From the NCBI GenBank assembly GCA_021647505.1, contig JAKIUN010000006.1, positions 36,085-100,084 on the forward strand: a DNA stretch of 64,000 nucleotides, in the 5' to 3' direction. The notes beneath the pieces were generated by a model. It saw nothing but the letters and a program-made list of their open reading frames with translations. It did not search any database and was not told the origin of the DNA. A program made the translations under genes and the position numbers. Position 1 is the first letter of the stretch; every line of letters starts with the position of its first letter. Below are positions 1 to 64,000 of this stretch, in pieces. This DNA comes from Gammaproteobacteria bacterium (GTDB taxonomy: Bacteria > Pseudomonadota > Gammaproteobacteria > SZUA-152).

Positions 1-3000
1 CGCTTTTGTACCGCATGATGGAGGGCAATGATATCGCTGACCAACTGGCCCACTGTGCCCGCCACCGTCATCAGTTCGGGCTGCTGAACATCAATGACGT
101 GCTCGAAATCAGACTGGCTACGGACATCATGGCCAGCGGGGAAAAAGCAGCGATCGATGATCAATGCCTGCAGGTCGTCTTTCAGTGTCTCACAGTCATC
201 GATGCCCACGTATTGCAGGCACAGTCTGTCAATACCCGGCAGGTTACGGCGCAGATATTTGCAGGGCTTGGGCAGGGTCAGGATGACCAGTGCGCGCAGA
301 CCCATACGGTGGGCCTCGACGGCACGCGCCTCGGCATCAAAGAGCTCGATGGACAGGCTACCGTCACCCTGTACCGCCAACGCCGGAAAGGCACGGAAGC
401 GGCTGCCGGCACGCTCGATCTCGACAAATGGTGGTAGATTGCCGAAATCCCAGCGGCGGATATCGCTACGCTCCCAGTGGTGTTTGTCCAGTGTCTGCAC
501 AAAATCGTCACTGGCATGTTCGCTAAACTTCGCCTGTAACACTGACAGGTCACGGCCGTGACCGATAACCCTTCCCCCGGCATCGATGACCTCATAACGC
601 ATACGTAGATGGTCGGGCAACGCCACCACAGGCCAGGCATCCGTCGCCACATCGACATCGCAATGCTGCATCAGCAACCGTTCCAGGGCAACCAACAGGC
701 TACCGGCAGGCCGCTCATCAGACAGTCGCCGCACCAGCGAGGCGGCCGTATCCGGCACCGGCACCAATGCCTTGCGGATGGGTTTGGGCAAGCCCTTGAG
801 CAGTGCCGTGACACGCTCCGCCAGCAACCCCGGCACCAGCCATTCGAAAGGCTCGGGGTCGAGCTGATTGAGCGCCCCCAATGGCACCAACGCGCTGACA
901 CCGTCGTCTTCGCCACCCGGATTGAAGCCGTAGCGCAGATGCAGGCGCACGCCATTGACCTCTATCTCACCGGGGTAATCCCTGTCACCGAGGCCGGCAC
1001 GTTCGGGGTGGATGACCAGCTCACGCGGTAATTTGAGTAGATCCGGCTCACCGGTCTCGGCCTGCTTACGCCATTTTTCAAACAACGGGCCACTGTAAAT
1101 ATGCTCAGGCAGGCACTGCTCAAAAAAGGCGAACAGTTGCGCCTCATCGGCCAACACGTCACGCCGGCGGCCACGCGCTTCGATATCCTCCGCCTCGCGG
1201 ATCAAGGCCTGATTATGGCGCATGAATTCAGGCGTATCGCCCTTCTCTCCACGACGGTTGATGGGCCGATAATTGCCGGCAATCAGCGCCTCACGGATGA
1301 AGATTTCACGCGCCACCGGGGTATCTATGGGGCCGAAGTGCACCCGTTTTCCTGACTGAATCAGTAAGCCGTAAAGCGTGACGGTTTCCAGTGCGGTGAC
1401 CTGTGAACGCCGCACATCCCAGCATGGCTCCGTGTAGCTGCGCTTGACCAGGTGCCGTGCCAATGGCTCGATCCACTCTGCTTCGATGCGGGCGATACCG
1501 CGTGCATAGAGCCGACTGGTCTCGACCACCTCCGCCGCCATCATCCACTTGGGGCGTTTCTTCGCCACCGCCGAACCGGGGAAAAGATAGAATACCGAAT
1601 TGCGCGCACCCTGATATTTCTGCGGGCCCTTGCGCGGCCGGGAGGTACGGCCCTTCACCGTGGCAGGCTTGTTATCTTCCTCCTCCAGCCGATGACCGAG
1701 ATTGCCCAACAGCCCGGTGAGCAAAGCCCGATGCAAAACAGCGTAATCGGCAGGTTCACTGTTCATGCTCAAGCCCATATCCCGGGCCTGTGTCTTCAGC
1801 TGCTGCCAGGTCTCGCGCCATTCACGCATGCGCATGAAGGCGAGGAAGGACTTGCGGCAGTATTTGCGCAGTTGGCTGCCCGACAGGTGTTTACGCTGTT
1901 CCTCGAAGTGCCGCCACAGATTCAGCAGACTGACAAAGTCCGAATGCTCATCGGCAAAGCGCCGGTGTTGTTCGTCGGCCTGCTGCTGCTTTTCCTGCGG
2001 ACGCTCGCGCGGATCCTGAATACTCAGGGCGCTGGCGATCACCAGCACTTCACTCAGACAGCCCTGCTTCCCTGCCTCCAGAATCATGCGGCCGATGCGC
2101 GGATCCAATGGCAGGCGAGCCAATTGTCGGCCCAAGGGCGTGAGCTGGTTATGCTCATCCAGCGCACCCAGCTCATGCAAAAGGCGATAGCCATCGTGGA
2201 TGAAGCGCTGATCCGGCGGGTCGATGAAAGGAAATTCCTCCGGATTACCCAACTCCAGTTGATGCATTTGCAGGATCACCGAGGCCAGGTTGGTGCGGCG
2301 TAGTTCCGGCTCAGTGAATTCGCGCCGGGCAAGGAAATCTTCTTCCGAATACAGACGAATACAGACGCCGGCGGCGACGCGCCCGCAGCGCCCGGCACGC
2401 TGGTTGGCCGAAGACTGGGCGATCTTTTCGATCGGCAGGCGCTGTACCTTGCTGCGGGTACTGTAGCGGCTGATACGCGCGGTGCCAGGATCGATGACGT
2501 AGCGGATACCCGGCACCGTGAGCGAGGTCTCGGCGACGTTGGTCGCCAAAATAATGCGTCGCCGCGCACTGGTCTTGAAGACACGGTTCTGCTCTGTCGC
2601 GCTGAGACGCGAATACAGCGGCAGGATCTCCGTGTGCGCGGGATGGTGTTTGCGCAAGGCCTCGGCGGTATCACGGATCTCGCGCTCGCCACTAAGGAAA
2701 ATGAGGATATCACCCCGATGATCGATGGCCGCGACTTCGTCCACCGCATCGAGGATGGCCTGCTGCTGATCGCGATCCCGTTCATCCTCATCGCCCTGTC
2801 GCGGGCGGTAACGGATCTCCACCGGGTAACTGCGCCCGGAGACCTCGATCACCGGCGCATGATTGAAGTGCGCCGCAAATCGCCCGGTGTCGATGGTGGC
2901 CGAGGTGATAATCAGCTTGAAGTCCGGCCGTTTATGCAACAAACGCTTAAAATAGCCGAGCAGGAAATCGATATTGAGGCTGCGTTCGTGGGCCTCGTCG

Positions 3001-3581
3001 ATGATCAATGTGTCGTACTGGCTGAGCACACGATCACCTTGCAACTCAGCCAGCAGAATACCATCGGTCATCAACTTAATGTTAGCCTCTGGCCGGGTAT
3101 GGTCAGAAAAGCGCACCTTATAACCCACCACCTGCCCCAGCTCGGTGTTCAGTTCTTCGGCGATGCGCGTGGCGACACTGCGTGCAGCGATGCGGCGTGG
3201 CTGGGTGTGGCCGATGAGTCCAGCACTACCGCGCCCCAGGGCGAGACAGATCTTGGGCAACTGAGTCGTCTTGCCGGAGCCGGTCTCACCGGCCACGACG
3301 ACAACCTGGTGCTTTTCGATGGCTGCGGCGATATCACGCCAGCGACTGCCGATGGGCAGGTCTTCATTGATAGTGACGGCGGGCAGGCGCTCACGCCGCT
3401 GCACAGCGCGAACCCGCGAGGCATCGATATCCTTTTTCAAGGCACTCAGTTTGTTACCCGGCTCGCAGCCCGTCTGCAGGACGCGACGCAGCCCGTGCAG
3501 ACGCTTGCGCAGCGCCGGACAGTCGGCAGTCATACAGGCATCGAGAGCGTTATAGAGGGTGTTCAGTTCGCTACGAGTCAT
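1..3581 (-). CDS. hrpA: ATP-dependent RNA helicase HrpA (3' end outside window)
   Basis: A DEAH-box 3'-5' RNA helicase acting on structured RNA and stalled ribosomes. The ORF track omits it because the frame runs off the left edge without a stop; translating the minus strand from the ATG at 3581 gives an open frame of about 1193 codons. Visible motifs in order are Walker A GETGSGKTTQ, motif Ia QPRRIAA, DEAH, SATID and the motif VI region QRAGRCGRV, followed by the winged-helix/OB region and the long HrpA-specific C-terminal extension. E. coli HrpA is about 1300 residues, so roughly the last 100 are missing here. It lies 34 bp downstream of the GIY-YIG gene and is probably co-transcribed with it. 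The plus-strand ORFs listed across this stretch are shadows. Confidence 0.95.
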   Translation of the reverse strand, partial: MTRSELNTLYNALDACMTADCPALRKRLHGLRRVLQTGCEPGNKLSALKKDIDASRVRAVQRRERLPAVTINEDLPIGSRWRDIAAAIEKHQVVVVAGETGSGKTTQLPKICLALGRGSAGLIGHTQPRRIAARSVATRIAEELNTELGQVVGYKVRFSDHTRPEANIKLMTDGILLAELQGDRVLSQYDTLIIDEAHERSLNIDFLLGYFKRLLHKRPDFKLIITSATIDTGRFAAHFNHAPVIEVSGRSYPVEIRYRPRQGDEDERDRDQQQAILDAVDEVAAIDHRGDILIFLSGEREIRDTAEALRKHHPAHTEILPLYSRLSATEQNRVFKTSARRRIILATNVAETSLTVPGIRYVIDPGTARISRYSTRSKVQRLPIEKIAQSSANQRAGRCGRVAAGVCIRLYSEEDFLARREFTEPELRRTNLASVILQMHQLELGNPEEFPFIDPPDQRFIHDGYRLLHELGALDEHNQLTPLGRQLARLPLDPRIGRMILEAGKQGCLSEVLVIASALSIQDPRERPQEKQQQADEQHRRFADEHSDFVSLLNLWRHFEEQRKHLSGSQLRKYCRKSFLAFMRMREWRETWQQLKTQARDMGLSMNSEPADYAVLHRALLTGLLGNLGHRLEEEDNKPATVKGRTSRPRKGPQKYQGARNSVFYLFPGSAVAKKRPKWMMAAEVVETSRLYARGIARIEAEWIEPLARHLVKRSYTEPCWDVRRSQVTALETVTLYGLLIQSGKRVHFGPIDTPVAREIFIREALIAGNYRPINRRGEKGDTPEFMRHNQALIREAEDIEARGRRRDVLADEAQLFAFFEQCLPEHIYSGPLFEKWRKQAETGEPDLLKLPRELVIHPERAGLGDRDYPGEIEVNGVRLHLRYGFNPGGEDDGVSALVPLGALNQLDPEPFEWLVPGLLAERVTALLKGLPKPIRKALVPVPDTAASLVRRLSDERPAGSLLVALERLLMQHCDVDVATDAWPVVALPDHLRMRYEVIDAGGRVIGHGRDLSVLQAKFSEHASDDFVQTLDKHHWERSDIRRWDFGNLPPFVEIERAGSRFRAFPALAVQGDGSLSIELFDAEARAVEAHRMGLRALVILTLPKPCKYLRRNLPGIDRLCLQYVGIDDCETLKDDLQALIIDRCFFPAGHDVRSQSDFEHVIDVQQPELMTVAGTVGQLVSDIIALHHAVQK

Positions 3582-3615
3582 TCGGACATTCGGATTTAAA
3601 CATCTATTTCTCTGA

Positions 3616-3873
3616 TCAGTTTGAAACCAGCCGTTCTTTATCCGTCTTGTGCAGCTTCTTGATCGCCGCCTCGCGCCGGCAGGCGGCCGAACGGGACTCG
3701 GCGGATTCGCTGTATACCAGGCTCACGGGCCGCCGTGCACGCGTGTAGCGCGCGCCCTGGGCGCCGCCGTCGTTGTGTTCCTGGAGCCGCCGTTGCAGAT
3801 CGGTGGCGACCCCGGTATAGAGGCTGCCGTCGGCACAGCGCAGTATGTAGACGAACCAGTTTGCGAAACTCAT
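3616..3873 (-). CDS. GIY-YIG nuclease-superfamily small protein (YhbQ-like)
   Basis: An 85-residue single-domain GIY-YIG protein of the UPF0213/YhbQ type. The two signature strands are visible as YILRC (for GIY) and LYTGVA (for YIG), followed by DLQRRLQEHN and the ARYTRARRPVSLVY segment typical of the family, and the helix AACRREAAIKKL. The family length is normally 80-100 residues, so the gene looks complete. E. coli YhbQ has been linked to DNA damage processing, but the role of most homologues is unproven. It is transcribed toward hrpA with a 34-bp gap and is divergent from rapA. Confidence 0.85.
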   Translation of the reverse strand: MSFANWFVYILRCADGSLYTGVATDLQRRLQEHNDGGAQGARYTRARRPVSLVYSESAESRSAACRREAAIKKLHKTDKERLVSN

Positions 3874-3968
3874 TGCGCACAGAATAGCACACCAAAAACG
3901 GGCAAAATCGGCGCAAATCCACTACCCTGTCAGCCTCACAATAACGCCCACAGGGCAAAGGCAGTCAT

Positions 3969-6854
3969 GTGCAGGATTTCATCCCCGGTCAACGCTGGAT
4001 CAGTGACACTGAGCTACAAATGGGCCTCGGCACGGTGCTCAGCACGGATCACCGCACCGTTACCATCTGCTTTGTCGCCAGCGGCGAAACGCGCGTCTAT
4101 GCCAAGCAGACCGCGCCGCTGACCCGCGTGCAGTTTTCCCCTGACGACACCGTCGTCAGCCACGCAGGCTGGGGCATGACGGTCGAGCGGGTCAGCAAAA
4201 ACGATGGCATGCTAACCTACCACGGCCACCGCGAGGACGGCAGTGCGGCCAGCCTGCCCGAGGGCGAGCTAAGCCATTTTATCCAGCTCAGCCGACCCAC
4301 GGAGCGCCTGTTCGCCGGACAGGTCGATCACGACAAATGGTTCGAGCTGCGCTACCAGACCCTGCGCCACGCCCAGCGGCTGGCGCAGTCGGCGCTGTTC
4401 GGCCTCACAGGCAGCCGCACCAGCCTGATTCCGCACCAGCTCTATATTGCCCACGAGGTTGCCAACCGTTATGCGCCGCGCGTATTGCTGGCCGACGAGG
4501 TCGGCCTGGGCAAGACCATCGAGGCCGGCCTGATCCTGCATCACCAATTGCTCAGCGAGCGCGCACAGCGGGTATTGATCATCGTACCGGAAACCCTGGT
4601 ACACCAGTGGCTGGTGGAAATGCTGCGCCGCTTCAACCACCCCTTCAGCATCTTCGACGAGGCTCGCTGTGAGGCCATCGACGAACAGGATGCACAGGGC
4701 AATCCCTTTGCCAGCGAACAGTTGGTGCTGTGCAGCCTGGGATTTCTGCGCGCCCATCCACGCCGTGTCGAGCAGGCACTGGATGGGGACTGGGATCTTC
4801 TGGTGGTGGACGAAGCGCATCACCTACAGTGGTCAGCAAACCACGTCAGCGAAGAATACCGCATCATCGAACGCCTCGCCGGCGTCACGCCAGGGGTGCT
4901 GCTGCTCACCGCCACACCAGAGCAGCTGGGCAAGGAAAGCCACTTCGCCCGCCTGCGCCTGCTCGATCCGGATCGCTTCCCCGACTATACGACCTTCGTT
5001 GAAGAAGAAGAACAATACGCACCCATTGCCCATGCCGTCGAGGCCCTGCTGGGCGAGGAGACGCTGGATCCGGCGGCGCTGGAAACCTTGCGCCAGTCCG
5101 ATGCCGAGGCCGATACCCATCACCTCATCGACACCCTGCTGGGCGACGACAGCCCGGCCGAAAAAAGGGCCTCCGCACGCACGGCACTGATCGACAATCT
5201 ACTCGACCGTCACGGCACCGGACGGGTGCTCTTCCGCAACACCCGTGCTGCGATAAAGGGCTTTCCGCAGCGCCGGGTCGAGGGCATCCCCCTGCCTCAA
5301 CCTGAGGCCTACGCACAATCCACTGCCGACAGGCCAGAGACGCTGCTCTGTCCGGAACGCCTCTACACGGCACAGGCCGACGACGACCAGCCGCACTGGA
5401 CACACATCGACCCGCGCGTGAACTGGCTGAATACGCAGCTCAGCAAGCTGAAACCGCACAAAGTGCTGGTGATCGCCGCCAGTGCGCACACCGCGCTGGA
5501 GCTGGCGCAGGCGCTGAAGGCCCGCAGCGGCATCCATGTCGCGGTGTTTCACGAAGGCCTGAGCATCATCGAGCGTGATCGCGCCGCCGCCTGGTTTGCC
5601 GACAGCGAGGCGGGCTGTCAGGTCATGATCTGTTCCGAGATCGGCAGCGAGGGTCGCAATTTCCAGTTTGCCCATCACCTGGTGCTGTTCGACCTGCCTC
5701 TCAATCCGGATCTGCTGGAACAACGCATCGGCCGCCTCGACCGCATCGGCCAGCGCGAGACCATTCATATCCATGTACCGTTCTTGCAGCAAAAGGAGAA
5801 AAACAGCGCACAGGAAATCATCTTCCACTGGTATCAGCACGGCCTCAACGCCTTCGAACACACCTGCCCCGCCGGGCACAGTGTGTTCGTGCAGGTAAAG
5901 GACGATCTGCTACGCTGCCTGCAAGGTGCATCACCGTCAGACGTCGAACATCTCATCGACGGCAGCCGCGAGCTGCACACACGGCTCACGGCCTCATTAC
6001 AAAACGGCCGTGACCAGCTGCTGGAATACAACTCCTGCCGCCCGGAAACCGCCAACCGCCTCAAACAACAGGCACAGGCGGTGGATCAGCATGCCGAGCT
6101 GCCGGACTATCTCGATGCCATCTTCGACTGCTTCGGCGTGGACTCGGAAATACACAGCGCTTCCAGTTATGTGCTGCATCCCGGCGAGCACATGCAGGCG
6201 CCGCTGCCCGGCCTCAGTGACGAAGGCATGACCATCACCTACGACCGCGATACCGCACTGGCCTTCGAGAACATGCAGTATCTCAGCTGGGAACACCCCC
6301 TGACCCGCACCGCCATGGATGGAGTACTGAGCAGAGAACTGGGCAATACCGCACTCACGGCGATCAAATACCACGGCGTCAAAAGCGGCACTCTGCTGAT
6401 GGAATGCTTGTTCATTCTCGAGTCGGCCTCCAGTGAGCGACTCAACAGCGCCCGCTACCTGCCACCCACCTGTATCCGCGTGCTTATCGACCAGGGCGGC
6501 CAACGCCATGACGACAGCCTGCCGCACACGACTATCAATCGCACGCGGCAAAACGTGGACAGGGAAACAGCGGCACAGGTGATCCGTAGTCAGCTCGATG
6601 TATTAAAAGAAATGGCCAAGGCCAGTGAGGCACAGGCTGGCGAGGAGGCGCCGACGATTCTCCGTGAGGCACTGGACAAGACCCGCAGCACCCTGCAAGG
6701 AGAGATCCAGCGTCTCAAGGCCCTGCAGCGGGTCAACCCCAATGTGCGCGATGAAGAGATCCGCTATTTCGAAGAACAGTGGGTGGCGCTCAGTCTGGCG
6801 CTTGAATCCGCTTCGCTAAGACTGGATGCCCTGAGGGTGATTGTTGCGGTATGA
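3969..6854 (+). CDS. rapA: RNA polymerase-associated ATPase RapA (HepA)
   Basis: A Swi2/Snf2-family ATPase that binds RNA polymerase and promotes its recycling. At 961 residues it matches E. coli RapA (968). The N-terminal Tudor-like domains (about 1-110) start with the typical FIPGQRWIS. The helicase core shows motif I DEVGLGKTIEAG, motif II DEAHH, motif III LLTATP, and in the second lobe SEIGSEGRNFQFAHH and EQRIGRLDRIGQ. The start is a GTG at 3969, because the neighbouring ATG at 3967 is in another frame; the resulting N-terminus MQDFIPGQRW is as expected. The gene is divergent from the GIY-YIG/hrpA pair. Confidence 0.96.
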   Translation: MQDFIPGQRWISDTELQMGLGTVLSTDHRTVTICFVASGETRVYAKQTAPLTRVQFSPDDTVVSHAGWGMTVERVSKNDGMLTYHGHREDGSAASLPEGELSHFIQLSRPTERLFAGQVDHDKWFELRYQTLRHAQRLAQSALFGLTGSRTSLIPHQLYIAHEVANRYAPRVLLADEVGLGKTIEAGLILHHQLLSERAQRVLIIVPETLVHQWLVEMLRRFNHPFSIFDEARCEAIDEQDAQGNPFASEQLVLCSLGFLRAHPRRVEQALDGDWDLLVVDEAHHLQWSANHVSEEYRIIERLAGVTPGVLLLTATPEQLGKESHFARLRLLDPDRFPDYTTFVEEEEQYAPIAHAVEALLGEETLDPAALETLRQSDAEADTHHLIDTLLGDDSPAEKRASARTALIDNLLDRHGTGRVLFRNTRAAIKGFPQRRVEGIPLPQPEAYAQSTADRPETLLCPERLYTAQADDDQPHWTHIDPRVNWLNTQLSKLKPHKVLVIAASAHTALELAQALKARSGIHVAVFHEGLSIIERDRAAAWFADSEAGCQVMICSEIGSEGRNFQFAHHLVLFDLPLNPDLLEQRIGRLDRIGQRETIHIHVPFLQQKEKNSAQEIIFHWYQHGLNAFEHTCPAGHSVFVQVKDDLLRCLQGASPSDVEHLIDGSRELHTRLTASLQNGRDQLLEYNSCRPETANRLKQQAQAVDQHAELPDYLDAIFDCFGVDSEIHSASSYVLHPGEHMQAPLPGLSDEGMTITYDRDTALAFENMQYLSWEHPLTRTAMDGVLSRELGNTALTAIKYHGVKSGTLLMECLFILESASSERLNSARYLPPTCIRVLIDQGGQRHDDSLPHTTINRTRQNVDRETAAQVIRSQLDVLKEMAKASEAQAGEEAPTILREALDKTRSTLQGEIQRLKALQRVNPNVRDEEIRYFEEQWVALSLALESASLRLDALRVIVAV

Positions 6855-6879
6855 CTTGTGGGAGCAGGTCATGCCCGTG

Positions 6880-6925
6880 AAAAGCAACAAAAAGACAAAC
6901 CCCGGCCTTCATGACGGGGTTTGTC
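6880..6925 (-). terminator. Rho-independent terminator after pstS
   Basis: A near-perfect hairpin, GACAAACCCCG with its complement CGGGGTTTGTC at 6894-6925, is followed on the minus strand by TTTTTGTTGCTTTT. This fits an intrinsic terminator for the minus-strand pstS transcript. It also lies about 40 bp after the rapA stop, but on the plus strand there is no T run after the stem. The remaining bases to 7058 hold nothing else recognisable. Confidence 0.7.
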
Positions 6926-7058
6926 GTCTATCGCCCCCTAACAGGGCCGGCTTCTGCTTCAGGGCTACTTGAAAAACTTTTGAGGAGCCCCCTTCCGGTA
7001 ATAAAAATCGACTAAAAATGCGCATTAATTTTTCGAGAATCTTTTTGGACTATAAAAA

Positions 7059-8030
7059 TTACTGCAGCTGTTTCAGCACCTTGTCGGCAACCTTGCTGGG
7101 CAGCGGGATATAGCCATCCTTGATCACCACTTTCTGACCTGATTTAGACATCACCATTTTGAGAAATTCTCGTTCCAAAGGGGCTAGTGGTTTGTTCGGA
7201 TGTTTGTTCACGTAGACGTAGAGAAAACGAGATAATGGAAACGTCTTGTTAGTGGCATTTTCAGGTGTCGCTTCGATGTAGGGCTTGCCCAGCTTCTTGG
7301 CCAGGGGCACAGCCTTCACGCCGGAGGTTTTGTAACCGATGCCGGAATAACCGATACCGTTCAGCGAACTGGAAACTGACTGCACGACAGAGGCGGAACC
7401 CGGTTGCTCATTGACCGTGTTTTTGAAGTCACCCTTGCATAAAGCCTTTTTCTTGAAATACCCGTAGGTACCGGATACCGAGTTACGCCCGTAGATCTGG
7501 ATGGTGCGGTTTTTCCAGGAACCTTCCAGGCCCAGGTCTCCCCAGCGGGTGATATCCTTCTTGCCACCGCACTTGCGGGTGCTTGAGAAGATCGCATCGA
7601 TCTCGGCAATTGTCAGACCCTTAATGGGATTGTCCTTGTGCACATACACAGCCAGGGCATCGATGGCAACGGGAATGGCCGTCGGCTTGTAACCATAGCG
7701 GTTTTCAAAGGCCTGGATTTCCCTGCTTTTCATCTTGCGGCTCATGGGGCCGATAGCGGACGTGCCTTCGGTCAGTGCAGGTGGCGCCGTCGAGGAACCG
7801 GCTGCCTGAATCTGGATATTGATGTTAGGATACTGGCGCTTGAATTCCTCGGCCCACAGCGTCATGAGATTGGCGAGGGTGTCTGAGCCCACGCTGGACA
7901 GGTTGCCGGACACACCGCTGACGGGCTGATAATCATGCAGATTCGGGTCGACCTGCTGGGCGGCGATGGCACCACCTGCGAAGGTCAGTCCAGCTAGCAG
8001 AGCCGGCGCCAGTGTCTTGGGATTGAACAT
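7059..8030 (-). CDS. pstS: Phosphate-binding periplasmic protein, PstS family
   Basis: A 323-residue substrate-binding protein of phosphate ABC transport, exported to the periplasm. A cleavable signal peptide ([16 protein letters not shown]) is followed by the mature domain. Family features are [11 protein letters not shown], the anion-binding stretch [21 protein letters not shown], and [12 protein letters not shown] in the middle. It is third in line after phoB and phoR on the same strand, and a candidate PHO box lies 70 bp upstream, so phosphate-starvation control by PhoB is likely. No pstC, pstA, pstB or phoU follows; the gene ends at a terminator. The permease genes must be elsewhere or this is a stand-alone paralogue. 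Confidence 0.9.
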
Positions 8031-8099
8031 GACAAATCTCCGTTATTGATCAGGTTTGAATATCGGGTGAATCAGTACGGGAAAGTATGCGCCGTCAAT

Positions 8100-8117
8100 G
8101 TGACAGTAATATGAAAT
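8100..8117 (-). promoter_or_regulatory. Candidate PHO box upstream of pstS
   Basis: On the minus strand the sequence reads ATTTCAT-ATTA-CTGTCAC. It fits the PhoB site of two 7-bp direct repeats (CTGTCAT) separated by 4 bp: 5 of 7 and 6 of 7 positions agree. It lies 70 bp upstream of the pstS start, in the right orientation, beside phoBR. The match is by eye only. Confidence 0.6.
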
Positions 8118-8188
8118 GCCGATGGTGGTTTTGTGACGATTTGGCAAGCTTTGAGGTGAGAACTCAATACTTATCGTCAGTGCTTACA

Positions 8189-8226
8189 CCCCTCACCCCA
8201 ACCTTCTTCTCTCACTGGGGGAGAGC
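8189..8226. repeat. Short GC-rich dyad repeat in the phoR-pstS gap
   Basis: The stretch beginning CCCCTCACCCCAACC and ending CTGGGGGAGAG is an imperfect dyad of a type found intergenically in many gammaproteobacteria. It lies just after the phoR stop, between phoR and the pstS promoter, so it may act as a transcript 3' end or partial terminator. Only one copy is seen in this window. Confidence 0.4.
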
Positions 8227-8264
8227 GCTAAAGAAACCTGTACATTCTTAACTGGTATGCCCAT

Positions 8265-9566
8265 TTACTCCCCGTGATCAATCGCCAGATCGGCCGAAAA
8301 CACACAACGAAACAGGCTCCCCTCCCCCACCTGTGACTCGATTTCCAAGCGACCGGCATGACGCTCAAGACCGTGCTTGACGATGGCCAAGCCCAGCCCG
8401 GTGCCACCGTATTCCCGCGAGCGACCGGGATCAATCCGATAAAAACGCTCGGTCAGACGCGGAATATGCTGTGCACTGATACCCATACCGGAATCCCGTA
8501 CATCCAGATACAGGCTATCCGCCTTTTTATACCAATGAATGTGAATGACACTACCCGGTGGTGTATATTGAACGGCATTGAAGACAAGGTTTGAAAACAC
8601 ACCGTAGAGAACCTTTTCCCCGCCACGCAGCCACAGTGAACGGTCAACATTCAGACTAATTTCATGCCCGGCCTCGCCACTCAGGGCAATGGCTTCCTCG
8701 TGAATTGCCGCCAGAATGGCCGGCACGGCAACGGCATCATGCAACGGCGGAGCATCATCGGCTTCCAGGCGGGACAGTGTCAGCAGGTCTTCAACGATAC
8801 GGATCATACGCCGTGACTGCCCCTGCATCTGGCCGATACTCTTGCCCCAGTGTTGCGAACACGCGTCGCCAGCGTCGGCCATATTTTCCAGGTAACCGGC
8901 GATCACTGTCAATGGTGTGCGCAATTCATGTGACACATTGGCGATAAAGTCCTGCCGTACCCGCTCCAGATGTTTCATGCGCGTGATATCACGCACCACC
9001 AGCAAACGCCGCCGATTACCATAAGGCACGATGCGAATAGATAGCGTATGCCGATTGCCCATGGACGATGGCAGCTCCAGCGTTTTGCTGTAATCTCCCC
9101 GGCTCAGGAAATTACCGAAACGGGGGTGACGGACGAGGTTATCGATGCGCTGGCCGACATCCTGCTTGGAATGCAGACCGAGGTAGCTCTTCGCAGCCTT
9201 ATTAAGCCATTCGATCTGATCATCTTCGCTCAGTACCACGATGGCATCCGGCATTGCCGAGGTAAATTCATTGAAGCGTGTCAGCATGCGTGCCAGCTTG
9301 CGTTTTCGCTTGCGATTGCGTTGCTGTAGCTGATAGATGTTATAAAACACCTCGCCCCAGATGCCGCGGGCCGCAGGGGGATGGAAACGTTTACGCTTGT
9401 GATACCAGCGTTCGAGACGGTAGAGATTGTACAAATGCCAAGCTAGATAAACGCCCATGGCTATCAGCAGCAGGGTCTCCGGTCGGCCGATCAGCCAGCC
9501 GACAAACCAGGCCCCACCGAGCATAAATCCGCCACGCCAAGCCTCGCTGATCCAGGGATTACGCAC
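8265..9566 (-). CDS. phoR: Phosphate regulon sensor histidine kinase PhoR
   Basis: An inner-membrane sensor kinase that phosphorylates PhoB under phosphate limitation. Its 433 residues match E. coli PhoR (431). The N-terminus carries one or two membrane segments (GGFMLGGAWFVGWLIG and LLLIAMGVYLAWHLY), a basic linker, and a PAS domain at about 100-200 (MPDAIVVLSEDDQIEWLN). The H-box FIANVSHELRTPL holds the phospho-accepting His near residue 213. The ATPase has NLVFNAVQYTP, DSGMGIS and GTGLGLAIVK. The start is a GTG that shares its G with the phoB stop (TAGTG), indicating translational coupling. Confidence 0.95.
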   Translation of the reverse strand: MRNPWISEAWRGGFMLGGAWFVGWLIGRPETLLLIAMGVYLAWHLYNLYRLERWYHKRKRFHPPAARGIWGEVFYNIYQLQQRNRKRKRKLARMLTRFNEFTSAMPDAIVVLSEDDQIEWLNKAAKSYLGLHSKQDVGQRIDNLVRHPRFGNFLSRGDYSKTLELPSSMGNRHTLSIRIVPYGNRRRLLVVRDITRMKHLERVRQDFIANVSHELRTPLTVIAGYLENMADAGDACSQHWGKSIGQMQGQSRRMIRIVEDLLTLSRLEADDAPPLHDAVAVPAILAAIHEEAIALSGEAGHEISLNVDRSLWLRGGEKVLYGVFSNLVFNAVQYTPPGSVIHIHWYKKADSLYLDVRDSGMGISAQHIPRLTERFYRIDPGRSREYGGTGLGLAIVKHGLERHAGRLEIESQVGEGSLFRCVFSADLAIDHGE

Positions 9567-10261
9567 TATTCCTGTTCCGAGAACCGGTAACCAACGCCGC
9601 GCACTGTCTGTATCAGACGGTCGCAGCCATGGGGTGATAAAGCCTTACGCAGACGCCGCACATGCACATCCACGGTTCGGTCATCGATGTAAACATTGCT
9701 GCCCCATACCCGGTCGAGAAGCTGGTCACGGCTGTAAACCCGATCCGGATGGTGAATAAAAAAGCTTAGCAGCTTGAATTCGGTTGGGCCGAGCGCCACG
9801 TTTTCATCCCTGGCCAGCACGCGATGCGAGACGGAATCCAGTGTCAGGCCGCCAATGCTGATCAGCACCTCATCGTCGGCCTGCCCGGTGCGCCGCAGCA
9901 GGGCCTTGATGCGTGCCAGCAGCTCACGCGGGGAAAACGGCTTGGTGACATAGTCGTCCGCGCCCACATCCAGCCCACGGATCTTGTCGTCTTCGGCATC
10001 GCGCGCGGTGAGGAGAATCACCGGCAGATCGCGGGTCAGCTCCTCGCGGCGCATCTGACGGGCAAAATCCAGCCCGCTATACTGCCCCGGCAGCATCCAA
10101 TCCAGCAGCACCAAATCCGGGCGCGCATCGGCCAAACAGCACCGCGCCTCGGGTACATCGCCCGCCGCAACCCACTCATAACCGGCCCGTTCCAGCGTCA
10201 GGCCAATCATGTCGCGTACCGCCGGTTCATCTTCCACTACCAATATCAGGGGACTCGCCAT
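9566..10261 (-). CDS. phoB: Phosphate regulon response regulator PhoB
   Basis: An OmpR-type response regulator. The receiver domain (1-120) has the acidic pocket EDE, the phospho-acceptor Asp in LVLLDWMLPG and the conserved Lys in DDYVTKPFSPREL. The C-terminal winged helix shows LGPTEFKLLSFF, VYSRDQLLDRVWG and DDRTVDVHVRRLRKAL, the PhoB recognition-helix region. The track ORF begins 11 codons earlier; I chose the ATG at 10261 because MASPLILVVEDE is the usual N-terminus and GGAG lies 11 nt upstream. It overlaps phoR by one base. Confidence 0.95.
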   Translation of the reverse strand: MASPLILVVEDEPAVRDMIGLTLERAGYEWVAAGDVPEARCCLADARPDLVLLDWMLPGQYSGLDFARQMRREELTRDLPVILLTARDAEDDKIRGLDVGADDYVTKPFSPRELLARIKALLRRTGQADDEVLISIGGLTLDSVSHRVLARDENVALGPTEFKLLSFFIHHPDRVYSRDQLLDRVWGSNVYIDDRTVDVHVRRLRKALSPHGCDRLIQTVRGVGYRFSEQE

Positions 10262-10308
10262 GTTTGTCACAGCTCCAGAATCGTATCGAACCATTTAAAC
10301 GCAGCCAT

Positions 10309-10326
10309 ATTACGAGTATATGACAA
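10309..10326 (-). promoter_or_regulatory. Weak candidate PHO box upstream of phoB
   Basis: The minus strand reads TTGTCAT-ATAC-TCGTAAT about 48 bp upstream of the phoB start. The first half-site agrees at 6 of 7 positions with CTGTCAT and the second at only 4 of 7. Autoregulation of phoB from such a site is known in E. coli; here it is inferred from position and a partial match. Confidence 0.35.
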
Positions 10327-10358
10327 TGCAAACTGGCGCTACGAACCCGTGTCACCCG

Positions 10359-10781
10359 TCAGTCCAGCGCTCCATCCGGTATGCCCGGATACGAAGGAAT
10401 ATCGTCACAAGGCATATGCCACGCTGCCTTTGAATCCACGAATGCGTGCGCGACAGGTTTACCTTCATAAGGCTTTCCATCTTCATCACCATCCACACAC
10501 GACAAGGCGACACTTAAATACAGGCTTTTATCGGGCGCATAATTCATCAGTCTTGAGCCACAAACAGAACAAAAGGCCCGCACGCCACCATGCCCCGGGT
10601 ACTCTTTCAGAAATTCCTCACCCTTTAATAACTTCAGCGTTTTACCGTCTGCGAAGGCTTGAGTTGCAAAGGCCGCGCCATGTGATTTTCGGCACTGCGA
10701 ACAATGGCAGTTAAATATTTTCCCGGCCAACGGCTCCACCTCGTATGCAATAGCGCCACACAGACAACTTCCCCTTATCAT
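10359..10781 (-). CDS. GFA-family zinc protein (Gfa/CENP-V domain)
   Basis: A protein of about 140 residues of the glutathione-dependent-formaldehyde-activating/CENP-V fold, which binds structural zinc through Cys clusters. Cys-rich motifs are visible in order: GSCLCGAIAYEV, CHCSQCRKSHG and FCSVCGSRL. The start at 10781 is chosen because AGGAGA lies 8 nt upstream and MIRGSCLCGAI is the standard beginning; the track ORF starts 20 codons earlier without support. Most members are uncharacterised despite the family name, so the substrate is unknown. It precedes phoB on the same strand but the gap of about 100 bp with its own regulatory site suggests separate control. Confidence 0.85.
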   Translation of the reverse strand: MIRGSCLCGAIAYEVEPLAGKIFNCHCSQCRKSHGAAFATQAFADGKTLKLLKGEEFLKEYPGHGGVRAFCSVCGSRLMNYAPDKSLYLSVALSCVDGDEDGKPYEGKPVAHAFVDSKAAWHMPCDDIPSYPGIPDGALD

Positions 10782-10910
10782 ATCTGTTTCTCCTATGTTT
10801 CCTGTCATTTTTTCCAGCCGTAACAAACTACCCCACAGCAAGCTATTTCACTACGCGAAAGCGGGGTATTACCCTGCCCGTTCAATCGTTTAGGCGTTTG
10901 AACAAAAAAA

Positions 10911-10943
10911 CCTACGCAGTTCGTAGGGTGGGCATTGCCCACC
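10911..10943. repeat. Dispersed palindromic repeat, copy A (REP-like)
   Basis: CCTACG-cagtt-CGTAGG is directly followed by GGTGGGCATTGCCCACC, two stacked palindromes. The GTGGGC/GCCCAC core recurs at 15.0, 17.6, 30.9, 31.8 and 35.9 kb in this window. It resembles REP elements mobilised by RAYT transposases. The rest of 10782-11108 contains no gene I can support. Confidence 0.5.
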
Positions 10944-11108
10944 ATTTGCGCAAATTCCGGCAGTCTGCCCGGGTGGGCGGTACCCAACGGAATTATTCCT
11001 CCAGCAGTGACAACAGCCATCCTGGGGCGACGACATTCGCAGCAAACTGCGAAGAGTTCAACCTGGAGAGAGTCAGCTCCAAGCGATTCAACGAGGTGAG
11101 ACGCATCG

Positions 11109-13094
11109 TCAGATCACCCGATCATTACCACCGTCGATGGATATCTGTTCGCCGGTGGTCTTGGCGAACAGGGGCCCGGCCAGGGCACAAACCATGTCAG
11201 CCACATCGACGGCGCTGATCTCCACTCTCAATAGATTCTTGGTCTTGTATTCCTGCACTGTCAAGCCATAGTGCCTGGCACGGCTGGCAATGACCTCCTC
11301 GGTCCAGATGCCGGTATCGAACACCGCATCCGGGTGCAGCATGTTGACGCGAATGCCCTGTGCTGCCAGCTCCAGCGCCGCTACCCGACCCAACTGAGTG
11401 AGGCCGGCCTTGGCCACAGAATAGGCCGCCGCACCTGGGCCTGGCGCCAACACATTTTTTGATGCCATCAGTACCACCGCCGGCTGCAAACCATGCTGCA
11501 GGTAGGGGATACAATACTGCAACAGGCGCTGATGAGCGGTGAGGTTGAGTTGCAGGCTGCGTTCCCAGACTTCGGGATCCATGTCATCGATACACAGGTT
11601 GGCAGGGAAATTGCCGGCATTGCTGACCACCACGTCCAGCCCACCAAAACGCACTACGGCCTGTGCCACGGCGGCCTGTATGGCAGCGCTGTCGGTGATG
11701 TCGCAGACGATGCCGAAACGGTCAGCGGTGGCGAAGTGTTCTATCACCGCCGGGTCGATATCCAGCGCGAGCACCGCCGCGCCACGGGCATGCAAGGCAT
11801 CGGCACAGGCGCGGCCGATACCGCTGGCGGCACCGGTGACCAGCGCCACCTTGCCGGCAAAGTCGGCCTGTGTACTGCCGGCCTTGCGTAGCTTGGCCTG
11901 CTCCAGATCCCAGTATTCCACCGCAAAAATATCCCGCTCCGGCAAGGCGCGCCAACCACCCAGACACTCGGCACGCTGGATGGCGGCGGCAGTGTGGCGA
12001 CTGATATCGGCAATGATGCCGGCTTCTTTCACGCTGGCGCCGAAGGCCAGGGTGCCGTGGCCGGGCCAGACGGCCCAGCGTGGCGCGGAGTCAAGGCAGG
12101 TCAGATCGGGCATGGCATTGCGCTCGAAGTAGGCACGGTATTCGTTGGCGTAGCGGGTGCTATCTGCCTCGGCGCCCTCGCGCACGATCAGCGGCACACG
12201 CTTGGTACGGATAACATGATCCGGCGTCAGCGGGCCACGAGTGGCAATATCGGCCACATTGTCGCGTGCGCTGAAGCCACGTGCCTCGGCGCTGCGATCC
12301 CAATTCACCACCACTGGCGCACCGCGCGCCTCGGACACGACGCGGCGCAGCTCACTCAAGGTCAGCAGGTCATCCGGCTGTGGCGTGCCTGCCTCGTCAC
12401 CAGCGCGCTCCACCGTCGCCCCCTCCGCCGCCAGGGCCTCTTCGGCCTGGCTGACCAGCATGATCATACGCTCGTAGCTCGCGCGCGCATCGTCGGCGAA
12501 ACTGAACACACCGTGGTTCATCAGCACCATGCCATCAAGCCGCGACCAGTCGATGTCGGTGGTCATCTCCCAGACCTTTTTCGCCAGCACGAAGCCGGGC
12601 ATAACATAAGGCACCACCAGCACGCGTTCGCCATAGAGTGCACGGATACGCGCCTCACCGTCGGGGGTGTTGGTCAGCGTCACCACGGCATCGGCGTGGG
12701 TATGGTCGACAAACCTGAAGGGAATAATCGCGTGCAGGATGGCCTCTACCGAGGGATTGGGGGCATAAGGATCGGTCATCGCCGCGCGCTGGGCACGCAC
12801 CATCTGTGGATCGGACAGAGTCGGCAGCGCGGCCATGCGCCGCAACACATCGAGCCGTACCGGGGCGAATCCCCCGGCCTCGATGGTAGCCAGATCCCAA
12901 CCGCTACCCTTGACGTAGAGCACGGATTCCGCATCGCCAAAGAGGTTCTCAGCCTCGGCTTTCACCGAGGTATTACCGCCACCGTGCAGCACCAACGAGG
13001 GCTCGCGCCCCAACAACCGTGATGTATAAACCCGCAGCTTCAGTGCATCCTCGCCACAGGCCCGGGCCTCGGCGTCATTCCAAAGGCTTTGCAT
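11109..13094 (-). CDS. Bifunctional class II aldolase / short-chain dehydrogenase
   Basis: A 661-residue two-domain enzyme. The N-terminal half is a class II aldolase/adducin domain with the expected HGGGNTSVK, the metal-binding HTHAD and the NHGVFSF motif. The C-terminal half, from about residue 420, is an NAD(P)-binding SDR with TGAASGIG, NAGNF and the catalytic YSVAK. This architecture is that of RhaD-type proteins, which cleave a sugar 1-phosphate and oxidise the resulting lactaldehyde; the actual substrate is not evident. GAGG lies upstream of the ATG at a good distance. No rhamnose genes are nearby, so I do not assign a symbol. It is divergent from the YciK-like SDR. Confidence 0.9.
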   Translation of the reverse strand: MQSLWNDAEARACGEDALKLRVYTSRLLGREPSLVLHGGGNTSVKAEAENLFGDAESVLYVKGSGWDLATIEAGGFAPVRLDVLRRMAALPTLSDPQMVRAQRAAMTDPYAPNPSVEAILHAIIPFRFVDHTHADAVVTLTNTPDGEARIRALYGERVLVVPYVMPGFVLAKKVWEMTTDIDWSRLDGMVLMNHGVFSFADDARASYERMIMLVSQAEEALAAEGATVERAGDEAGTPQPDDLLTLSELRRVVSEARGAPVVVNWDRSAEARGFSARDNVADIATRGPLTPDHVIRTKRVPLIVREGAEADSTRYANEYRAYFERNAMPDLTCLDSAPRWAVWPGHGTLAFGASVKEAGIIADISRHTAAAIQRAECLGGWRALPERDIFAVEYWDLEQAKLRKAGSTQADFAGKVALVTGAASGIGRACADALHARGAAVLALDIDPAVIEHFATADRFGIVCDITDSAAIQAAVAQAVVRFGGLDVVVSNAGNFPANLCIDDMDPEVWERSLQLNLTAHQRLLQYCIPYLQHGLQPAVVLMASKNVLAPGPGAAAYSVAKAGLTQLGRVAALELAAQGIRVNMLHPDAVFDTGIWTEEVIASRARHYGLTVQEYKTKNLLRVEISAVDVADMVCALAGPLFAKTTGEQISIDGGNDRVI

Positions 13095-13117
13095 CTCTTA
13101 TCCTCAATCGGTAGTAC

Positions 13118-13385
13118 TTGAATGGTTGCTTGCTTTGCTGCGTATAATAGCGCCGCAATCCGCTGACCACTATGGTGGCGCACGGAAATCGCCGCGCCTA
13201 TGCAGGTGCGGGCAACGTGACGCACCCGGTGTACCGGGCCTTGCAGCCGGCGATGGCGGCATTTGAACGGCCACAAGTGCAATTTCTGCACATCATTGCA
13301 AGCCACGAGCGGGATCTACGACAAAGGACTTACCTCAGCGGGCGAATAGCAGGGCACCCCTAAAACCAAGGCGGAAAACAACACA
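13118..13385 (+). promoter_or_regulatory. Divergent intergenic region with possible promoter and long leader
   Basis: A TATAAT hexamer at 13143-13148 with TTGAAT 19 bp upstream could be a plus-strand promoter. It would give a leader of over 220 nt before the SDR gene. The leader contains several small stem-loops (CCAC-tat-GGTGG, GGTGCG...CGCACC, GTGCA...TGCAC). I do not recognise a known riboswitch class. Confidence 0.25.
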
Positions 13386-14123
13386 ATGAAAGACTACCAA
13401 CCCCAGCCTGACTTACTCAAAGACCGCATCATCCTTGTCACCGGTGCTGCAGGCGCCATTGGCAGTGCGGCCGCCAAGGCCTTTGCGGCACACGGCGCCA
13501 CTGTGGCGCTGCTGGACAACCGTCAGGTAAAAACAGAAAAGATCTACGACGCCATTGTCGAGGCCGGGCACCCCCGCCCAGCCATCTGCCCACTGGATCT
13601 GGAAAAGGCTTCACCCAAACACTTCGTCAAGATCGCGGACATGTTGCACGATGAATTCGGACGCCTGGATGGCATCCTGCACGCGGCCGGTATGTTGGGC
13701 ACACTCACGCCCCTCGATCACTATGATCTCGCCCTGTGGTCACGCGTGATGCAGGTTAACCTCAACGCCGCCTACCTGATGACGCGCGCCTGCCTGAATC
13801 TGTTGCGCAAATCTGACGATGCCTCGATCATCTTCAACTCTGCCCGCGAAGGCCGACAGGGCAAGGCCTACTGGGGCGCTTACGGCATCAGCCATGCGGC
13901 CGTCGAAAACATGATGGAAATCTTTGCTGATGAGCTGGAGGAGTGCACCCATATCCGAGCCAACAGCATTGACCCCGGCCCGGTACGCGGCCGTCTGCGC
14001 GCCCTCTCCTTCCCCGGCGAAGACCCCAACAGCGTCCCCGAGGCCGATACGATCATGGCCGACTACCTGTACCTGATGGGGCCGGACAGCAAGGGCGTCA
14101 CCGGGCAACGCTTCAGCATTTGA
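13386..14123 (+). CDS. YciK-like short-chain dehydrogenase with altered active site
   Basis: A 245-residue SDR resembling E. coli YciK over its whole length: DLLKDRIILVTGAAGAIGS (cofactor loop), RLDGILHAAGMLG, MQVNLNAAYLMT, the Ser-bearing strand and GRQGKAYWGAYG, and a C-terminal LYLMGPDSKGVTG. The catalytic Tyr is present, but the Lys of YxxxK is replaced by His (YGISHAAV, codon CAT). The SDR mechanism uses that Lys to orient the nicotinamide ribose and lower the Tyr pKa, so activity may be weak or changed. The ribosome-binding site is weak (AAGGCGG far from the ATG). It is monocistronic and divergent from the aldolase/dehydrogenase gene. Confidence 0.85.
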   Translation: MKDYQPQPDLLKDRIILVTGAAGAIGSAAAKAFAAHGATVALLDNRQVKTEKIYDAIVEAGHPRPAICPLDLEKASPKHFVKIADMLHDEFGRLDGILHAAGMLGTLTPLDHYDLALWSRVMQVNLNAAYLMTRACLNLLRKSDDASIIFNSAREGRQGKAYWGAYGISHAAVENMMEIFADELEECTHIRANSIDPGPVRGRLRALSFPGEDPNSVPEADTIMADYLYLMGPDSKGVTGQRFSI

Positions 14124-14181
14124 AGAGTTGAGCTCCGAACTGCGGAAACGTACATATCAAGAAGTTATTTCGTGCACGTTC

Positions 14182-14784
14182 CTAATCAACCAACTCAACG
14201 CCTAGACTATCAAGGAGTCTTGTTGCTTCGCAACGTGAGAATTTTGCCCTTGAAATAATATTGAAGTAAACGTCAATATTATAATTAATCGCTTCCGTAA
14301 AATTTGCACCGGTCAGATTTGTGTTATTAAATAATCCATTAGAAAAGTCTGTATAAGAAAAATTAGCTTCACTAAAATTACCTTCTCTAAAATCAACATC
14401 GTGCGCCTTACACTCTTCAATTATAATTTCTTCTAAGCTAAGGCCGAAAAATGAGGAATCATTTATTATACATTTATAAAATTTAATTGGTGAGTTTAAC
14501 TTGAAAGTTGACCAAGAAGCTTTTGTCCAGTCTATCCCTATTGCTTTGCATTCCTCAAACATGACATCTATAAATTTACTCTGCTCAATGCTTATAAGAC
14601 TGAGGTTACATTTTGCGAAATTACAATCGATGAACTTGCTTTTATCTAAAATCGCACCACTAAAGTCACAATCGCTAAATCTGCAATTATCAAATTCTTT
14701 AGAAATTAATTCGTTACCAGATAAATTCAAACCTTTAAAATTCTTAGATAGATACTCACCAGTTTTATCTTCGATTTCACTCAT
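14182..14784 (-). CDS. Pentapeptide-repeat protein, distantly Qnr-like
   Basis: A 200-residue protein built of pentapeptide repeats of the A(D/N)LXX type, visible as NFKGLNLSGNEL, CRFSDCDFSGA, CNFAKCNLS, DFREGNFSEANFSYTDF and NLTGANF. Such proteins form a right-handed quadrilateral beta-helix. The size and the C-terminal LLDSLGVELVD recall the end of Qnr proteins (LLEPLGV), which dimerise there and protect DNA gyrase. Resemblance is to fold and C-terminus only, so quinolone protection is not claimed. The gene is much more AT-rich than its neighbours, suggesting transfer. It is convergent with the SDR gene, 58 bp apart. Confidence 0.8.
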   Translation of the reverse strand: MSEIEDKTGEYLSKNFKGLNLSGNELISKEFDNCRFSDCDFSGAILDKSKFIDCNFAKCNLSLISIEQSKFIDVMFEECKAIGIDWTKASWSTFKLNSPIKFYKCIINDSSFFGLSLEEIIIEECKAHDVDFREGNFSEANFSYTDFSNGLFNNTNLTGANFTEAINYNIDVYFNIISRAKFSRCEATRLLDSLGVELVD

Positions 14785-15010
14785 CGTAACCTCTTAATAT
14801 ACCCCTATTGATGAAGCCGTCACGGTAGGAATGCCAGTCGCCTGCCCCCGCATAGATCCCCGCATGAGTTTTCCCTCACGGGGCTCCTCGGTTACACTCG
14901 CTTCCGTACTGATTGTTAATACCATCAAATGACTCTTCCCTACGCTGAGTTTTGCTTATATTGCCCCGAATCTTCTCTGTTCGGTATAAGTTACAGTTGG
15001 CGCATATTCC

Positions 15011-15060
15011 ACGTGGGCATGAAAAGCCTGCCCACCCTACCAGGTTTTTTGTGGGGAGCC
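15011..15060. repeat. Dispersed repeat, copy B (REP-like)
   Basis: CGTGGGCATGAAAAGCCTGCCCACC followed by CTACCAGGTTTTTTGTGGGGAG. It closely matches copy E at 31.8 kb over about 50 bp, which lies beside the RAYT remnant. The surrounding 14785-15140 holds a second small hairpin (CCCCG...CGGGG near 14860-14882) but no gene. Confidence 0.5.
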
Positions 15061-15140
15061 ATCAGACCCCGCCCCGATTAATATCTACACTGTAACCTCA
15101 CTCCGAGGGATACTCATCCAAAACACGGGGTTACAGGATC

Positions 15141-15538
15141 ATGACACCATCAAACATCCAATATTCAAGCACGATTATCAAACCCATCTGCAACACCTTA
15201 AACTGAAAGGCCTGCAACCCAAGACCATCGAGGCCTATGCACGTGCCATCCGCCGTATCGGTAACTATTTTGGCTATCAGCTCCATGACTTGTCCGAAGC
15301 ACAATTGCTCAATTATTTTTCCCAGCTGCTCGACACCCTCTCATGGAGTGCCGTTAAGCTCGATTTGTATGGCCTGAAGTTCTTTTATCAGCATGTTCTG
15401 AGTAAACCCTGAATGAATATCAACCTGATCAAGCCGCCGCGCCGTACGGCTGCCGGACATCGTGACAATTGAGGAGGCGACAACCCTGTCGATAGGCGTG
15501 CGCCAGTACGTCTCACCGACAGCGGCCTTCCCCTTCTG
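15141..15538 (+). pseudogene. Decayed tyrosine recombinase (phage-integrase type, N-terminal part)
   Basis: In one frame 15155-15412 reads as a SAM-like integrase N-terminal domain: LKLKGLQPKTIEAYARAIRRIG and LSWSAVKLDLYGLKFFYQHVL, then a stop. The start ATG is out of frame. After the stop, homology resumes in shifted frames as IKPPRRT and then LPDIVTIEEA, before degenerating. No catalytic domain (R..HxxR..Y) remains. Thus there are at least two frameshifts, one stop and a large 3' deletion. Similar small recombinases accompany IS91-like elements, but no transposase is seen here. The following 15539-15969 shows no recognisable gene. Confidence 0.7.
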
Positions 15539-15969
15539 ACCACAGGGTCGACAACTCCAAAGTGAGTAACGAGGCTACATATAGGTTCACTTGCGTTACG
15601 GTCTGTGGTTTTGCTCATAGGAAACTTACAACCCTTGATTGCTCAAACGCTGCTTCCCGGTGCGATGAAGGTGTATGAACAACTCCTCCCTGGGGATTCT
15701 ACCTCGTTAGATTAATCGCCGGTAACGGCATACGGCCAGACTCGAATTAAAGGAAAAATACGAGCTATATTATTCCTGCCCCTCACGAAAAATACGGCAA
15801 CACCCTGCGTAAAATCTCGCCCAACGGCCATATTGTCGACCACTTTTCGATACAAACGATGCTGATTTGTGGCATTATCCGCGCCTCGTTTTACCTCTCA
15901 CAGCCCGCCACCCGCTGGCGCGGCTCCCCGGGTATTGCCAATCCACACGCTCTAATCGGTATCAATACA

Positions 15970-17553
15970 GTGCTAGCAACCGCAAATATCACCATGCAAT
16001 TCGGCGCCAAGCCGCTCTTTGAAGACGTCTCCATCAAATTCGGTGACGGCAATCGTTATGGCCTGATCGGCGCCAATGGCTGTGGCAAATCCACCTTCAT
16101 GAAAATCCTCGGCGGCAACCTGGAACCCAGCGCCGGTAACGTCTCAAAAGACCCCAACCAACGCATCGGCAAGCTGCGCCAGAATCAGTTCGCCTACGAA
16201 GAATTCAGCGTGGTCGACACGGTCATTATGGGCTACGAGGAGCTGTGGAAGGTCAAGGCCGAACGCGACACTATCTACGCCAACCCGGAAATGACCGAGG
16301 AAGATGGCATTCGCGCCGGCGAGCTGGAGGCCGAGTTTGCCGAGATGAACGGCTACACTGCCGAGACCCGTGCCGGTGAACTACTCGCTGGCGTGGGCAT
16401 TCCCGTCGAGCAGCACTACGGGCTCATGAGCGAAGTGGCGCCCGGCTGGAAACTGCGCGTGCTGCTGGCGCAAGTCCTGTTTTCCGATCCTGATATCATG
16501 CTGTTGGACGAACCGACCAACAACCTGGATATCAATACTATCGGCTGGCTGGAAGGCATGCTCAATGAGCGTAATTGCACCATGATCATCATTTCCCATG
16601 ATCGCCACTTTCTTAACAGCGTCTGCACCCATATGGCGGATCTGGATTATGGAGAAATACGCCTGTACCCCGGCTCCTACGACGAATACATGACAGCGGC
16701 AACCCAGGCCAGCGAACGCCTGCTGTCAGACAATGCGAAGAAAAAGACACAGATTGCCGAACTCAAGGCCTTCGTCAGCCGGTTTTCGGCCAATGCATCG
16801 AAATCAAAACAGGCCACGTCCCGCGCCCGGCAGATCGACAAAATCAAACTGGCAGAAGTGAAGCCCTCCAGCCGCCAAAACCCATTCATCCGCTTTGAGC
16901 AGGACAGGAAACTGCACCGCCTGGCACTTGAGGTCGAGGGTCTGGGCAAGCATTTCGATGAACGACTGTTTGCCGATCTCAAGCTGATGGTGGAAGTTGG
17001 TGAACGTATCGCCATTATCGGCCCCAACGGGGTTGGCAAATCCACCCTGATGAAATGCCTGGTTGGTGATATGCAGCCGGATGCCGGCACCGTGAAATGG
17101 TCCGAGAACGCAACGATTGGCTACTATGCGCAGGATCACGCTGCCGATTTCGAGAAAAAAATGTCCTTGTACGACTGGATGGATCAATGGGGTAAGGAAA
17201 ACGATGATGAACAGGTCATTCGCAGCACCCTGGGCCGTCTGCTATTTTCCCAGGATGACATCAACAAGACCGTAAACGTGATCTCCGGCGGTGAGCAAGG
17301 CCGCATGTTGTTCGGCAAGCTGATGCTGCAGAGGCCTAACATCATGTTGCTGGACGAACCCACCAACCACCTCGACATGGAATCCATCGAGTCCCTGAAT
17401 CTGGCGCTGGAAAACTACCCCGGCACGCTGATTTTCGTTAGTCACGACCGCGAGTTCGTCTCCTCTCTAGCCACCCGCATCATCGAGCTAACACCCACGG
17501 GCATCATCGATATCCACGGTGGCTACGAAGAATATCTGCGCAACCGGGGTTAA
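15970..17553 (+). CDS. ybiT: ABC-F family ATPase YbiT
   Basis: A soluble ABC-F protein with two ATPase domains and no membrane domain, expected to act on the ribosome. Domain 1 has GANGCGKST and [10 protein letters not shown] with the divergent [11 protein letters not shown] signature typical of YbiT. The linker is rich in Lys/Ala ([21 protein letters not shown]). Domain 2 has [18 protein letters not shown] and [11 protein letters not shown] place the start at the GTG at 15970 because [17 protein letters not shown] is the family N-terminus and gives 527 residues against about 530 in E. coli; the track ORF adds 37 unlikely residues upstream. It is flanked by mobile-element debris on both sides. 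Confidence 0.93.
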
Positions 17554-17555
17554 TC

Positions 17556-17621
17556 AGGGTGGGCACTGCCCACCGAGCAAATTTTTCCGCAACTCTTTGC
17601 TTGGTGGCGCCCGCCCTACTT
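17556..17621. repeat. Dispersed palindromic repeat, copy C
   Basis: AGGGTGGGCACTGCCCACC begins three bases after the ybiT stop and pairs with GGTGGCGCCCGCCCT at the other end, around an inner AGCAAA...TTTGCT dyad. It belongs to the same GTGGGC/GCCCAC family as copies A-F and could serve as the ybiT transcript end. Confidence 0.45.
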
Positions 17622-17646
17622 GGCTCTTTAATCTCTTGGAGTTCTA

Positions 17647-17931
17647 TTCCCCGCCGCTTGGGGCGGGGATGTTTACTTAGAGAAGAAAAATAGGGGTGAG
17701 CGTTTTTCTGTGAACCCCAACATGAAGATGCTTCCGTAACTCCCCAAGCATCCGCGACTGCCTACGTTGCGGAATAAATACAACGTGATACTTACAGCCC
17801 CATCTCGTATGACTCATAACTCTGGTATTCGTTCATTTGTAAATTTTCTTCTCTTGGTCGAGTTCAGAGATTTACAATGACCGCAGTATTAGGTCAAACC
17901 TTTGCCCCCCCCAGCAGAGCCGGGGGATTAC
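17647..17931 (-). mobile_element. IS200/IS605-family remnant
   Basis: Both IS200-type end hairpins seem present: CCCCGCCGCTTGGGGCGGGG at one side and CCCCC...CCGGGGG at the other. Between them, on the minus strand from an ATG at 17836, lies the N-terminal part of a TnpA: MNEYQS, then after a one-base frameshift SHTRWGCKYHVVFIPQRR and MLGELRKHLHVGVHRK. The HUH motif, catalytic Tyr and the rest of the transposase are absent, so the copy is internally deleted and inactive. The stretch 17932-18266 beyond it is AT-rich and holds only possible promoters for the protease gene. Confidence 0.65.
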
Positions 17932-18266
17932 CTTACTAATTGAATAAAATCCTGAATTGACTTGTAAAAAAAATTATTCTAAATTGTTCTGCGCATATTC
18001 ATTTTAATTAGTAATGAATATGTGCTCTGTATTACTGCCGGGTCAGTCTGAAAAGAATATATTGTGCGCGCATTTCTTTACTGACGTTTCACAGTTTTTT
18101 CTGAACTGGAACCCACTAGCTATCGTATGACAAGACGAAGACATGATCTTTATTCGCCAAAATTATACAATTGATAGCAACCCCCACTTAAATTGAAATT
18201 GACTTTTCTCTATACGCAACATTACAGAAAGCCATGAAATTTCAATTTTTAATAAGGAAATTAGAA

Positions 18267-19346
18267 ATGGAAAACAATATGAGTAAATTCGCATTTTTTA
18301 CTGCGGCTTCAGTAGTAGCTGTTCTAATCACATCTGTAGCGCAAGCTGAGCAGAACAGTGGCATTGCGAACAACAAGCTAAACTTTGTAAAAATTGATCA
18401 ACCAGCCTCGTTCATCTATGGTGATAATCTGGTAACAGATGTATTGATGGAAAGCGATCTCGAAGCAGCATCCACTGAGCGCACTCCTGAACAACGTGCT
18501 GCAGGGTTGAGCGCTGTAATGGTTACGTCAGATGGCGAGCAATTTGAATCAAAAATAGATCCAGGAGATGCAGCCATATTCGAAAAAGCCATTAACGCTC
18601 TGGAACAAGCCGGTTACTCTGCTTCAATATTTAGTAATCCGAGTGTCAGCCCACGAAACATAAACAAGATCATGACAGATTCTCATGGGGCCGACAGTGG
18701 TATTGGTTATGGGTCTGACAATGATGTTGGCATAGAGGTGGTTATTGGCTCAGATAACCGTATTCGAATCACGAATACCGTCACTTCACCCAATTGGCAT
18801 ATCGGGCGTATTGATGTGGGCTGTACTGGAACGCTAATCAGTCCACGACATGTGTTAACAGCGGGTCACTGTCTCGCAAATGGCTCGGGCCAGTGGTATA
18901 ACAATCTCAACTTCTCTGTTGCACAAAATGGTTCTCATAAACCCTGGGGAAGTGAAAGATGGACCAGGGCGATTACTACTAACGGATGGTTCAATAATCG
19001 GGACTTCGATTATGATTATGGCATGATCGTTCTGGCTGCGGCTCCGCATGGTGGCAATGCAGGTTGGGGTACTTACAGCGGTGGTACTCATAGAATAACG
19101 GGTTATCCAGGTGATAAGCCTTTTGGTACCATGTGGACTCATTTCGGCACTCCCTGGACAAGTGGATCCATGCGTCTTTGTTACACCATTGACACTGCGG
19201 GCGGGCAAAGTGGTAGCGGAATCGCAGATACATCTGGCCATGTCCGTGGTATTCATACCACAGGATCGCGGACACAAAACTGTGGCACCAGAATGACTGG
19301 CACCGTTTTCAACACTCTAAAAAACTGGATAGCCACCTACCAGTAA
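18267..19346 (+). CDS. Secreted trypsin-like serine protease (V8/glutamyl-endopeptidase type)
   Basis: A 359-residue exported serine protease. The signal peptide is FAFFTAASVVAVLITSVAQA. A propeptide-like region (about 30-150) is followed by a chymotrypsin-fold domain with the catalytic triad His in VLTAGHCL, Asp in FDYDYGMIVL and Ser in GGQSGSGI, and paired cysteines. The start at 18267 is favoured by AAGGA 8 nt upstream; the track ORF begins 11 codons earlier with poor support. Possible promoters are TTGACT-17-TAAATT (17957-17985) and another TTGACT at 18199. The gene is followed by a strong terminator. The substrate is unknown; the fold suggests extracellular protein cleavage. Confidence 0.88.
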   Translation: MENNMSKFAFFTAASVVAVLITSVAQAEQNSGIANNKLNFVKIDQPASFIYGDNLVTDVLMESDLEAASTERTPEQRAAGLSAVMVTSDGEQFESKIDPGDAAIFEKAINALEQAGYSASIFSNPSVSPRNINKIMTDSHGADSGIGYGSDNDVGIEVVIGSDNRIRITNTVTSPNWHIGRIDVGCTGTLISPRHVLTAGHCLANGSGQWYNNLNFSVAQNGSHKPWGSERWTRAITTNGWFNNRDFDYDYGMIVLAAAPHGGNAGWGTYSGGTHRITGYPGDKPFGTMWTHFGTPWTSGSMRLCYTIDTAGGQSGSGIADTSGHVRGIHTTGSRTQNCGTRMTGTVFNTLKNWIATYQ

Positions 19347-19374
19347 GTGACGTTGACATAACTAAAAGCAGGTC

Positions 19375-19434
19375 GGCCTGCCGTATTCTTCCTCTCTATT
19401 TCTCTTTAGAGGGAAGCTCGGCAGGCCATCTTTT
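19375..19434 (+). terminator. Intrinsic terminator of the protease gene
   Basis: GGCCTGCCG pairs with CGGCAGGCC, enclosing an inner CCTCTCTA/TTAGAGGG dyad, and is followed by ATCTTTT. It sits 28 bp after the protease stop. Confidence 0.75.
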
Positions 19435-19450
19435 CTGGAAACATTCAGAC

Positions 19451-19738
19451 TTAGCGTAAAGTGCCCTTCACACGAGATATACTGTTGAGTTCATCTATAA
19501 TAGATTGAGACGCCTTCAAGTGGATCTGTACTGGAAATGACTCCAAAACGACCACATCTTTCACGACCCCCTCCCTTTCCAGTACCCGCACTCTTTGTAA
19601 GACAGGGTCAGGAGACTCTGCACTGCCGATTATGAGCGCTTCTTTCAACTTGCCGCTATTGCTGCTGTCTACGGGCTGGTTTTTACCACTGCACCCCATT
19701 AGAAAGAAAACCACCGAGAAGATCAATAATGTTTTCAT
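19451..19738 (-). CDS. Small predicted lipoprotein
   Basis: A 95-residue protein with a type II signal peptide: MKTLLIFSVVFFLMGC, with lipobox LMGC and Ser at +2, predicting an outer-membrane anchor. The mature part (about 80 residues) contains a predicted alpha/beta segment VLESFPVQIHLKASQSIIDELN. GGGAG lies 9 nt upstream of the ATG. I do not recognise the family. It is convergent with the protease gene. The 260 bp upstream show no gene. Confidence 0.7.
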   Translation of the reverse strand: MKTLLIFSVVFFLMGCSGKNQPVDSSNSGKLKEALIIGSAESPDPVLQRVRVLEREGVVKDVVVLESFPVQIHLKASQSIIDELNSISRVKGTLR

Positions 19739-20002
19739 GTGTCATACTCCCTTTAGAAAATTTCCTTCGTGGCCCCGGGGGCCAGACCAAGCTGACCTAC
19801 TGACTTCAATAACTATTCCCACGAGAATCTGCCTTTATTCTCACTTAGAGTGGCCATTTTTCCATCAAAATGGTGAAATAGGCTGTTTAAGGCTTCTGAA
19901 TTTAGCTGAATTAATACGTTTTCTCAATGAATTGCTGTGATCCGACCGACCCCTGCTCACTAAGACATGGAGTTCTGGCGTAATAGCAATTATGAAGGAT
20001 CC

Positions 20003-20038
20003 AAAAAAACAAAAGACCCGCCCCCTGGGGGACAGGCC
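20003..20038 (-). terminator. Terminator after the DUF1566 gene
   Basis: On the minus strand a C/G-rich stem (CCCCCAGGGGG core, extended by flanking GTC...) is followed by TCTTTTGTTTTTTT. It lies 30 bp beyond the stop at 20069. Confidence 0.6.
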
Positions 20039-20068
20039 TTTACCGGCTTATATCGGCAAAAAAACGGC

Positions 20069-20605
20069 TTAACGCGCGTCACGCACCAAACGCACCTTCC
20101 ATTCCTGTTGCGTGTTGCCCATGTAGCTCTTGCCATGTAGGAAGTACACCAGCCAGATACCCTTCTCATAGTCCCGCTCCGGGGTGGCTGACCAGAAACC
20201 AGTCGGCGGCATGGCAGGGAATATTTCAAGATTGACGGCCGGGCTAATACAACGGTGTTCAACGATGCCCTCAAGCTCTTTCAGGGTCGGCAGACGCCAG
20301 TCGCGGTAGCCGGCAAAGCCAGCACCGCCATTCATTCGTTTGATGAGGCGCCCGGCATCCTTCCATTCATACTGGGCCGCCACACCTACGCAACTACCGC
20401 CCTGCCACTGCATGCCCAGGGGGCAGCGCATCCAGGCCAGTTTGCTTTTGGTATCGGTCACGGTGCCATTGGCATGTTCCCGGAATTGCTCGCTGGGGGT
20501 CGACGCATAGGTCTTTAGGTCGCAATCCTGGGCCAATAGCGACCCACTGATCACCATCAGAAGGATCGTTAATATTAGTCGTCGAAAACACATTTTGGTG
20601 GGCAT
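20069..20605 (-). CDS. Exported DUF1566 (Lcl C-terminal domain) protein
   Basis: A 178-residue exported protein. A signal peptide (LILTILLMVISGSLLA) ends before QDCDLKTYA. The mature domain has the DUF1566 hallmarks GTVTDTKSKLAWMRC, WKDAG, YRDWRLPTLKELEGIV, GFWSATP and VRLVRDAR. These domains are common on secreted proteins in gammaproteobacteria and are related to C-type-lectin-like folds; function is unknown. It lies downstream of fliI on the same strand, where fliJ would normally be found, separated by 169 bp with no gene. Confidence 0.8.
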   Translation of the reverse strand: MPTKMCFRRLILTILLMVISGSLLAQDCDLKTYASTPSEQFREHANGTVTDTKSKLAWMRCPLGMQWQGGSCVGVAAQYEWKDAGRLIKRMNGGAGFAGYRDWRLPTLKELEGIVEHRCISPAVNLEIFPAMPPTGFWSATPERDYEKGIWLVYFLHGKSYMGNTQQEWKVRLVRDAR

Positions 20606-20774
20606 TTTGCAGTGTAACTCATGGTTTGGGGTCTGTTGCCGGTCTGGTATGACAACGGCTCGTCAATATGTTTCAACTAGATCGGACACAGCTCGCCAGT
20701 CTAAAGCCTGAAACTGAACAGTAGCTGACTGAAATGGGAATTCTTTCCTTGATTTCCCGCAGCCTTCCCCAACA

Positions 20775-22199
20775 CTATCCCCCGCCTGCATACGGATTTC
20801 CAGCGGCAGGCACAGGGGCACTTTGGACAACTTCGGGCTCCGGCTCCGGCGGACACAATCCCTGTAGCGCCGAGATGCTTTCCACCAGTGACACGGGCTC
20901 GTTCATGCCCTGTTGTAGAAACCGGGTAAGCTGCGGATAGAGGGCGATGGATTCGTCCACCTGCGGATCACTGCCGGCCTGATAGGCACCGACGCTGATG
21001 AGGTCGCGGTGCTGGCGATAGATAGTGTATATCCGCTTAAAACGATGCGCCGCCTTGAGGTGTTCGTCGCAGGTGATCTCGGTCATCGCACGGCTGATAG
21101 AGGCCTCGACGTCGATGGCCGGGTAATGCCCAGCCTCCGCCAGCTCCCGCGACAAGACCACGTGGCCATCGAGGATGGCGCGTGCCGCGTCGGCAATGGG
21201 ATCTTGCTGGTCATCGCCCTCGGTAAGCACGGTATAGAAGGCAGTAATGGAGCCGCCGCCGCTGTCGCCGTTGCCGGCGCGCTCCACCAGCTGTGGAATT
21301 TTGGCGAACACCGAGGGCGGATAGCCCTTGGTGGCCGGCGGCTCGCCGATGGCCAGGGCCACCTCACGCTGCGCCTGGGCATAACGGGTCAGGGAGTCCA
21401 TCAGCAGCAGTACGTTCTGGCCTTGATCGCGGAAATACTCCGCCACGCTGGTGGCCAACGCCGCGCCGTGCAGACGCATCACCGGCGAGTCGTCGGCCGG
21501 CGAGGCGATCACCACGGCGCGCGCCATACCCTCCTCGCCCAAGATATTCTCGATGAATTCCTTCACCTCACGGCCACGTTCGCCGATCAGGCCCACCACG
21601 ATTACATCCGCCGTGGTATAGCGGGTCATCATTCCCAGCAGCACGCTCTTGCCCACGCCGGAACCGGCGAACAGGCCCATGCGCTGGCCGCGGCCGACGC
21701 TCATCAGGGCATTGATGCTGCGGATGCCCACATCCAGCGGCTCACGGATGGGCTGCCGCGCCATGGGATTGATACTGCGCCCCGTGAGCGGTGTGCGGTG
21801 GGTGTGGGTAATGGGGCCCTTGCCGTCGAGGGGGTTGCCGCCGCCATCCAATACCCGTCCCAGCAAGGCCGGGCCGACGGGCACGTCATAGGCCTCACCG
21901 GTGGGCGTGACACGGGCATTGGGCACGATGCCCTGAACCCGGCCAATGGGCATCAGAAACAGTTTTTCACCGGAGAAACCGACCACCTCGGCCTCGATGT
22001 CTTTCCCCTCCGGACCCTCCACCAGGCAGCGTGCACCGACCGGGGCATGGCAGCCCACGGCCTCCAGGGTCAGACCCACCATGCGCGTAAGCCGGCCCTC
22101 GACGATAAGGCGAGGTTTTTCGACCCGCTCACGGGCAGCGCTGAGGTGACGGATCCAGCGCGGGCTGCGGGGCAACGCGGGCGGCTCGGTGGCGCTCAC
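20775..22199 (-). CDS. fliI: Flagellum-specific ATP synthase FliI
   Basis: The cytoplasmic ATPase of the flagellar type III export apparatus, 474 residues. Walker A is [15 protein letters not shown]; Walker B is [17 protein letters not shown], with [12 protein letters not shown] and [19 protein letters not shown] downstream, all typical of FliI/SctN. The C-terminus has a Pro/Glu-rich tail (PPEPEPEVV) beyond the usual end. It overlaps fliH by 4 bp (ATGA), indicating translational coupling. It is the last flagellar gene of the block: fliJ, its usual partner, is absent. Confidence 0.95.
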
Positions 22200-22918
22200 G
22201 GCGAGGCGGCATCCGTGGCCACGGTATCGCCGTTGGCAGATGTATCAACGACAGCGGCATCCTGCTCACGCTCACCACCGCTGAGCTGCGCCACCACTGC
22301 CGCCAGACGTTTTTCCATGGTGGCGTCGATCTGTGAGTTTTCACTCAGAATGCGGCAATCGCCGCGTATCAGGGCGGGGTCTTCTTGCAGCTGCCAGTCA
22401 CGGTGGGTATCGCTGCCGGCATCGCGCGCCACCAAGGCCTCGGTCACCACGGCAACATCATCCGGATGCAGACAGACGCGCACATGGCGCGAGGCCACCG
22501 GCAACGCCGCCAGGGCCTCGCGCACCACCGCCACCACCTGGCCAGGGTCACTACGCAACTCGCGCCGCACCAAGGCCTGGGCGAGAGTCACAGAGAGATC
22601 CACCAAGGCCTGTTCCACAGCCGCATCCATCGCCTCGAAGGGCCGGCCCAGAGCCTGCGCCAGTCCATCCAGCAAGGCGGCACGCCGGACGATCTCCGCC
22701 TGCCCCGCCGCCAGACCTTCTTCCCGACCCTTGATAAAACCGTCGTCCCAGGCCTCTTTGTAGGCCTGGGTCTGTATATTCTCCAGCTGCTCGGCCGTCA
22801 GCAGGCTAGACGGCGATAGCTCTTCGATATCCGCAGCGGGCAGTTCCGCCACCTGTGGCAACTCCCAGCGCTGATAACCCTCGTCCGCCTTCGCCTTGTC
22901 GATCAGTTTGGATCCCAC
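22196..22918 (-). CDS. fliH: Flagellar assembly protein FliH
   Basis: A 240-residue regulator and stator-like partner of FliI. It shows the FliH N-terminal RWELPQV motif, a central coiled-coil stretch with Gly-rich helix repeats ([20 protein letters not shown], the GxxxG pattern), and the C-terminal domain with [10 protein letters not shown] and a V/CLHPDD motif. It starts at a GTG (22918), because the preceding in-frame codons include a stop. It lies 118 bp after fliG and overlaps fliI by 4 bp. Confidence 0.9.
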
Positions 22919-23036
22919 GTCTCACCACCCCTTGATAGTGAAAACAGCCACGGTTTCAAGCACGCTGAATCCTGGCTTTTCACCGCATTCCGCCCGGAAT
23001 GATCGTGTTTCCAACTTAAAGATGCACCATGCAGGG

Positions 23037-24056
23037 CTAAACATATTCTTCGCCACCACCGCCGCCTAACGAAATATCACCGGCTTCGGCCAGGCGTCGG
23101 GCAACGGAAAGGATTTCTTTCTGTGCTCCTTCCACATCAGACAATTTCACCGGCCCCTTGGCCTCGAGATCGTCGCGCAACATTTCCGCAGCGCGCTTGG
23201 ACATGTTTTTGAATATCTTCTCTTGCAACGCATCCTCCGCACCTTTTAGCGCCAGTATCAGCGACTCGGAGGAAATCTCGCGCAGGATGGTTTGAATATC
23301 GCGATCCTCTACTTCCAGCAGGTTGTCAAAAACGAACATCAGATCCTGGATATTCTGCCCCAGATCCGTGTCCACTTCCTTGATGCCGTCCATGATCTCG
23401 CCTTCGATGCTGCTGTCCATGAAATTGAGAATATTGGCTGCGGCCTTGATGCCGCCCACGCTGGAGGACTTGACGTTGGAATTGCCGGAAAACTGCTTTT
23501 CGAGAATATCGTTGAGTTCGTTGAGGGCATTGGGCTGAATGCCATCGAGACTGGCGATGCGCAGGGTCACGTCCACGCGCACCCGATCCGGGAACAATAC
23601 CAACACTTCTGCAGCCTGATCTGGCTCCAGATAGGACAGCACAATCGCCATGATCTGTGGATGTTCCAGGCGGATGATCTCCGCCACCGCGCGCGGATCC
23701 ATCCATTTCAGGGTTTCCAGCCCCTTGGTGTTACCACCCTGGATAATACGATCGATGAGGCCCTCGGCCTTATCCTGCCCGAGGGCATTGATGAGCACCT
23801 TGCGCACGTATTCATCGGAACCCAGGCCGAGACCCGTCTCTTCCTGAACCATGGAACAAAATTTATGCAGCACATCCTCGACCTGCTGGCGAGTGATGTT
23901 GTCGATCTGCGCCATCGCCACACCCAGCTTTTGCACCTCTTTCGGATCCATGTGCTTGAGTACCTCAGAGGCCGCCTTTTCCCCCAGCGTCATCAACAGA
24001 ATGGCGGAACGCTGAACTCCATTGAGTTCTTTTGCCTTTTCTCCTGCTTCAGCCAT
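23037..24056 (-). CDS. fliG: Flagellar motor switch protein FliG
   Basis: The rotor protein that transmits torque, 339 residues. The N-terminal domain (LNGVQRSAILLMTLGEKAASEVLKHM) binds FliF; the middle domain has the EHPQ motif (IIRLEHPQIMAIVLSYL); the C-terminal torque helix carries the charged pattern DIQTILREISSESLILALKGA and MSKRAAEMLRDDLEAKGPVKLSDVE. A Gly-rich end (LGGGGGEEYV) closes it. It overlaps fliF by 8 bp. Confidence 0.96.
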   Translation of the reverse strand: MAEAGEKAKELNGVQRSAILLMTLGEKAASEVLKHMDPKEVQKLGVAMAQIDNITRQQVEDVLHKFCSMVQEETGLGLGSDEYVRKVLINALGQDKAEGLIDRIIQGGNTKGLETLKWMDPRAVAEIIRLEHPQIMAIVLSYLEPDQAAEVLVLFPDRVRVDVTLRIASLDGIQPNALNELNDILEKQFSGNSNVKSSSVGGIKAAANILNFMDSSIEGEIMDGIKEVDTDLGQNIQDLMFVFDNLLEVEDRDIQTILREISSESLILALKGAEDALQEKIFKNMSKRAAEMLRDDLEAKGPVKLSDVEGAQKEILSVARRLAEAGDISLGGGGGEEYV

Positions 24057-25695
24057 CCTGCTTCACCCAGTTTTTTACCACTTGCGCCACCAGTTTCGGA
24101 TCCTGCTCAATGGCCGCATTGGCCGTGGCCAGATTCTGTTCGTAGGAACCAGGCGGTCCACCCAGTGCCGGTTGCACCGCCTCCTGGCTCAGGCTTACGG
24201 TGTCCTCGCTAATCCCCCCGGCATCGCCTTCCTTTTCTCCATTGGCAACCACCAATTCCTGCATCTGTGGCGCGGCCAGTGACTTCATCACGGGCTTCAA
24301 TACGCCGAAGACCAACAGCAGCACCAGCAGACCGCCTATGCCCTTCTTCACCAGATCCTGCGCCCAGGCCTGCTCCCAGATAGGCACCTCTGGCAGAGGA
24401 GCCGGCTCTGCGGGCAAAGTAAAGGCAGAATTGATGACATTCACGCTGTCACCGCGCTCGGTATTGAAACCAACGGCCTTCTTCACCAGTTCGGTCATGC
24501 GCTCCAGTTCTTCTGGGCTGCGCTGCTGGCGGGTCAGCTGACCCGCCTCATCGACACTGACCCGGTCATCCACCACCACCGCCACCGACAGGCGTTGCAG
24601 ACTGCCCATGGCATAGCGCGTGTGGCTGATAGTCTTGTCCAACTCGAAGTTGCGAATCTCACGACGGCGGCTGTGTGTGGGCGAGGCGAGAGCCGTGGCA
24701 CCCGCATCACCTGGCGGCAGGACTTCCGGCGCCTGCGCAAGGCCTGGCGGCTGGTTGGTCAGGGCGCCGGGAATACCACCGTCGGCCGCACCATTGGATG
24801 ATTCCTCTGTGGTCTGATTGCTGCGCAGCGCGGCGCTATCCGGGTTATATATTTCCTGGGTTTGTTCGCTGGCGGTGAAGTCCAGATCTGCCGTCACCTG
24901 GGCACGCAGGGCGTTACTGCCCAACAGCGGGCCGAGAATGCCCTCGATGCGCTCGATGTAACTCTTTTCCAGACGCCGGGTATATTCAAATTGGGAATTG
25001 CTCAGGGCCAGCCGTTTGTCCATATCACCCTGGGTAAGCAGATTGCCCTTCTGATCCACCACCGTCACCTGGGCGGTTTCCAGATTTGGCACACTGGAAG
25101 ACACCATGTGCACAATAGCCGTGACCTGCCCTTTCTCCAGCACCCGGCCCGGGTACAGATTCACCACCACCGAGGCGCGTGCCTTCTGCCGGTTGCGGAC
25201 GAATACCGACTGCCGCGGCACCGCCAAATGCACGCGCGCGGATTGCACGCTACGGAGGCTTTGCACGGTGCGCGCCAGTTCGATTTCCAGCGCTCGCTGA
25301 TAGCGCGCCTTTTCCATGAATTGGCTGATACCAAAAGTATTCTTTTTGTCCAGCGCCTCAAAACCGGCACTGACACCTTTCGGCAACCCCATGGCCGCCA
25401 GTTTGATGCGCGCTGAATGAATATCAGCCGCTGGCACCAACACCGCGCCGGAGGTTTCATCCAGCTTGGCATCGATGCCACTCTGCCGCAACGCGTCCAA
25501 CACCGTACCCACGTCCTGCTCCGCCAACGCACCGTACAACACCCCATAGTTGGGCGTCCACGACCACAACACCACCGTGACACCGATTGCTACGCTCGCC
25601 GCCAGGCCGATCATGAGGCCGATCTGACGCAGTGCATCCAACCCGTTCAGCCCCGAAAAAGAGGCCGACATTTCTTCTGTTTTTACCCGTGCCAT
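24049..25695 (-). CDS. fliF: Flagellar MS-ring protein FliF
   Basis: The inner-membrane MS-ring subunit, 548 residues. It has two transmembrane helices, one near residues 27-46 (IGLMIGLAASVAIGVTVVLW) and one near 455 (GGLLVLLLVFGVLKPVM). Between them are the ring-building domains with LYGALAEQDVGTVLDAL, the conserved MEKARYQRALEIELARTVQSL and ARVHLAVPRQSVFVR. The C-terminal cytoplasmic tail binds FliG. Fits the usual length of about 550-600. It follows fliE with a 47-bp gap. Confidence 0.95.
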   Translation of the reverse strand: MARVKTEEMSASFSGLNGLDALRQIGLMIGLAASVAIGVTVVLWSWTPNYGVLYGALAEQDVGTVLDALRQSGIDAKLDETSGAVLVPAADIHSARIKLAAMGLPKGVSAGFEALDKKNTFGISQFMEKARYQRALEIELARTVQSLRSVQSARVHLAVPRQSVFVRNRQKARASVVVNLYPGRVLEKGQVTAIVHMVSSSVPNLETAQVTVVDQKGNLLTQGDMDKRLALSNSQFEYTRRLEKSYIERIEGILGPLLGSNALRAQVTADLDFTASEQTQEIYNPDSAALRSNQTTEESSNGAADGGIPGALTNQPPGLAQAPEVLPPGDAGATALASPTHSRRREIRNFELDKTISHTRYAMGSLQRLSVAVVVDDRVSVDEAGQLTRQQRSPEELERMTELVKKAVGFNTERGDSVNVINSAFTLPAEPAPLPEVPIWEQAWAQDLVKKGIGGLLVLLLVFGVLKPVMKSLAAPQMQELVVANGEKEGDAGGISEDTVSLSQEAVQPALGGPPGSYEQNLATANAAIEQDPKLVAQVVKNWVKQDG

Positions 25696-25742
25696 TTCAG
25701 CTCGTTGCCTCTCATCGAATCACTGCGCAAAAACATGTCATG

Positions 25743-26069
25743 TCAGACCTGCATCGACATTATCTGCTTATAGGCCTCCAGCAACTTGTTGCGCACCTGC
25801 ACCGTAGCCTGGAAGGCAATGCCAGATTTCTGTTTGGCAATCATCACCTCGGCCAGGCTCACATTGGGATCACCCATGACGAAGGCGTTACCCAGCTTGC
25901 CCGAGTTTTTTTGCAAGCCATTGACGCCGTCGATGCTCTGTTTCAGCAAGGCGCTGAAGTCCCCGGCGGTGCCATTGGCCTGCTGCGGGGCGGCAGCGGC
26001 TTGCCCCTGCGCGGCGGCGGCCATGGCACGCATTTGCACCAACAACTGGCTGGTATCGATTTCATTCAT
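25743..26069 (-). CDS. fliE: Flagellar hook-basal body complex protein FliE
   Basis: A small protein (108 residues) joining the MS ring and the rod. The family pattern is visible: FSALLKQSIDGVN, MGDPNVSLAEVMIAKQKSGIAFQATVQVRNKLLEAYKQIMSMQV, which is nearly invariant at the C-terminus. The start at 26069 is set by AGGAGA 8 nt upstream; the track ORF begins 15 codons earlier in the leader. It is the first gene of the fliEFGHI transcription unit. Confidence 0.95.
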   Translation of the reverse strand: MNEIDTSQLLVQMRAMAAAAQGQAAAAPQQANGTAGDFSALLKQSIDGVNGLQKNSGKLGNAFVMGDPNVSLAEVMIAKQKSGIAFQATVQVRNKLLEAYKQIMSMQV

Positions 26070-26117
26070 GATGGAACTCTCCTGTAAAACCTGGTAACAA
26101 CCGTAACCATTCATTGC

Positions 26118-26191
26118 GCCACAGAGACGCGGAGTACACAGAGGCTGGTAAATTTATAGGCAATTCTCTGTGCACTCCGTGCCTCTGTGGC
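26118..26191. repeat. Long imperfect inverted repeat in the fleR-fliE gap
   Basis: GCCACAGAGACGCGGAGTAC... pairs with the copy ending ...CCGTGCCTCTGTGGC; 26-bp arms differ at three positions, with a loop of about 22 bp. The CACAGAG-type dyad is a common intergenic element in proteobacteria. Here it would form a large hairpin in the leader of fliE if the candidate sigma-54 promoter at 26189 is used, or end the fleSR message. Confidence 0.6.
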
Positions 26192-26204
26192 AAATCGTTA
26201 CCCA
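26189..26204 (-). promoter_or_regulatory. Weak candidate sigma-54 promoter for fliEFGHI
   Basis: Minus strand TGGGTAACGATTTGCC has GG and GC separated by 10 bp and TTTGC at -12, but the -24 element departs from TGGCAC at three positions. Position (between fleR stop and fliE) and the known FleQ/FleR control of fliE in pseudomonads support it; the match alone does not. Confidence 0.3.
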
Positions 26205-26219
26205 TCAAAAAACAACGGC

Positions 26220-27650
26220 TCATGACATCTCCGCACCGTAACGGCCCGGTACCGACAAGCCCATTTCACGCATCCGCGCCAATTTGTAACGCAGAGTACG
26301 CTGGCTGATGCCCAGCTTCTCGGCAGCAGTCTTGCGATTGCCGTGATCGGCCTTGAGTACCGACAGGATGCGACTGTATTCGTGACCCTTCATTTCATCA
26401 CACAGCGACTTGCGGCCTTCGTCGTCGCCATCCGGCAACGCTGACAACTCATCGACCAGCTCGCACTGAATGTCCTCGGCGGCAATACAGTTACCGTTGT
26501 ACAGAATCAGCGCACGTTGGATGACGTTGTCCAGTTCACGCACATTGCCGGGCCAGTGGTGGTTCTGCAGTTGTGTCTTCGCCGCCTCACTCAGCAGCGG
26601 TGCCTTCGCCGGACTGTTTGCCGGGCTGTTCAGTAAAAGAGAAGCAGAAAGTGTGCCGCTGACAATGCGGAAATGCTTTCGCAGTAGGCGCTCGGCTAGC
26701 GGCACAATGTCGTCAGCACGCTCACGCAGTGCAGGAATGCGAATCGGAAAAACGTTGAGGCGGTAGAATAGGTCTTCACGAAAATGACCGGCCTTGACCT
26801 CTTTGCGCATGTCGCGGTTGGAGGTGGCGAGCACACGCACATCCAGTTCGATAAGCTTGTTGCCGCCCAAACGCTCCACTTGCCGCTCCTGCAACACACG
26901 CAGCAACTTGGCCTGCAGGGCGGCATCCATCTCGGAGATTTCATCCAGCAGCAGGGTGCCACCCTGGGCCAGTTCAAACTTGCCGGGGCAGGCCTTATAG
27001 GCGCCAGTGAAAGCGCCCTTCTCGTAACCAAACAGAGTGGCTTCGAGCATATTGTCGGGAATCGCCGCACAGTTGATGGCGATAAAGGGCTGATCGGCAC
27101 GCACCGAATGGCGATGGATGTACTGCGCCAACACCTCTTTACCGACGCCACTCTCACCGGTGAGCATCACCGTGGCGTCACTGGCGGCAACGCGCTTTGA
27201 CAGTTCCATCAGTTGGCGGCTGCGCACATCTACCGCCACCATTTCACCATCGGCGGAGCCGCCAGCGGCAAGCGCCGTGCCGGTAAGCGGGTCGATGTGC
27301 AGCGCCATATTGGCCACCAGCACTTCGGCCTCAAAGGGCTTGGTGAGGTAGTCCACCGCGCCGTCGCGCATGGCCTCGACGGCCATTTCAATGGAGCCGT
27401 AAGCGGTCATCAGCATCACCGGCAATGGCGGCCATTTCCGTTTGATCTGTTTCAACAGGGTATGGCCGTCCATGCGCGGCATCTGGATATCGGTAATCAC
27501 CATCTGCACCGTCTTGCGCTCGAGAATATCCAGCGCCGTATAGCCATTATCGGCGGTTTCCGTGGCATAGCCCGCCAGAGTCAGCGTGTCGCAGAGGGCG
27601 CCACGCAGCTCTGCATCATCTTCCACAACCAGAATAATTGCCTGTTTCAT
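26220..27650 (-). CDS. fleR: Sigma-54-dependent response regulator FleR (FlrC)
   Basis: A 476-residue NtrC-type regulator of mid-class flagellar genes. The receiver has the phospho-acceptor Asp in MVITDIQMPRMDG. The AAA+ domain has GESGVGKE, the sigma-54-contacting GAFTGA loop, GGTLLLDEISEM and NHHWPGNVRELDNVI. The C-terminal Fis-type helix-turn-helix reads NRKTAAEKLGISQRTLRYKLARM. The start at 27650 is set by AGGAGG just upstream; the track ORF runs 68 codons further, into the inverted-repeat element. An unusual low-complexity insert (LLLNSPANSPAKAP) lies between AAA+ subdomains. Confidence 0.95.
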   Translation of the reverse strand: MKQAIILVVEDDAELRGALCDTLTLAGYATETADNGYTALDILERKTVQMVITDIQMPRMDGHTLLKQIKRKWPPLPVMLMTAYGSIEMAVEAMRDGAVDYLTKPFEAEVLVANMALHIDPLTGTALAAGGSADGEMVAVDVRSRQLMELSKRVAASDATVMLTGESGVGKEVLAQYIHRHSVRADQPFIAINCAAIPDNMLEATLFGYEKGAFTGAYKACPGKFELAQGGTLLLDEISEMDAALQAKLLRVLQERQVERLGGNKLIELDVRVLATSNRDMRKEVKAGHFREDLFYRLNVFPIRIPALRERADDIVPLAERLLRKHFRIVSGTLSASLLLNSPANSPAKAPLLSEAAKTQLQNHHWPGNVRELDNVIQRALILYNGNCIAAEDIQCELVDELSALPDGDDEGRKSLCDEMKGHEYSRILSVLKADHGNRKTAAEKLGISQRTLRYKLARMREMGLSVPGRYGAEMS

Positions 27651-27662
27651 ATAACCTCCTAA

Positions 27663-27927
27663 GGGCCTGTTAACACTTATTGCACCGCCGCGACGGTGGC
27701 CATTTTTTTGTAGGGCAAGGCGCATTGAGCACCGTGTACTGAATGTACATAAGCGAAATGCAACACCGCCCTGCGGAAAAATGGCCCCGTCCCTTCGGGT
27801 TGCGCCCCAAAACGGGCCATGCAGCGTTGCTCGTCGTTCATTTGGAACCACCAAACTTCTCTCCTCGCGCCTTGCATGGCCCGTTTTGGGGCGGCAACGC
27901 GGTGGTGCAATAAGTGTTAACAGGCCC
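27663..27927. mobile_element. 265-bp MITE-like cloverleaf element between fleS and fleR
   Basis: The ends are inverted repeats beginning GGGCCTGTTAACACTTATTG, about 29 bp with one mismatch, flanked by TAA on both sides (27660-27662 and 27928-27930), a probable 3-bp target duplication. Inside are two further hairpins: GCCCCAAAACGGGCCATGCA (27804-27823) with its perfect complement at 27873-27892, and GGCCATTTTT (27698) with AAAAATGGCC (27777-27786). It has no coding capacity. It inserted two bases upstream of the fleR ribosome-binding site and now separates fleS and fleR by about 300 bp. Confidence 0.8.
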
Positions 27928-27953
27928 TAACAAAATCTGTTGCCACGGACGCA

Positions 27954-29069
27954 TCATTGGCCACCATCCAGACGTGGTAATTGCACTATGAATTCACTGC
28001 CTTCACCCGGCCGGCTGTTGACCCGCACGCCCCCGCCGTTGGCCTGGGCCACGGCCTGCACCACGGACAGGCCCAGGCCGGTACCGTTGGCGCGGGTGGT
28101 AAAAAAAGGTTTGAAGAGATGCTCCCGCACCTCGGTGGGAATACCGGGGCCGGTATCGATAATGGTGATTTCCAGCATGTCGCAGGCGCCCTGGCGCAGT
28201 CCCAGTTGCAGAACACCACCTTGTCCCATGGCCTGCATGGCATTGTTGGTAATATTCAACAGAGCGCTGAGCAGGGTACGTGGATTCCCCTGCACACGGG
28301 CACCTTCACAGGTATTGCTAATCCGCAATTCAGTACCCCGCTCCTCGCAGTGTGGCGCCACCGCACTAGCCAGGCTGGCGAGCAGAGAATCCAATTCAAT
28401 GACGTCTTCCCCACCATAGCCACTGCGTGAAAATAGCAGCATGTCATTAGTCAGTGCATCCAATTGCCGTAGTTGGGTGACGACTTTGTCGGCCAGTTCG
28501 GCACGGGATGCCACATCAAGATGGGGTCGCTTGAGCTGGGAGGCGTACAACAGGCCCGTGGCCAGCGGCGTGCGCACTTGATGGGCGAGGCCGGCGGCCA
28601 TCTCACCCAGCGCCGAAAGCCGTTGGTGCTGGCTCAAGCGCTGCTGTAATTCACGGGTTCCGGTGACATCGTTGAGTAGCAGCAGCTGGCCCGGCTCATC
28701 CCCCAGGGGACAGGTGGAGATGCTGACACGACGGCCATCGGCCAAAGAGATTTCATGACCATCGTCGCTGCGGGGAGAAAAGGCACGACCGATGATGTCG
28801 GTCCATCGCTCACCTGTCAGCGGTTCACCAAGCAATTCGATCGCTGCAGGATTGCATTCCTGCACACACCCCGAAGCATCCAACACCACGATACCGGAGG
28901 GCAGGGCATTAAAGATGGCTTGCAGGTGCCGCGTCTTATCCGGTACGGGTGGTGACACTTGACTGACGGAATGCAGCGGGTAAGAGGATTCCCGCCGCGG
29001 AGAAGTCAGGTCGAAGACCTGAAAAGAGTGCTCCAGGGCTTGGATCTGTGGGGTCTGCTGTACGGCCAT
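27954..29069 (-). CDS. fleS: Flagellar sensor histidine kinase FleS (FlrB)
   Basis: The cytosolic kinase partner of FleR, 371 residues. A PAS domain (about 45-150: IFNALPSGIVVLDASGCVQECNPAA) precedes the H-box ALGEMAAGLAHQVRTPLATG, N-box NITNNAMQAM, DTGPGIP and GTGLGLSVVQA. There are no transmembrane segments, as in FleS. The start at 29069 has GAGG 7 nt upstream; the track start at 29147 would lie inside the sigma-54 promoter, so it is rejected. fleR follows after the inserted element. Confidence 0.93.
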   Translation of the reverse strand: MAVQQTPQIQALEHSFQVFDLTSPRRESSYPLHSVSQVSPPVPDKTRHLQAIFNALPSGIVVLDASGCVQECNPAAIELLGEPLTGERWTDIIGRAFSPRSDDGHEISLADGRRVSISTCPLGDEPGQLLLLNDVTGTRELQQRLSQHQRLSALGEMAAGLAHQVRTPLATGLLYASQLKRPHLDVASRAELADKVVTQLRQLDALTNDMLLFSRSGYGGEDVIELDSLLASLASAVAPHCEERGTELRISNTCEGARVQGNPRTLLSALLNITNNAMQAMGQGGVLQLGLRQGACDMLEITIIDTGPGIPTEVREHLFKPFFTTRANGTGLGLSVVQAVAQANGGGVRVNSRPGEGSEFIVQLPRLDGGQ

Positions 29070-29142
29070 AGTCACGCCTCGTTCTGACTGTTGCTGTCCG
29101 CCGCAGGTTTTCCTGCAGGCGGTACCTTGACAGCCATGAGTG

Positions 29143-29158
29143 AGCAAAATGCGTGCCT
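29143..29158 (-). promoter_or_regulatory. Sigma-54 promoter of fleSR
   Basis: The minus strand reads AGGCACGCATTTTGCT, agreeing with TGGCACG-N4-TTGCW at every informative position except the first T. Transcription would start near 29131, 62 bp upstream of the fleS ATG. It is placed between fleQ and fleS, as expected for FleQ-activated fleSR. Confidence 0.85.
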
Positions 29159-29213
29159 AAATAATATTTTCCTTTTTATTCAGTTGGTTAGGATATCCAA
29201 GAAAAAGCAGGAG

Positions 29214-30638
29214 TCAAATTCCCGTCACAGACTCACTGCGCTGCAAACCATACTTACGCAGTTTTTCGACCAGGGTGGTGCGACGCATCTTCAGCCGCTT
29301 GGCGGCATGGGCCACCACGCCGCCCGCCTCGTCCAGTGCCTGCTTGATCAGCGAGCACTCGACGGTGGAAATATGCTCCTTGAGATCCAGCCCCTCACGC
29401 GGCAGCCGGGAGGGTTGCAGGGGCATCATGGATGTCAACTGCGGATCCAGTGTGACCTGTGGCAGATTTTCACCACTGCCGGCGGGACGGAACTTGGCCG
29501 GTAAATCACCCATATCGACAATCCCATACGGGTGCATAATGACCAGCCGTTCGAGCAGGTTGGACAGCTCACGCACATTACCCGGCCAGCGGTACTGACA
29601 CAGGGCAATCAGGGCGGCCGGCGTAAAGCGCACCGAACCACGTTTTTCATTTTCCATGCGTGCGATCAACTCATTCACCAGCAAAGGCACATCGTCAATG
29701 CGCTCACGCAGGGGAGGCATGTCGATGGGAAAGACATTCAGACGGTAATACAGGTCTTCACGGAATTTACCCGCGCTGATCAGCTCATCGAGATTGCGAT
29801 GCGTTGCGGCGACAATACGCACATCGGCGATCAGCACTTTGTTGCCACCGATGCGCTCGAAGGTGCGTTCCTGCAGTACCCGCAATAGCTTGACCTGCAT
29901 GGTCATAGGCATATCGCCGATTTCATCGAGGAACAGGGTACCGCCTTCGGCCATTTCAAAGCGGCCGCGGCGGACACTAATAGCGCCGGTGAAGGCACCT
30001 TTCTCGTGACCGAAGAGTTCGCTTTCCAACAACTCGCCGGGAATGGCGCCACAGTTAATGGGGACGAACGGCTTGTCGCGGCGGGAGGAATGATAATGCA
30101 GGTTGCGTGCCACCACTTCCTTGCCGGTACCGGACTCACCCAGAATCAGCACTGTGGCATCCGTATTCGCCACCTGTTCAATGAGCTTGTGCACCTCAAG
30201 AATACCGCGGCTATTACCCACCAAGCTGCGGAAAAGCTCCAGGTTCATGCCACCACCACGCTTCTGACTCAATCGATAGACCTGGGCGCGATGCAAGGCA
30301 TCAGAGACCTCGGCATAACGCATGGGGAGATTGATCAGACTGAAGGCGTTTTTGACCATATCTTTATCAAGATCACACTCACTATTTTCCGCCACCAGCA
30401 CCAAAATAGGTATATTTTTAGACGTCTCGTGCAACGCATCAAAGGTTGTCTTACGCGCCTCCGCAGAGCTGCAGCCCCCAAGGATAATGGCCTCAACCCC
30501 GTCGTCCAGCTTATTGCTGGCCGCTTGGTAGTCGATGATGGTAATCGGTTCCTGGGCAACGAATTCGAGTATTGCGGCAAGCTTGTCCCGCTGCAGCTTA
30601 TCGTCTTCCACCAGCAAGATAGTCATGGAATCAGGCAT
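29214..30638 (-). CDS. fleQ: Flagellar master regulator FleQ (FlrA)
   Basis: A 474-residue sigma-54 enhancer-binding protein at the top of the flagellar cascade. The N-terminal receiver-like domain (1-125) has an acidic start (LLVEDD) but a Gly where the phospho-acceptor Asp should be (AIILGGC), as in FleQ proteins that respond to c-di-GMP rather than phosphorylation. The AAA+ core has GESGTGKEVVARNLH, ELFGHEKGAFTGA, LFLDEIGDMP and YRWPGNVRELSNLLERL. The C-terminal Fis helix is VVAHAAKRLKMRRTTLVEKLRKYGL. GGAG lies 6 nt before the ATG at 30638; the 38 extra codons in the track ORF are leader. Confidence 0.95.
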   Translation of the reverse strand: MPDSMTILLVEDDKLQRDKLAAILEFVAQEPITIIDYQAASNKLDDGVEAIILGGCSSAEARKTTFDALHETSKNIPILVLVAENSECDLDKDMVKNAFSLINLPMRYAEVSDALHRAQVYRLSQKRGGGMNLELFRSLVGNSRGILEVHKLIEQVANTDATVLILGESGTGKEVVARNLHYHSSRRDKPFVPINCGAIPGELLESELFGHEKGAFTGAISVRRGRFEMAEGGTLFLDEIGDMPMTMQVKLLRVLQERTFERIGGNKVLIADVRIVAATHRNLDELISAGKFREDLYYRLNVFPIDMPPLRERIDDVPLLVNELIARMENEKRGSVRFTPAALIALCQYRWPGNVRELSNLLERLVIMHPYGIVDMGDLPAKFRPAGSGENLPQVTLDPQLTSMMPLQPSRLPREGLDLKEHISTVECSLIKQALDEAGGVVAHAAKRLKMRRTTLVEKLRKYGLQRSESVTGI

Positions 30639-30874
30639 TTTTTTCTCCGTGCACCAATCGAGCACTCTATCCATATGTACCTTGACGGAGTGCTTAGGCT
30701 CCGTCAATTTTCCCAGCCCGCTAAGTAAAACACCTGATTTCCGATATGTCAAAATATTGTCACGAGTAGTGCAGGAAAAATACCTTTAAAAACGAAGAGC
30801 TATCAGCTTTCCCTGAATACGGGCACAAAGAAACCGGTTCAACTTGCTATTCATTCACAGCTGCCCCACATTCC

Positions 30875-30913
30875 GCGTGGACATGAACAGCCTGCCCACC
30901 CTTCTAGTGGGCT
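30875..30913. repeat. Dispersed repeat, copy D (degenerate)
   Basis: CGCGTGGACATGAACAGCCTGCCCACC followed by CTTCTAGTGGGC: a diverged copy of the GTGGGC/GCCCAC family. The whole 30639-31072 gap holds this repeat and no gene I can support. Confidence 0.4.
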
Positions 30914-31072
30914 TTTTGATGGTCTTTACCAGCACAAAAACAAGCCAATCAGTTGTTTCCCCACTGAATATTAACCTGGTAACAATATAGATCATGTTCA
31001 GAACGCCTGGCGTCCCAGCCGATTGTTTTCAAAAAGAAAAGCCCATAACTACCCAGCAACCGAAATTGCCAG

Positions 31073-31804
31073 ATGGATGATATCGGCTCAGCTACCGTGG
31101 ATATAGATGGGAATATGTATTTCACGGGCAGCAGTCTCGGAAACACATATTTAACCGTAAAATACGATAACCTGGGCAATATTATCTGGAGCCGGTTTTG
31201 GCATGCGGAAGGAGATGGGACTCAAGGGAAAACCGTCCATGGTTTGCAGCTGGATGCCAATAATAATGTTTACCTCCTTGTGCAATCCATAAATTATGAA
31301 AACTCTTGCCTATACTGCATAACATCATTCGTCGTACACTTTAGTTCAGACGGCAATACGACAAATAGCACTATCTTAAATGGAACAAACGGCTATGCGG
31401 CAGGGGCTATTAAAGTAGCCGATGACAAAATCTACGCTACTATACTTAGCCGAAACACTCACATGCTGACTGTGCAAAAACTAAATACAGACTTGTCGCT
31501 GGACTGGAGCACAGAGTATTCGAATTCCAATGGCAATTTAGCACTTGTCAGCCCGGATGTTGATGGACTTGGCAATGTCCTTGTCGGTTTTCGTGGGCGA
31601 TACAACGATGTTATGGTCAAATTCGACGTTTATGGCAATGAACTTTGGACACAGAACTTCGATGGAAGACGTTTAGTGTTCCTGAAATTTGGAACAACCG
31701 GTGAAATTTATGCTGCGGGTTCCCGCAGCACGGGTTTTGGCGCGAATCATAATGCCGATGTAGTAATGTATCGTTATGGCGTGACTCAGTTGATCTGTCA
31801 GTAA
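31073..31804 (+). pseudogene. Beta-propeller protein, 5'-truncated remnant
   Basis: A 243-codon reading frame with SBBP/NHL-like blades: the repeating units GNMYFTGSS, LTVKYDNLGNIIWSR, NNNVYLLVQS, GNVLVGFRGR, MVKFDVYGNELWTQ and GEIYAAGSRS. Such proteins normally carry a signal peptide and 6-7 blades; here there is none, an in-frame stop lies nine codons upstream of the first ATG, and the blade series starts abruptly. I infer loss of the 5' part. It is bracketed by repeat copies D and E. It could also be a short intact cytoplasmic protein, which seems less likely. Confidence 0.5.
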
Positions 31805-31814
31805 ATCAGTCAGC

Positions 31815-31864
31815 CGCGTGGGCACAAAAAACGTGCCCACCCTACCAGGTTTCTGTGGGGAGTC
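31815..31864. repeat. Dispersed repeat, copy E, beside the RAYT remnant
   Basis: GCGTGGGCACAAAAAACGTGCCCACC followed by CTACCAGGTTTCTGTGGGGAG, almost the same as copy B. It sits 50 bp from the end of a REP-associated transposase fragment, the classic arrangement for RAYT/REP pairs. Confidence 0.55.
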
Positions 31865-31915
31865 CTCAGCGATTAAAGTTGGCTACTTACACCATGAAGA
31901 ACATGAAGAACGTGA

Positions 31916-32230
31916 TTATCCAATCACTGCGCCATAGCTACTCCACGGCCACTTGCGCAAGTCTTTCACCATACCCACCCGAATGGGATTCAGGACTACA
32001 TAACGAGACAGCTCCAGTAAGTATCTATCTTTCTGGAAAAGAATCGCCTTGTAACGTCCCTGAAATACATGACCCACCCGGCTGTATCTTCGGTTACTTC
32101 TTTGCGTATAAACACCGCTGAGCTGATGCATTCCCTGGGAGAAATTGCCCTCGGCAGTTTCTATCAGGATATGATAGTGATTGTCCATTAGGCACCAAGC
32201 ATGGCAGCGCCAATTAAACCGGGCGCTCAC
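31916..32230 (-). pseudogene. REP-associated tyrosine transposase (RAYT) fragment
   Basis: About 104 residues of a Y1_Tnp/RAYT transposase: FNWRCHAWCLMDNHYHILIET contains the HUH-type NHYH metal motif, followed by GMHQLSGVYTQRSNRRYSRVGHVFQGRYKAILF and YLLELSRYVVLNPIRVGMV. The usual N-terminus of about 45 residues is replaced by unrelated sequence, and the protein stops shortly after WPWSSYGAVIG. The start codon would be a GTG created at the break. Truncated at both ends, it is presumably inactive. It may once have spread the REP-like copies seen across this window. Confidence 0.75.
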
Positions 32231-32278
32231 CTCACGAGGTCACATGATAAAGAGCACCAGCGTATTCTATCCTTAATG

Positions 32279-32529
32279 GTCTTGCCAATGGAATATATTG
32301 CTAAAGATAGCCCCCAGGCCGCCCGGCTTCTGGTGCAACGCATCCACCACACTATTTCCTTGCTGAGCAATAACCCCTCTCTTGGCCATCCCGGGCGGTT
32401 GCCGGGCAGCCACGAACTCGTCATCCCAAAAACACGCTAATATCGTGCCTTAATCGTGTTCGTCCCCGCTTGCAACAAATTGAGATCCTGCACATATTCC
32501 ATGCATCACGCAAACTGCTAGAATGCTAG
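32279..32529 (+). pseudogene. Decayed ParE/RelE-type toxin gene
   Basis: MEYIAKDSPQAARLLVQRIHHTISLLSNN and GHPGRLPGSHELVIPKT match the ParE fold without its first strand; two one-base insertions (TAATATC and TTAATCG) then shift the frame, after which NRVRPRLQQIEILHIFHASRKLLEC, the expected C-terminus, is readable. No start codon or antitoxin partner is evident. The break coincides with the truncated RAYT fragment. Confidence 0.65.
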
Positions 32530-32765
32530 TAGATGCCTAAGCCAGGGGAAGAAGAAGGTACTGTCACTTTTGCTTGACTGCAAGACCTGACCTGGATTTC
32601 TCCTGGATAATTCGAGTCTGACCTCAATTTGTCAGGAACGGGAATCTCACCCGCTGGAATAATCGACCTGGCTCGGCCGCACTCCCCTATTTCTCTTGAC
32701 CCATGACCCCATTGATCACACCGCTCCCTCGGCAAAGCTACCACTGATGCTGGTTTACCTGGCAA
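32530..32765. other. Intergenic stretch without recognisable gene
   Basis: Between the decayed parE and the intact toxin gene. No ORF in either strand shows family features, and no clear hairpin with a T tract is visible. Confidence 0.5.
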
Positions 32766-33044
32766 TCAATCCGGCCATTTTCTCGATGTGTGCATGACGC
32801 GGATTATGGTGGCGGCATTCCCTTCGACGCAGTAGGGAAGAATATACGGAAGCCCAGGAATAACCAGCTCCCGCGTATTCTCAACACGCCCGGGCCGACC
32901 TATGCCGGGGTGGTCGGCAAGTTTCAGCGTCGCTTGCTTGATCGCCTCCAGAACCTTGGCCGCAGTAGCCGGATTCTCCTGGAGGATGTAATCGAAGATA
33001 TCATGCAAGTCGATCCTGGCCTTCGAAGACCATTCGATATTCAT
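32766..33044 (-). CDS. ParE/RelE-superfamily toxin
   Basis: A 92-residue toxin of the ParE/RelE plasmid-stabilisation fold: IEWSSKARIDLHDIFDYILQENPATAAKVLEAI, HPGIGRPGRVENTRELVIPGLPYILPYCV and IIRVMHTSRKWPD, a full-length example with the conserved HTSRKWP end. ParE toxins poison gyrase and RelE toxins cleave mRNA; the sequence suggests the ParE branch but does not prove it. It begins 5 bp after the antitoxin stop, in the same operon. Confidence 0.88.
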   Translation of the reverse strand: MNIEWSSKARIDLHDIFDYILQENPATAAKVLEAIKQATLKLADHPGIGRPGRVENTRELVIPGLPYILPYCVEGNAATIIRVMHTSRKWPD

Positions 33045-33049
33045 GCGGG

Positions 33050-33292
33050 CTACGCTTTTTCGATTTTCTGGCGGATCTCGGCAAGCACCTGCTCATTTGA
33101 AACCGTATTACCGCGTTTGATCTCCTCAATCCCCTCTTCGACCTGCTGAACAAACCATTCCTCGTATTCAAGATAACGCTGGGTCGCTTGGTTGAGCACC
33201 CAAGCCCTGGATCGTCCCATCGCGCTGGCCAAGCGATCTACCCGGTCAATATTTTCTTCATCCATGCGGAGAGAGATATTTCTGGCAGCCAT
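33050..33292 (-). CDS. Ribbon-helix-helix antitoxin (CopG/ParD type)
   Basis: An 80-residue antitoxin. The N-terminal ribbon-helix-helix reads ARNISLRMDEENIDRVDRLASAMGRSRAWVLNQATQRYL, and the C-terminal acidic helix (EEWFVQQVEEGIEEIKRG) would bind the toxin. The start at 33292 is set by AGGTG 7 nt upstream; the track ORF is 40 codons too long. It precedes the toxin by 5 bp, and such antitoxins usually repress their own promoter. Confidence 0.85.
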   Translation of the reverse strand: MAARNISLRMDEENIDRVDRLASAMGRSRAWVLNQATQRYLEYEEWFVQQVEEGIEEIKRGNTVSNEQVLAEIRQKIEKA

Positions 33293-33636
33293 GTCATCAC
33301 CTGCATTCATGTAGATTACACAGTAATCATAGCATGTTTCCCACCTAATCGAACATAAATTGTGGTAGCGGTATTGGAGTCTGACCCTGACGACTCGCGG
33401 CCGCACTACCACGCCAGTTGAGTTTTAAGCACGCCTTACAACTCTGGCGGGTTTGGCGACAACAATCAAATTGATGAATAAAGATGAAAGTCTCAGGGTT
33501 TTGTGTTTGCTTATTGCCGAAAACAGAGTGGGAAACCGGCTCGGACGAATTAAATCCGTAACGCCATGATTTTATCGATATCTAATATGACAAAGTAGAA
33601 CTACTAAGCCCGCAGAAAAAACCGGAGGCACAGATA
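33293..33636. other. Intergenic stretch, promoter side of the toxin-antitoxin pair
   Basis: About 340 bp between the antitoxin start and the stop of the DUF5916-like gene. It must hold the promoter of the antitoxin operon. No gene, repeat family member or clear terminator was found. Confidence 0.4.
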
Positions 33637-35901
33637 TCAATACCGAAAAACATATTGAATCTTGACCGGCACTTCGTAGGAAACCAGTTTCCAGGAATCG
33701 TCGCTCGTGCGTACCAGATTATGGTTATAGACGACGAAGATATCGCCATGGGCATCGAAGCTCCAGCGAAGTTTATTGTTAGAGATGAGTTCACGTCCCG
33801 GTTTTTCATACTGGGTAAAACTGCTGAATTGCAAATTGGGTGAAATATCCAACTGAAAGCGCACGCCGTATAACTCTTCGGTGAATGACGTTTTTGCCAA
33901 TTCGTCGGAAGTGCCCTTACTCACCAGTGCCCTGACCTCGCCATCGCTGCGTTCCGCGGTCAATTCCAGCGTAAAAAAGGCCGACGGCTTGAACGTCAGC
34001 TTGGCCTCGATAGTATTCAGGTCACCGTTATAGTAACTACCGGTTTCCAACTTTATTTCCCCCATTACCCGGCGTTTCTTGGCAGTGCTCATACTCAATA
34101 CATAGCGTATCCATTCATAGCTGCCGGCGGGAATATCCGCATCATCGGACACATCGAAAATTTCGGGCGGCCTGTCACCTTGTGGCTCAATACTGAATTC
34201 AAGTTGATCACCACTCTCGAATAACCAGTCGATGGGTTTGATCGCCAATTCATAACTTTCCCAGCGATTGCTGTCCCGATCATTGAACAGTTTCAGCTCC
34301 ACTTCGTAAAACGTCTGGCGTATCCATGGCCAGTCGGGACGTGGATTGTACTCAATATCCAACTCCCATAAGTGTGTATCATTGCGGGGTACAAAACTCA
34401 GCGAGGGATCGAAACCATCACCGATGCGTATGGAGGTTAAACTGATCTCAAGCAAATCGTTGGGGTAATCGACGCGAAAACCAACAGAAGACTTGTCACC
34501 ATTCAAGTCCTCCCGGTCATTGAGCAGCCCCCACACACCGATGAGCAGATTTTTATCCTGCAGAAAACGGGATGTTTTGTAAGTAAAGTCCACGCCAGCC
34601 AACCAACTGTTGGAACGTTTCAGTTGATCACCGAAGGTGGCCAGTAAACCGACCGACGACTCTCTCAGAACATTCTGACTGATCCGCACGGCGCCCATGG
34701 TCGTTTCCGGCACATCGACTGTGGCATCATCACCCACATCAAATCCATCCTCCTGGCGGGTATTGACCACCAAGGCACCCATGTTGGTATTGCCCACCCG
34801 GCCGTTGACTTTGCCACCGATGTTGACGGGAATTTCCGACCGGCTGAGCAAACCGATACGACGGCTGTAAAACGGTATCAGCATGTCTTCATCCAAACCC
34901 AAGCCGAACTCGAAGATATCCGCACCTTGTAGAAAAAAACTGCGTTTTTCCGGAAAAAAAAGCGGGAAACGCGTCAGGTTTATTTGCCGTACATCCACTT
35001 CAGTTTCCGCAAAGTCGGTATTGATGGTCAATGCGGATAATAGATTCGGCCCCAGGCGCTGGGTAATATCCAGGCTGATATCTTCGTCGTAATCGAGCTT
35101 ATTTGCAGAACCGGGCCTGGCCGCAGTGACGACAAATGACGGCCTGATGCTCAAGCCTATGCCTAAATCAAATTGAGGCAGATCCGTTAATAATCCCGCC
35201 CGCCCGGTTTGGTAAATTTTATGGTCACGTCTGACACCGGACCAACGACTGGTTTCCTGTAAACGCTGGACGCGCCGTTGAACGTTGAATCCCCAGTTAG
35301 TCAGATTTTTTTTGAAACCAAGACTCTTGATAGGAATGCGAATTTCAGCATACCAACCGGTATCATCCTGCGAGGTTTTGGCTTCCCAGACCGTGTCCCA
35401 ATCGCTATTCACATCTTCGCCCTGCTCCACCACCAAACCATCGAAACGGGCACCGGTAGGATTAACAGCAAAGACATAACCAGATCGTCCATCCAAGAAG
35501 GTATCCAGCACCAGTAACACATGATCCTCATCTTCCAATTTGGCATCTCGCGCCTTGGAGAAAGAGACGATGTCTTGCGGATCGTTGTCATCGCAGCGCA
35601 TTACCACGACGATGTAGTCCTGATCAGCCAACACCTTAATCATAGTGCGCCCGGCGGGTACACCGCCTTCCTTGGGCTCGATAGTAACCAGATTTTCGAT
35701 GACAGCGCCTGTTGCCCACCAGGCGGCCTCCTCTCTCTTTCCGTCGAATTTAAAATCGCTGGTCAGTGGATTTACCGCCAGTGCGGGCCTGATGCTTGAA
35801 TGTTCCGGGAATGTAGAACCGTCTGCGGCAACGAAATCCACAGGTAAAAGAAAAGCGCCTGCCAGTATCATGCCGCAGAGAATGCCTCTTTCATGTAGCA
35901 T
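33637..35901 (-). CDS. DUF5916 outer-membrane protein with CBM9-like N-terminal domain
   Basis: A 754-residue exported protein. After a signal peptide (ILCGMILAGAFLLPVDFVAA), residues about 40-220 form a carbohydrate-binding family 9-like/DOMON domain (FKFDGKREEAAWW, YVFAVNPTGARFDGLV, WYAEIRIPIKSLGF). The remainder is the DUF5916 region (FPLFFPEKRSFFLQGADIFEFG, IPFYSRRIG) rich in alternating beta strands and ending in an aromatic residue (QYVFRY), as in outer-membrane beta-barrels. The start at 35901 is chosen because GGAGG lies 5 nt upstream. Family members are unassigned; some sit near surface glycan or TonB genes. It is monocistronic here. Confidence 0.8.
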   Translation of the reverse strand: MLHERGILCGMILAGAFLLPVDFVAADGSTFPEHSSIRPALAVNPLTSDFKFDGKREEAAWWATGAVIENLVTIEPKEGGVPAGRTMIKVLADQDYIVVVMRCDDNDPQDIVSFSKARDAKLEDEDHVLLVLDTFLDGRSGYVFAVNPTGARFDGLVVEQGEDVNSDWDTVWEAKTSQDDTGWYAEIRIPIKSLGFKKNLTNWGFNVQRRVQRLQETSRWSGVRRDHKIYQTGRAGLLTDLPQFDLGIGLSIRPSFVVTAARPGSANKLDYDEDISLDITQRLGPNLLSALTINTDFAETEVDVRQINLTRFPLFFPEKRSFFLQGADIFEFGLGLDEDMLIPFYSRRIGLLSRSEIPVNIGGKVNGRVGNTNMGALVVNTRQEDGFDVGDDATVDVPETTMGAVRISQNVLRESSVGLLATFGDQLKRSNSWLAGVDFTYKTSRFLQDKNLLIGVWGLLNDREDLNGDKSSVGFRVDYPNDLLEISLTSIRIGDGFDPSLSFVPRNDTHLWELDIEYNPRPDWPWIRQTFYEVELKLFNDRDSNRWESYELAIKPIDWLFESGDQLEFSIEPQGDRPPEIFDVSDDADIPAGSYEWIRYVLSMSTAKKRRVMGEIKLETGSYYNGDLNTIEAKLTFKPSAFFTLELTAERSDGEVRALVSKGTSDELAKTSFTEELYGVRFQLDISPNLQFSSFTQYEKPGRELISNNKLRWSFDAHGDIFVVYNHNLVRTSDDSWKLVSYEVPVKIQYVFRY

Positions 35902-35941
35902 GCTTACCTCCGCTTTGTTGATCAATCATCATCGAAAGCTA

Positions 35942-36021
35942 GGTAGGGTGGGCAGGTTTTTCATGTCCAAGCAGAATATGCACCCATCGCGTGGGCACAT
36001 AAAACGTGCTCACCATACACA
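35942..36021. repeat. Dispersed repeat, copy F (degenerate)
   Basis: GTAGGGTGGGCAGG...GCGTGGGCACATAAAACGTGCTCACCATAC: two facing half-copies of the GTGGGC/GCCCAC family between the MFS gene end and the DUF5916 gene start. It may serve as the 3' end of the ATP-grasp/MFS operon transcript. Confidence 0.45.
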
Positions 36022-36022
36022 T

Positions 36023-37333
36023 CTATTTATGGTTATCTCTGCTCACCTGACGCTCCTTCCGGGCGTGAACCTCTCTCTGCGGCTCGGCATCTGCGGCGTA
36101 GGACTTTGTCACCACAATGGCATAGATCTCACTCACCACGGCCAACACAATTCGCGCGGCAAGCATCGCAATCACACCCCAGGTATTCCACACTAAGCTG
36201 GCGAAAAGCGGCCCCATGACCGCACCTGCCTCTTCTCCCAGGCTGAGCTTTGCCATGATGTATGCTCGGTTGCGCCGGTCGAGGTCGGAGTTTTCCGCCA
36301 TCAGGGCGCCCCAGGCCGGCCTGAAGGCAGCCTTGCCCGTCTCATCGATCAGATAGCCACCAATCATTCCCGCCAGATTCGGCGCCACCATGAAGACAAC
36401 GGACGAGGTCACATTGGCAATACTGCGAATCAACAATACCAGCCGTCGGCTCACTCGATCCGAAAGCAGGCCGAATCCGGGGCCCGCAATGAGTATCACC
36501 ACGGCCCCCAGGAGATAAATCGAACCGGTCTGTGCCACGGTCAGGCCGCCGTACTCGACCGCCAGCAGAGGAAACAACCCACCGATCATTTTGGCACTGC
36601 CACTCATGAGAAAGCCCAGCATCATGATCGACCATATCCGGGGTTTGGCTAAGGGTGGTTGATCCTCTGCTTTATGCTCTTTCAAGGTATTATCCGGCGA
36701 CCCTTCTTCCGCCTGATCCGCATCCTCGATTGCCAGCGGAGATGATGCCGCCAGGTTTTCTTTACTCGCTGGCACGAAACGCCAGACCACGAAAATCGCG
36801 ATAAGAGACAGGACGGCGGAGACGGTAAATACCAGCGCAAAGTCCTGCGTTGTCGCTGCCAGCAGTATTCCCGCCAGACCGTAACCGAGTTTGCCTGCGA
36901 TACTTTTGACGGTGCCATACCAGGCAAAGGAGGTTGCCAGGGCATCTTTGGCGCTACGCTCGGCGATAATGGCATGTATCGCCGGATCACGCAGTGACCG
37001 CGAAGCCCCCTGGCCGATTCGAATTGCATAGAGCTGCCAGGGTAGCCAGGCCAGCGCAAAGAGTAACGACACCAGTGAACGCGCAGCCAGGGCGAAAACC
37101 AGACAACGCTTGAATCCACGCCGGTCAGCCAGCCGCCCCATCATCGGCTTCAACAGCATGGCAACGGCAAAATTCACCGATATAAGGAAACCGATCTCGG
37201 CCACGGAAAGACCAAGCTGGTGGGCGTAGAGCGGCAACGCAAAACCGATAATCCCAAAACTGAACCGGGAAGCCAAACCCTCGGCCATAATCGCCAACAG
37301 TGTCGCGTTAATCCCCAGTCGCGTTTTTGTCAT
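36023..37333 (-). CDS. Major facilitator superfamily transporter
   Basis: A 436-residue inner-membrane carrier with about 12 hydrophobic segments and a central charged loop (DADQAEEGSPDNTLKEHKAEDQPPLAKP). The MFS motif A is visible between TM2 and TM3 as GRLADRRGFKR and in the second half as GLLSDRVSRRLV. It is the last gene of the ATP-grasp operon, 21 bp after ATP-grasp 3, so export of the operon's product is the natural inference; uptake cannot be excluded. Confidence 0.88.
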   Translation of the reverse strand: MTKTRLGINATLLAIMAEGLASRFSFGIIGFALPLYAHQLGLSVAEIGFLISVNFAVAMLLKPMMGRLADRRGFKRCLVFALAARSLVSLLFALAWLPWQLYAIRIGQGASRSLRDPAIHAIIAERSAKDALATSFAWYGTVKSIAGKLGYGLAGILLAATTQDFALVFTVSAVLSLIAIFVVWRFVPASKENLAASSPLAIEDADQAEEGSPDNTLKEHKAEDQPPLAKPRIWSIMMLGFLMSGSAKMIGGLFPLLAVEYGGLTVAQTGSIYLLGAVVILIAGPGFGLLSDRVSRRLVLLIRSIANVTSSVVFMVAPNLAGMIGGYLIDETGKAAFRPAWGALMAENSDLDRRNRAYIMAKLSLGEEAGAVMGPLFASLVWNTWGVIAMLAARIVLAVVSEIYAIVVTKSYAADAEPQREVHARKERQVSRDNHK

Positions 37334-37354
37334 CGTCAGCTTGTCCGGGCAGGA

Positions 37355-38173
37355 CTACAGACGCGGCGGCGTCAACGTCACCAGACCTTGGACATAAGCA
37401 TCGATGTAATCGGCAATCATGCCGGCCGCGTCGGGAACCCCTTTGTATCCTGGAAAATAGTTGACATCCACCACGAAGGGGCCCTGCTCGCTCTCGATGA
37501 TGTCAAGCCCATAGAGACCGAGACCACAGACCTTGCCAACCTTCACGGCGATCTCCCGCACCTTCGCATCGATGGGCCCGCTCATACCCGGCACCGAAAA
37601 GCTGGCCGTTGAGAAAGGTTTACGAACGCCGTGTACTTCGTCGCCGGCGACATAGACCTTCAGGTCGATACCGGGACCTTCGATCCATTCCTGGATGATC
37701 ATGGGCGTATCGGTCACGGGAACCTGTGCCAGATCTGCTGCGGTCTCGCAGTAATGGATACCGGCCCCCCGATGACCCGTGTGTGGCTTGACGATGACCG
37801 GGTGTTCGTTGAGCAAGTCCGCCGCCAACCTCAGATTACCCGTCACCCACGATTTCGGTATCGGGATGTTGGCGTGACGCAGCAGACGTGCGGTGATGAT
37901 CTTGCTTTGAACGGCAGAACAAGAGAGGTAGGGGTTCAGTATCCGGGCACCTTGGAGGTGCAGTATTCCTGCCATGGCGCGAGCGAGTTCAGTATGCGAC
38001 TTGAGTAGATAAAAGTCGGCGCTGGGGATCAGTTCGTCCGGGCGCTGCAGGCGTTCTTCGACGATATCCTCGGTGACAGTGTAATCGCGCCGACGGAGGA
38101 TTTCATAAACCTCGATGAGTACCGGCGAAGGCACCGGCGGCACCCGGCGAACCCCCATGAAATGAAGCTTCAT
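37355..38173 (-). CDS. ATP-grasp enzyme 3 (ITPK/RimK-like)
   Basis: A 272-residue ATP-grasp protein. ATP-binding elements are [17 protein letters not shown] (Lys and Gly-rich loop), [21 protein letters not shown] and the metal-binding C-terminus [19 protein letters not shown]. The NYFPGY motif recalls inositol-trisphosphate 5/6-kinase-type enzymes, whereas RimK ligases end in xNSSPG. The reaction could therefore be phosphorylation of a polyol or ligation of an acyl group to an amine; both go through ATP. It overlaps the sulfotransferase by 4 bp. Two paralogues lie upstream in the same operon. Confidence 0.85.
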
Positions 38174-39030
38174 GCCGCGCCCTCCGTGGTGTTAGGTCTG
38201 TCGCTATGTGCCACTGGCGATTCCTGCCGGCCCGCTGCGGAAGCGAGAATTCGAATCCCGGTCAGCGTCACGATAGGCGGCCCCAGCCGGTCATCGCCGT
38301 AGCCGAGATCCCGCATTAGCCGTTGTGCTGCATCGTACTTGCCATAGGTACGGATCAGGCGGGCCTGTTCAGCATCCTGGACATGGCGCCAACGACCGGA
38401 TGATTGCCGGTGCACCTGGCCTGATTCATGGGTCTTGGGGTCTTCCCCCCGGACTTCACGGCGGGCGAAGCGGGTATCGGTCGAGTAACTGGTCGTGAAT
38501 TCACCCGATTCGATCCCCAGCCAGGAACAAAAATCCGTCTTGATCCCGACCGGGTCGGCAACCAAGTCTTCGTAGCGCATGAGGGCGAAACGGTGCCCAC
38601 TCTCCGCCTGGGCCGCCGCGTGATCGAACATCCGCTGATAGCGACTGCGCCAATAATCCCAGTATGCCTCGGAACGGGAAATGCGCTGCTGGCGATCATA
38701 ATCCAGCAGTGAAACAAGTGCATCGCGGGGATCACGGACAAGAAACAGGTAGCGACAACTGGAACCATACAGTCTGTCTATCGCCTCGATGTCATCAAGA
38801 TAGCGGCTGCGCTTGGCGACCAGGATACGTCCCTGTGCGGCAACGGCCAGCCTGCCGAGATCCCGGTAGTCCGTGCCATGTTCGGCCATAAGCAACGCGG
38901 GATGCTCGGCCAGGTAGCGTTTGGCCAGTGTCGTTCCACTGCGTCCGGTACCGATCATGAGCAGCAGGTTTGGGCCGTTAGCACGGGTTTGTTGATACCG
39001 CATTCTCCGCTTCATTCTCTCTTCTCGCAT
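38170..39030 (-). CDS. Sulfotransferase-family protein
   Basis: A 286-residue P-loop sulfotransferase. The PAPS 5'-phosphosulfate loop is [19 protein letters not shown], and the 3'-phosphate site is [28 protein letters not shown] follows as in many family members. It would transfer sulfate from PAPS to a hydroxyl or amine of a small acceptor. An alternative start is the ATG at 39015, preceded by a purine run. It overlaps ATP-grasp 3 by 4 bp, which ties sulfation to the pathway. Confidence 0.85.
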
Positions 39031-39109
39031 TGTACGGAACGCCGAAACTCACCTCATCGTGTGTGTCTGCGCCACGCTCGTTAACCGGTCTCATCATATA
39101 TCCAGCATG

Positions 39110-40321
39110 TCAGCCAGCAATGGCTGCAGCAGGCATGGGCCGTGACGCCCAAAGTGCCGGCTTGATAGTGATCAGATGACTGCTGCGCGACCAGGTACTA
39201 AGCTGTTTGACGTGTCTGATGGTGCGGCTGACAAAGTCCTGATCGAGATCAACAGCAGAAATAGTTTGCAGCACATACTGCGCGCCGCGATTCTCAATCA
39301 GCGCATGCAACTGGCGGGATGAGGCATCCTCGGGATCGAAATAACACAGAGCGGCTGCGGTCACCCATGACAACGCCTTGGCTTTGGAATTGGCGAGCAG
39401 GGCAAGACTGGCGGCGCCGATGAGGCGTTCCTGCCCACCGAGCTTTCGCAGGGGTTCTCGTCCCACACGTGCAATCGTGTCTCTTAAGGCGCCATTTGAA
39501 AGCCGTTTGCAAATCCGCTGGCGTTCGGCCTTGCCCCCGGAGAAACCGGCACCGTAGCAGAAGTCCAGTCCCCGCTGACCTTCTTTGAGAACCTTTTTCA
39601 CAATACCGCGAATTTCAAGATCCTGTAATGCCGCATGGATAGAATAATAACCCTTGAGATGCCCCAGATAGGCTACGGCAGCATGGGCGGCGCTATAGGT
39701 AAAAAATTTACGGCGGGCGGCGGCGGTGTGATCCTGCACCAACGTCATGCCAGCAATAGTCGGCATGGGCACCCGCAACCCGGCGGCCTCGATCTCACAT
39801 TTCGATTCAGGGTCTGCGGTATAGCGGATCGGGGTATCCGAATCCTGATACCAGCGTCGCCGGCAAATCACACGATGAATTAGCCCGCTGGCAAAACCAT
39901 GTGAGTCCACCGGACCATCCGCAGCCGCCACGGCACGACGGAGAATCGAGCCGGCACCCTCGCAATTTTCAAATGCAATCAGATTCACCGGAGCCCGGCG
40001 ATGTGTCAGCCCGGACGCAATGACGATGCCGAGGCTCTTGAGGTTCGATGGGCCGACACAACTTGCAATGAGATCGGCGGAAACAATCTCGCGAGATAAT
40101 GCGGCCTGGTCTGTCATCTCGATAGCGCGCACACCCTTGACGATGACCTGCTCACGCGTCGGCCCATCGACGAGCTGTATCTCGATGCGTCCGGTTCGGT
40201 TCAGGTGGTCGCGAAGCCGCAGCCCACGAGCCACAAAGACGATCTCATAGCCTGCGGCGTGAAGCATCGGCGCCACGAAGCCTCCCGCCGCACGCCCTGT
40301 TCCAAAAATAACTGCTTTCAT
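39110..40321 (-). CDS. Mannitol-1-phosphate-dehydrogenase-like oxidoreductase
   Basis: A 403-residue NAD(P)-dependent enzyme of the polyol/mannitol dehydrogenase type. The N-terminal Rossmann loop is MKAVIFGTGRAAGGFVAPML, followed by GYEIVFVAR. Residues about 100-200 include LIAFENCEGAG, matching the MtlD segment that precedes substrate binding, and the C-terminal half is alpha-helical as in the family. The usual GxGxxGRG loop is changed to GTGRAAGG. Its substrate is unknown; a phosphorylated polyol would fit the ITPK-like neighbours. It overlaps ATP-grasp 2 by 4 bp and is followed by a 79-bp gap. Confidence 0.7.
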   Translation of the reverse strand: MKAVIFGTGRAAGGFVAPMLHAAGYEIVFVARGLRLRDHLNRTGRIEIQLVDGPTREQVIVKGVRAIEMTDQAALSREIVSADLIASCVGPSNLKSLGIVIASGLTHRRAPVNLIAFENCEGAGSILRRAVAAADGPVDSHGFASGLIHRVICRRRWYQDSDTPIRYTADPESKCEIEAAGLRVPMPTIAGMTLVQDHTAAARRKFFTYSAAHAAVAYLGHLKGYYSIHAALQDLEIRGIVKKVLKEGQRGLDFCYGAGFSGGKAERQRICKRLSNGALRDTIARVGREPLRKLGGQERLIGAASLALLANSKAKALSWVTAAALCYFDPEDASSRQLHALIENRGAQYVLQTISAVDLDQDFVSRTIRHVKQLSTWSRSSHLITIKPALWASRPMPAAAIAG

Positions 40322-41151
40322 AATCTCGTACCCGTTTGAGTAGTGCCCGCAGGCGGCCGTTTTAGCGTCAGATGGCTCGACAGATAATCGGCAATTCGTG
40401 TAGCCGCGTTGGGAACCCCTTTAAAACCGGGAAAGGCCGACATATCGACCACATAAGGCTTGCCATCGCTGATGATGATATCCACGCCAAAGGTATCGAT
40501 GCCAAAAACATCGCCGCAACGTTTAGTCAGGCCGAGCAACTCTGGCCCTACCGTGAAGGGAGTTCCCTTTTTTTCCTCGTATGTTTTGGCGGGAAACTTG
40601 CGCAGAACACCGTAAATATGCCCACCGATTGAATAGATTTTACGATCCAGGCCATCGGCATCGGGTGGGTGGTAATGCTGAGCGAGATGTACCCCCCCCA
40701 GCGGCCGAATATCATCCGGCGAGCGAATCAGTCGAACCCCTTGCCCTAGATGGCCCCGATAAGGCTTGACTATGAGCGGCCCGGTATCCAGCAGTTCATG
40801 CACATGCTTCGCCGTCAAGACGGCCACGGTATAGGGCACAGGGATGCCCGCCCTCTGTATTTTTTGCGTGGTGAGTACCTTGTCCCGCAATGTAGCGGTG
40901 ACGGGATACGAATTAAGTATCCGGGCACCCAGCCCATGCAGAAGACCCGCGTAGCTAAGGCTCAGATCGGAGCCGGAGGGCTTGAGCACGTACAAATCGT
41001 GTTCGATGCAAACCTTCGAAAGATCAATCATGTCCCTGCCGGGATAAATCTCATCCACCGTGCCCCCCCAGGAGCGCAGTAAACCGATAACCTGACGCAG
41101 CCACGATCTGGAGCTTGGCCGTTTATGTCCGAGAATAAATCCGATCTTCAT
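40318..41151 (-). CDS. ATP-grasp enzyme 2 (ITPK/RimK-like)
   Basis: A 277-residue paralogue of ATP-grasp 3. Features are GPLIVKPYRGHLGQGVRLI, the central segment LDRKIYSIGGHIYGVLRKF, and GKPYVVDMSAFPGFKGVPNAATRI at the metal site, where the usual Asn is Ser (SAFPGF rather than NYFPGY). This could affect Mg2+ coordination. It overlaps both neighbours by 4 bp, so expression is translationally coupled. Confidence 0.83.
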   Translation of the reverse strand: MKIGFILGHKRPSSRSWLRQVIGLLRSWGGTVDEIYPGRDMIDLSKVCIEHDLYVLKPSGSDLSLSYAGLLHGLGARILNSYPVTATLRDKVLTTQKIQRAGIPVPYTVAVLTAKHVHELLDTGPLIVKPYRGHLGQGVRLIRSPDDIRPLGGVHLAQHYHPPDADGLDRKIYSIGGHIYGVLRKFPAKTYEEKKGTPFTVGPELLGLTKRCGDVFGIDTFGVDIIISDGKPYVVDMSAFPGFKGVPNAATRIADYLSSHLTLKRPPAGTTQTGTRL

Positions 41152-41978
41152 GAGCGTGCACTCTTCGCGGTATTTAAGACGAACTCGGCGATCCGATCCC
41201 CGGCATTCTCGACGCGTGTGTAATTTGGGAAATCATTGATCTCGATGACCTGCGGACCCTGCGCAGAAAGTACGCAGTCAACGCCGTACAGGGCGAGATC
41301 GAATATTGCCGCGCAGCGCCGAGCCAGGCGGTAGAGGCTAGAGGATGTCGACAGTTCTTCGGCGGACTCATCTGATGTCATGCCAGCGCAGTCAACCAGT
41401 GGACTGGGTTTGCGCACCGCCCACACGGAACCGCTGATGCCATAGAGTTTCAGATCCAAGGGGTCGCCTGCGACAAACGCCTGAACGAGTGCAAAGGACT
41501 CTCGCCATTCAAGCCGTTCGAGCTGTTCCCGGTCACGCAGCAAAATAACATCACGACCGTTATCGCCGAAAACAGGCTTGATAACCACGGGAAACTCCCG
41601 GATGTACTCACGGAGCTTCGCCACCGGGCTGAGCCAGGTTCGTGGAGTGGGAATTCCCTGGATCCGAAATGCTTGAGCCATGCGCCACTTATCGACAACG
41701 GCCGCAATTGCATGAGAAGCATTGATCGTCAGAATGCCTCTTGTTTCAAATTGCGCCAGCGCCTTAAGCAAAGCAGGGCTCCGGCCACGAGCAACCACTA
41801 AATCCACATTCAGCACGGGTGTTTCGAAAAGTTCTTCTATGGTAACCAGGGAAACCGGCACATTACGCCGGAGAAGCGCACGAACAAAGTCAACGGGCTG
41901 GCTCTGAGCAAGGTAGCGCTGTTCACATAGCACAACGATGGACTCCATTTTAGCTAACCCTCTAGCCTGTCTCACCAT
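41148..41978 (-). CDS. ATP-grasp enzyme 1 (ITPK/RimK-like)
   Basis: The first gene of the operon, 276 residues. ATP-grasp elements are FPVVIKPVFGDNGRDVILL, FVAGDPLDLKLYGISGSVWAVRKPS and GPQVIEINDFPNYTRVENAGDRI. It is the most divergent of the three paralogues and has an N-terminal flavodoxin-like half (IVVLCEQRYL). An alternative start is the ATG at 41948 (MESIVVLCEQ), also with GAGG about 10 nt upstream; I keep the longer form because GAGGGAAAGGA precedes it. Upstream lies about 520 bp of AT-rich non-coding DNA with three direct repeats. Confidence 0.82.
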   Translation of the reverse strand: MVRQARGLAKMESIVVLCEQRYLAQSQPVDFVRALLRRNVPVSLVTIEELFETPVLNVDLVVARGRSPALLKALAQFETRGILTINASHAIAAVVDKWRMAQAFRIQGIPTPRTWLSPVAKLREYIREFPVVIKPVFGDNGRDVILLRDREQLERLEWRESFALVQAFVAGDPLDLKLYGISGSVWAVRKPSPLVDCAGMTSDESAEELSTSSSLYRLARRCAAIFDLALYGVDCVLSAQGPQVIEINDFPNYTRVENAGDRIAEFVLNTAKSARS

Positions 41979-42097
41979 GAATCCTTTCCCTCAAAAATGG
42001 CTGCTCTGATTTCTTTAACAATTAAAATTTGAGACAGAGATTTATTTTTACAGCTTTACTCGAGTTTATCCTCGGCTAAAGTTGTGGCACGAAAAAC

Positions 42098-42313
42098 AGA
42101 TTAGAGTTCAGTGGAAATTTAATAAAAACTTACAATCCGATTAGAGCTGGGAAATCATGAATCAAGCATACGATTGCTGCATGATAAATATACTAAGGCC
42201 TAGTGAAAATTCGATAATAATTTACAACAAATAGACTGGCCTTACGCAAGACGTATTAAACGTATCACTGCCACATTAATAATAGATTAAGATTTAGTGA
42301 AAATTCAATTAAG
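42098..42313 (-). promoter_or_regulatory. Three spaced direct repeats upstream of the ATP-grasp operon
   Basis: AGTGGAAATTTAATAAAAACTTACA (from about 42110), AGTGAAAATTCGATAATAATTTACA (from about 42202) and AGTGAAAATTCAATTAAG (from about 42296) share the core AGTGRAAATTNRATAA. They are spaced about 92 and 94 bp apart within an AT-rich gap of 520 bp. Regular spacing suggests regulator binding sites or a duplicated promoter region. The whole 41979-42502 gap contains no gene. Confidence 0.45.
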
Positions 42314-42502
42314 GGGCGTGCTCAGTGATTTCACCGAAAGTTTTGCAGGAAAACCACCAGGAAGCTGCCGGACTTAGATGACCATAACGAGGAGGCAAGA
42401 CAGCAGAGAACCACCAAAGTCAGGTACTCTGAAGCAATCGCAGGCGCTTTTTTTGAAGGACCTATTTTAGGTTGGCGACGTAAGAACAGCTGCCGAGTAG
42501 AT

Positions 42503-43072
42503 TTATCCCGAATCCGACAGACTCCTGGCCTGCGCAATGGCGCGCCGATGCTGACGAAAGACAAAGCGTTCAAGCAAATCCCGCGTAGTTTCCGGCAGGC
42601 CCGTCAGGCGCAATAATAGCCGGTTCGATGCTTCGCTCGGCAACACTTCGGCAGCCACCACCAATGGGCGCGGGATACGCGGTATCAGATACAACTGCAC
42701 CCGCAGCCAATCACCTGCCGCAGGCAAAGACTGGTCGCTGATTCCGTCGATACACAACACGTCTCCGCCGAGGCGTACCGGATGGAGCGCCGGCAGGCCC
42801 CCTTGCCCAGCCAGCATCTCGCCGAGCAGACCCAGCACCAGATCGAGCTTGGCCTCCACCCGCCGCCAGTGTTCCTGCTGCGCGTCTTCCTCCGGCTCGG
42901 TGACAGAGTCATCAAGGATCAGCAGGCTGTCCAGCAATTCCTCATTGGCCAGCTGGCCACTCACCTGCCCAGGCGCATTAGCATTAGGCGGCAGCGGCTC
43001 CCAGGCAATAGGCAACTCGGCCTGAAAATGAACCCCGGTGGGGACGTCGGTATCACACGATGACTGAGACAT
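42503..43072 (-). CDS. PilZ-like protein (probable c-di-GMP-linked motility factor)
   Basis: A 189-residue soluble protein resembling PilZ-type proteins found beside flagellar genes in gammaproteobacteria: VHFQAELPIAWEPL at the N-terminus, LLDSLLILDDS, WRRVEAKLDLVLGLLGEML in the helical centre, and a C-terminal beta domain VRLGGDVLCIDGIS, GDWLRVQLYLIPRIPRPLVVAAEV. The RxxxR c-di-GMP motif of canonical PilZ is not obvious; the nearest candidate is FRQHRRAIAQAR at the very end. Assignment rests on overall pattern and context. Confidence 0.6.
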   Translation of the reverse strand: MSQSSCDTDVPTGVHFQAELPIAWEPLPPNANAPGQVSGQLANEELLDSLLILDDSVTEPEEDAQQEHWRRVEAKLDLVLGLLGEMLAGQGGLPALHPVRLGGDVLCIDGISDQSLPAAGDWLRVQLYLIPRIPRPLVVAAEVLPSEASNRLLLRLTGLPETTRDLLERFVFRQHRRAIAQARSLSDSG

Positions 43073-43433
43073 GAGGGGCAGATTAATTCAAGCAAGGCCG
43101 TACCGGCAAGTGGACACATTCTGACGGCCAACAAAAAAACTGGCATGTAATCTGCTTGCCTCATCCGAAACCCTTAAATAGGCCTACCAAGCGTCATGAA
43201 ATCGTCAACTCTCATCTGGCTTGAAAAACACACCCCGCCCACGGTGTCGGGCACGGATCATTTTTCCATCGATGATCACGAATTGCCCCCCCCCCAACAC
43301 GTCGTATAGTAGTGACGACAGGGTGCCACTGATGATTGGCAAAAGGCCCGCAACACCCACCCCTGTATGTGGAGTTTTCCTCTGTTGACGCCCGGAATTA
43401 CCGCTACAGACCACAGTGTTGGAACCGATACCC
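43073..43433. other. Divergent intergenic region before the glycosyltransferase operon
   Basis: About 360 bp between the PilZ-like gene and the sigma-28 promoter. A 38-codon ATG frame at 43196-43312 has only a weak ribosome-binding site and no recognisable features. A run of nine C lies at 43288-43297. Nothing else is recognisable. Confidence 0.4.
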
Positions 43434-43459
43434 GACAGTTTCCAACACCAGGCCGATAA
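43434..43459 (+). promoter_or_regulatory. Candidate sigma-28 (FliA) promoter
   Basis: GACAGTTT-N10-GCCGATAA. The -10 element is a perfect match to the FliA consensus GCCGATAA and the -35 agrees at 6 of 8 positions with TAAAGTTT; the spacer is one base shorter than the usual 11. It lies 62 bp upstream of the first glycosyltransferase gene, in the right orientation. Confidence 0.65.
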
Positions 43460-43521
43460 CCAGCAGTGGCTACCATGTCATCACCAACCTAGCTACCTTT
43501 CATCTCCCGCGAGATTAGCCA

Positions 43522-45462
43522 ATGCAAAATACCCTGACTGAGTACGCTGGAAAAAACAAAGATACCTTGCACAACAATCTTGTTGCTCTGGAAAAACACC
43601 ATCCGCATATTTACCGCATGGTGGAACCGTTGCTAGACACGGTCAGTATACGCCTTGACCCCCAGGAAACCCTGTATATCACAAGAAATGGGCAACAAAT
43701 CATTATATCTAAGCAGCGCAGAGACGCCGTACTCGCCACAGTGGTAATACCAGAAATCCGAGAGCCGGTTCACCTGCTCGTGGGACTGGGTGTTGCTGAT
43801 GAACTGTTGGCAACATACCGAAACACAGAGGCCCCAAGACCGGAGCTACCAAGCTATAAATTACCCATCTATATCCTGGAGCCCGAACCCCTGATGCTCA
43901 TCGCTGCAATGTGGTTACATAATTTGATGCCACAGCTAAACTCTGGGCGAGTGCAGTTATTCCTGGGCGTAAATGCTTCCGATGAACTGCTGGAATACCT
44001 GGAATCAAACCATCAATCCCAGTATCCAACACATTCACTATCGATGTGGTACCCAAATGATCATCCTGTGGTGCACAACACCTTTGATGGCATCAAGCAA
44101 TTGATCGACCGAACCAACGCTGCCGTATACAAGTTGGAAACAGACATCAATGACTATTACAAAAAATTTACTAATAATGATTGGCATGAGGTCTTCACGT
44201 CGAGAACCCGCCCCCTGCGGGTGATGGGCTGTACATCGCGGTTTACAAGCTTCCTGCAATATTGCGTCAGGGATTTGATATCAGGGTTTGAAAGGCTCGG
44301 CCATCAAGCACTAATACATATCGAAGAATCGGACATCAGCCGAGCCACAAAATATGACATCCTATCCACCATCCTATATTTCAAGCCGGATCTCATAATT
44401 CATCTCGATCATTTCAGGGATGAGTGGCCATATTTGCCTGCAAATGTTCCATTCGTGAACTGGATACAGGACATGCTACCAAACATTACGAAACCTGATG
44501 CTCGCATCCTACACCCGCTGGACTTTACTTACGTTTTTGCCCCTGGATGGCTAAACAAACTGAAAAGCATGCCCATGTATGCAAAACATCCGATCAATGT
44601 TTTGACCCTCGGCATCAACCCGGATATCTATCATCCCATCAGCAATACCACGAAGGACATAGATCTTCTGTATGTTTCACACCTGGTGAGCGTTGCTAAC
44701 ACCTTGCGGCCGCTGGTCGACACATTGAAAAATTTTGACATCGATGACAAAGAAATAGAATTATTGGACACTGGCGCCATCAGCTATGAACAGCTACTAG
44801 TTGTCTACATGTTGATGACAAAAACTTTCGACAACCTGCTGATAGATGACCTCTGGAAATACGTCGGCAACAACCAAGTTCGTCGATCACTTGTTACACG
44901 AACTCTCGCCACCGCCGGTATCGAGGAAAATGACATCGTTGTTGAGCATTTCTTTAACTCGCGGCGCATCCACAACGACATCTACTACGCAATAAAAACG
45001 AGGCCTCTTAAAACCCTGGCAAAACAAGGCGTGAACCTCCAAATCTATGGTAAACACTGGGATCAGGACAGGGAGCTTTCCAGATTTTCACACGGCCCTA
45101 TCGACAACGGTGAACCACTCAACATGTTGATGAATCAGTCGCGCATCTGCCTGAACAACAGCCCGGGTACCTCTTTGCATATGCGATCAGTTGAAATTAT
45201 GGCCTCGGGATGTTTCATGCTGAGCCGGGAAATTGAACCCGACACCTCCAGTATCCGGGAATATTTTGACGACCAGGACGGCCTCGGATTTTTCAAGAAT
45301 GAAATTGACATAGGCCCGATAACAAAGTATTGGCTGGCGCAGGATAATCTGGATAAGATAAGTGCGCCTGCCCACAAAAAGGCGCTGGCGCTATTCGATT
45401 ACAAAGTAATCACTCAAACAATTATTGATAATGTATCTGCCAGGTGCAAAAATACGCAATGA
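43522..45462 (+). CDS. Glycosyltransferase with Maf-like N-terminus and CgeB-like C-terminus
   Basis: A 646-residue predicted cytosolic glycosyltransferase. The N-terminal part (about 1-210: NLVALEKHHPHIYRMVEPLL, VHLLVGLGVADELLATY, IYILEPEPLMLIAAM) resembles the beginning of motility-associated factor (Maf) proteins that glycosylate flagellin. The rest is a GT-B fold of the CgeB type: PFVNWIQDMLP, NVLTLGINPDIYHP, LNNSPGTSLHMRSVEIMASGCFMLSRE. It is the first gene of a four-gene operon. The Maf resemblance, with the FliA-type promoter, points to flagellin as acceptor; this is inference. Confidence 0.75.
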   Translation: MQNTLTEYAGKNKDTLHNNLVALEKHHPHIYRMVEPLLDTVSIRLDPQETLYITRNGQQIIISKQRRDAVLATVVIPEIREPVHLLVGLGVADELLATYRNTEAPRPELPSYKLPIYILEPEPLMLIAAMWLHNLMPQLNSGRVQLFLGVNASDELLEYLESNHQSQYPTHSLSMWYPNDHPVVHNTFDGIKQLIDRTNAAVYKLETDINDYYKKFTNNDWHEVFTSRTRPLRVMGCTSRFTSFLQYCVRDLISGFERLGHQALIHIEESDISRATKYDILSTILYFKPDLIIHLDHFRDEWPYLPANVPFVNWIQDMLPNITKPDARILHPLDFTYVFAPGWLNKLKSMPMYAKHPINVLTLGINPDIYHPISNTTKDIDLLYVSHLVSVANTLRPLVDTLKNFDIDDKEIELLDTGAISYEQLLVVYMLMTKTFDNLLIDDLWKYVGNNQVRRSLVTRTLATAGIEENDIVVEHFFNSRRIHNDIYYAIKTRPLKTLAKQGVNLQIYGKHWDQDRELSRFSHGPIDNGEPLNMLMNQSRICLNNSPGTSLHMRSVEIMASGCFMLSREIEPDTSSIREYFDDQDGLGFFKNEIDIGPITKYWLAQDNLDKISAPAHKKALALFDYKVITQTIIDNVSARCKNTQ

Positions 45463-46277
45463 AAAATGACAGCCCGGAAAGCCATGTATTCTATGTGACA
45501 TCCCGAGGATATGCTGCCGACCATTGGTATGCTTGGTTCGTAAAGGCGCTCAACGCACACCCTGAATTACTGGCATACCTGGCCAACGAGGGATCCCGAC
45601 CGAAATATTTCACCGAAAAAACCCGGGCAGAACGACCAGACATCGTGCAATACACCCGGTTCATGGCTGACGTCGGCATGACATACACTGGCATAGGCGA
45701 TTGCTACTCATATCGCGCCAACAAGCTTGATCAACTATTCCGCGAGTTTGGTGATACAGTCCGCGTCGTCAACCTCGTCCGCCACCCCTATGCATGGCTT
45801 CGATTCTATGTGCGCTGGCGTATGCACAACATGAGAATGTCCAATGGACAGGGCGCCCCCATTGAACATGAATGGCGTATATCCAACCACGAGCTATTTA
45901 AGAAGCTAGGCCTGCGCGATTACACCAAGAGCGACATTGAAATATGGGCGACATACCAGGGTATGCATCATCTCAACAACATCCTCGACGACTACTCTGC
46001 CAACATTAAACACATACCACTTGAACAACTCGTTAAAAGTCGGGAAACATTTCTTGAGGTGGTCAACTATCTCACTCACAGAAGAATTACGTACAGCAAT
46101 AACTTGCTTGATACCATTTACAGCTGGGTTTGGACGCCCTTTCGTGGTGAGGGAAGACTAGCCGTAAATCCTGACAGCGAAGCCCTGGATTGGCCCAACT
46201 GGAAAATAGAAGCCTTTGAATTATTGCATAGCGAAAAAGCGAGAAAATGTTATGAGCAATTCGGTTACCGCTATTGA
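45459..46277 (+). CDS. Sulfotransferase-like protein
   Basis: A 272-residue protein of the sulfotransferase superfamily by pattern: VFYVTSRGYAADHWYAWFVKAL at the place of the PAPS loop, though lacking the usual SGT core, and VRVVNLVRHPYAWLRFYVRWR for the 3'-phosphate site (RHP). The missing Lys/Thr in the first loop makes catalysis uncertain. The start at 45459 overlaps the glycosyltransferase stop by 4 bp (ATGA); the track's GTG at 45444 is an alternative. It overlaps the next gene by 26 bp. Confidence 0.6.
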   Translation: MKNDSPESHVFYVTSRGYAADHWYAWFVKALNAHPELLAYLANEGSRPKYFTEKTRAERPDIVQYTRFMADVGMTYTGIGDCYSYRANKLDQLFREFGDTVRVVNLVRHPYAWLRFYVRWRMHNMRMSNGQGAPIEHEWRISNHELFKKLGLRDYTKSDIEIWATYQGMHHLNNILDDYSANIKHIPLEQLVKSRETFLEVVNYLTHRRITYSNNLLDTIYSWVWTPFRGEGRLAVNPDSEALDWPNWKIEAFELLHSEKARKCYEQFGYRY

Positions 46278-47091
46278 GTCTGTCTCACAAAGTGAAACAG
46301 GCCCCATTATCATGTCCTCGGTGTTTAAGTCCGGCACTTGGCTGCTACGATTCATTGTCGAAAGACTCACTGGCCTTAGCTGCTATGAGCCCCCCATTAA
46401 GGCCGGAGCAATGGATCCTACCGATCCGGATCTGATAAGCATCAAGGCGGGCCACTTTTATTCATGGCACTTTATCCCATCGTCTCCAGTTCAGGAGAAG
46501 CTGATACGAATCAACGCAAGGCCGATATTTCTGATGCGTAACATCTACGATCTGGTGGTTTCCATGTACTACCATTTTGCAAATAATATTGATCATGAAA
46601 TCGGTAGAGGAGCTAACAAACACGGCTATTTTTCCCTCCTTGGAAAAGATGCCGGAATTCAGAAAATCATAACTGGCTGCGACGATACAGAATTTAAATG
46701 GAGAGGTATCGGCCATCATCTTCACCAGATGGAGTGCATGTTTCAATTTGCCAGTGTATTTCCCTGTCACCTTGCCGGCTATGAGGACATTGTCAGCAAC
46801 AAGGAAAAAAGCATCCGGGCACTCGCCGAATTTCTGGATATCTCCCTACCTCTGAACGATCTCGATGAACTGGTGCGCAGCTCTGGCTTTGACGCCATGA
46901 AATCTTCTGCACTAAAACAAAACAAGGCTTCCCACTTCCGGCAAGGAAAAATACAATCACACACCCATGAACTTAGCCTAAAACATATCCAGGAAGTACA
47001 GGAATGTCTCGAAAAATATGCACCAAAATTGGCCCCACTGGCCACTCGGGCAGGTTTCAACAGCCTGTTGAACGAGTCCATGGCCCAGTAG
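46252..47091 (+). CDS. Sulfotransferase-family protein
   Basis: A 279-residue sulfotransferase. The PAPS loop IIMSSVFKSGTWLLRFIVE, the 3'-phosphate site PIFLMRNIYDLVVSMYYHF and the C-terminal FRQGKIQSHTHEL (comparable to the FRKGxxGDWKN segment of cytosolic enzymes) are all present. I chose ATG 46252, which overlaps the previous gene by 26 bp, over the upstream TTG. Its place among glycosyltransferases suggests sulfation of a glycan or its precursor. Confidence 0.78.
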   Translation: MSNSVTAIESVSQSETGPIIMSSVFKSGTWLLRFIVERLTGLSCYEPPIKAGAMDPTDPDLISIKAGHFYSWHFIPSSPVQEKLIRINARPIFLMRNIYDLVVSMYYHFANNIDHEIGRGANKHGYFSLLGKDAGIQKIITGCDDTEFKWRGIGHHLHQMECMFQFASVFPCHLAGYEDIVSNKEKSIRALAEFLDISLPLNDLDELVRSSGFDAMKSSALKQNKASHFRQGKIQSHTHELSLKHIQEVQECLEKYAPKLAPLATRAGFNSLLNESMAQ

Positions 47092-47098
47092 ATCACAG

Positions 47099-48238
47099 AT
47101 GAAAATTGGCGTATTTCTTCCCCAAAAGAATCACTTTTACCAACATATCGCAGCGGCACTGAAGACGGCCTTCGAAGCCCACGGGCTAGAGACCTACTGT
47201 GACCTCGCCTTATATAAGCCAAAGGCCCTGTCTCGATTTTGCCGGGAATTCAAACCGGATTGTATTTTCGAGATGAACAGGTCTCGAAGCGAACTGCCGG
47301 AATTACCCGGGAGCATCATTCATATTTCGTGGATCGTCGATCTGCTGGGCCGCGATATCGATGATATCCAGGAAAGTGAAATAATCTACTTCTTTGGAAC
47401 CGGCTGGAAGGACATCCACACCAACAAACATGCATCCCTGGTTGACTGGTTGCCAGCGGGATTTTGCCCCCAGACTTACAAACTATGCCATAGTCGGAAA
47501 ACTGTGGATTTCTCCTTCATCGGGCATATACCTCGGCCATGGTCTAGTGCAGAGCTGGAGCGTATTGTCGGTACCGGTGACGCTGACCCATACACCTTCG
47601 AACAACTATTTGAACAGTGCAGATTGACGTGGGCCAAACATGGTGGGTTGCATCAACTACGACCCGAGCAGTACCTGCATCTGGTGGCGGAGGTACTGGC
47701 CAATGGTACAAGAGCTGATTTTCGTATTTCAGATCGCACCATGAAGTACGATATTGAAACGCGCAGCACACGAATGATAAACCGACAGCACGCGATCGAT
47801 TCAGCCCTTTCGGTATCCACCGCTATTTCCATTCATGGCTCCACAAACTGGCTTGAGTGGGATCGTTATCGGCCCCATTACCGCGGTTACCTCAACAGTC
47901 ACCAGGACATTCGTGAAGTATACCAGAGGTCAAAGCTCAACCTGCATGAGGGAATCGGGTTACATTTTCGCACCTTGGATTGCATGGGGGCTGGCGGTTT
48001 ACTCGCGTTCAAGCCTACCAGCCGGGACGGTGATCCTGACGGCATCAACAGTCATTTCGAGCCCTTCCGACACTACATACCGCTGGATATAGGTGGTGAC
48101 CGCAAACACCTGAAGTATTATTTGCAAAACGAAAAGGAAATATCGAGAATTGCAGAGGAAGCCTCGAAGCTGGCTCACCAACAACATACATGGCAGGTTC
48201 GATGTAAAAAAATAGTGGCTGACATCGCCTCGTTATAG
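47099..48238 (+). CDS. CgeB-like glycosyltransferase
   Basis: A 379-residue GT-B-type glycosyltransferase with the CgeB/Glycos_transf_1_2 pattern: MKIGVFLPQKNHFYQHIAAALK, CIFEMNRSRSELPELPG, IIHISWIVDLLG, DFSFIGHIPRPW, VYQRSKLNLHEGIGLHFRTLDCMGAGGLLAFKP. It is probably cytosolic, with no membrane segment. It is the last gene of the operon that begins at 43522 and is convergent with the next glycosyltransferase, 6 bp apart. Confidence 0.78.
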   Translation: MKIGVFLPQKNHFYQHIAAALKTAFEAHGLETYCDLALYKPKALSRFCREFKPDCIFEMNRSRSELPELPGSIIHISWIVDLLGRDIDDIQESEIIYFFGTGWKDIHTNKHASLVDWLPAGFCPQTYKLCHSRKTVDFSFIGHIPRPWSSAELERIVGTGDADPYTFEQLFEQCRLTWAKHGGLHQLRPEQYLHLVAEVLANGTRADFRISDRTMKYDIETRSTRMINRQHAIDSALSVSTAISIHGSTNWLEWDRYRPHYRGYLNSHQDIREVYQRSKLNLHEGIGLHFRTLDCMGAGGLLAFKPTSRDGDPDGINSHFEPFRHYIPLDIGGDRKHLKYYLQNEKEISRIAEEASKLAHQQHTWQVRCKKIVADIASL

Positions 48239-48244
48239 AGTGCG

Positions 48245-49513
48245 TCAGGAAGTGCTTGATCGATTCAACCATGCCGTAAATCTATCGACAAAACGCTCTA
48301 TGGCATACTTTTTCTGAGCGACCTCAATATTGTCACTGAACTGGCTGAGGTCAATATCTTCCAGCATCTTGACGAGATTCGATCTGTCGTCCTTTCCCAC
48401 CACGATACCGATCCCGTTTTCAAGCACAAACTCCGCCATATGGTTGAGTTCCTCACTGACAATTACCGGTAGCCCAGCAGACAAATAGGTGAAAAGCTTG
48501 CTGGCCATGGTCTCCCGCAGGTGAGATTTTCCAACCGCGAGACCCCGGTCGAAGTCGAACAACACCAAACCGTAGTCATACTTTCCGTGCAAGGCGCGTA
48601 TGATATCCGGCATATCAATTCCCTCGCGGAACACAAAGCGTGGATTGTTCCGCATCTCCCGGTGATAATCACTAAACAGATCCTGGCAAAGCTCCCGGGT
48701 TGAGAATACGGAATTAAACACCGTCAACTCCGCTCCTTGTTGCGTCAGCTCGCGAATCAAACTCAAATAATCAAGATCCCCGAACACCGCAACCGGCGCC
48801 TGATTGTTCATGACTTGCCCGGCATACACCAAGCGGATTCCGCCGGCCCAACCATGCCGCTTGGGCGCTTCCATCCACTGCGACGGGGGACAGGGATACA
48901 ACTGCATGGATGAAGTTTTCGCCTCCATCAATTTCCCCTCAATCCAACTTCCATTATCCTTATGGATCAGTAAATCACTATGTTGCCGCGTATAGGCCTC
49001 GTCTTCGATGATCGTCTCAATTTGCAATTTATCGAACATCCCGGAATCGATAAACTGGCGAGAATCACCGATAAATGACTCCATCCAATCGTAGACCTCA
49101 TGTGCAATTTTCAACCCGGAATTCAACTCGCGAATCCTTCTGAACAGGAAAATCCAGCGCCCATGCGCCTGCAAATAAAAATGCACCGGAGGAAGCTGAC
49201 TGACGATTGCGTCAAGGTCTACCAGACTCTTGTCACAATGAAACAGGGCATGATATACATTTTTTGGTGGCCGCGACTTGAGATAAATCCCATAGGTGCG
49301 ATACTGGCCCTTATCACTGATGGTCGACGCGATGTATTCAATGCTGGGAAAATTCCCACGATTTACTGCAACGAACACCAATACAGGAACCCCATCGCAG
49401 ATCGACATCCTGATATCCGATACCAGTTCTTCAGGAGTCGAAAACAAAACCTCGTTATTTTGTTGGTTGCGGGATGATGAAGGCCTGACTACTGTATTCA
49501 CTATCATATCCAT
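48245..49513 (-). CDS. Glycosyltransferase-like protein (GT-B type)
   Basis: A 422-residue protein with a two-lobed layout: an N-terminal part with VLVFVAVNRGNFPSIEYIAS and a C-terminal GT-B domain GGIRLVYAGQVMN, FGDLDYLSLIRELTQQGAELTVFNS, and LRETMASKLFTYLSAGLPVIVSEELNHMAEFV, the usual nucleotide-sugar site. No signal peptide or membrane segment. It is transcribed after the B12-binding radical SAM gene with a 74-bp gap and may be co-transcribed. Confidence 0.7.
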   Translation of the reverse strand: MDMIVNTVVRPSSSRNQQNNEVLFSTPEELVSDIRMSICDGVPVLVFVAVNRGNFPSIEYIASTISDKGQYRTYGIYLKSRPPKNVYHALFHCDKSLVDLDAIVSQLPPVHFYLQAHGRWIFLFRRIRELNSGLKIAHEVYDWMESFIGDSRQFIDSGMFDKLQIETIIEDEAYTRQHSDLLIHKDNGSWIEGKLMEAKTSSMQLYPCPPSQWMEAPKRHGWAGGIRLVYAGQVMNNQAPVAVFGDLDYLSLIRELTQQGAELTVFNSVFSTRELCQDLFSDYHREMRNNPRFVFREGIDMPDIIRALHGKYDYGLVLFDFDRGLAVGKSHLRETMASKLFTYLSAGLPVIVSEELNHMAEFVLENGIGIVVGKDDRSNLVKMLEDIDLSQFSDNIEVAQKKYAIERFVDRFTAWLNRSSTS

Positions 49514-49587
49514 TAGAAATGCCGAAATTCTATTAGTCAGGTAACGCCATTGAAGCGCAACCTATTATGTTACATCAAAAGCGAAGT

Positions 49588-51573
49588 TCACTCGGCCACT
49601 GTCATCGCATCAAGCTGCGGTTGACACATGTTCCCCGCATCAGTTTCGTTGGGTTCGGTGAGTGTGAACGATTGATTCCAGGAAAGTATCCTGTCGCTGC
49701 TGACACCAGCCTTCAACAGAAGATCCATGGCAGCCCGGTACTCAACCCAGGGCAGGATCAGAAAAGCGGCATGAATATTATCTTGTACACTGCCGGGGTC
49801 GAGCATCTTCGTGACCTGCCCCAGAAACATCTCCCCGATACGGCCTTCCCTGCTGTCCAACACTGCGGTCACATTTAGGCCGCGCAGTGAAATATCGTCA
49901 CTAAATACCGAAAAATAGCGATCCATCGCCGGCAATACCACTACCTCTGTGCCGGTAAGTACCAGCCGATCAACATGCTGCTGAAAATTCGCGAAAATAT
50001 CACTGATATGGGGAATTTGAATGGCGGCCAAATGCATCTTTCGACAGCAGGAGGGGCATAAAATATTGACTCCTAGCATCCCGATGGGCGCGTCCCGATT
50101 TACATAACCATCATCACGGGAATCCAAGGGATACCGGAAATCGGTGTGTATATTATGCGTGCACGAAGGACACTCAATGACCAGTTTTGACAACCAGCTG
50201 CCCGCATACTTCGATGCCTTTACCCTGGCCAGCCGCTTGCGGTGGTTCAGATCATTAACCTCGCGTAGCTTGATGTACCAGTCCGCATATTGTTCATCAG
50301 TCATTCGGGTCATGTTGATCTGGTGCTTGTAGAGATAATCAGAGATATTGCACTGACTGCGAATGAATGCCTCCTTATCCTCGATCAGCCCCTTATTGAA
50401 GGCACCATCGAATATCTGCGTTCCGGCATAAGGGATGACTGCCGACCAGTCGGTGAAATAAAGCTCGTTTTCCTGCTGAAAGCGCAGGCTCTCCTCGATT
50501 GTTTCCATGGATTCAGCGGGGTCGCCGAAGAGAAAATTTGCCTGAAATCCGACATTGGCCTTTCGAGATATCTTTACTGCATTAGCAATATCTGAGGCCT
50601 TTATCTTTTTCCTCATGCTGCTCAGCACTGTATCTGAGCCACTTTCAAAACCAAAGGAAATATAGTTGCATCCCGAATTTTTCATTAAATTCAACAACCC
50701 CTGATCCAGTTGATCCACACGCAACTGGCAAAACCACTTGATATTCAGCTGCCTTTCCAGAAGCAGCTCGCAAAATTCTTTTATACGCTTGCGGTTCGCT
50801 GAAAAAAGCTCGTCATAGATGGAAATACATGAAACCTTATATTTCTTAATGTATTCCTCAATCTGATCCACCACCCGAGAAATATCATGACGTTTGTATT
50901 TCCCCATGCCAGCATGGTGACAGAATGTACACTTGAATGGACATGAACGGCTGGCCAGGATCGGTATGGACTGTCCCATGTCGTATCGAACCAGGTGATA
51001 GCTGACTTGTGCACTCCTCTGAATGGCGATATGCCGCTCAATGCCCATCAAATCCAGGTCTGGCTCCTCCAGCGTATTCAGGTCCTCAACCTCTGGACCC
51101 TTTCCGGTATAAAACGGTGTATCTCCCATCCAACACCAGATCCCAGCCACTGAGGAAGGAGGATACTCACCAGCAATGGCCTTGAGAAGGTTGACAAAAA
51201 TCACCTCCCCCTCATTGACAACCATGTAATCAGGTTTCAGGGTTCGCATCACAAGCTCCCCCTCACAGGAGGTAATTCCTCCCCCCAATACAATGGGGGT
51301 TTTGAGACTGACACTCCTGATCGTCTTAATCAATTTCTCAATTTCGTTGAAACAGACGGTGAGCCCGGTGATACCAATCACGTCGTATTGCCCATCTTCA
51401 ACGCGACTCATCAATAATGCGTACCGATCCGGGGCAGGATAGTGATTCAGGTTGAATCCATCGACGTCATGCCCTCGCGCTTTGGTATAGGAAGCCACAT
51501 AAGCCAGTCCCAAGGGGAAGTACGCTGCATTGACCTGCGGATGATAGGACGGTGCCAGCAGAAGTATTTTCAT
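49588..51573 (-). CDS. B12-binding-domain radical SAM enzyme with C-terminal zinc-ribbon region
   Basis: A 661-residue protein. Residues about 1-150 form a B12-binding-like domain (LLLAPSYHPQ, PLGLAYVASYTKARGHDV, VLGGGITSC), the radical SAM core follows at about 205-420 with the cluster motif CPFKCTFCHH (CxxxCxxC). After it, residues about 470-545 have paired CPSC motifs (CPSCTHNIH and CPSCCRKMH) resembling a zinc ribbon, then a Rossmann-like tail. Many such enzymes methylate or rearrange unactivated carbons. The classic DxHxxG cobalamin motif is not seen, so cobalamin binding may be base-off or absent. The added C-terminal part is unusual. Confidence 0.82.
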   Translation of the reverse strand: MKILLLAPSYHPQVNAAYFPLGLAYVASYTKARGHDVDGFNLNHYPAPDRYALLMSRVEDGQYDVIGITGLTVCFNEIEKLIKTIRSVSLKTPIVLGGGITSCEGELVMRTLKPDYMVVNEGEVIFVNLLKAIAGEYPPSSVAGIWCWMGDTPFYTGKGPEVEDLNTLEEPDLDLMGIERHIAIQRSAQVSYHLVRYDMGQSIPILASRSCPFKCTFCHHAGMGKYKRHDISRVVDQIEEYIKKYKVSCISIYDELFSANRKRIKEFCELLLERQLNIKWFCQLRVDQLDQGLLNLMKNSGCNYISFGFESGSDTVLSSMRKKIKASDIANAVKISRKANVGFQANFLFGDPAESMETIEESLRFQQENELYFTDWSAVIPYAGTQIFDGAFNKGLIEDKEAFIRSQCNISDYLYKHQINMTRMTDEQYADWYIKLREVNDLNHRKRLARVKASKYAGSWLSKLVIECPSCTHNIHTDFRYPLDSRDDGYVNRDAPIGMLGVNILCPSCCRKMHLAAIQIPHISDIFANFQQHVDRLVLTGTEVVVLPAMDRYFSVFSDDISLRGLNVTAVLDSREGRIGEMFLGQVTKMLDPGSVQDNIHAAFLILPWVEYRAAMDLLLKAGVSSDRILSWNQSFTLTEPNETDAGNMCQPQLDAMTVAE

Positions 51574-52182
51574 GTTGTTATCTGTAACTCCCCATTGTTG
51601 TAGTCATCAATAGTTTTCGTGCTCTATGTGCCCAGACCAGTGCACCAGACACCGTGTCAAACGTTGCCCGCGAATATTCATCAACCCCTTTGGACAGCAT
51701 GATCCAACTCATCCTGATTCTGGAAGTCGCCATCACTCAGGCATGTCTTTTCCACGATCGGGTGTGGCACATCATTGCCAAAACCCAATACTCTCGCTAG
51801 ATTTCCCAACGTATTATCATCCACTCAGTTCAAGCCCATGGGCACATTCCGTACATGTGGAACCCTATCGACAAGGCAAAACTTGTGCCAACAAAGCATA
51901 CCGCCTAACCTCGAGAAGCTGTCACCTATTTTCATTTCCGGCCAACGTGTTTAATATCGAAAAATTTTACCCGCAGCCGGTTCGCCGATTTCGAACAAAA
52001 TACCTGTTTTATTCAGGGCATATACCTGCCAGAACCTGGGAAGGATTGCCACTTGCCAGTCAATACCCGGCCATCCAGTGATAAAATGTCTGAACCATGA
52101 ACGAACCAATTCACACACCTAGACAGCACAGGCAAGGCTCCAATAGAGAAGTAATGTCCCGCGAGCAATATTTTCCGTGTAT
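51574..52182. other. Divergent intergenic region
   Basis: About 600 bp between the radical SAM genes. A TGGCAC...TTGC sequence at 51765-51779 looks like a sigma-54 site but is one base too short. No gene, hairpin or repeat-family member was recognised. Confidence 0.4.
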
Positions 52183-52198
52183 TGGCACAAAATATGCT
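52183..52198 (+). promoter_or_regulatory. Sigma-54 promoter of the radical SAM/sugar operon
   Basis: TGGCACAAAATATGCT agrees with TGGCACG-N4-TTGCW except at two positions (the G after TGGCAC and the first T of TTGC), with GG and GC exactly 10 bp apart. Transcription would start near 52210, about 30 bp before the first ATG, which has AAGGA at a proper distance. In this genome sigma-54 promoters precede flagellar genes, so FleQ/FleR-type control is suggested. Confidence 0.7.
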
Positions 52199-52241
52199 CT
52201 GTGCACCCAAGACAGCAATAAGCAGACTTTAGAAGGATGCC

Positions 52242-53405
52242 ATGAAACCATCACCCCTCGTCTCTATCGACGCCCCCATACAGCCGGCCACGCCCACAGC
52301 GACACTCGATCGCTTCGCCATCGACAGCCACAAGCTGATCTACCACCCCCATCGTGTGGCCCAGTGGCTGGATGCGCGGGACGACTGGGACGCGGCACGT
52401 AGTGTGTACCCCATCTATGTAGAGATGTCCCCGGTGGGGGCCTGCAATCATCGCTGCCGCTTCTGCGCGGTGGACTACATCGGCTACCAAGCCAAGCGCC
52501 TGGATCTGGAACAGATCACCCCCAGACTGCAGGAAATGGGAAATTTGGGGGTGAAAAGCATCATGTTCGCCGGCGAAGGCGAGCCTCTGTTGCACAAGCA
52601 GCTGCCAGAGATGATTGAGGTCTGTGCCGACAGCGGTATCGACACCGCCATCACCAGCAACGCCACGGTGGTGTCCGACAAGTTCCTCGACCGCGCCCTG
52701 CCCCACGTGTCCTGGTTCAAGGCCTCGGTGAACGCCGGCAGCGCCGAAACCTACGCCGATATCCACCAAACCCGTGCCGATGATTTCCACAAGACCCTGG
52801 ACAATCTGCAGCGCCTGGTGGCGCACCGCGACCGGCACGGCCATCGCTGCACCCTGGGCGCACAGTCCCTGCTACTGCCGGAAAACCGACACGAAATGGT
52901 CAAACTGGCAAGATTGTGCCGCGACCATATCGGCCTCGACTACTTGGTGGTCAAACCCTACTCCCAACACCTGTTCAGCAATACCCACACCTACGAAGGC
53001 ATTATCTACGAGGACATGAACCAACTGGCCAGCGAACTGGCGGCGGAGAACCGTGACGGTTTCAGCGTGGTATTCCGCAGCAATACCATGCGCAAGCTCG
53101 GAGAACAGCAGGAACAGCGCTATCCCCGCTGCGGCGCCACGCCCTTCTTCTGGGCCTACGTGATGGCGGATGGCTCCGTGTACGGTTGCAGCGCCTACCT
53201 CACCGACCGACGTTTCAATTACGGCAATCTCAACCAGCGAAGCTTCGAGGACATCTGGCAGGGCGAAGAAAGGAAAGCTAATTTCAGTTATGTGCAAAAA
53301 CAACTGAACATCCGCGACTGCCGCACCAATTGCCGCATGGATGATATCAACCGCTACCTGCACGCCCTGGCGACGGACAGCGTGGCGCATGTGAACTTTA
53401 TTTAA
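52242..53405 (+). CDS. Radical SAM/SPASM enzyme 1
   Basis: A 387-residue radical SAM protein. The cluster motif is CNHRCRFCAVDY. The core continues with SIMFAGEGEPLLHKQL and ITSNATVV. The C-terminal SPASM-like region provides Cys residues in YPRCGATPF, VYGCSAYL and DCRTNC for an auxiliary Fe-S cluster. It ends in HVNFI, an ending also found in radical SAM enzyme 2 (HINFI). Start supported by AAGGA 4 nt upstream. It is the first gene of the sigma-54-driven operon. The reaction is unknown; a sugar-carbon oxidation or dehydration is one possibility. Confidence 0.85.
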   Translation: MKPSPLVSIDAPIQPATPTATLDRFAIDSHKLIYHPHRVAQWLDARDDWDAARSVYPIYVEMSPVGACNHRCRFCAVDYIGYQAKRLDLEQITPRLQEMGNLGVKSIMFAGEGEPLLHKQLPEMIEVCADSGIDTAITSNATVVSDKFLDRALPHVSWFKASVNAGSAETYADIHQTRADDFHKTLDNLQRLVAHRDRHGHRCTLGAQSLLLPENRHEMVKLARLCRDHIGLDYLVVKPYSQHLFSNTHTYEGIIYEDMNQLASELAAENRDGFSVVFRSNTMRKLGEQQEQRYPRCGATPFFWAYVMADGSVYGCSAYLTDRRFNYGNLNQRSFEDIWQGEERKANFSYVQKQLNIRDCRTNCRMDDINRYLHALATDSVAHVNFI

Positions 53406-53480
53406 CGATGGCCATTGAGCAGACAACACAACGGCAAGGCTTGTGCAAAAACCACTGCAGGAGCGACTGTAGGATCGGAC

Positions 53481-53526
53481 CCTTGGGCCGCAATGCCAAG
53501 AGTGGGAAAATCATTGCGGCCCAAGG
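53481..53526. repeat. Perfect 15-bp hairpin between radical SAM 1 and the epimerase
   Basis: CCTTGGGCCGCAATG and CATTGCGGCCCAAGG are exact complements around a 16-bp loop, with outer weak pairing (AGGAGCG/CACTCCT). Without a T tract it is not a classical terminator. It may be a mobile repeat or an mRNA processing/attenuation point. It occupies the middle of a 253-bp gap that otherwise holds no gene. Confidence 0.6.
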
Positions 53527-53658
53527 ATCCACTCCTATACATTGTTCAGGGCAATAAAATTATTTCGCTGCACCAAAAGTAGGCGCTTGAGGCGAGCAGC
53601 GGGGAATCCAACCCGAAGAGATTAAAACTGTTTGTTTTTGCATTGAGGAGAACAACCC

Positions 53659-54648
53659 ATGAAGGCACTGGTCACTGGCGGCGCGGGATTCATCGGCAGC
53701 CACCTGGTCGAACGACTGATCCGCGACGGCCATCAGGTCATCGCCCTGGACGACCTTTCCAGCGGTCGCTGGGAAAACCTGGCGCCGGTAAAGGATGTCC
53801 CGGGCCTGCAACGGATCGAGGCCGACATCACCAACAAGGCAACCATCCGCCCTCACTTCGACGCTGTGGACTGGGTGTTCCATCTGGCAGGCAAAGCCGA
53901 CATCGTGCCTTCCATCGAACATCCCGATATTTATTACGCGGCCAATGTGCAGGGAACTTTCAACGTGCTGGAATGTAGCAGGACGGCAAACATCAAGCGG
54001 CTGATTTATGCCGCCTCCTCTTCCTGCTACGGCATCCCCGACATTTTTCCGACACCGGAGAGCGCCGAGATCCGCCCTCAGTATCCCTACGCCTTGACCA
54101 AATATTTAGGCGAGGAAATGGTGTTGCACTGGGCGCAGGTCTACGGCCTGCCCGCCCTCTCCCTGCGCCTGTTCAACGTCTACGGCCCGCGTTCACGCAC
54201 CACCGGTGCCTACGGCGCGGTGTTCGGCGTATTTCTTGCCCAAAAACTGGCGGACAAGCCCTACACGGTGGTTGGCGATGGCAACCAGAGCCGCGACTTC
54301 ACCTACGTCAGCGACGTCGCCGATGCCTTTGCCTGCGCTGCTGCGGCCAATATCAGTGGCAAAATTTTCAATGTTGGCAGCGGCCACCACTACAGTATCA
54401 ACGAACTAGTCGGCCACCTCGGCGGTACAGTGGAATACATCCCCAAACGCCCCGGCGAACCCGACTGCACCTTCGCCGATATTCAGCGTATTCGCACACA
54501 ACTGGGCTGGGAGGCCAAGGTGGATTTCGCTACCGGTGTCACCCGCATGCTCGAATCCATCGAACTTTGGCACGAGGCGCCGTTGTGGGACGCTGACTCC
54601 ATCCACAACGCCACCCGCAACTGGTTCAAATATCTCGGAGATCACTGA
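53659..54648 (+). CDS. NAD-dependent sugar-nucleotide epimerase/dehydratase
   Basis: A 329-residue extended SDR. The NAD loop is VTGGAGFIGSH, the catalytic Ser is in AASSSCYG and the Tyr/Lys in YPYALTKYLGEEM. LRLFNVYGPRSRTTGAYGAV and GDGNQSRDFTYVSDVADAF are characteristic of GalE/WbpP-type epimerases acting on UDP- or GDP-sugars. The exact substrate cannot be read from sequence. GAGGAG lies 8 nt upstream. It ends one base before the SIS gene start. Confidence 0.88.
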   Translation: MKALVTGGAGFIGSHLVERLIRDGHQVIALDDLSSGRWENLAPVKDVPGLQRIEADITNKATIRPHFDAVDWVFHLAGKADIVPSIEHPDIYYAANVQGTFNVLECSRTANIKRLIYAASSSCYGIPDIFPTPESAEIRPQYPYALTKYLGEEMVLHWAQVYGLPALSLRLFNVYGPRSRTTGAYGAVFGVFLAQKLADKPYTVVGDGNQSRDFTYVSDVADAFACAAAANISGKIFNVGSGHHYSINELVGHLGGTVEYIPKRPGEPDCTFADIQRIRTQLGWEAKVDFATGVTRMLESIELWHEAPLWDADSIHNATRNWFKYLGDH

Positions 54649-54649
54649 C

Positions 54650-55246
54650 ATGCTGACACGCACCGCTTTCATCACCCATGCCCGGGAATTTTCCAACATC
54701 GTCAGCGCGGGCATCTTCAGCGAAAAATCCACGCAAGAGTTTTCCCACGACCAAGGTATCGAACAACTGATCCACCTGCTGACTGACATCCGTACCCGGG
54801 GCGGTGACCTGTACATTATCGGCAATGGCGGTAGCGCCGCCGTCGCCAGCCATGCCGTCACCGACTTTTTCAACGTCGGCGGCCTGCGCGCCATGACCCT
54901 GCACGATTCATCCACTCTCACTTGCTTCAGCAACGACTACGGCTACGAAAACGCCTTCTCGCGCCGTGTCGAACGCCTACTCACGGCAAACGACGCACTC
55001 ATCGCCATCAGCAGCTCGGGACAGTCAAAAAACATCATCAACGCCTGCCGATGCGCAACCGCCTGTTCCGCAAAGGTGATCACTCTCTCCGGCTTCCGCA
55101 CCGACAACCCGTTGCGCCGCCTTGGAGATATCAATTACTGGTTAAACTCAGACGACTACGGCATGGTGGAAATCGGCCACCTGTTCCTGCTGCATTACAT
55201 TGCCGATCTGCTGGGTCTGGACTGGAGTAATGAAGACGATGGCTAA
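54650..55246 (+). CDS. SIS-domain sugar isomerase (GmhA-like)
   Basis: A 198-residue phosphoheptose-isomerase-like protein: DLYIIGNGGSAAVASHAVTDFFN, LTCFSNDYGYENAFSRRVE, DALIAISSSGQSKNIINAC, and the C-terminal VEIGHLFLLHYIADLL with the His-rich zinc-binding end of GmhA. It would convert sedoheptulose 7-phosphate to a heptose 7-phosphate. It starts immediately after the epimerase and overlaps the kinase gene by 8 bp. The GmhA assignment is supported by the following HldE-like gene. Confidence 0.83.
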   Translation: MLTRTAFITHAREFSNIVSAGIFSEKSTQEFSHDQGIEQLIHLLTDIRTRGGDLYIIGNGGSAAVASHAVTDFFNVGGLRAMTLHDSSTLTCFSNDYGYENAFSRRVERLLTANDALIAISSSGQSKNIINACRCATACSAKVITLSGFRTDNPLRRLGDINYWLNSDDYGMVEIGHLFLLHYIADLLGLDWSNEDDG

Positions 55247-56810
55247 GGGAAGCGTGGTCAAACTCAAACCGCAGGAAGCAGCAGAAAGCCCGCCCGGAAA
55301 GCTCATGAGCCTGCCGGCGCTGGCGGCCTTTGCCGCCGACTGCCGCCACTGCGGTGAACGCATTGTGCTCTGCCACGGCACTTACGACCTCATGCACATC
55401 GGTCACATCAAGCACCTGCAGGCGGCACGTAAACTTGGTGATCGGCTGCTAGTGACACTGACCGCCGACACCTTCGTCAACAAGGGCCCGGATCGACCCG
55501 TATTTACCGAAACCCTGCGCGGCGAAAGCATTGCTGCACTGGACTGCGTGGACGGCGTAGCCATCAATGCCGCCGAGACCGCCATCCCCGTCATCGAGGC
55601 CCTGCGCCCACACATCTACGTCAAGGGCAGCGACTACATCCGTGCGCAGGACGACGTAACGGGAAATATCCACCGCGAGCAGGTGGCTGTGGAAGGTGTG
55701 GGTGGCCGCATCCACTTCACCCAGGAGGCCACCTTCAGCTCCAGCAACCTACTCAACGAACACTTCAGCGCCCTCGACGACGAGGTGCGCAACTTCCTGC
55801 GCGGCTTTCGCCAGCGTCACGACGCTGAAAGCCTGAAACTGTGCCTCAACCGCCTGGCCGGCCTCGAGGTGCTGGTGCTCGGCGACATCATCATCGACGA
55901 ATATCACTACACTCGACCGCTGGGGCAAACCGGCAAGGGCAACGTGCTGGCGGTGCAATACGAAAGCCAAGAGCGCTTTGCCGGTGGCGCCATCGCCGTG
56001 GCCAATCACGTTGCTGGCTTTACCCGCAAGGTCACCCTGCTGGGTGGCCTCGGCGGCCAGGCATCGCACGAAGATTTCATCCGCAAACACCTGCGCGATA
56101 ATATCCAGCCACGTTTCTTCACCAATGACACCGCCCATACCCTGGTCAAACGCCGCTATATCGGCGACGACGCCAGCAAGCTGTTCGAGGTCTATTTCGG
56201 TGGCGAGGCCCTGACTTCAGCGGAAATAGAGAGTGATATATGCCGCTGGCTGGACGGCCACCTCGAACGCTTCGACGCCGTCATCGTTCCCGATTTTGGC
56301 AATGGCTTTATTACCTCCGGTATGATCGACAGCCTTGCCGGCGGCGCACGCTTTCTCGCCGTCAACACCCAGGTCAACAGCGGCAACCGCGGCTATCACG
56401 TCATTACTCGCTACCCACGCGCTGACTTCGTCTCCCTCAACGAACCGGAGCTGCGCATGGCTGCGGGCAACCGCCAGGGCGACATCGAGCACATCGCCCG
56501 CGACATCGCCGTGCGACTGGGCGCAGCACATCTCGCCGTCACCCGCGGCACCCGTGGCGTGCTGATGCAGGAGTGCGCCATCGACGCCAGTCATGCCATC
56601 CCGGCGCTATCAGGACGAGTGGTCGATCGCATCGGCGCCGGCGACGCCTTTCTCTCTCTGGCCGGGTTGTGCCTATGTGCTGACATCCCGGCGGACATCG
56701 CCGCCTTCTTTGGCAGCATCGCCGGGGCCATGAACGTGCAGACCGTGTGCAACCGCGAGCCGGTGGATCCGGTGCAGTTCCAGAAATACCTCACCACCCT
56801 GCTGAAATGA
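55239..56810 (+). CDS. HldE-like bifunctional enzyme with reversed domain order
   Basis: A 523-residue fusion. Residues about 35-165 are a nucleotidyltransferase (VLCHGTYDLMHIGHIKHLQAARKLGD, then PHIYVKGSDYI), and about 195-520 a PfkB/ribokinase-type kinase (LVLGDIIIDEY, FAGGAIAVANHVA, IPALSGRVVDRIGAGDAFLSLAG). E. coli HldE has kinase first and nucleotidyltransferase second; here they are swapped. Together they would phosphorylate a heptose 7-phosphate at C1 and activate it as the ADP or CDP form. The start at 55239 is favoured by GGAG 11 nt upstream; it overlaps the SIS gene by 8 bp. No GmhB phosphatase is nearby. Confidence 0.85.
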   Translation: MAKGSVVKLKPQEAAESPPGKLMSLPALAAFAADCRHCGERIVLCHGTYDLMHIGHIKHLQAARKLGDRLLVTLTADTFVNKGPDRPVFTETLRGESIAALDCVDGVAINAAETAIPVIEALRPHIYVKGSDYIRAQDDVTGNIHREQVAVEGVGGRIHFTQEATFSSSNLLNEHFSALDDEVRNFLRGFRQRHDAESLKLCLNRLAGLEVLVLGDIIIDEYHYTRPLGQTGKGNVLAVQYESQERFAGGAIAVANHVAGFTRKVTLLGGLGGQASHEDFIRKHLRDNIQPRFFTNDTAHTLVKRRYIGDDASKLFEVYFGGEALTSAEIESDICRWLDGHLERFDAVIVPDFGNGFITSGMIDSLAGGARFLAVNTQVNSGNRGYHVITRYPRADFVSLNEPELRMAAGNRQGDIEHIARDIAVRLGAAHLAVTRGTRGVLMQECAIDASHAIPALSGRVVDRIGAGDAFLSLAGLCLCADIPADIAAFFGSIAGAMNVQTVCNREPVDPVQFQKYLTTLLK

Positions 56811-56830
56811 GCGCCGCCATGGACGAACCG

Positions 56831-57095
56831 GTGTACTGCGTCGCTCTTGGAGGTGCATTCAGTGAGCCACAGCGCGGCCAGATGCAAGGCGCGGCTGCGC
56901 CGGAAGGGCTGTTCCCTTTCAAGCAGCCGCAACGCCGCAGGTGGTCGCGCTGTGGCTCACCCGGAGGGAGCCCCCCAAAAACACCAGGATCGCGTTGCGG
57001 CACTTGTAAAGGGCTGGGCCATTCACTGCGTGCCGCGCCTTGTCCTGGCACTTTTGGGGGGCTCTGAATGTACCGCCAAGAGCAACGCAGTACAC
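56831..57095. mobile_element. 265-bp cloverleaf-like inverted-repeat element entering the E1-alpha gene
   Basis: The ends (56831-56862 and 57064-57095) are complementary at 29 of 32 positions, starting GTGTACTGCG. Inside are two perfect-to-near-perfect hairpins: GTGAGCCACAGCGCGGCC with its complement (56862-56960) and GAGCCCCCCAAAA...TTTTGGGGGGCTC (56968-57064). It therefore tiles into a stem with two arms. Length and layout equal those of the element at 27.7 kb, although the sequences differ. No target duplication is obvious. Its right end contains the E1-alpha start codon and first nine codons. Confidence 0.75.
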
Positions 57096-58042
57096 TAGAT
57101 CTGTTCCGACAAATGCTACGCATCCGCCGCGTCGAAGAGGCGCTGGCCGAGCGCTACACCGAACAGAAAATGCGCTGCCCGATGCACCTGTGCATCGGCC
57201 AGGAAGCCACCGCAGTAGGCGTCATCTCCGCCCTGGCGGAAGAAGACCGCGTATTCAGCGGCCACCGCGCCCACGGCCACTATCTGGCCAAAGGCGGCGA
57301 TCTCACCGCCATGATTGCCGAACTCTATGGCCGCGCCAGTGGTTGCAGCCAGGGGCGCGGCGGCTCCATGCACCTAATCGACACAGATGCCGGTTTCATG
57401 GGCTCCACGGCCATCGTCGGCGGCACCGTGCCAATGGCGGTGGGTGCCGCCTGGGCCAGCCAGCTACGTGGCGAGGGCCGTGTGGTCTGCCTGTTCTTCG
57501 GTGACGGCTGTTTCGAGCAGGGCGTGATGCACGAGTCGATGAACTTCGCCGCTCTGCACCGGCTGCCGATCCTGTTCGTGTGCGAGAACAATCACTATGC
57601 CGTCTATACCCCGTTAGAAAAAAGACAGCCCGGGCGGCCGATCCACGCCATCGCCGACGCCCATGGCCTGCACGCGCAAGAACTGGACGGCAACCGTCTA
57701 CCTGCCGTGCGCACCGCAGCCGATAAGGCCGTGCACCGCACCCGCGCCGGCGACGGCCCACAGTTTCTGGAACTGCACACCTGGCGCTGGCGTGAACACT
57801 GCGGCCCGGATGTCGACGACCACCTGGGTTATCGCACCCCCGAGGCGCAGGCCGACTGGCTGGCCCGCTGCCCCATCGAACACGAGGCTGTGCGTCTGCG
57901 TGCGCTCGGACTGCTCGACGACAACGACAGGCAATACCTCGAAAACGCTATCCAACATGAAATAGACCTCGCCTTCGACAGCGCCCTGCGCGCCCCACTG
58001 CCCCGCGTGGAAGATATGTATGGACACCTCTATGGTCAGTAA
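57068..58042 (+). CDS. Thiamine-diphosphate enzyme, E1 component alpha subunit
   Basis: A 324-residue subunit of the pyruvate/acetoin dehydrogenase E1-alpha type: LFRQMLRIRRVEEALAERY, HLCIGQEATAVGV, RVFSGHRAHGHYLAKGG, GGSMHLID and the ThDP motif GDGCFEQGVMHESMNFAALHRLPILFVCENN. Its first nine residues (MYRQEQRST) are encoded by the end of an inverted-repeat element, and conserved sequence begins right after it. No E2 or E3 gene follows, so a decarboxylating transfer of a two-carbon or acyl group to a sugar is more likely than a classical dehydrogenase. It overlaps E1-beta by 23 bp. Confidence 0.88.
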   Translation: MYRQEQRSTLDLFRQMLRIRRVEEALAERYTEQKMRCPMHLCIGQEATAVGVISALAEEDRVFSGHRAHGHYLAKGGDLTAMIAELYGRASGCSQGRGGSMHLIDTDAGFMGSTAIVGGTVPMAVGAAWASQLRGEGRVVCLFFGDGCFEQGVMHESMNFAALHRLPILFVCENNHYAVYTPLEKRQPGRPIHAIADAHGLHAQELDGNRLPAVRTAADKAVHRTRAGDGPQFLELHTWRWREHCGPDVDDHLGYRTPEAQADWLARCPIEHEAVRLRALGLLDDNDRQYLENAIQHEIDLAFDSALRAPLPRVEDMYGHLYGQ

Positions 58043-59141
58043 GCCATTGGCCGATATTTCCCCGTCACTCGCCGTACGCGAGCAAACCGGCATTGAGGCC
58101 CTCAACGATGCGCTGAGCCTGTGCCTGCAACGCGACCCGACGACCCTGCTGATCGGCGAGGGCGTGCCCGACCCCAAGGGCATCTTCGGCACCACCAGCG
58201 GCCTACGCCAGCGCTTTGGCCCACAACGCGTGCTGGACATGCCGCTGGCCGAGAACGCCCTCACTGGCATCTGCATCGGCGCCGCCATCAGCGGCCTGCG
58301 GCCGATCATGGTGCATCAGCGCATCGACTTCGCCCTGCTGGCCATGGATCAGCTCATCAATAACGCCGCCAAATGGCGCTACATGTTCGGCGGTCAGGCC
58401 CAGGTACCGCTAGTGGTGCGCTGTATCGTCGGCCGCGGCTGGGGTCAGGGGCCACAGCATGCGCAAAGCCTGCAAAGTCTGTTCGCCCATATCCCGGGGT
58501 TGAAGGTAGTGATGCCGGTATTCCCCGACGACGCCAAGGGCATGCTGTGCGCCGCCGTCGCCGACAATGACCCGGTGATCTTCATTGAGCACCGCTGGAT
58601 ACATCCGCTGCGCGGCAAAGTCCCTACCGGCTATTTTGAAACACCACTGGGCAAGGCGCGGCGACGCCGCAAAGGCAGTGACATCACCATCGCCACCTTT
58701 TCCTATATGACCATCGAAGCTCTGAGCGCCGCGCACAGTCTCGCCCGCCTGGGTATCGAAGCCGAAATTATCGACATGCGCAGTGTCAGTCCGCTGGATG
58801 TGCCCGCGGTGCTGCGTTCGGTGGCCAAGACAGGCCACCTGTTGGTGGCGGACACGGGGCACCAGAGCTTTGGCGTCACCGCCGAGCTCATCGCCCGCGT
58901 CAGCCGCCAGGGCTTCGACCACCTGCGCGCCGCGCCCGCCAGCGTCGCCCTGCCCGACCTGCCCTGCCCCACCTCGCACGCCTGGGCCGGACACTATTAT
59001 CCGACCGCCGCCAGCATCGCCGAGCAGGCGCTGCGGGTGTGTGGCGTTCGTATCGGCGAAGCCCAGCGGCATGAACTGAGCACACTGCAACCGGATACGC
59101 CAGCCGATATTCCCAACCCCGATTATCGCGGCCCTTTCTAG
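58020..59141 (+). CDS. Thiamine-diphosphate enzyme, E1 component beta subunit
   Basis: A 373-residue E1-beta/transketolase C-domain protein: GIEALNDALSLCL, VLDMPLAENALTGICIGAAISGLRPIMVHQRIDFALLAMDQLINNAAKWRYMFGGQ, and RSVSPLDVPAVLRSVAKTGHLLVADTGH. It forms the active site jointly with E1-alpha. The ORF start (58020, GGAAG 6 nt upstream) overlaps E1-alpha; ATG 58032 is an alternative. Acceptor substrate unknown. Confidence 0.88.
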   Translation: MDTSMVSKPLADISPSLAVREQTGIEALNDALSLCLQRDPTTLLIGEGVPDPKGIFGTTSGLRQRFGPQRVLDMPLAENALTGICIGAAISGLRPIMVHQRIDFALLAMDQLINNAAKWRYMFGGQAQVPLVVRCIVGRGWGQGPQHAQSLQSLFAHIPGLKVVMPVFPDDAKGMLCAAVADNDPVIFIEHRWIHPLRGKVPTGYFETPLGKARRRRKGSDITIATFSYMTIEALSAAHSLARLGIEAEIIDMRSVSPLDVPAVLRSVAKTGHLLVADTGHQSFGVTAELIARVSRQGFDHLRAAPASVALPDLPCPTSHAWAGHYYPTAASIAEQALRVCGVRIGEAQRHELSTLQPDTPADIPNPDYRGPF

Positions 59142-59179
59142 TACTTCATCAAGGTAATAACGAACCGCAAGGAAACACC

Positions 59180-60559
59180 ATGTCTAACAACCAGCCACAG
59201 AAAAACCGCTTCGGTAACACCGTGCAGACCGACCTGCCCGACGATGCACCGCGCGCCCGGCAGCCCGGCCACAAGCTACGCACCTCCAACGACATCGTCG
59301 ACCGCAGCGAATTGGAATCCGGCAATACGCAGAGCGCCTCGGTGCACACCCTGCAGGGTCAGCAGATCCAGTTGGTGCACATCGAAGAGCAGGTCGGCCT
59401 GGTGCGCCTGGAAACGGCACAACCGGCCAGCGTACCGAATCAATTCACCGGCCCCAGCTACCGCAATCACAGCGAGCGCTTCCGCTTCGATGGCCACAAG
59501 ATGCTGCACCACCTCGACCGAGTGATGGCCTGGCAGAACGGCGAACGTTTTTCCCCCGTGCACATCGACATGGGGCTGACAAAATTCTGCAACACAGCCT
59601 GTATTTACTGTTATGCCGTAGTGCAGAACATGACCAAGGGCACGATGATCGAACGTGACGCCCTGTTGCGTTACATCGAGGACTGCGGGCGTCTCGGCGT
59701 GCGCTCGCTGGGCTTCATCGGTGACGGCGAACCGACACTGAACCCGGCGCTCTACGACGCCACCGTACTGGCCGGACAACAAGGCATTGACACATCCATG
59801 GCCACCAACGGCCTGCTGCTGGACATGGATCGCGTCCATGAGCTGCTAGCCAATATGTCGTGGATTCGCTTCAACCTCTCCGCCGGCACGCCCGAAGGCT
59901 TTCAGCGGGTGCACCAGTCCAAGGCCAGGAACTTCGATCTTCTGGTGGAAAAGATTCGCAGTCTGGTAGCCATCAAAAAAGAACACAACTACAACTGCAC
60001 CATCGGCCTGCAAATGGTGCTGATCCCCGAATGCTATGACCAAGTGCTGGCCGAGGCGGAACTGGGTGCGGAGCTGGGCGTGGACTATTTCGTCATCAAG
60101 CATTGCTCCGATTCCGAGTACAAGGAAATCGGCATCGACTACAAGGACTATGCCAGCATCGAAGACGTGCTGAAACAGGCAGAAAGCCTGTCAACCGAGG
60201 ATTATGTGGTGCAGGCCAAGTGGAACAAGATTCGTGCCAGTGAAGAAACGGAGCTCTATCGCAATGGCTACCGCAAGTACGACGTCTGTATGGGCACGCC
60301 CTTTCTGCTGCAAATCTCCGGCAACGGCAAGATCTACCCCTGCGGCCCCTTCTTCAACAAGGAACGATTTTATATGGGCGACCTGCACGACGGTTCATTT
60401 TTCGATCTGGTCAACAGCGACCATTACTGGAATGTGCACAAGGACATCGCCGAGTCAGTGGACGTGCACAAGGACTGCGCCATCGGCTGCCGGCAGGATT
60501 ACGTCAACAAATTCCTGTGGGATATTCATAATCCGCCGGAGCATATTAATTTTATTTGA
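59180..60559 (+). CDS. Radical SAM/SPASM enzyme 2
   Basis: A 459-residue radical SAM protein. An N-terminal extension of about 115 residues precedes the core, whose cluster motif is CNTACIYCYAVV, followed by SLGFIGDGEPTLNPAL and SMATNGLLL. The SPASM-like C-terminus has Cys in YDVCMGTPF, IYPCGPFF and DCAIGC, and ends HINFI. It appears to be a distant paralogue of radical SAM enzyme 1 and closes the operon. The two enzymes bracket the sugar-nucleotide and thiamine-diphosphate genes, suggesting two radical steps on one substrate. Confidence 0.85.
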   Translation: MSNNQPQKNRFGNTVQTDLPDDAPRARQPGHKLRTSNDIVDRSELESGNTQSASVHTLQGQQIQLVHIEEQVGLVRLETAQPASVPNQFTGPSYRNHSERFRFDGHKMLHHLDRVMAWQNGERFSPVHIDMGLTKFCNTACIYCYAVVQNMTKGTMIERDALLRYIEDCGRLGVRSLGFIGDGEPTLNPALYDATVLAGQQGIDTSMATNGLLLDMDRVHELLANMSWIRFNLSAGTPEGFQRVHQSKARNFDLLVEKIRSLVAIKKEHNYNCTIGLQMVLIPECYDQVLAEAELGAELGVDYFVIKHCSDSEYKEIGIDYKDYASIEDVLKQAESLSTEDYVVQAKWNKIRASEETELYRNGYRKYDVCMGTPFLLQISGNGKIYPCGPFFNKERFYMGDLHDGSFFDLVNSDHYWNVHKDIAESVDVHKDCAIGCRQDYVNKFLWDIHNPPEHINFI

Positions 60560-60674
60560 GGGAAAATGGCTAGAGACTACATTCAAAACCCCCATATACT
60601 CTCTATGCATGTGATATCAACGATGGCTCTGTTTCATTCGAAACGTCAAATCAATTTAGTCCAGTGGCTTCTTG

Positions 60675-62918
60675 CTAGCCCGGCGCGTCACAGGCCACTC
60701 CTCTTGAATTATTAAACAATGTCACAAGTTTACGAGCATCTGCAACATTTACCTTTCCATCCACATTGAAATCAAAAGCGACATTGTACTCACCGGATGA
60801 GCTTCGGATCTCGGCAAAGATAACGTTTAAATCTGTTCGATCCACACACTCGTCATTATTTAAATCACCTACCAGTACCGGTTTTGGTATGGAAGAAAAA
60901 ATTAAGGCTCGGGGCGAACTGACAAATGCAAACGTACCTTTAGAAGTTCCGGTCTGACCATCATAACGCATAATACCACCTTTATGAGAACCACCAACAA
61001 TATTAGCACTTACATAAAGATCTCCTTGTGGACCAAAAGCCATCCCCTGCGGAGAACCCAAACCACCATTGCGTGAAGAAGAAATAAATTCGTCGATAAA
61101 AAGCCCCGGATTGGATCCAAAAGGTCCTTGATAGCGCAAAATATTATCCGTTTCACTTGCAATATAAAGGTTATTATCTGACCCGAAGGCCAAGTCCCTA
61201 GGCCTAATCAAACCACCACTGCCTGATTGAACGAATTCACCTATAAAGGCTCCCGCGTCAACGGCAAGTGGCCCATGAAAGCTCAACACGTTGCTGCCTC
61301 CACTTACAACGTAAAGATTACCATTCGGTCCAAATGTTAGTTTTGTCGGAAAATTTAACCCACCACTACCCGAAGCAACAAACCTATCAATGAAAGCGCC
61401 CGGGGTATTCTCAAACGGCCCCTGATAACGGTTGATAGTGTTGTTGAGGGGGTCGCTAACATAGATATTGCCATCAGAACCAAAAACTAATCCTCCAATA
61501 CCAGCGAGACCTCCACTGTCGTAACGAATGTACGCAGCATCTTCATCATCGAATTTCCCAAACTCTCCTGTCACACCATCGTAGCGTTTAACAGCGATAC
61601 CGCTTAAATCAGGCCCATAAATACCTATCATAGCGTCAGCGACATAAAGCCTGCCATCCGGACCAAAAGTGAGATCAACCGGATGTTCCGCTCGCCCGCC
61701 ACCCTCACACGTATCACTCCACGGGTTGATCAAAATACAATGAGGAACAAACTCACTGGCATAAACCCCCGTCTCGCCATCGTGACGCAAAATTCTTCCT
61801 GCAGACTTAATGCCTGAAGGTACATTGTCACTAATGATTAACAGCGAATTAAATGGCTGATTAATGATAAACTGCGTAGTTTCTGTGGTGTTAGCTAGAA
61901 TTTCATTGGAAATCGTGTTGACAAGGTTTAAATTAACCGTTGCCGTATGACGCCCACTTTCCAGTGTAACTGGAATATCAGCATTCAATGGACTGTAGCT
62001 TCCTTCTTGTGAAAAAATTTTCAGTGAATCTAAGAAAAGTTGCAGCGTGAATTTTTCGTCGGCTTTCACTCCGCCAAATTTAGATACACCTTGCGTACTT
62101 AACATCACACGGCTTTCATCAATATTCGTTCCGTCAATGGGTGAAAGACGGGTTATCTCTGTTTCCGGTACACGTAAATTTATTATTTTCTCTGCCTTGT
62201 CCAGTGTTTTCCCGGATTTAATTAGTTTTGCGATGAATGTTACTCTATGATCTCCACCAGCGAGCTGAACCGGCACCTTTAAGCTCAAAGGTGTACTAGT
62301 TGATTCTTTCAATCCAACACTTGTTGAGTTTAAAAGAAGTTCTAACTGAAGTATTTCACCCACTGGCAATCCACCAAACATTGATGCAGCTGAAGCACTC
62401 AGCACAACTGAGCCTGCTTTGACAGTGACCCCATTCATGGGCGAAAAGTTTGTTATATCTACATCTGGAACCCGTATTGTTGAAAATCCTATTGTGTTTG
62501 AATATTGTCGGCTTATTTGACCTGTCCCACATTTTACATCGCTAATACGAATACGGGCTTTAGCGGTATGTGAACCCAAGACAATTGAGTGACTCTTTGT
62601 TACCTTTTTAGTACCACTTCCTATATATCCTTCATTGTACTCGTTACCATTAATAGTCAGGAATAATTGAACACTACGACAGCCAGATAACCCGGTAATT
62701 GATTTTATTTTAAAGTCGATAGACGTTTTATTTTGAAAAGTCTGTCTATTTTCAGGCTCCAGAATCATAACGCTGGCATGTGCAATACCTACATATGTGA
62801 GAATTAAACTAAAAACAAGCATCGCAATCCATCGCCCCACCCTTCGCGGATAAATCACAAACAAAGCGTGAACTATATTTCTTACATAACCAATGACTGA
62901 AAAATTTCTGATGTTCAT
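60675..62918 (-). CDS. Secreted NHL-type beta-propeller protein with C-terminal dockerin-like domain
   Basis: A 747-residue secreted protein. After a long N-region, a hydrophobic segment (RWIAMLVFSLILTYVGIAHA) acts as signal peptide. Residues about 50-370 contain three Ig-like repeats (ITNFSPMNGVTVKAGSVVLSA, ITRLSPIDGTNIDESRVMLST). Residues about 380-670 hold an NHL-like propeller (HPVDLTFGPDGRLYVADA, GGLVFGSDGNIYVSDP, TKLTFGPNGNLYV, RDLAFGSDNNLYIAS). The C-terminus has two EF-hand-like dockerin repeats (GDLNNDECVDRTDLNVIF and FNVDGKVNVADARKLV). The start at 62918 has GAGAG 6 nt upstream. Function unknown; calcium-dependent binding is suggested. Confidence 0.8.
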   Translation of the reverse strand: MNIRNFSVIGYVRNIVHALFVIYPRRVGRWIAMLVFSLILTYVGIAHASVMILEPENRQTFQNKTSIDFKIKSITGLSGCRSVQLFLTINGNEYNEGYIGSGTKKVTKSHSIVLGSHTAKARIRISDVKCGTGQISRQYSNTIGFSTIRVPDVDITNFSPMNGVTVKAGSVVLSASAASMFGGLPVGEILQLELLLNSTSVGLKESTSTPLSLKVPVQLAGGDHRVTFIAKLIKSGKTLDKAEKIINLRVPETEITRLSPIDGTNIDESRVMLSTQGVSKFGGVKADEKFTLQLFLDSLKIFSQEGSYSPLNADIPVTLESGRHTATVNLNLVNTISNEILANTTETTQFIINQPFNSLLIISDNVPSGIKSAGRILRHDGETGVYASEFVPHCILINPWSDTCEGGGRAEHPVDLTFGPDGRLYVADAMIGIYGPDLSGIAVKRYDGVTGEFGKFDDEDAAYIRYDSGGLAGIGGLVFGSDGNIYVSDPLNNTINRYQGPFENTPGAFIDRFVASGSGGLNFPTKLTFGPNGNLYVVSGGSNVLSFHGPLAVDAGAFIGEFVQSGSGGLIRPRDLAFGSDNNLYIASETDNILRYQGPFGSNPGLFIDEFISSSRNGGLGSPQGMAFGPQGDLYVSANIVGGSHKGGIMRYDGQTGTSKGTFAFVSSPRALIFSSIPKPVLVGDLNNDECVDRTDLNVIFAEIRSSSGEYNVAFDFNVDGKVNVADARKLVTLFNNSRGVACDAPG

Positions 62919-63140
62919 AGCCATCTCTCTATTAGGTTAGTCCGTATTTTTTACAAATTTAACGGTACTGAGGGACAATAGGGGACAGACCATTATAATT
63001 CCGAATCGTCTCCAAATTCTCCCCCAGCTGAAACCGTGATCTGACTCCCATTTATGCATTCCTTAATCGTTAATCTTATAGCACCCCTCGTGGATTTCTG
63101 AAAGTTAAAAGTGGCAGCCCCTTGCACCGCTAGAACTATC
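62919..63140. other. Gap between the two dockerin-like genes
   Basis: About 220 bp with no convincing gene. The minus-strand ORF at 62993-63202 overlaps the next gene and shows no family features. Confidence 0.4.
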
Positions 63141-63920
63141 TTAGTTACAAGATAATCCTCTTGGATTAGTAAAGCGGGTAACAAGAAATCTCGCATCAGC
63201 AATATTTACGCTTCTGTCACCGTTGAGGTCGTACAATGTGTTGTTGGTGGCTGGATCACGAATGTCTGAAATTATAATATTTAAGTCGCCCCGATCAACA
63301 CAGCCATCATTATTTATGTCATAGAAACTTGGCTCATGTGGTGCCAAATCGGTACCTATGACAAGGTCGATGGCAGCGTGGAAAATACGGCCACGATCAT
63401 CAAATTCACGCACCAAATTCAGCATAGTAGCTAGATCAGACTCCACTAAGTCGTTGAATATAATCTCGCCATTAACCTTTACTATGACAGGTATATCGAA
63501 GTCCACCATAGCAGGATGTAAGTACAAAATAGCTTCCCGAACATTTTCTGAGGTGATTTCAAAGAGGTTATTACCTTTATTGACTGCCCAAGCTCTTTGT
63601 ACGATGTTTGCATTGTTAGCAGGGCGCAGTCTCAACCAGTGGAACGTCGATGCGGGAATCGGGCGCTGGGCAACCCAAGTGACACCTAAACATGCGTTCT
63701 GATCAGCTGTATCAAACTGTAGATTCGGAATATCCAAACCGCCCGGTGCTCCCCAAGGGCCGGCACCTGCAAAGACCGATTGTCGATACAGATTACGTGA
63801 GTTCGCAAGAAACAGGTTTCCTACGTCATCGACATATTCTTGGAAGATTGCATGTCCACCACCCGGTTTTTCCGGGTCTTCTGAAGAATCTGTGGGTAAA
63901 CTATTGATCAATTTAGGCAA
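63141..63920 (-). pseudogene. Dockerin-like protein, 5' end missing or frameshifted
   Basis: A 259-codon frame with no ATG start: it opens at a TTG with no signal peptide, and an in-frame stop lies eight codons upstream. The body contains LPTDSSEDPEKPGGGHAIFQEYVDD and a beta-rich region; the C-terminus is a dockerin pair, YDINNDGCVDRGDLNIII and YDLNGDRSVNIADARFLVTRF, ending PRGLSCN, very similar to the end of the preceding gene (RGVACDAPG). The N-terminal part, expected to hold the signal peptide, may have been lost through a frameshift or an insertion near 63.93 kb; a true gene with an unusual start is the alternative. The last 80 bp of the window hold no recognisable gene. Confidence 0.55.
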
Positions 63921-64000
63921 ATTTGCATCACATTGAGTCTCTGTTCATGATGGTAGTTACAACACCAGCATCAATGAACAGGAAACCCAATGCGAATAAG

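Follow-up and report, generated by a model that had tools for sequence, protein, structure and literature searches.

A gammaproteobacterial glycosyltransferase-sulfotransferase operon with a probable role in flagellin glycosylation

Introduction

Do the glycosyltransferase and sulfotransferase-type genes that follow a FliA-like site in a gammaproteobacterial contig act on flagellin, and are they under FliA control? A sequence-only reading of this DNA had proposed a FliA-type promoter in front of a gene with a Maf-like N-terminus and two sulfotransferase-type genes, a combination of interest in view of the claimed rarity of sulfated flagellin glycans. We analyzed the operon in its window (the whole 64-kb stretch of DNA studied here, the end of which is the end of the contig), in the other contigs of the same genome and in related genomes.

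Results

Operon layout

The operon consists of four genes, encoding GTa, ST2, ST3 and a second CgeB-type glycosyltransferase (Table 1). The reading frames of GTa, ST2 and ST3 overlap, and the fourth gene, which falls outside the interval 43434-47091 of the sequence-only reading, starts 7 bases past ST3. Relatives of the protein encoded at 48245-49513 are found next to ST3/NeuA in Methylomonas koyamae and next to ST3 in genome G153. The kinase-cytidylyltransferase, the thiamine-diphosphate E1 pair (together 55200-59141) and the SPASM enzymes are kept together in flagellin glycan islands (L103, L024, L026). Upstream, an opposite-strand cluster (36023-43072) encodes three ATP-grasp proteins, a mannitol-1-phosphate dehydrogenase-like protein, an MFS transporter and an atypical PilZ protein; a further sulfotransferase (Sulfotransfer_3/PF00685) is encoded in this cluster at 38170-39030.

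Table 1. Features of the window discussed in the text.
Feature	Position	Strand	Remarks
Flagellar core/regulators: FliI-type ATPase, FliH, FliG, FliF, sigma-54 response regulator, histidine kinase, FleQ-type regulator	20775..30752	-	
Sigma-70-like site TTGCCC-N16-TATAGT	43283..43310	+	9/12 matches, chance-level class
FliA-like site GACAGTTT-N10-GCCGATAA	43434..43459	+	Exact -10, incomplete -35, spacer short by one base
GTa, 646 aa, putative Maf-like N-terminal region and CgeB-type glycosyltransferase domain (PF13524)	43522..45462	+	
ST2, cryptic sulfotransferase-like, 272 aa	45459..46277	+	Start overlaps GTa stop
ST3, PF00685 sulfotransferase, 279 aa, FKSGT and RNIYDLVVSMYYHF motifs	46252..47091	+	Overlaps ST2 stop
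Second CgeB-type glycosyltransferase (PF13524), operon gene 4	47099..48238	+	Relatives in glycan islands
Probable GT-B glycosyltransferase	48245..49513	-	Sub-threshold Pfam
B12-binding radical SAM enzyme, same block	49588..51573	-	
Radical SAM/SPASM enzyme	52242..53405	+	63% identical to G153 gene downstream of flgL
NAD-dependent sugar epimerase/dehydratase	53659..54648	+	62% identical in G153 cluster
PfkB kinase and cytidylyltransferase-like protein	55200..56810	+	60% identical in G153 cluster
Thiamine-diphosphate E1 alpha and beta pair	57068..59141	+	62-65% identical in G153 cluster
Radical SAM/SPASM enzyme	59180..60559	+	79% identical in G153 cluster, 74-75% in Methylomonas/Methylobacter

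Upstream region

As stated in the sequence-only reading, an exact GCCGATAA -10 element is present on the forward strand (43452-43459), 62 bases upstream of the ATG at 43522. The -35 element had been called good, which was overstated. GACAGTTT agrees with the consensus TAAAGTTT in 6 of 8 positions, and both mismatches affect the TAAA core. A FliA promoter would combine TAAA in the -35 element with GCCGATAA at normal spacing; here the core is GACA, and the spacer has 10 rather than the normal 11 bases.

By our penalty score, the site is the best of its kind in the 64-kb window, but 64 kb of sequence should by chance contain 0.36 sites of equal or better score, and at least one such site was present in 32 of 100 shuffled sequences. 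Genome-wide, a near-consensus FliA pattern (at most two mismatches) was matched 40 times, compared to 25 times for the reversed control, so that the motif by itself is weak evidence. The site as a whole is only moderately better than chance. Its location close to the operon, in an intergenic region of 449 bases, somewhat favours it. By plain mismatch count, it also equals or surpasses the sites before the genome's own fliC (TAAAGAAT-N12-ACCGATAA) and flgK (TAAAGAAT-N11-GTCGCTAA), both of which keep TAAAG. No comparable site was found before the GTa orthologues examined in relatives, or before the other operons of the window's glycan block. A FliA above the cut-off is encoded in the genome. Two sigma factors in fact exceed the FliA/WhiG cut-off (G000 contigs C84 and C67; L016, L017), and the second one has recR- and dnaX-like genes (by eye) as neighbours rather than flagellar genes. 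A weaker working FliA site is possible, and FliA control of the GTa operon is a tentative and rather doubtful proposal.

We find it somewhat likely that the match at the GCCGATAA site has arisen by chance and that the operon is driven otherwise, for example from the sigma-70-like site. The expected frequency of such FliA-like sites and their absence before orthologues and the block's other operons agree with this reading; the top rank of the site in the window, its position and its mismatch count relative to the fliC and flgK sites do not. A tract of ten C residues (43286-43295) spans the first hexamer of the sigma-70-like site and extends into its spacer. It exceeds every other C/G run in the window and in the ~133 kb of this genome's other contigs that were scanned, and it might make the sigma-70-like site phase-variable, as a possible slippage site or switch. 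However, base composition alone predicts, by our estimate, about 0.25 such runs per 64 kb, and sigma-70-like matches of this quality are near chance level. For sigma-54, only a poor match was present before GTa. A chance match would concern the promoter only, and is compatible with a flagellin-glycan explanation of the genes.

Gene neighbourhood in relatives

Synteny in relatives, rather than the promoter, strongly suggests that the operon is linked to flagellin glycosylation. The complete, single-contig gammaproteobacterial genome G153 has a flagellar cluster in which GTa, ST2, ST3 and seven further window genes lie between fliC/Maf and flgKL; ten genes of the window block at 43.5-60.5 kb are thus represented. 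The first part of this stretch reads FliG-FliF...FliD-FliC-Maf-LegB-LegC-NeuB-PtmE-NeuA-GTa. On the other strand, the block that closes with ST2-ST3 has the same direction as flgK-flgL, and the order from flgK-flgL is SPASM enzyme, epimerase, kinase-cytidylyltransferase, E1 pair, SPASM enzyme, ST2, ST3 and the relative of the 48245-49513 protein. The FliC proteins of G153 and of our genome are 78% identical.

Linkage to flagellin and flagellar genes was found in G153, G012, BB4, Methylomonas and Methylobacter. GTa relatives are located ~7-21 kb from flagellin in the latter four (about 15-18 kb in Methylomonas/Methylobacter and about 7.5 kb in BB4). In Methylomonas/Methylobacter, the legionaminic genes, FliC, FliD and Maf come after a group made up of GTa relatives, the SPASM enzyme and CgeB-type genes. 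The GTa orthologues of two family members lie in legionaminic islands (G017 with 54% and G012 with 48% identity). Five short tandem flagellin genes are present beside Maf in G012 (L095 13298-18179). In M. koyamae, ST2, ST3, NeuA, LegB and LegC form a row, GTa lies about 4 kb before it, and flagellin is about 50 kb from ST2-ST3 on the same contig.

In our genome, FliC, FliD, Maf and the legionaminic genes are located on a contig (C85) different from that of the operon; in G153, the nonulosonic acid pathway and Maf are contiguous with GTa/ST2/ST3. The only flagellar genes on the contig of the operon are those of the fliFGHI/fleQ cluster, with fliF ~18 kb from the operon.

Within the class, ST2 was detected in 2 of 369 genomes, and within the phylum in 8 of 399 (this genome is counted in both), two of the eight being remote. 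The eight clear ST2 loci are those of this window, M. koyamae, G153, G506, G530, G522, G565 and G467. ST3 is near ST2 in all of them (adjoining in seven, ~3.4 kb away in G522), and a GTa relative is near ST2 in seven. The relative in G565 is distant (24% identity), and the gene order GTa-ST2-ST3 is the same in G467. Several of the ST2 loci other than that of G522 lie on short contigs. As judged from these loci, GTa, ST2 and ST3 are conserved together in several families. At the G530 locus (G530:C33, L118), GTa, a radical SAM gene, ST2 and ST3 follow immediately downstream of genes of chemotaxis type (CheR/CheB/CheD-like by eye), which suggests a connection with motility beyond the gammaproteobacteria.

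Many glycan loci contain CgeB-type transferases and sulfotransferases, and the operon could serve to sulfate a polysaccharide of the cell surface (capsule, LPS or exopolysaccharide) without any connection to flagella. The G522 set, with no flagellar genes seen over about 68 kb around it, would fit such a function, and so would the location of our genome's flagellin on another contig. Against this stand the repeated placement in flagellin/Maf/legionaminic islands and the composition of the glycan block, among the proteins of which no Wzx/Wzy-type flippase or polymerase was seen. We consider a surface polysaccharide unlikely.

Domains and folds of GTa, ST2 and ST3

PF13524 is the sole Pfam match of GTa. 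The Maf-like N-terminus noted earlier finds some support in the predicted structure: the N-terminal region is modelled fairly confidently, and the model has, for the protein as a whole rather than for a given region, a single PDB match below E 0.001, the Maf structure 5mu5 (E 1.7e-5). In GTa orthologues, the best that Maf_flag10_N (PF20157) attained was E about 0.5, which is under the cut-off. Comparison of the GTa profile with those of six Mafs gave no match, and a search with the GTa sequence against solved structures returned nothing useful. PF01973 (MptE-like/Maf) was not detected in GTa; in this genome, only the Maf on C85 matches it. Classification of GTa as a Maf was therefore rejected, and we describe the protein as Maf-like.

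ST3 is, by profile and motifs, a clear sulfotransferase. It matches PF00685 with 60.4 bits (cut-off 22), and the K-x-G-T and R-N-I-Y...S PAPS-binding motifs are kept in six ST3 sequences. The earlier count of two sulfotransferase-type genes is less secure for ST2, which has no Pfam match and a weak fold resemblance. None of the eight ST2 family members matches a sulfotransferase Pfam model. The structural model of ST2 is poor (mean pLDDT 51). In a PDB comparison with this low-confidence model, the first 21 matches were all sulfotransferases, none passing E 0.001, and the top ones include tyrosylprotein sulfotransferases. The ST2 profile matched PDB entries only at E 0.1-0.6 (sulfotransferase domains of CurM and an olefin synthase), and did not match the ST3 profile. 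Sulfotransferases usually have a serine in the 3' PAPS-binding motif and a GTTW-type loop. ST2 relatives share the motifs G...D...W...K.LN.HPE and RHP..WL; the 3' PAPS-binding-like motif of ST2 is devoid of the usual serine, and GDHW is found where the GTTW-type loop would be expected. No ST2 was found in viral contigs. Taken together, the model weakly suggests that ST2 is a cryptic sulfotransferase-like protein.

The tyrosylprotein sulfotransferase matches and the deviant motifs of ST2 would also suit a set of flagellin glycan genes in which ST2 and ST3 sulfate flagellin tyrosines or a small precursor, or in which ST2 is a non-catalytic partner of ST3, but ST3 is a sulfotransferase of the ordinary kind and the surroundings of both genes encode glycosyltransferases, which makes this improbable.

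Discussion

Gene content, domains, operon overlap, the recurrence of GTa-ST2-ST3 and the flagellar synteny in relatives are direct observations. Building on them, we propose that the operon serves a flagellin glycosylation system, in which it extends and sulfates the glycan chain as a cytosolic module, and we regard this role as probable. Maf and the legionaminic-acid enzymes (C85) would place a nonulosonic (legionaminic) acid on flagellin. From this residue the chain would then grow by the action of GTa and the other CgeB-type glycosyltransferases, with sugars provided by the epimerase, kinase-cytidylyltransferase, E1 and radical SAM enzymes. ST2 and ST3 would use PAPS as donor and sulfate the glycan in the cytosol, ahead of export. 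We infer this reaction order and the acceptor, and take ST2 to be catalytic. Neighbouring genes may make another glycan.

There are good grounds to infer sulfation, namely a clear (ST3) and a cryptic (ST2) sulfotransferase conserved with GTa, and an APS kinase encoded in the genome. APS kinase serves sulfate assimilation as well. No membrane span is predicted in the proteins of the glycan block, which fits cytosolic modification before export. In Aeromonas caviae, Maf-dependent flagellin glycosylation is reported to take place before export (PMC4065374).

More broadly, the conserved GTa-ST2-ST3 cassette, with ST2 as a new family of cryptic sulfotransferases, could make sulfate-ester flagellin glycans in several Pseudomonadota lineages, a proposal to which we give about even chances. 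If it is true, some bacteria sulfate their flagella and thereby add negative charge to the filament, which could affect motility, adhesion and phage binding. Flagellin glycoforms of +80 Da should then not be taken as phosphate by default. The gene trio may serve as a marker for picking strains, and cultured Methylomonas strains, among them M. koyamae R-45383 with GTa, ST2 and ST3, allow testing.

Comparison with known systems

GTa resembles the Maf flagellin glycosyltransferases in that 5mu5 is the only significant PDB match of its model, but it has PF13524 in place of PF01973.

The polar flagellin glycan of Aeromonas extends from a nonulosonic acid, and its +80 Da groups were assigned as phosphate (PMC7874193). 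The corresponding island (pse genes, Maf and Fgi-1) is similar to the present system in that a nonulosonic linker is extended by a glycosyltransferase encoded near flagellar genes. It differs in using pseudaminic rather than legionaminic acid, and the text of the paper, in which +80 Da stands for phosphate, has no word starting with "sulf".

A sulfur-bearing flagellin glycan is known from a bacterium, Clostridium difficile type B, the flagellin of which carries a sulfonated, taurine-bearing peptidylamido-glycan (PMC5207245). However, the taurine-containing cap is a sulfonate and not a sulfate ester, and the paper does not mention a sulfotransferase.

In the open literature, outside of which most subscription journals lie, we found no case of a sulfated bacterial flagellin or of a link between flagellin and a sulfotransferase. 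Among archaea, the flagellin and S-layer N-glycan of Halobacterium is sulfated (reviewed in PMC2952790). That glycan shares with the one proposed here a sulfated sugar chain on the protein of a motility filament, and differs in being archaeal and N-linked. If our proposal is true, the sulfate-bearing flagellar sugar of the operon would be a bacterial counterpart of the sulfated archaellins.
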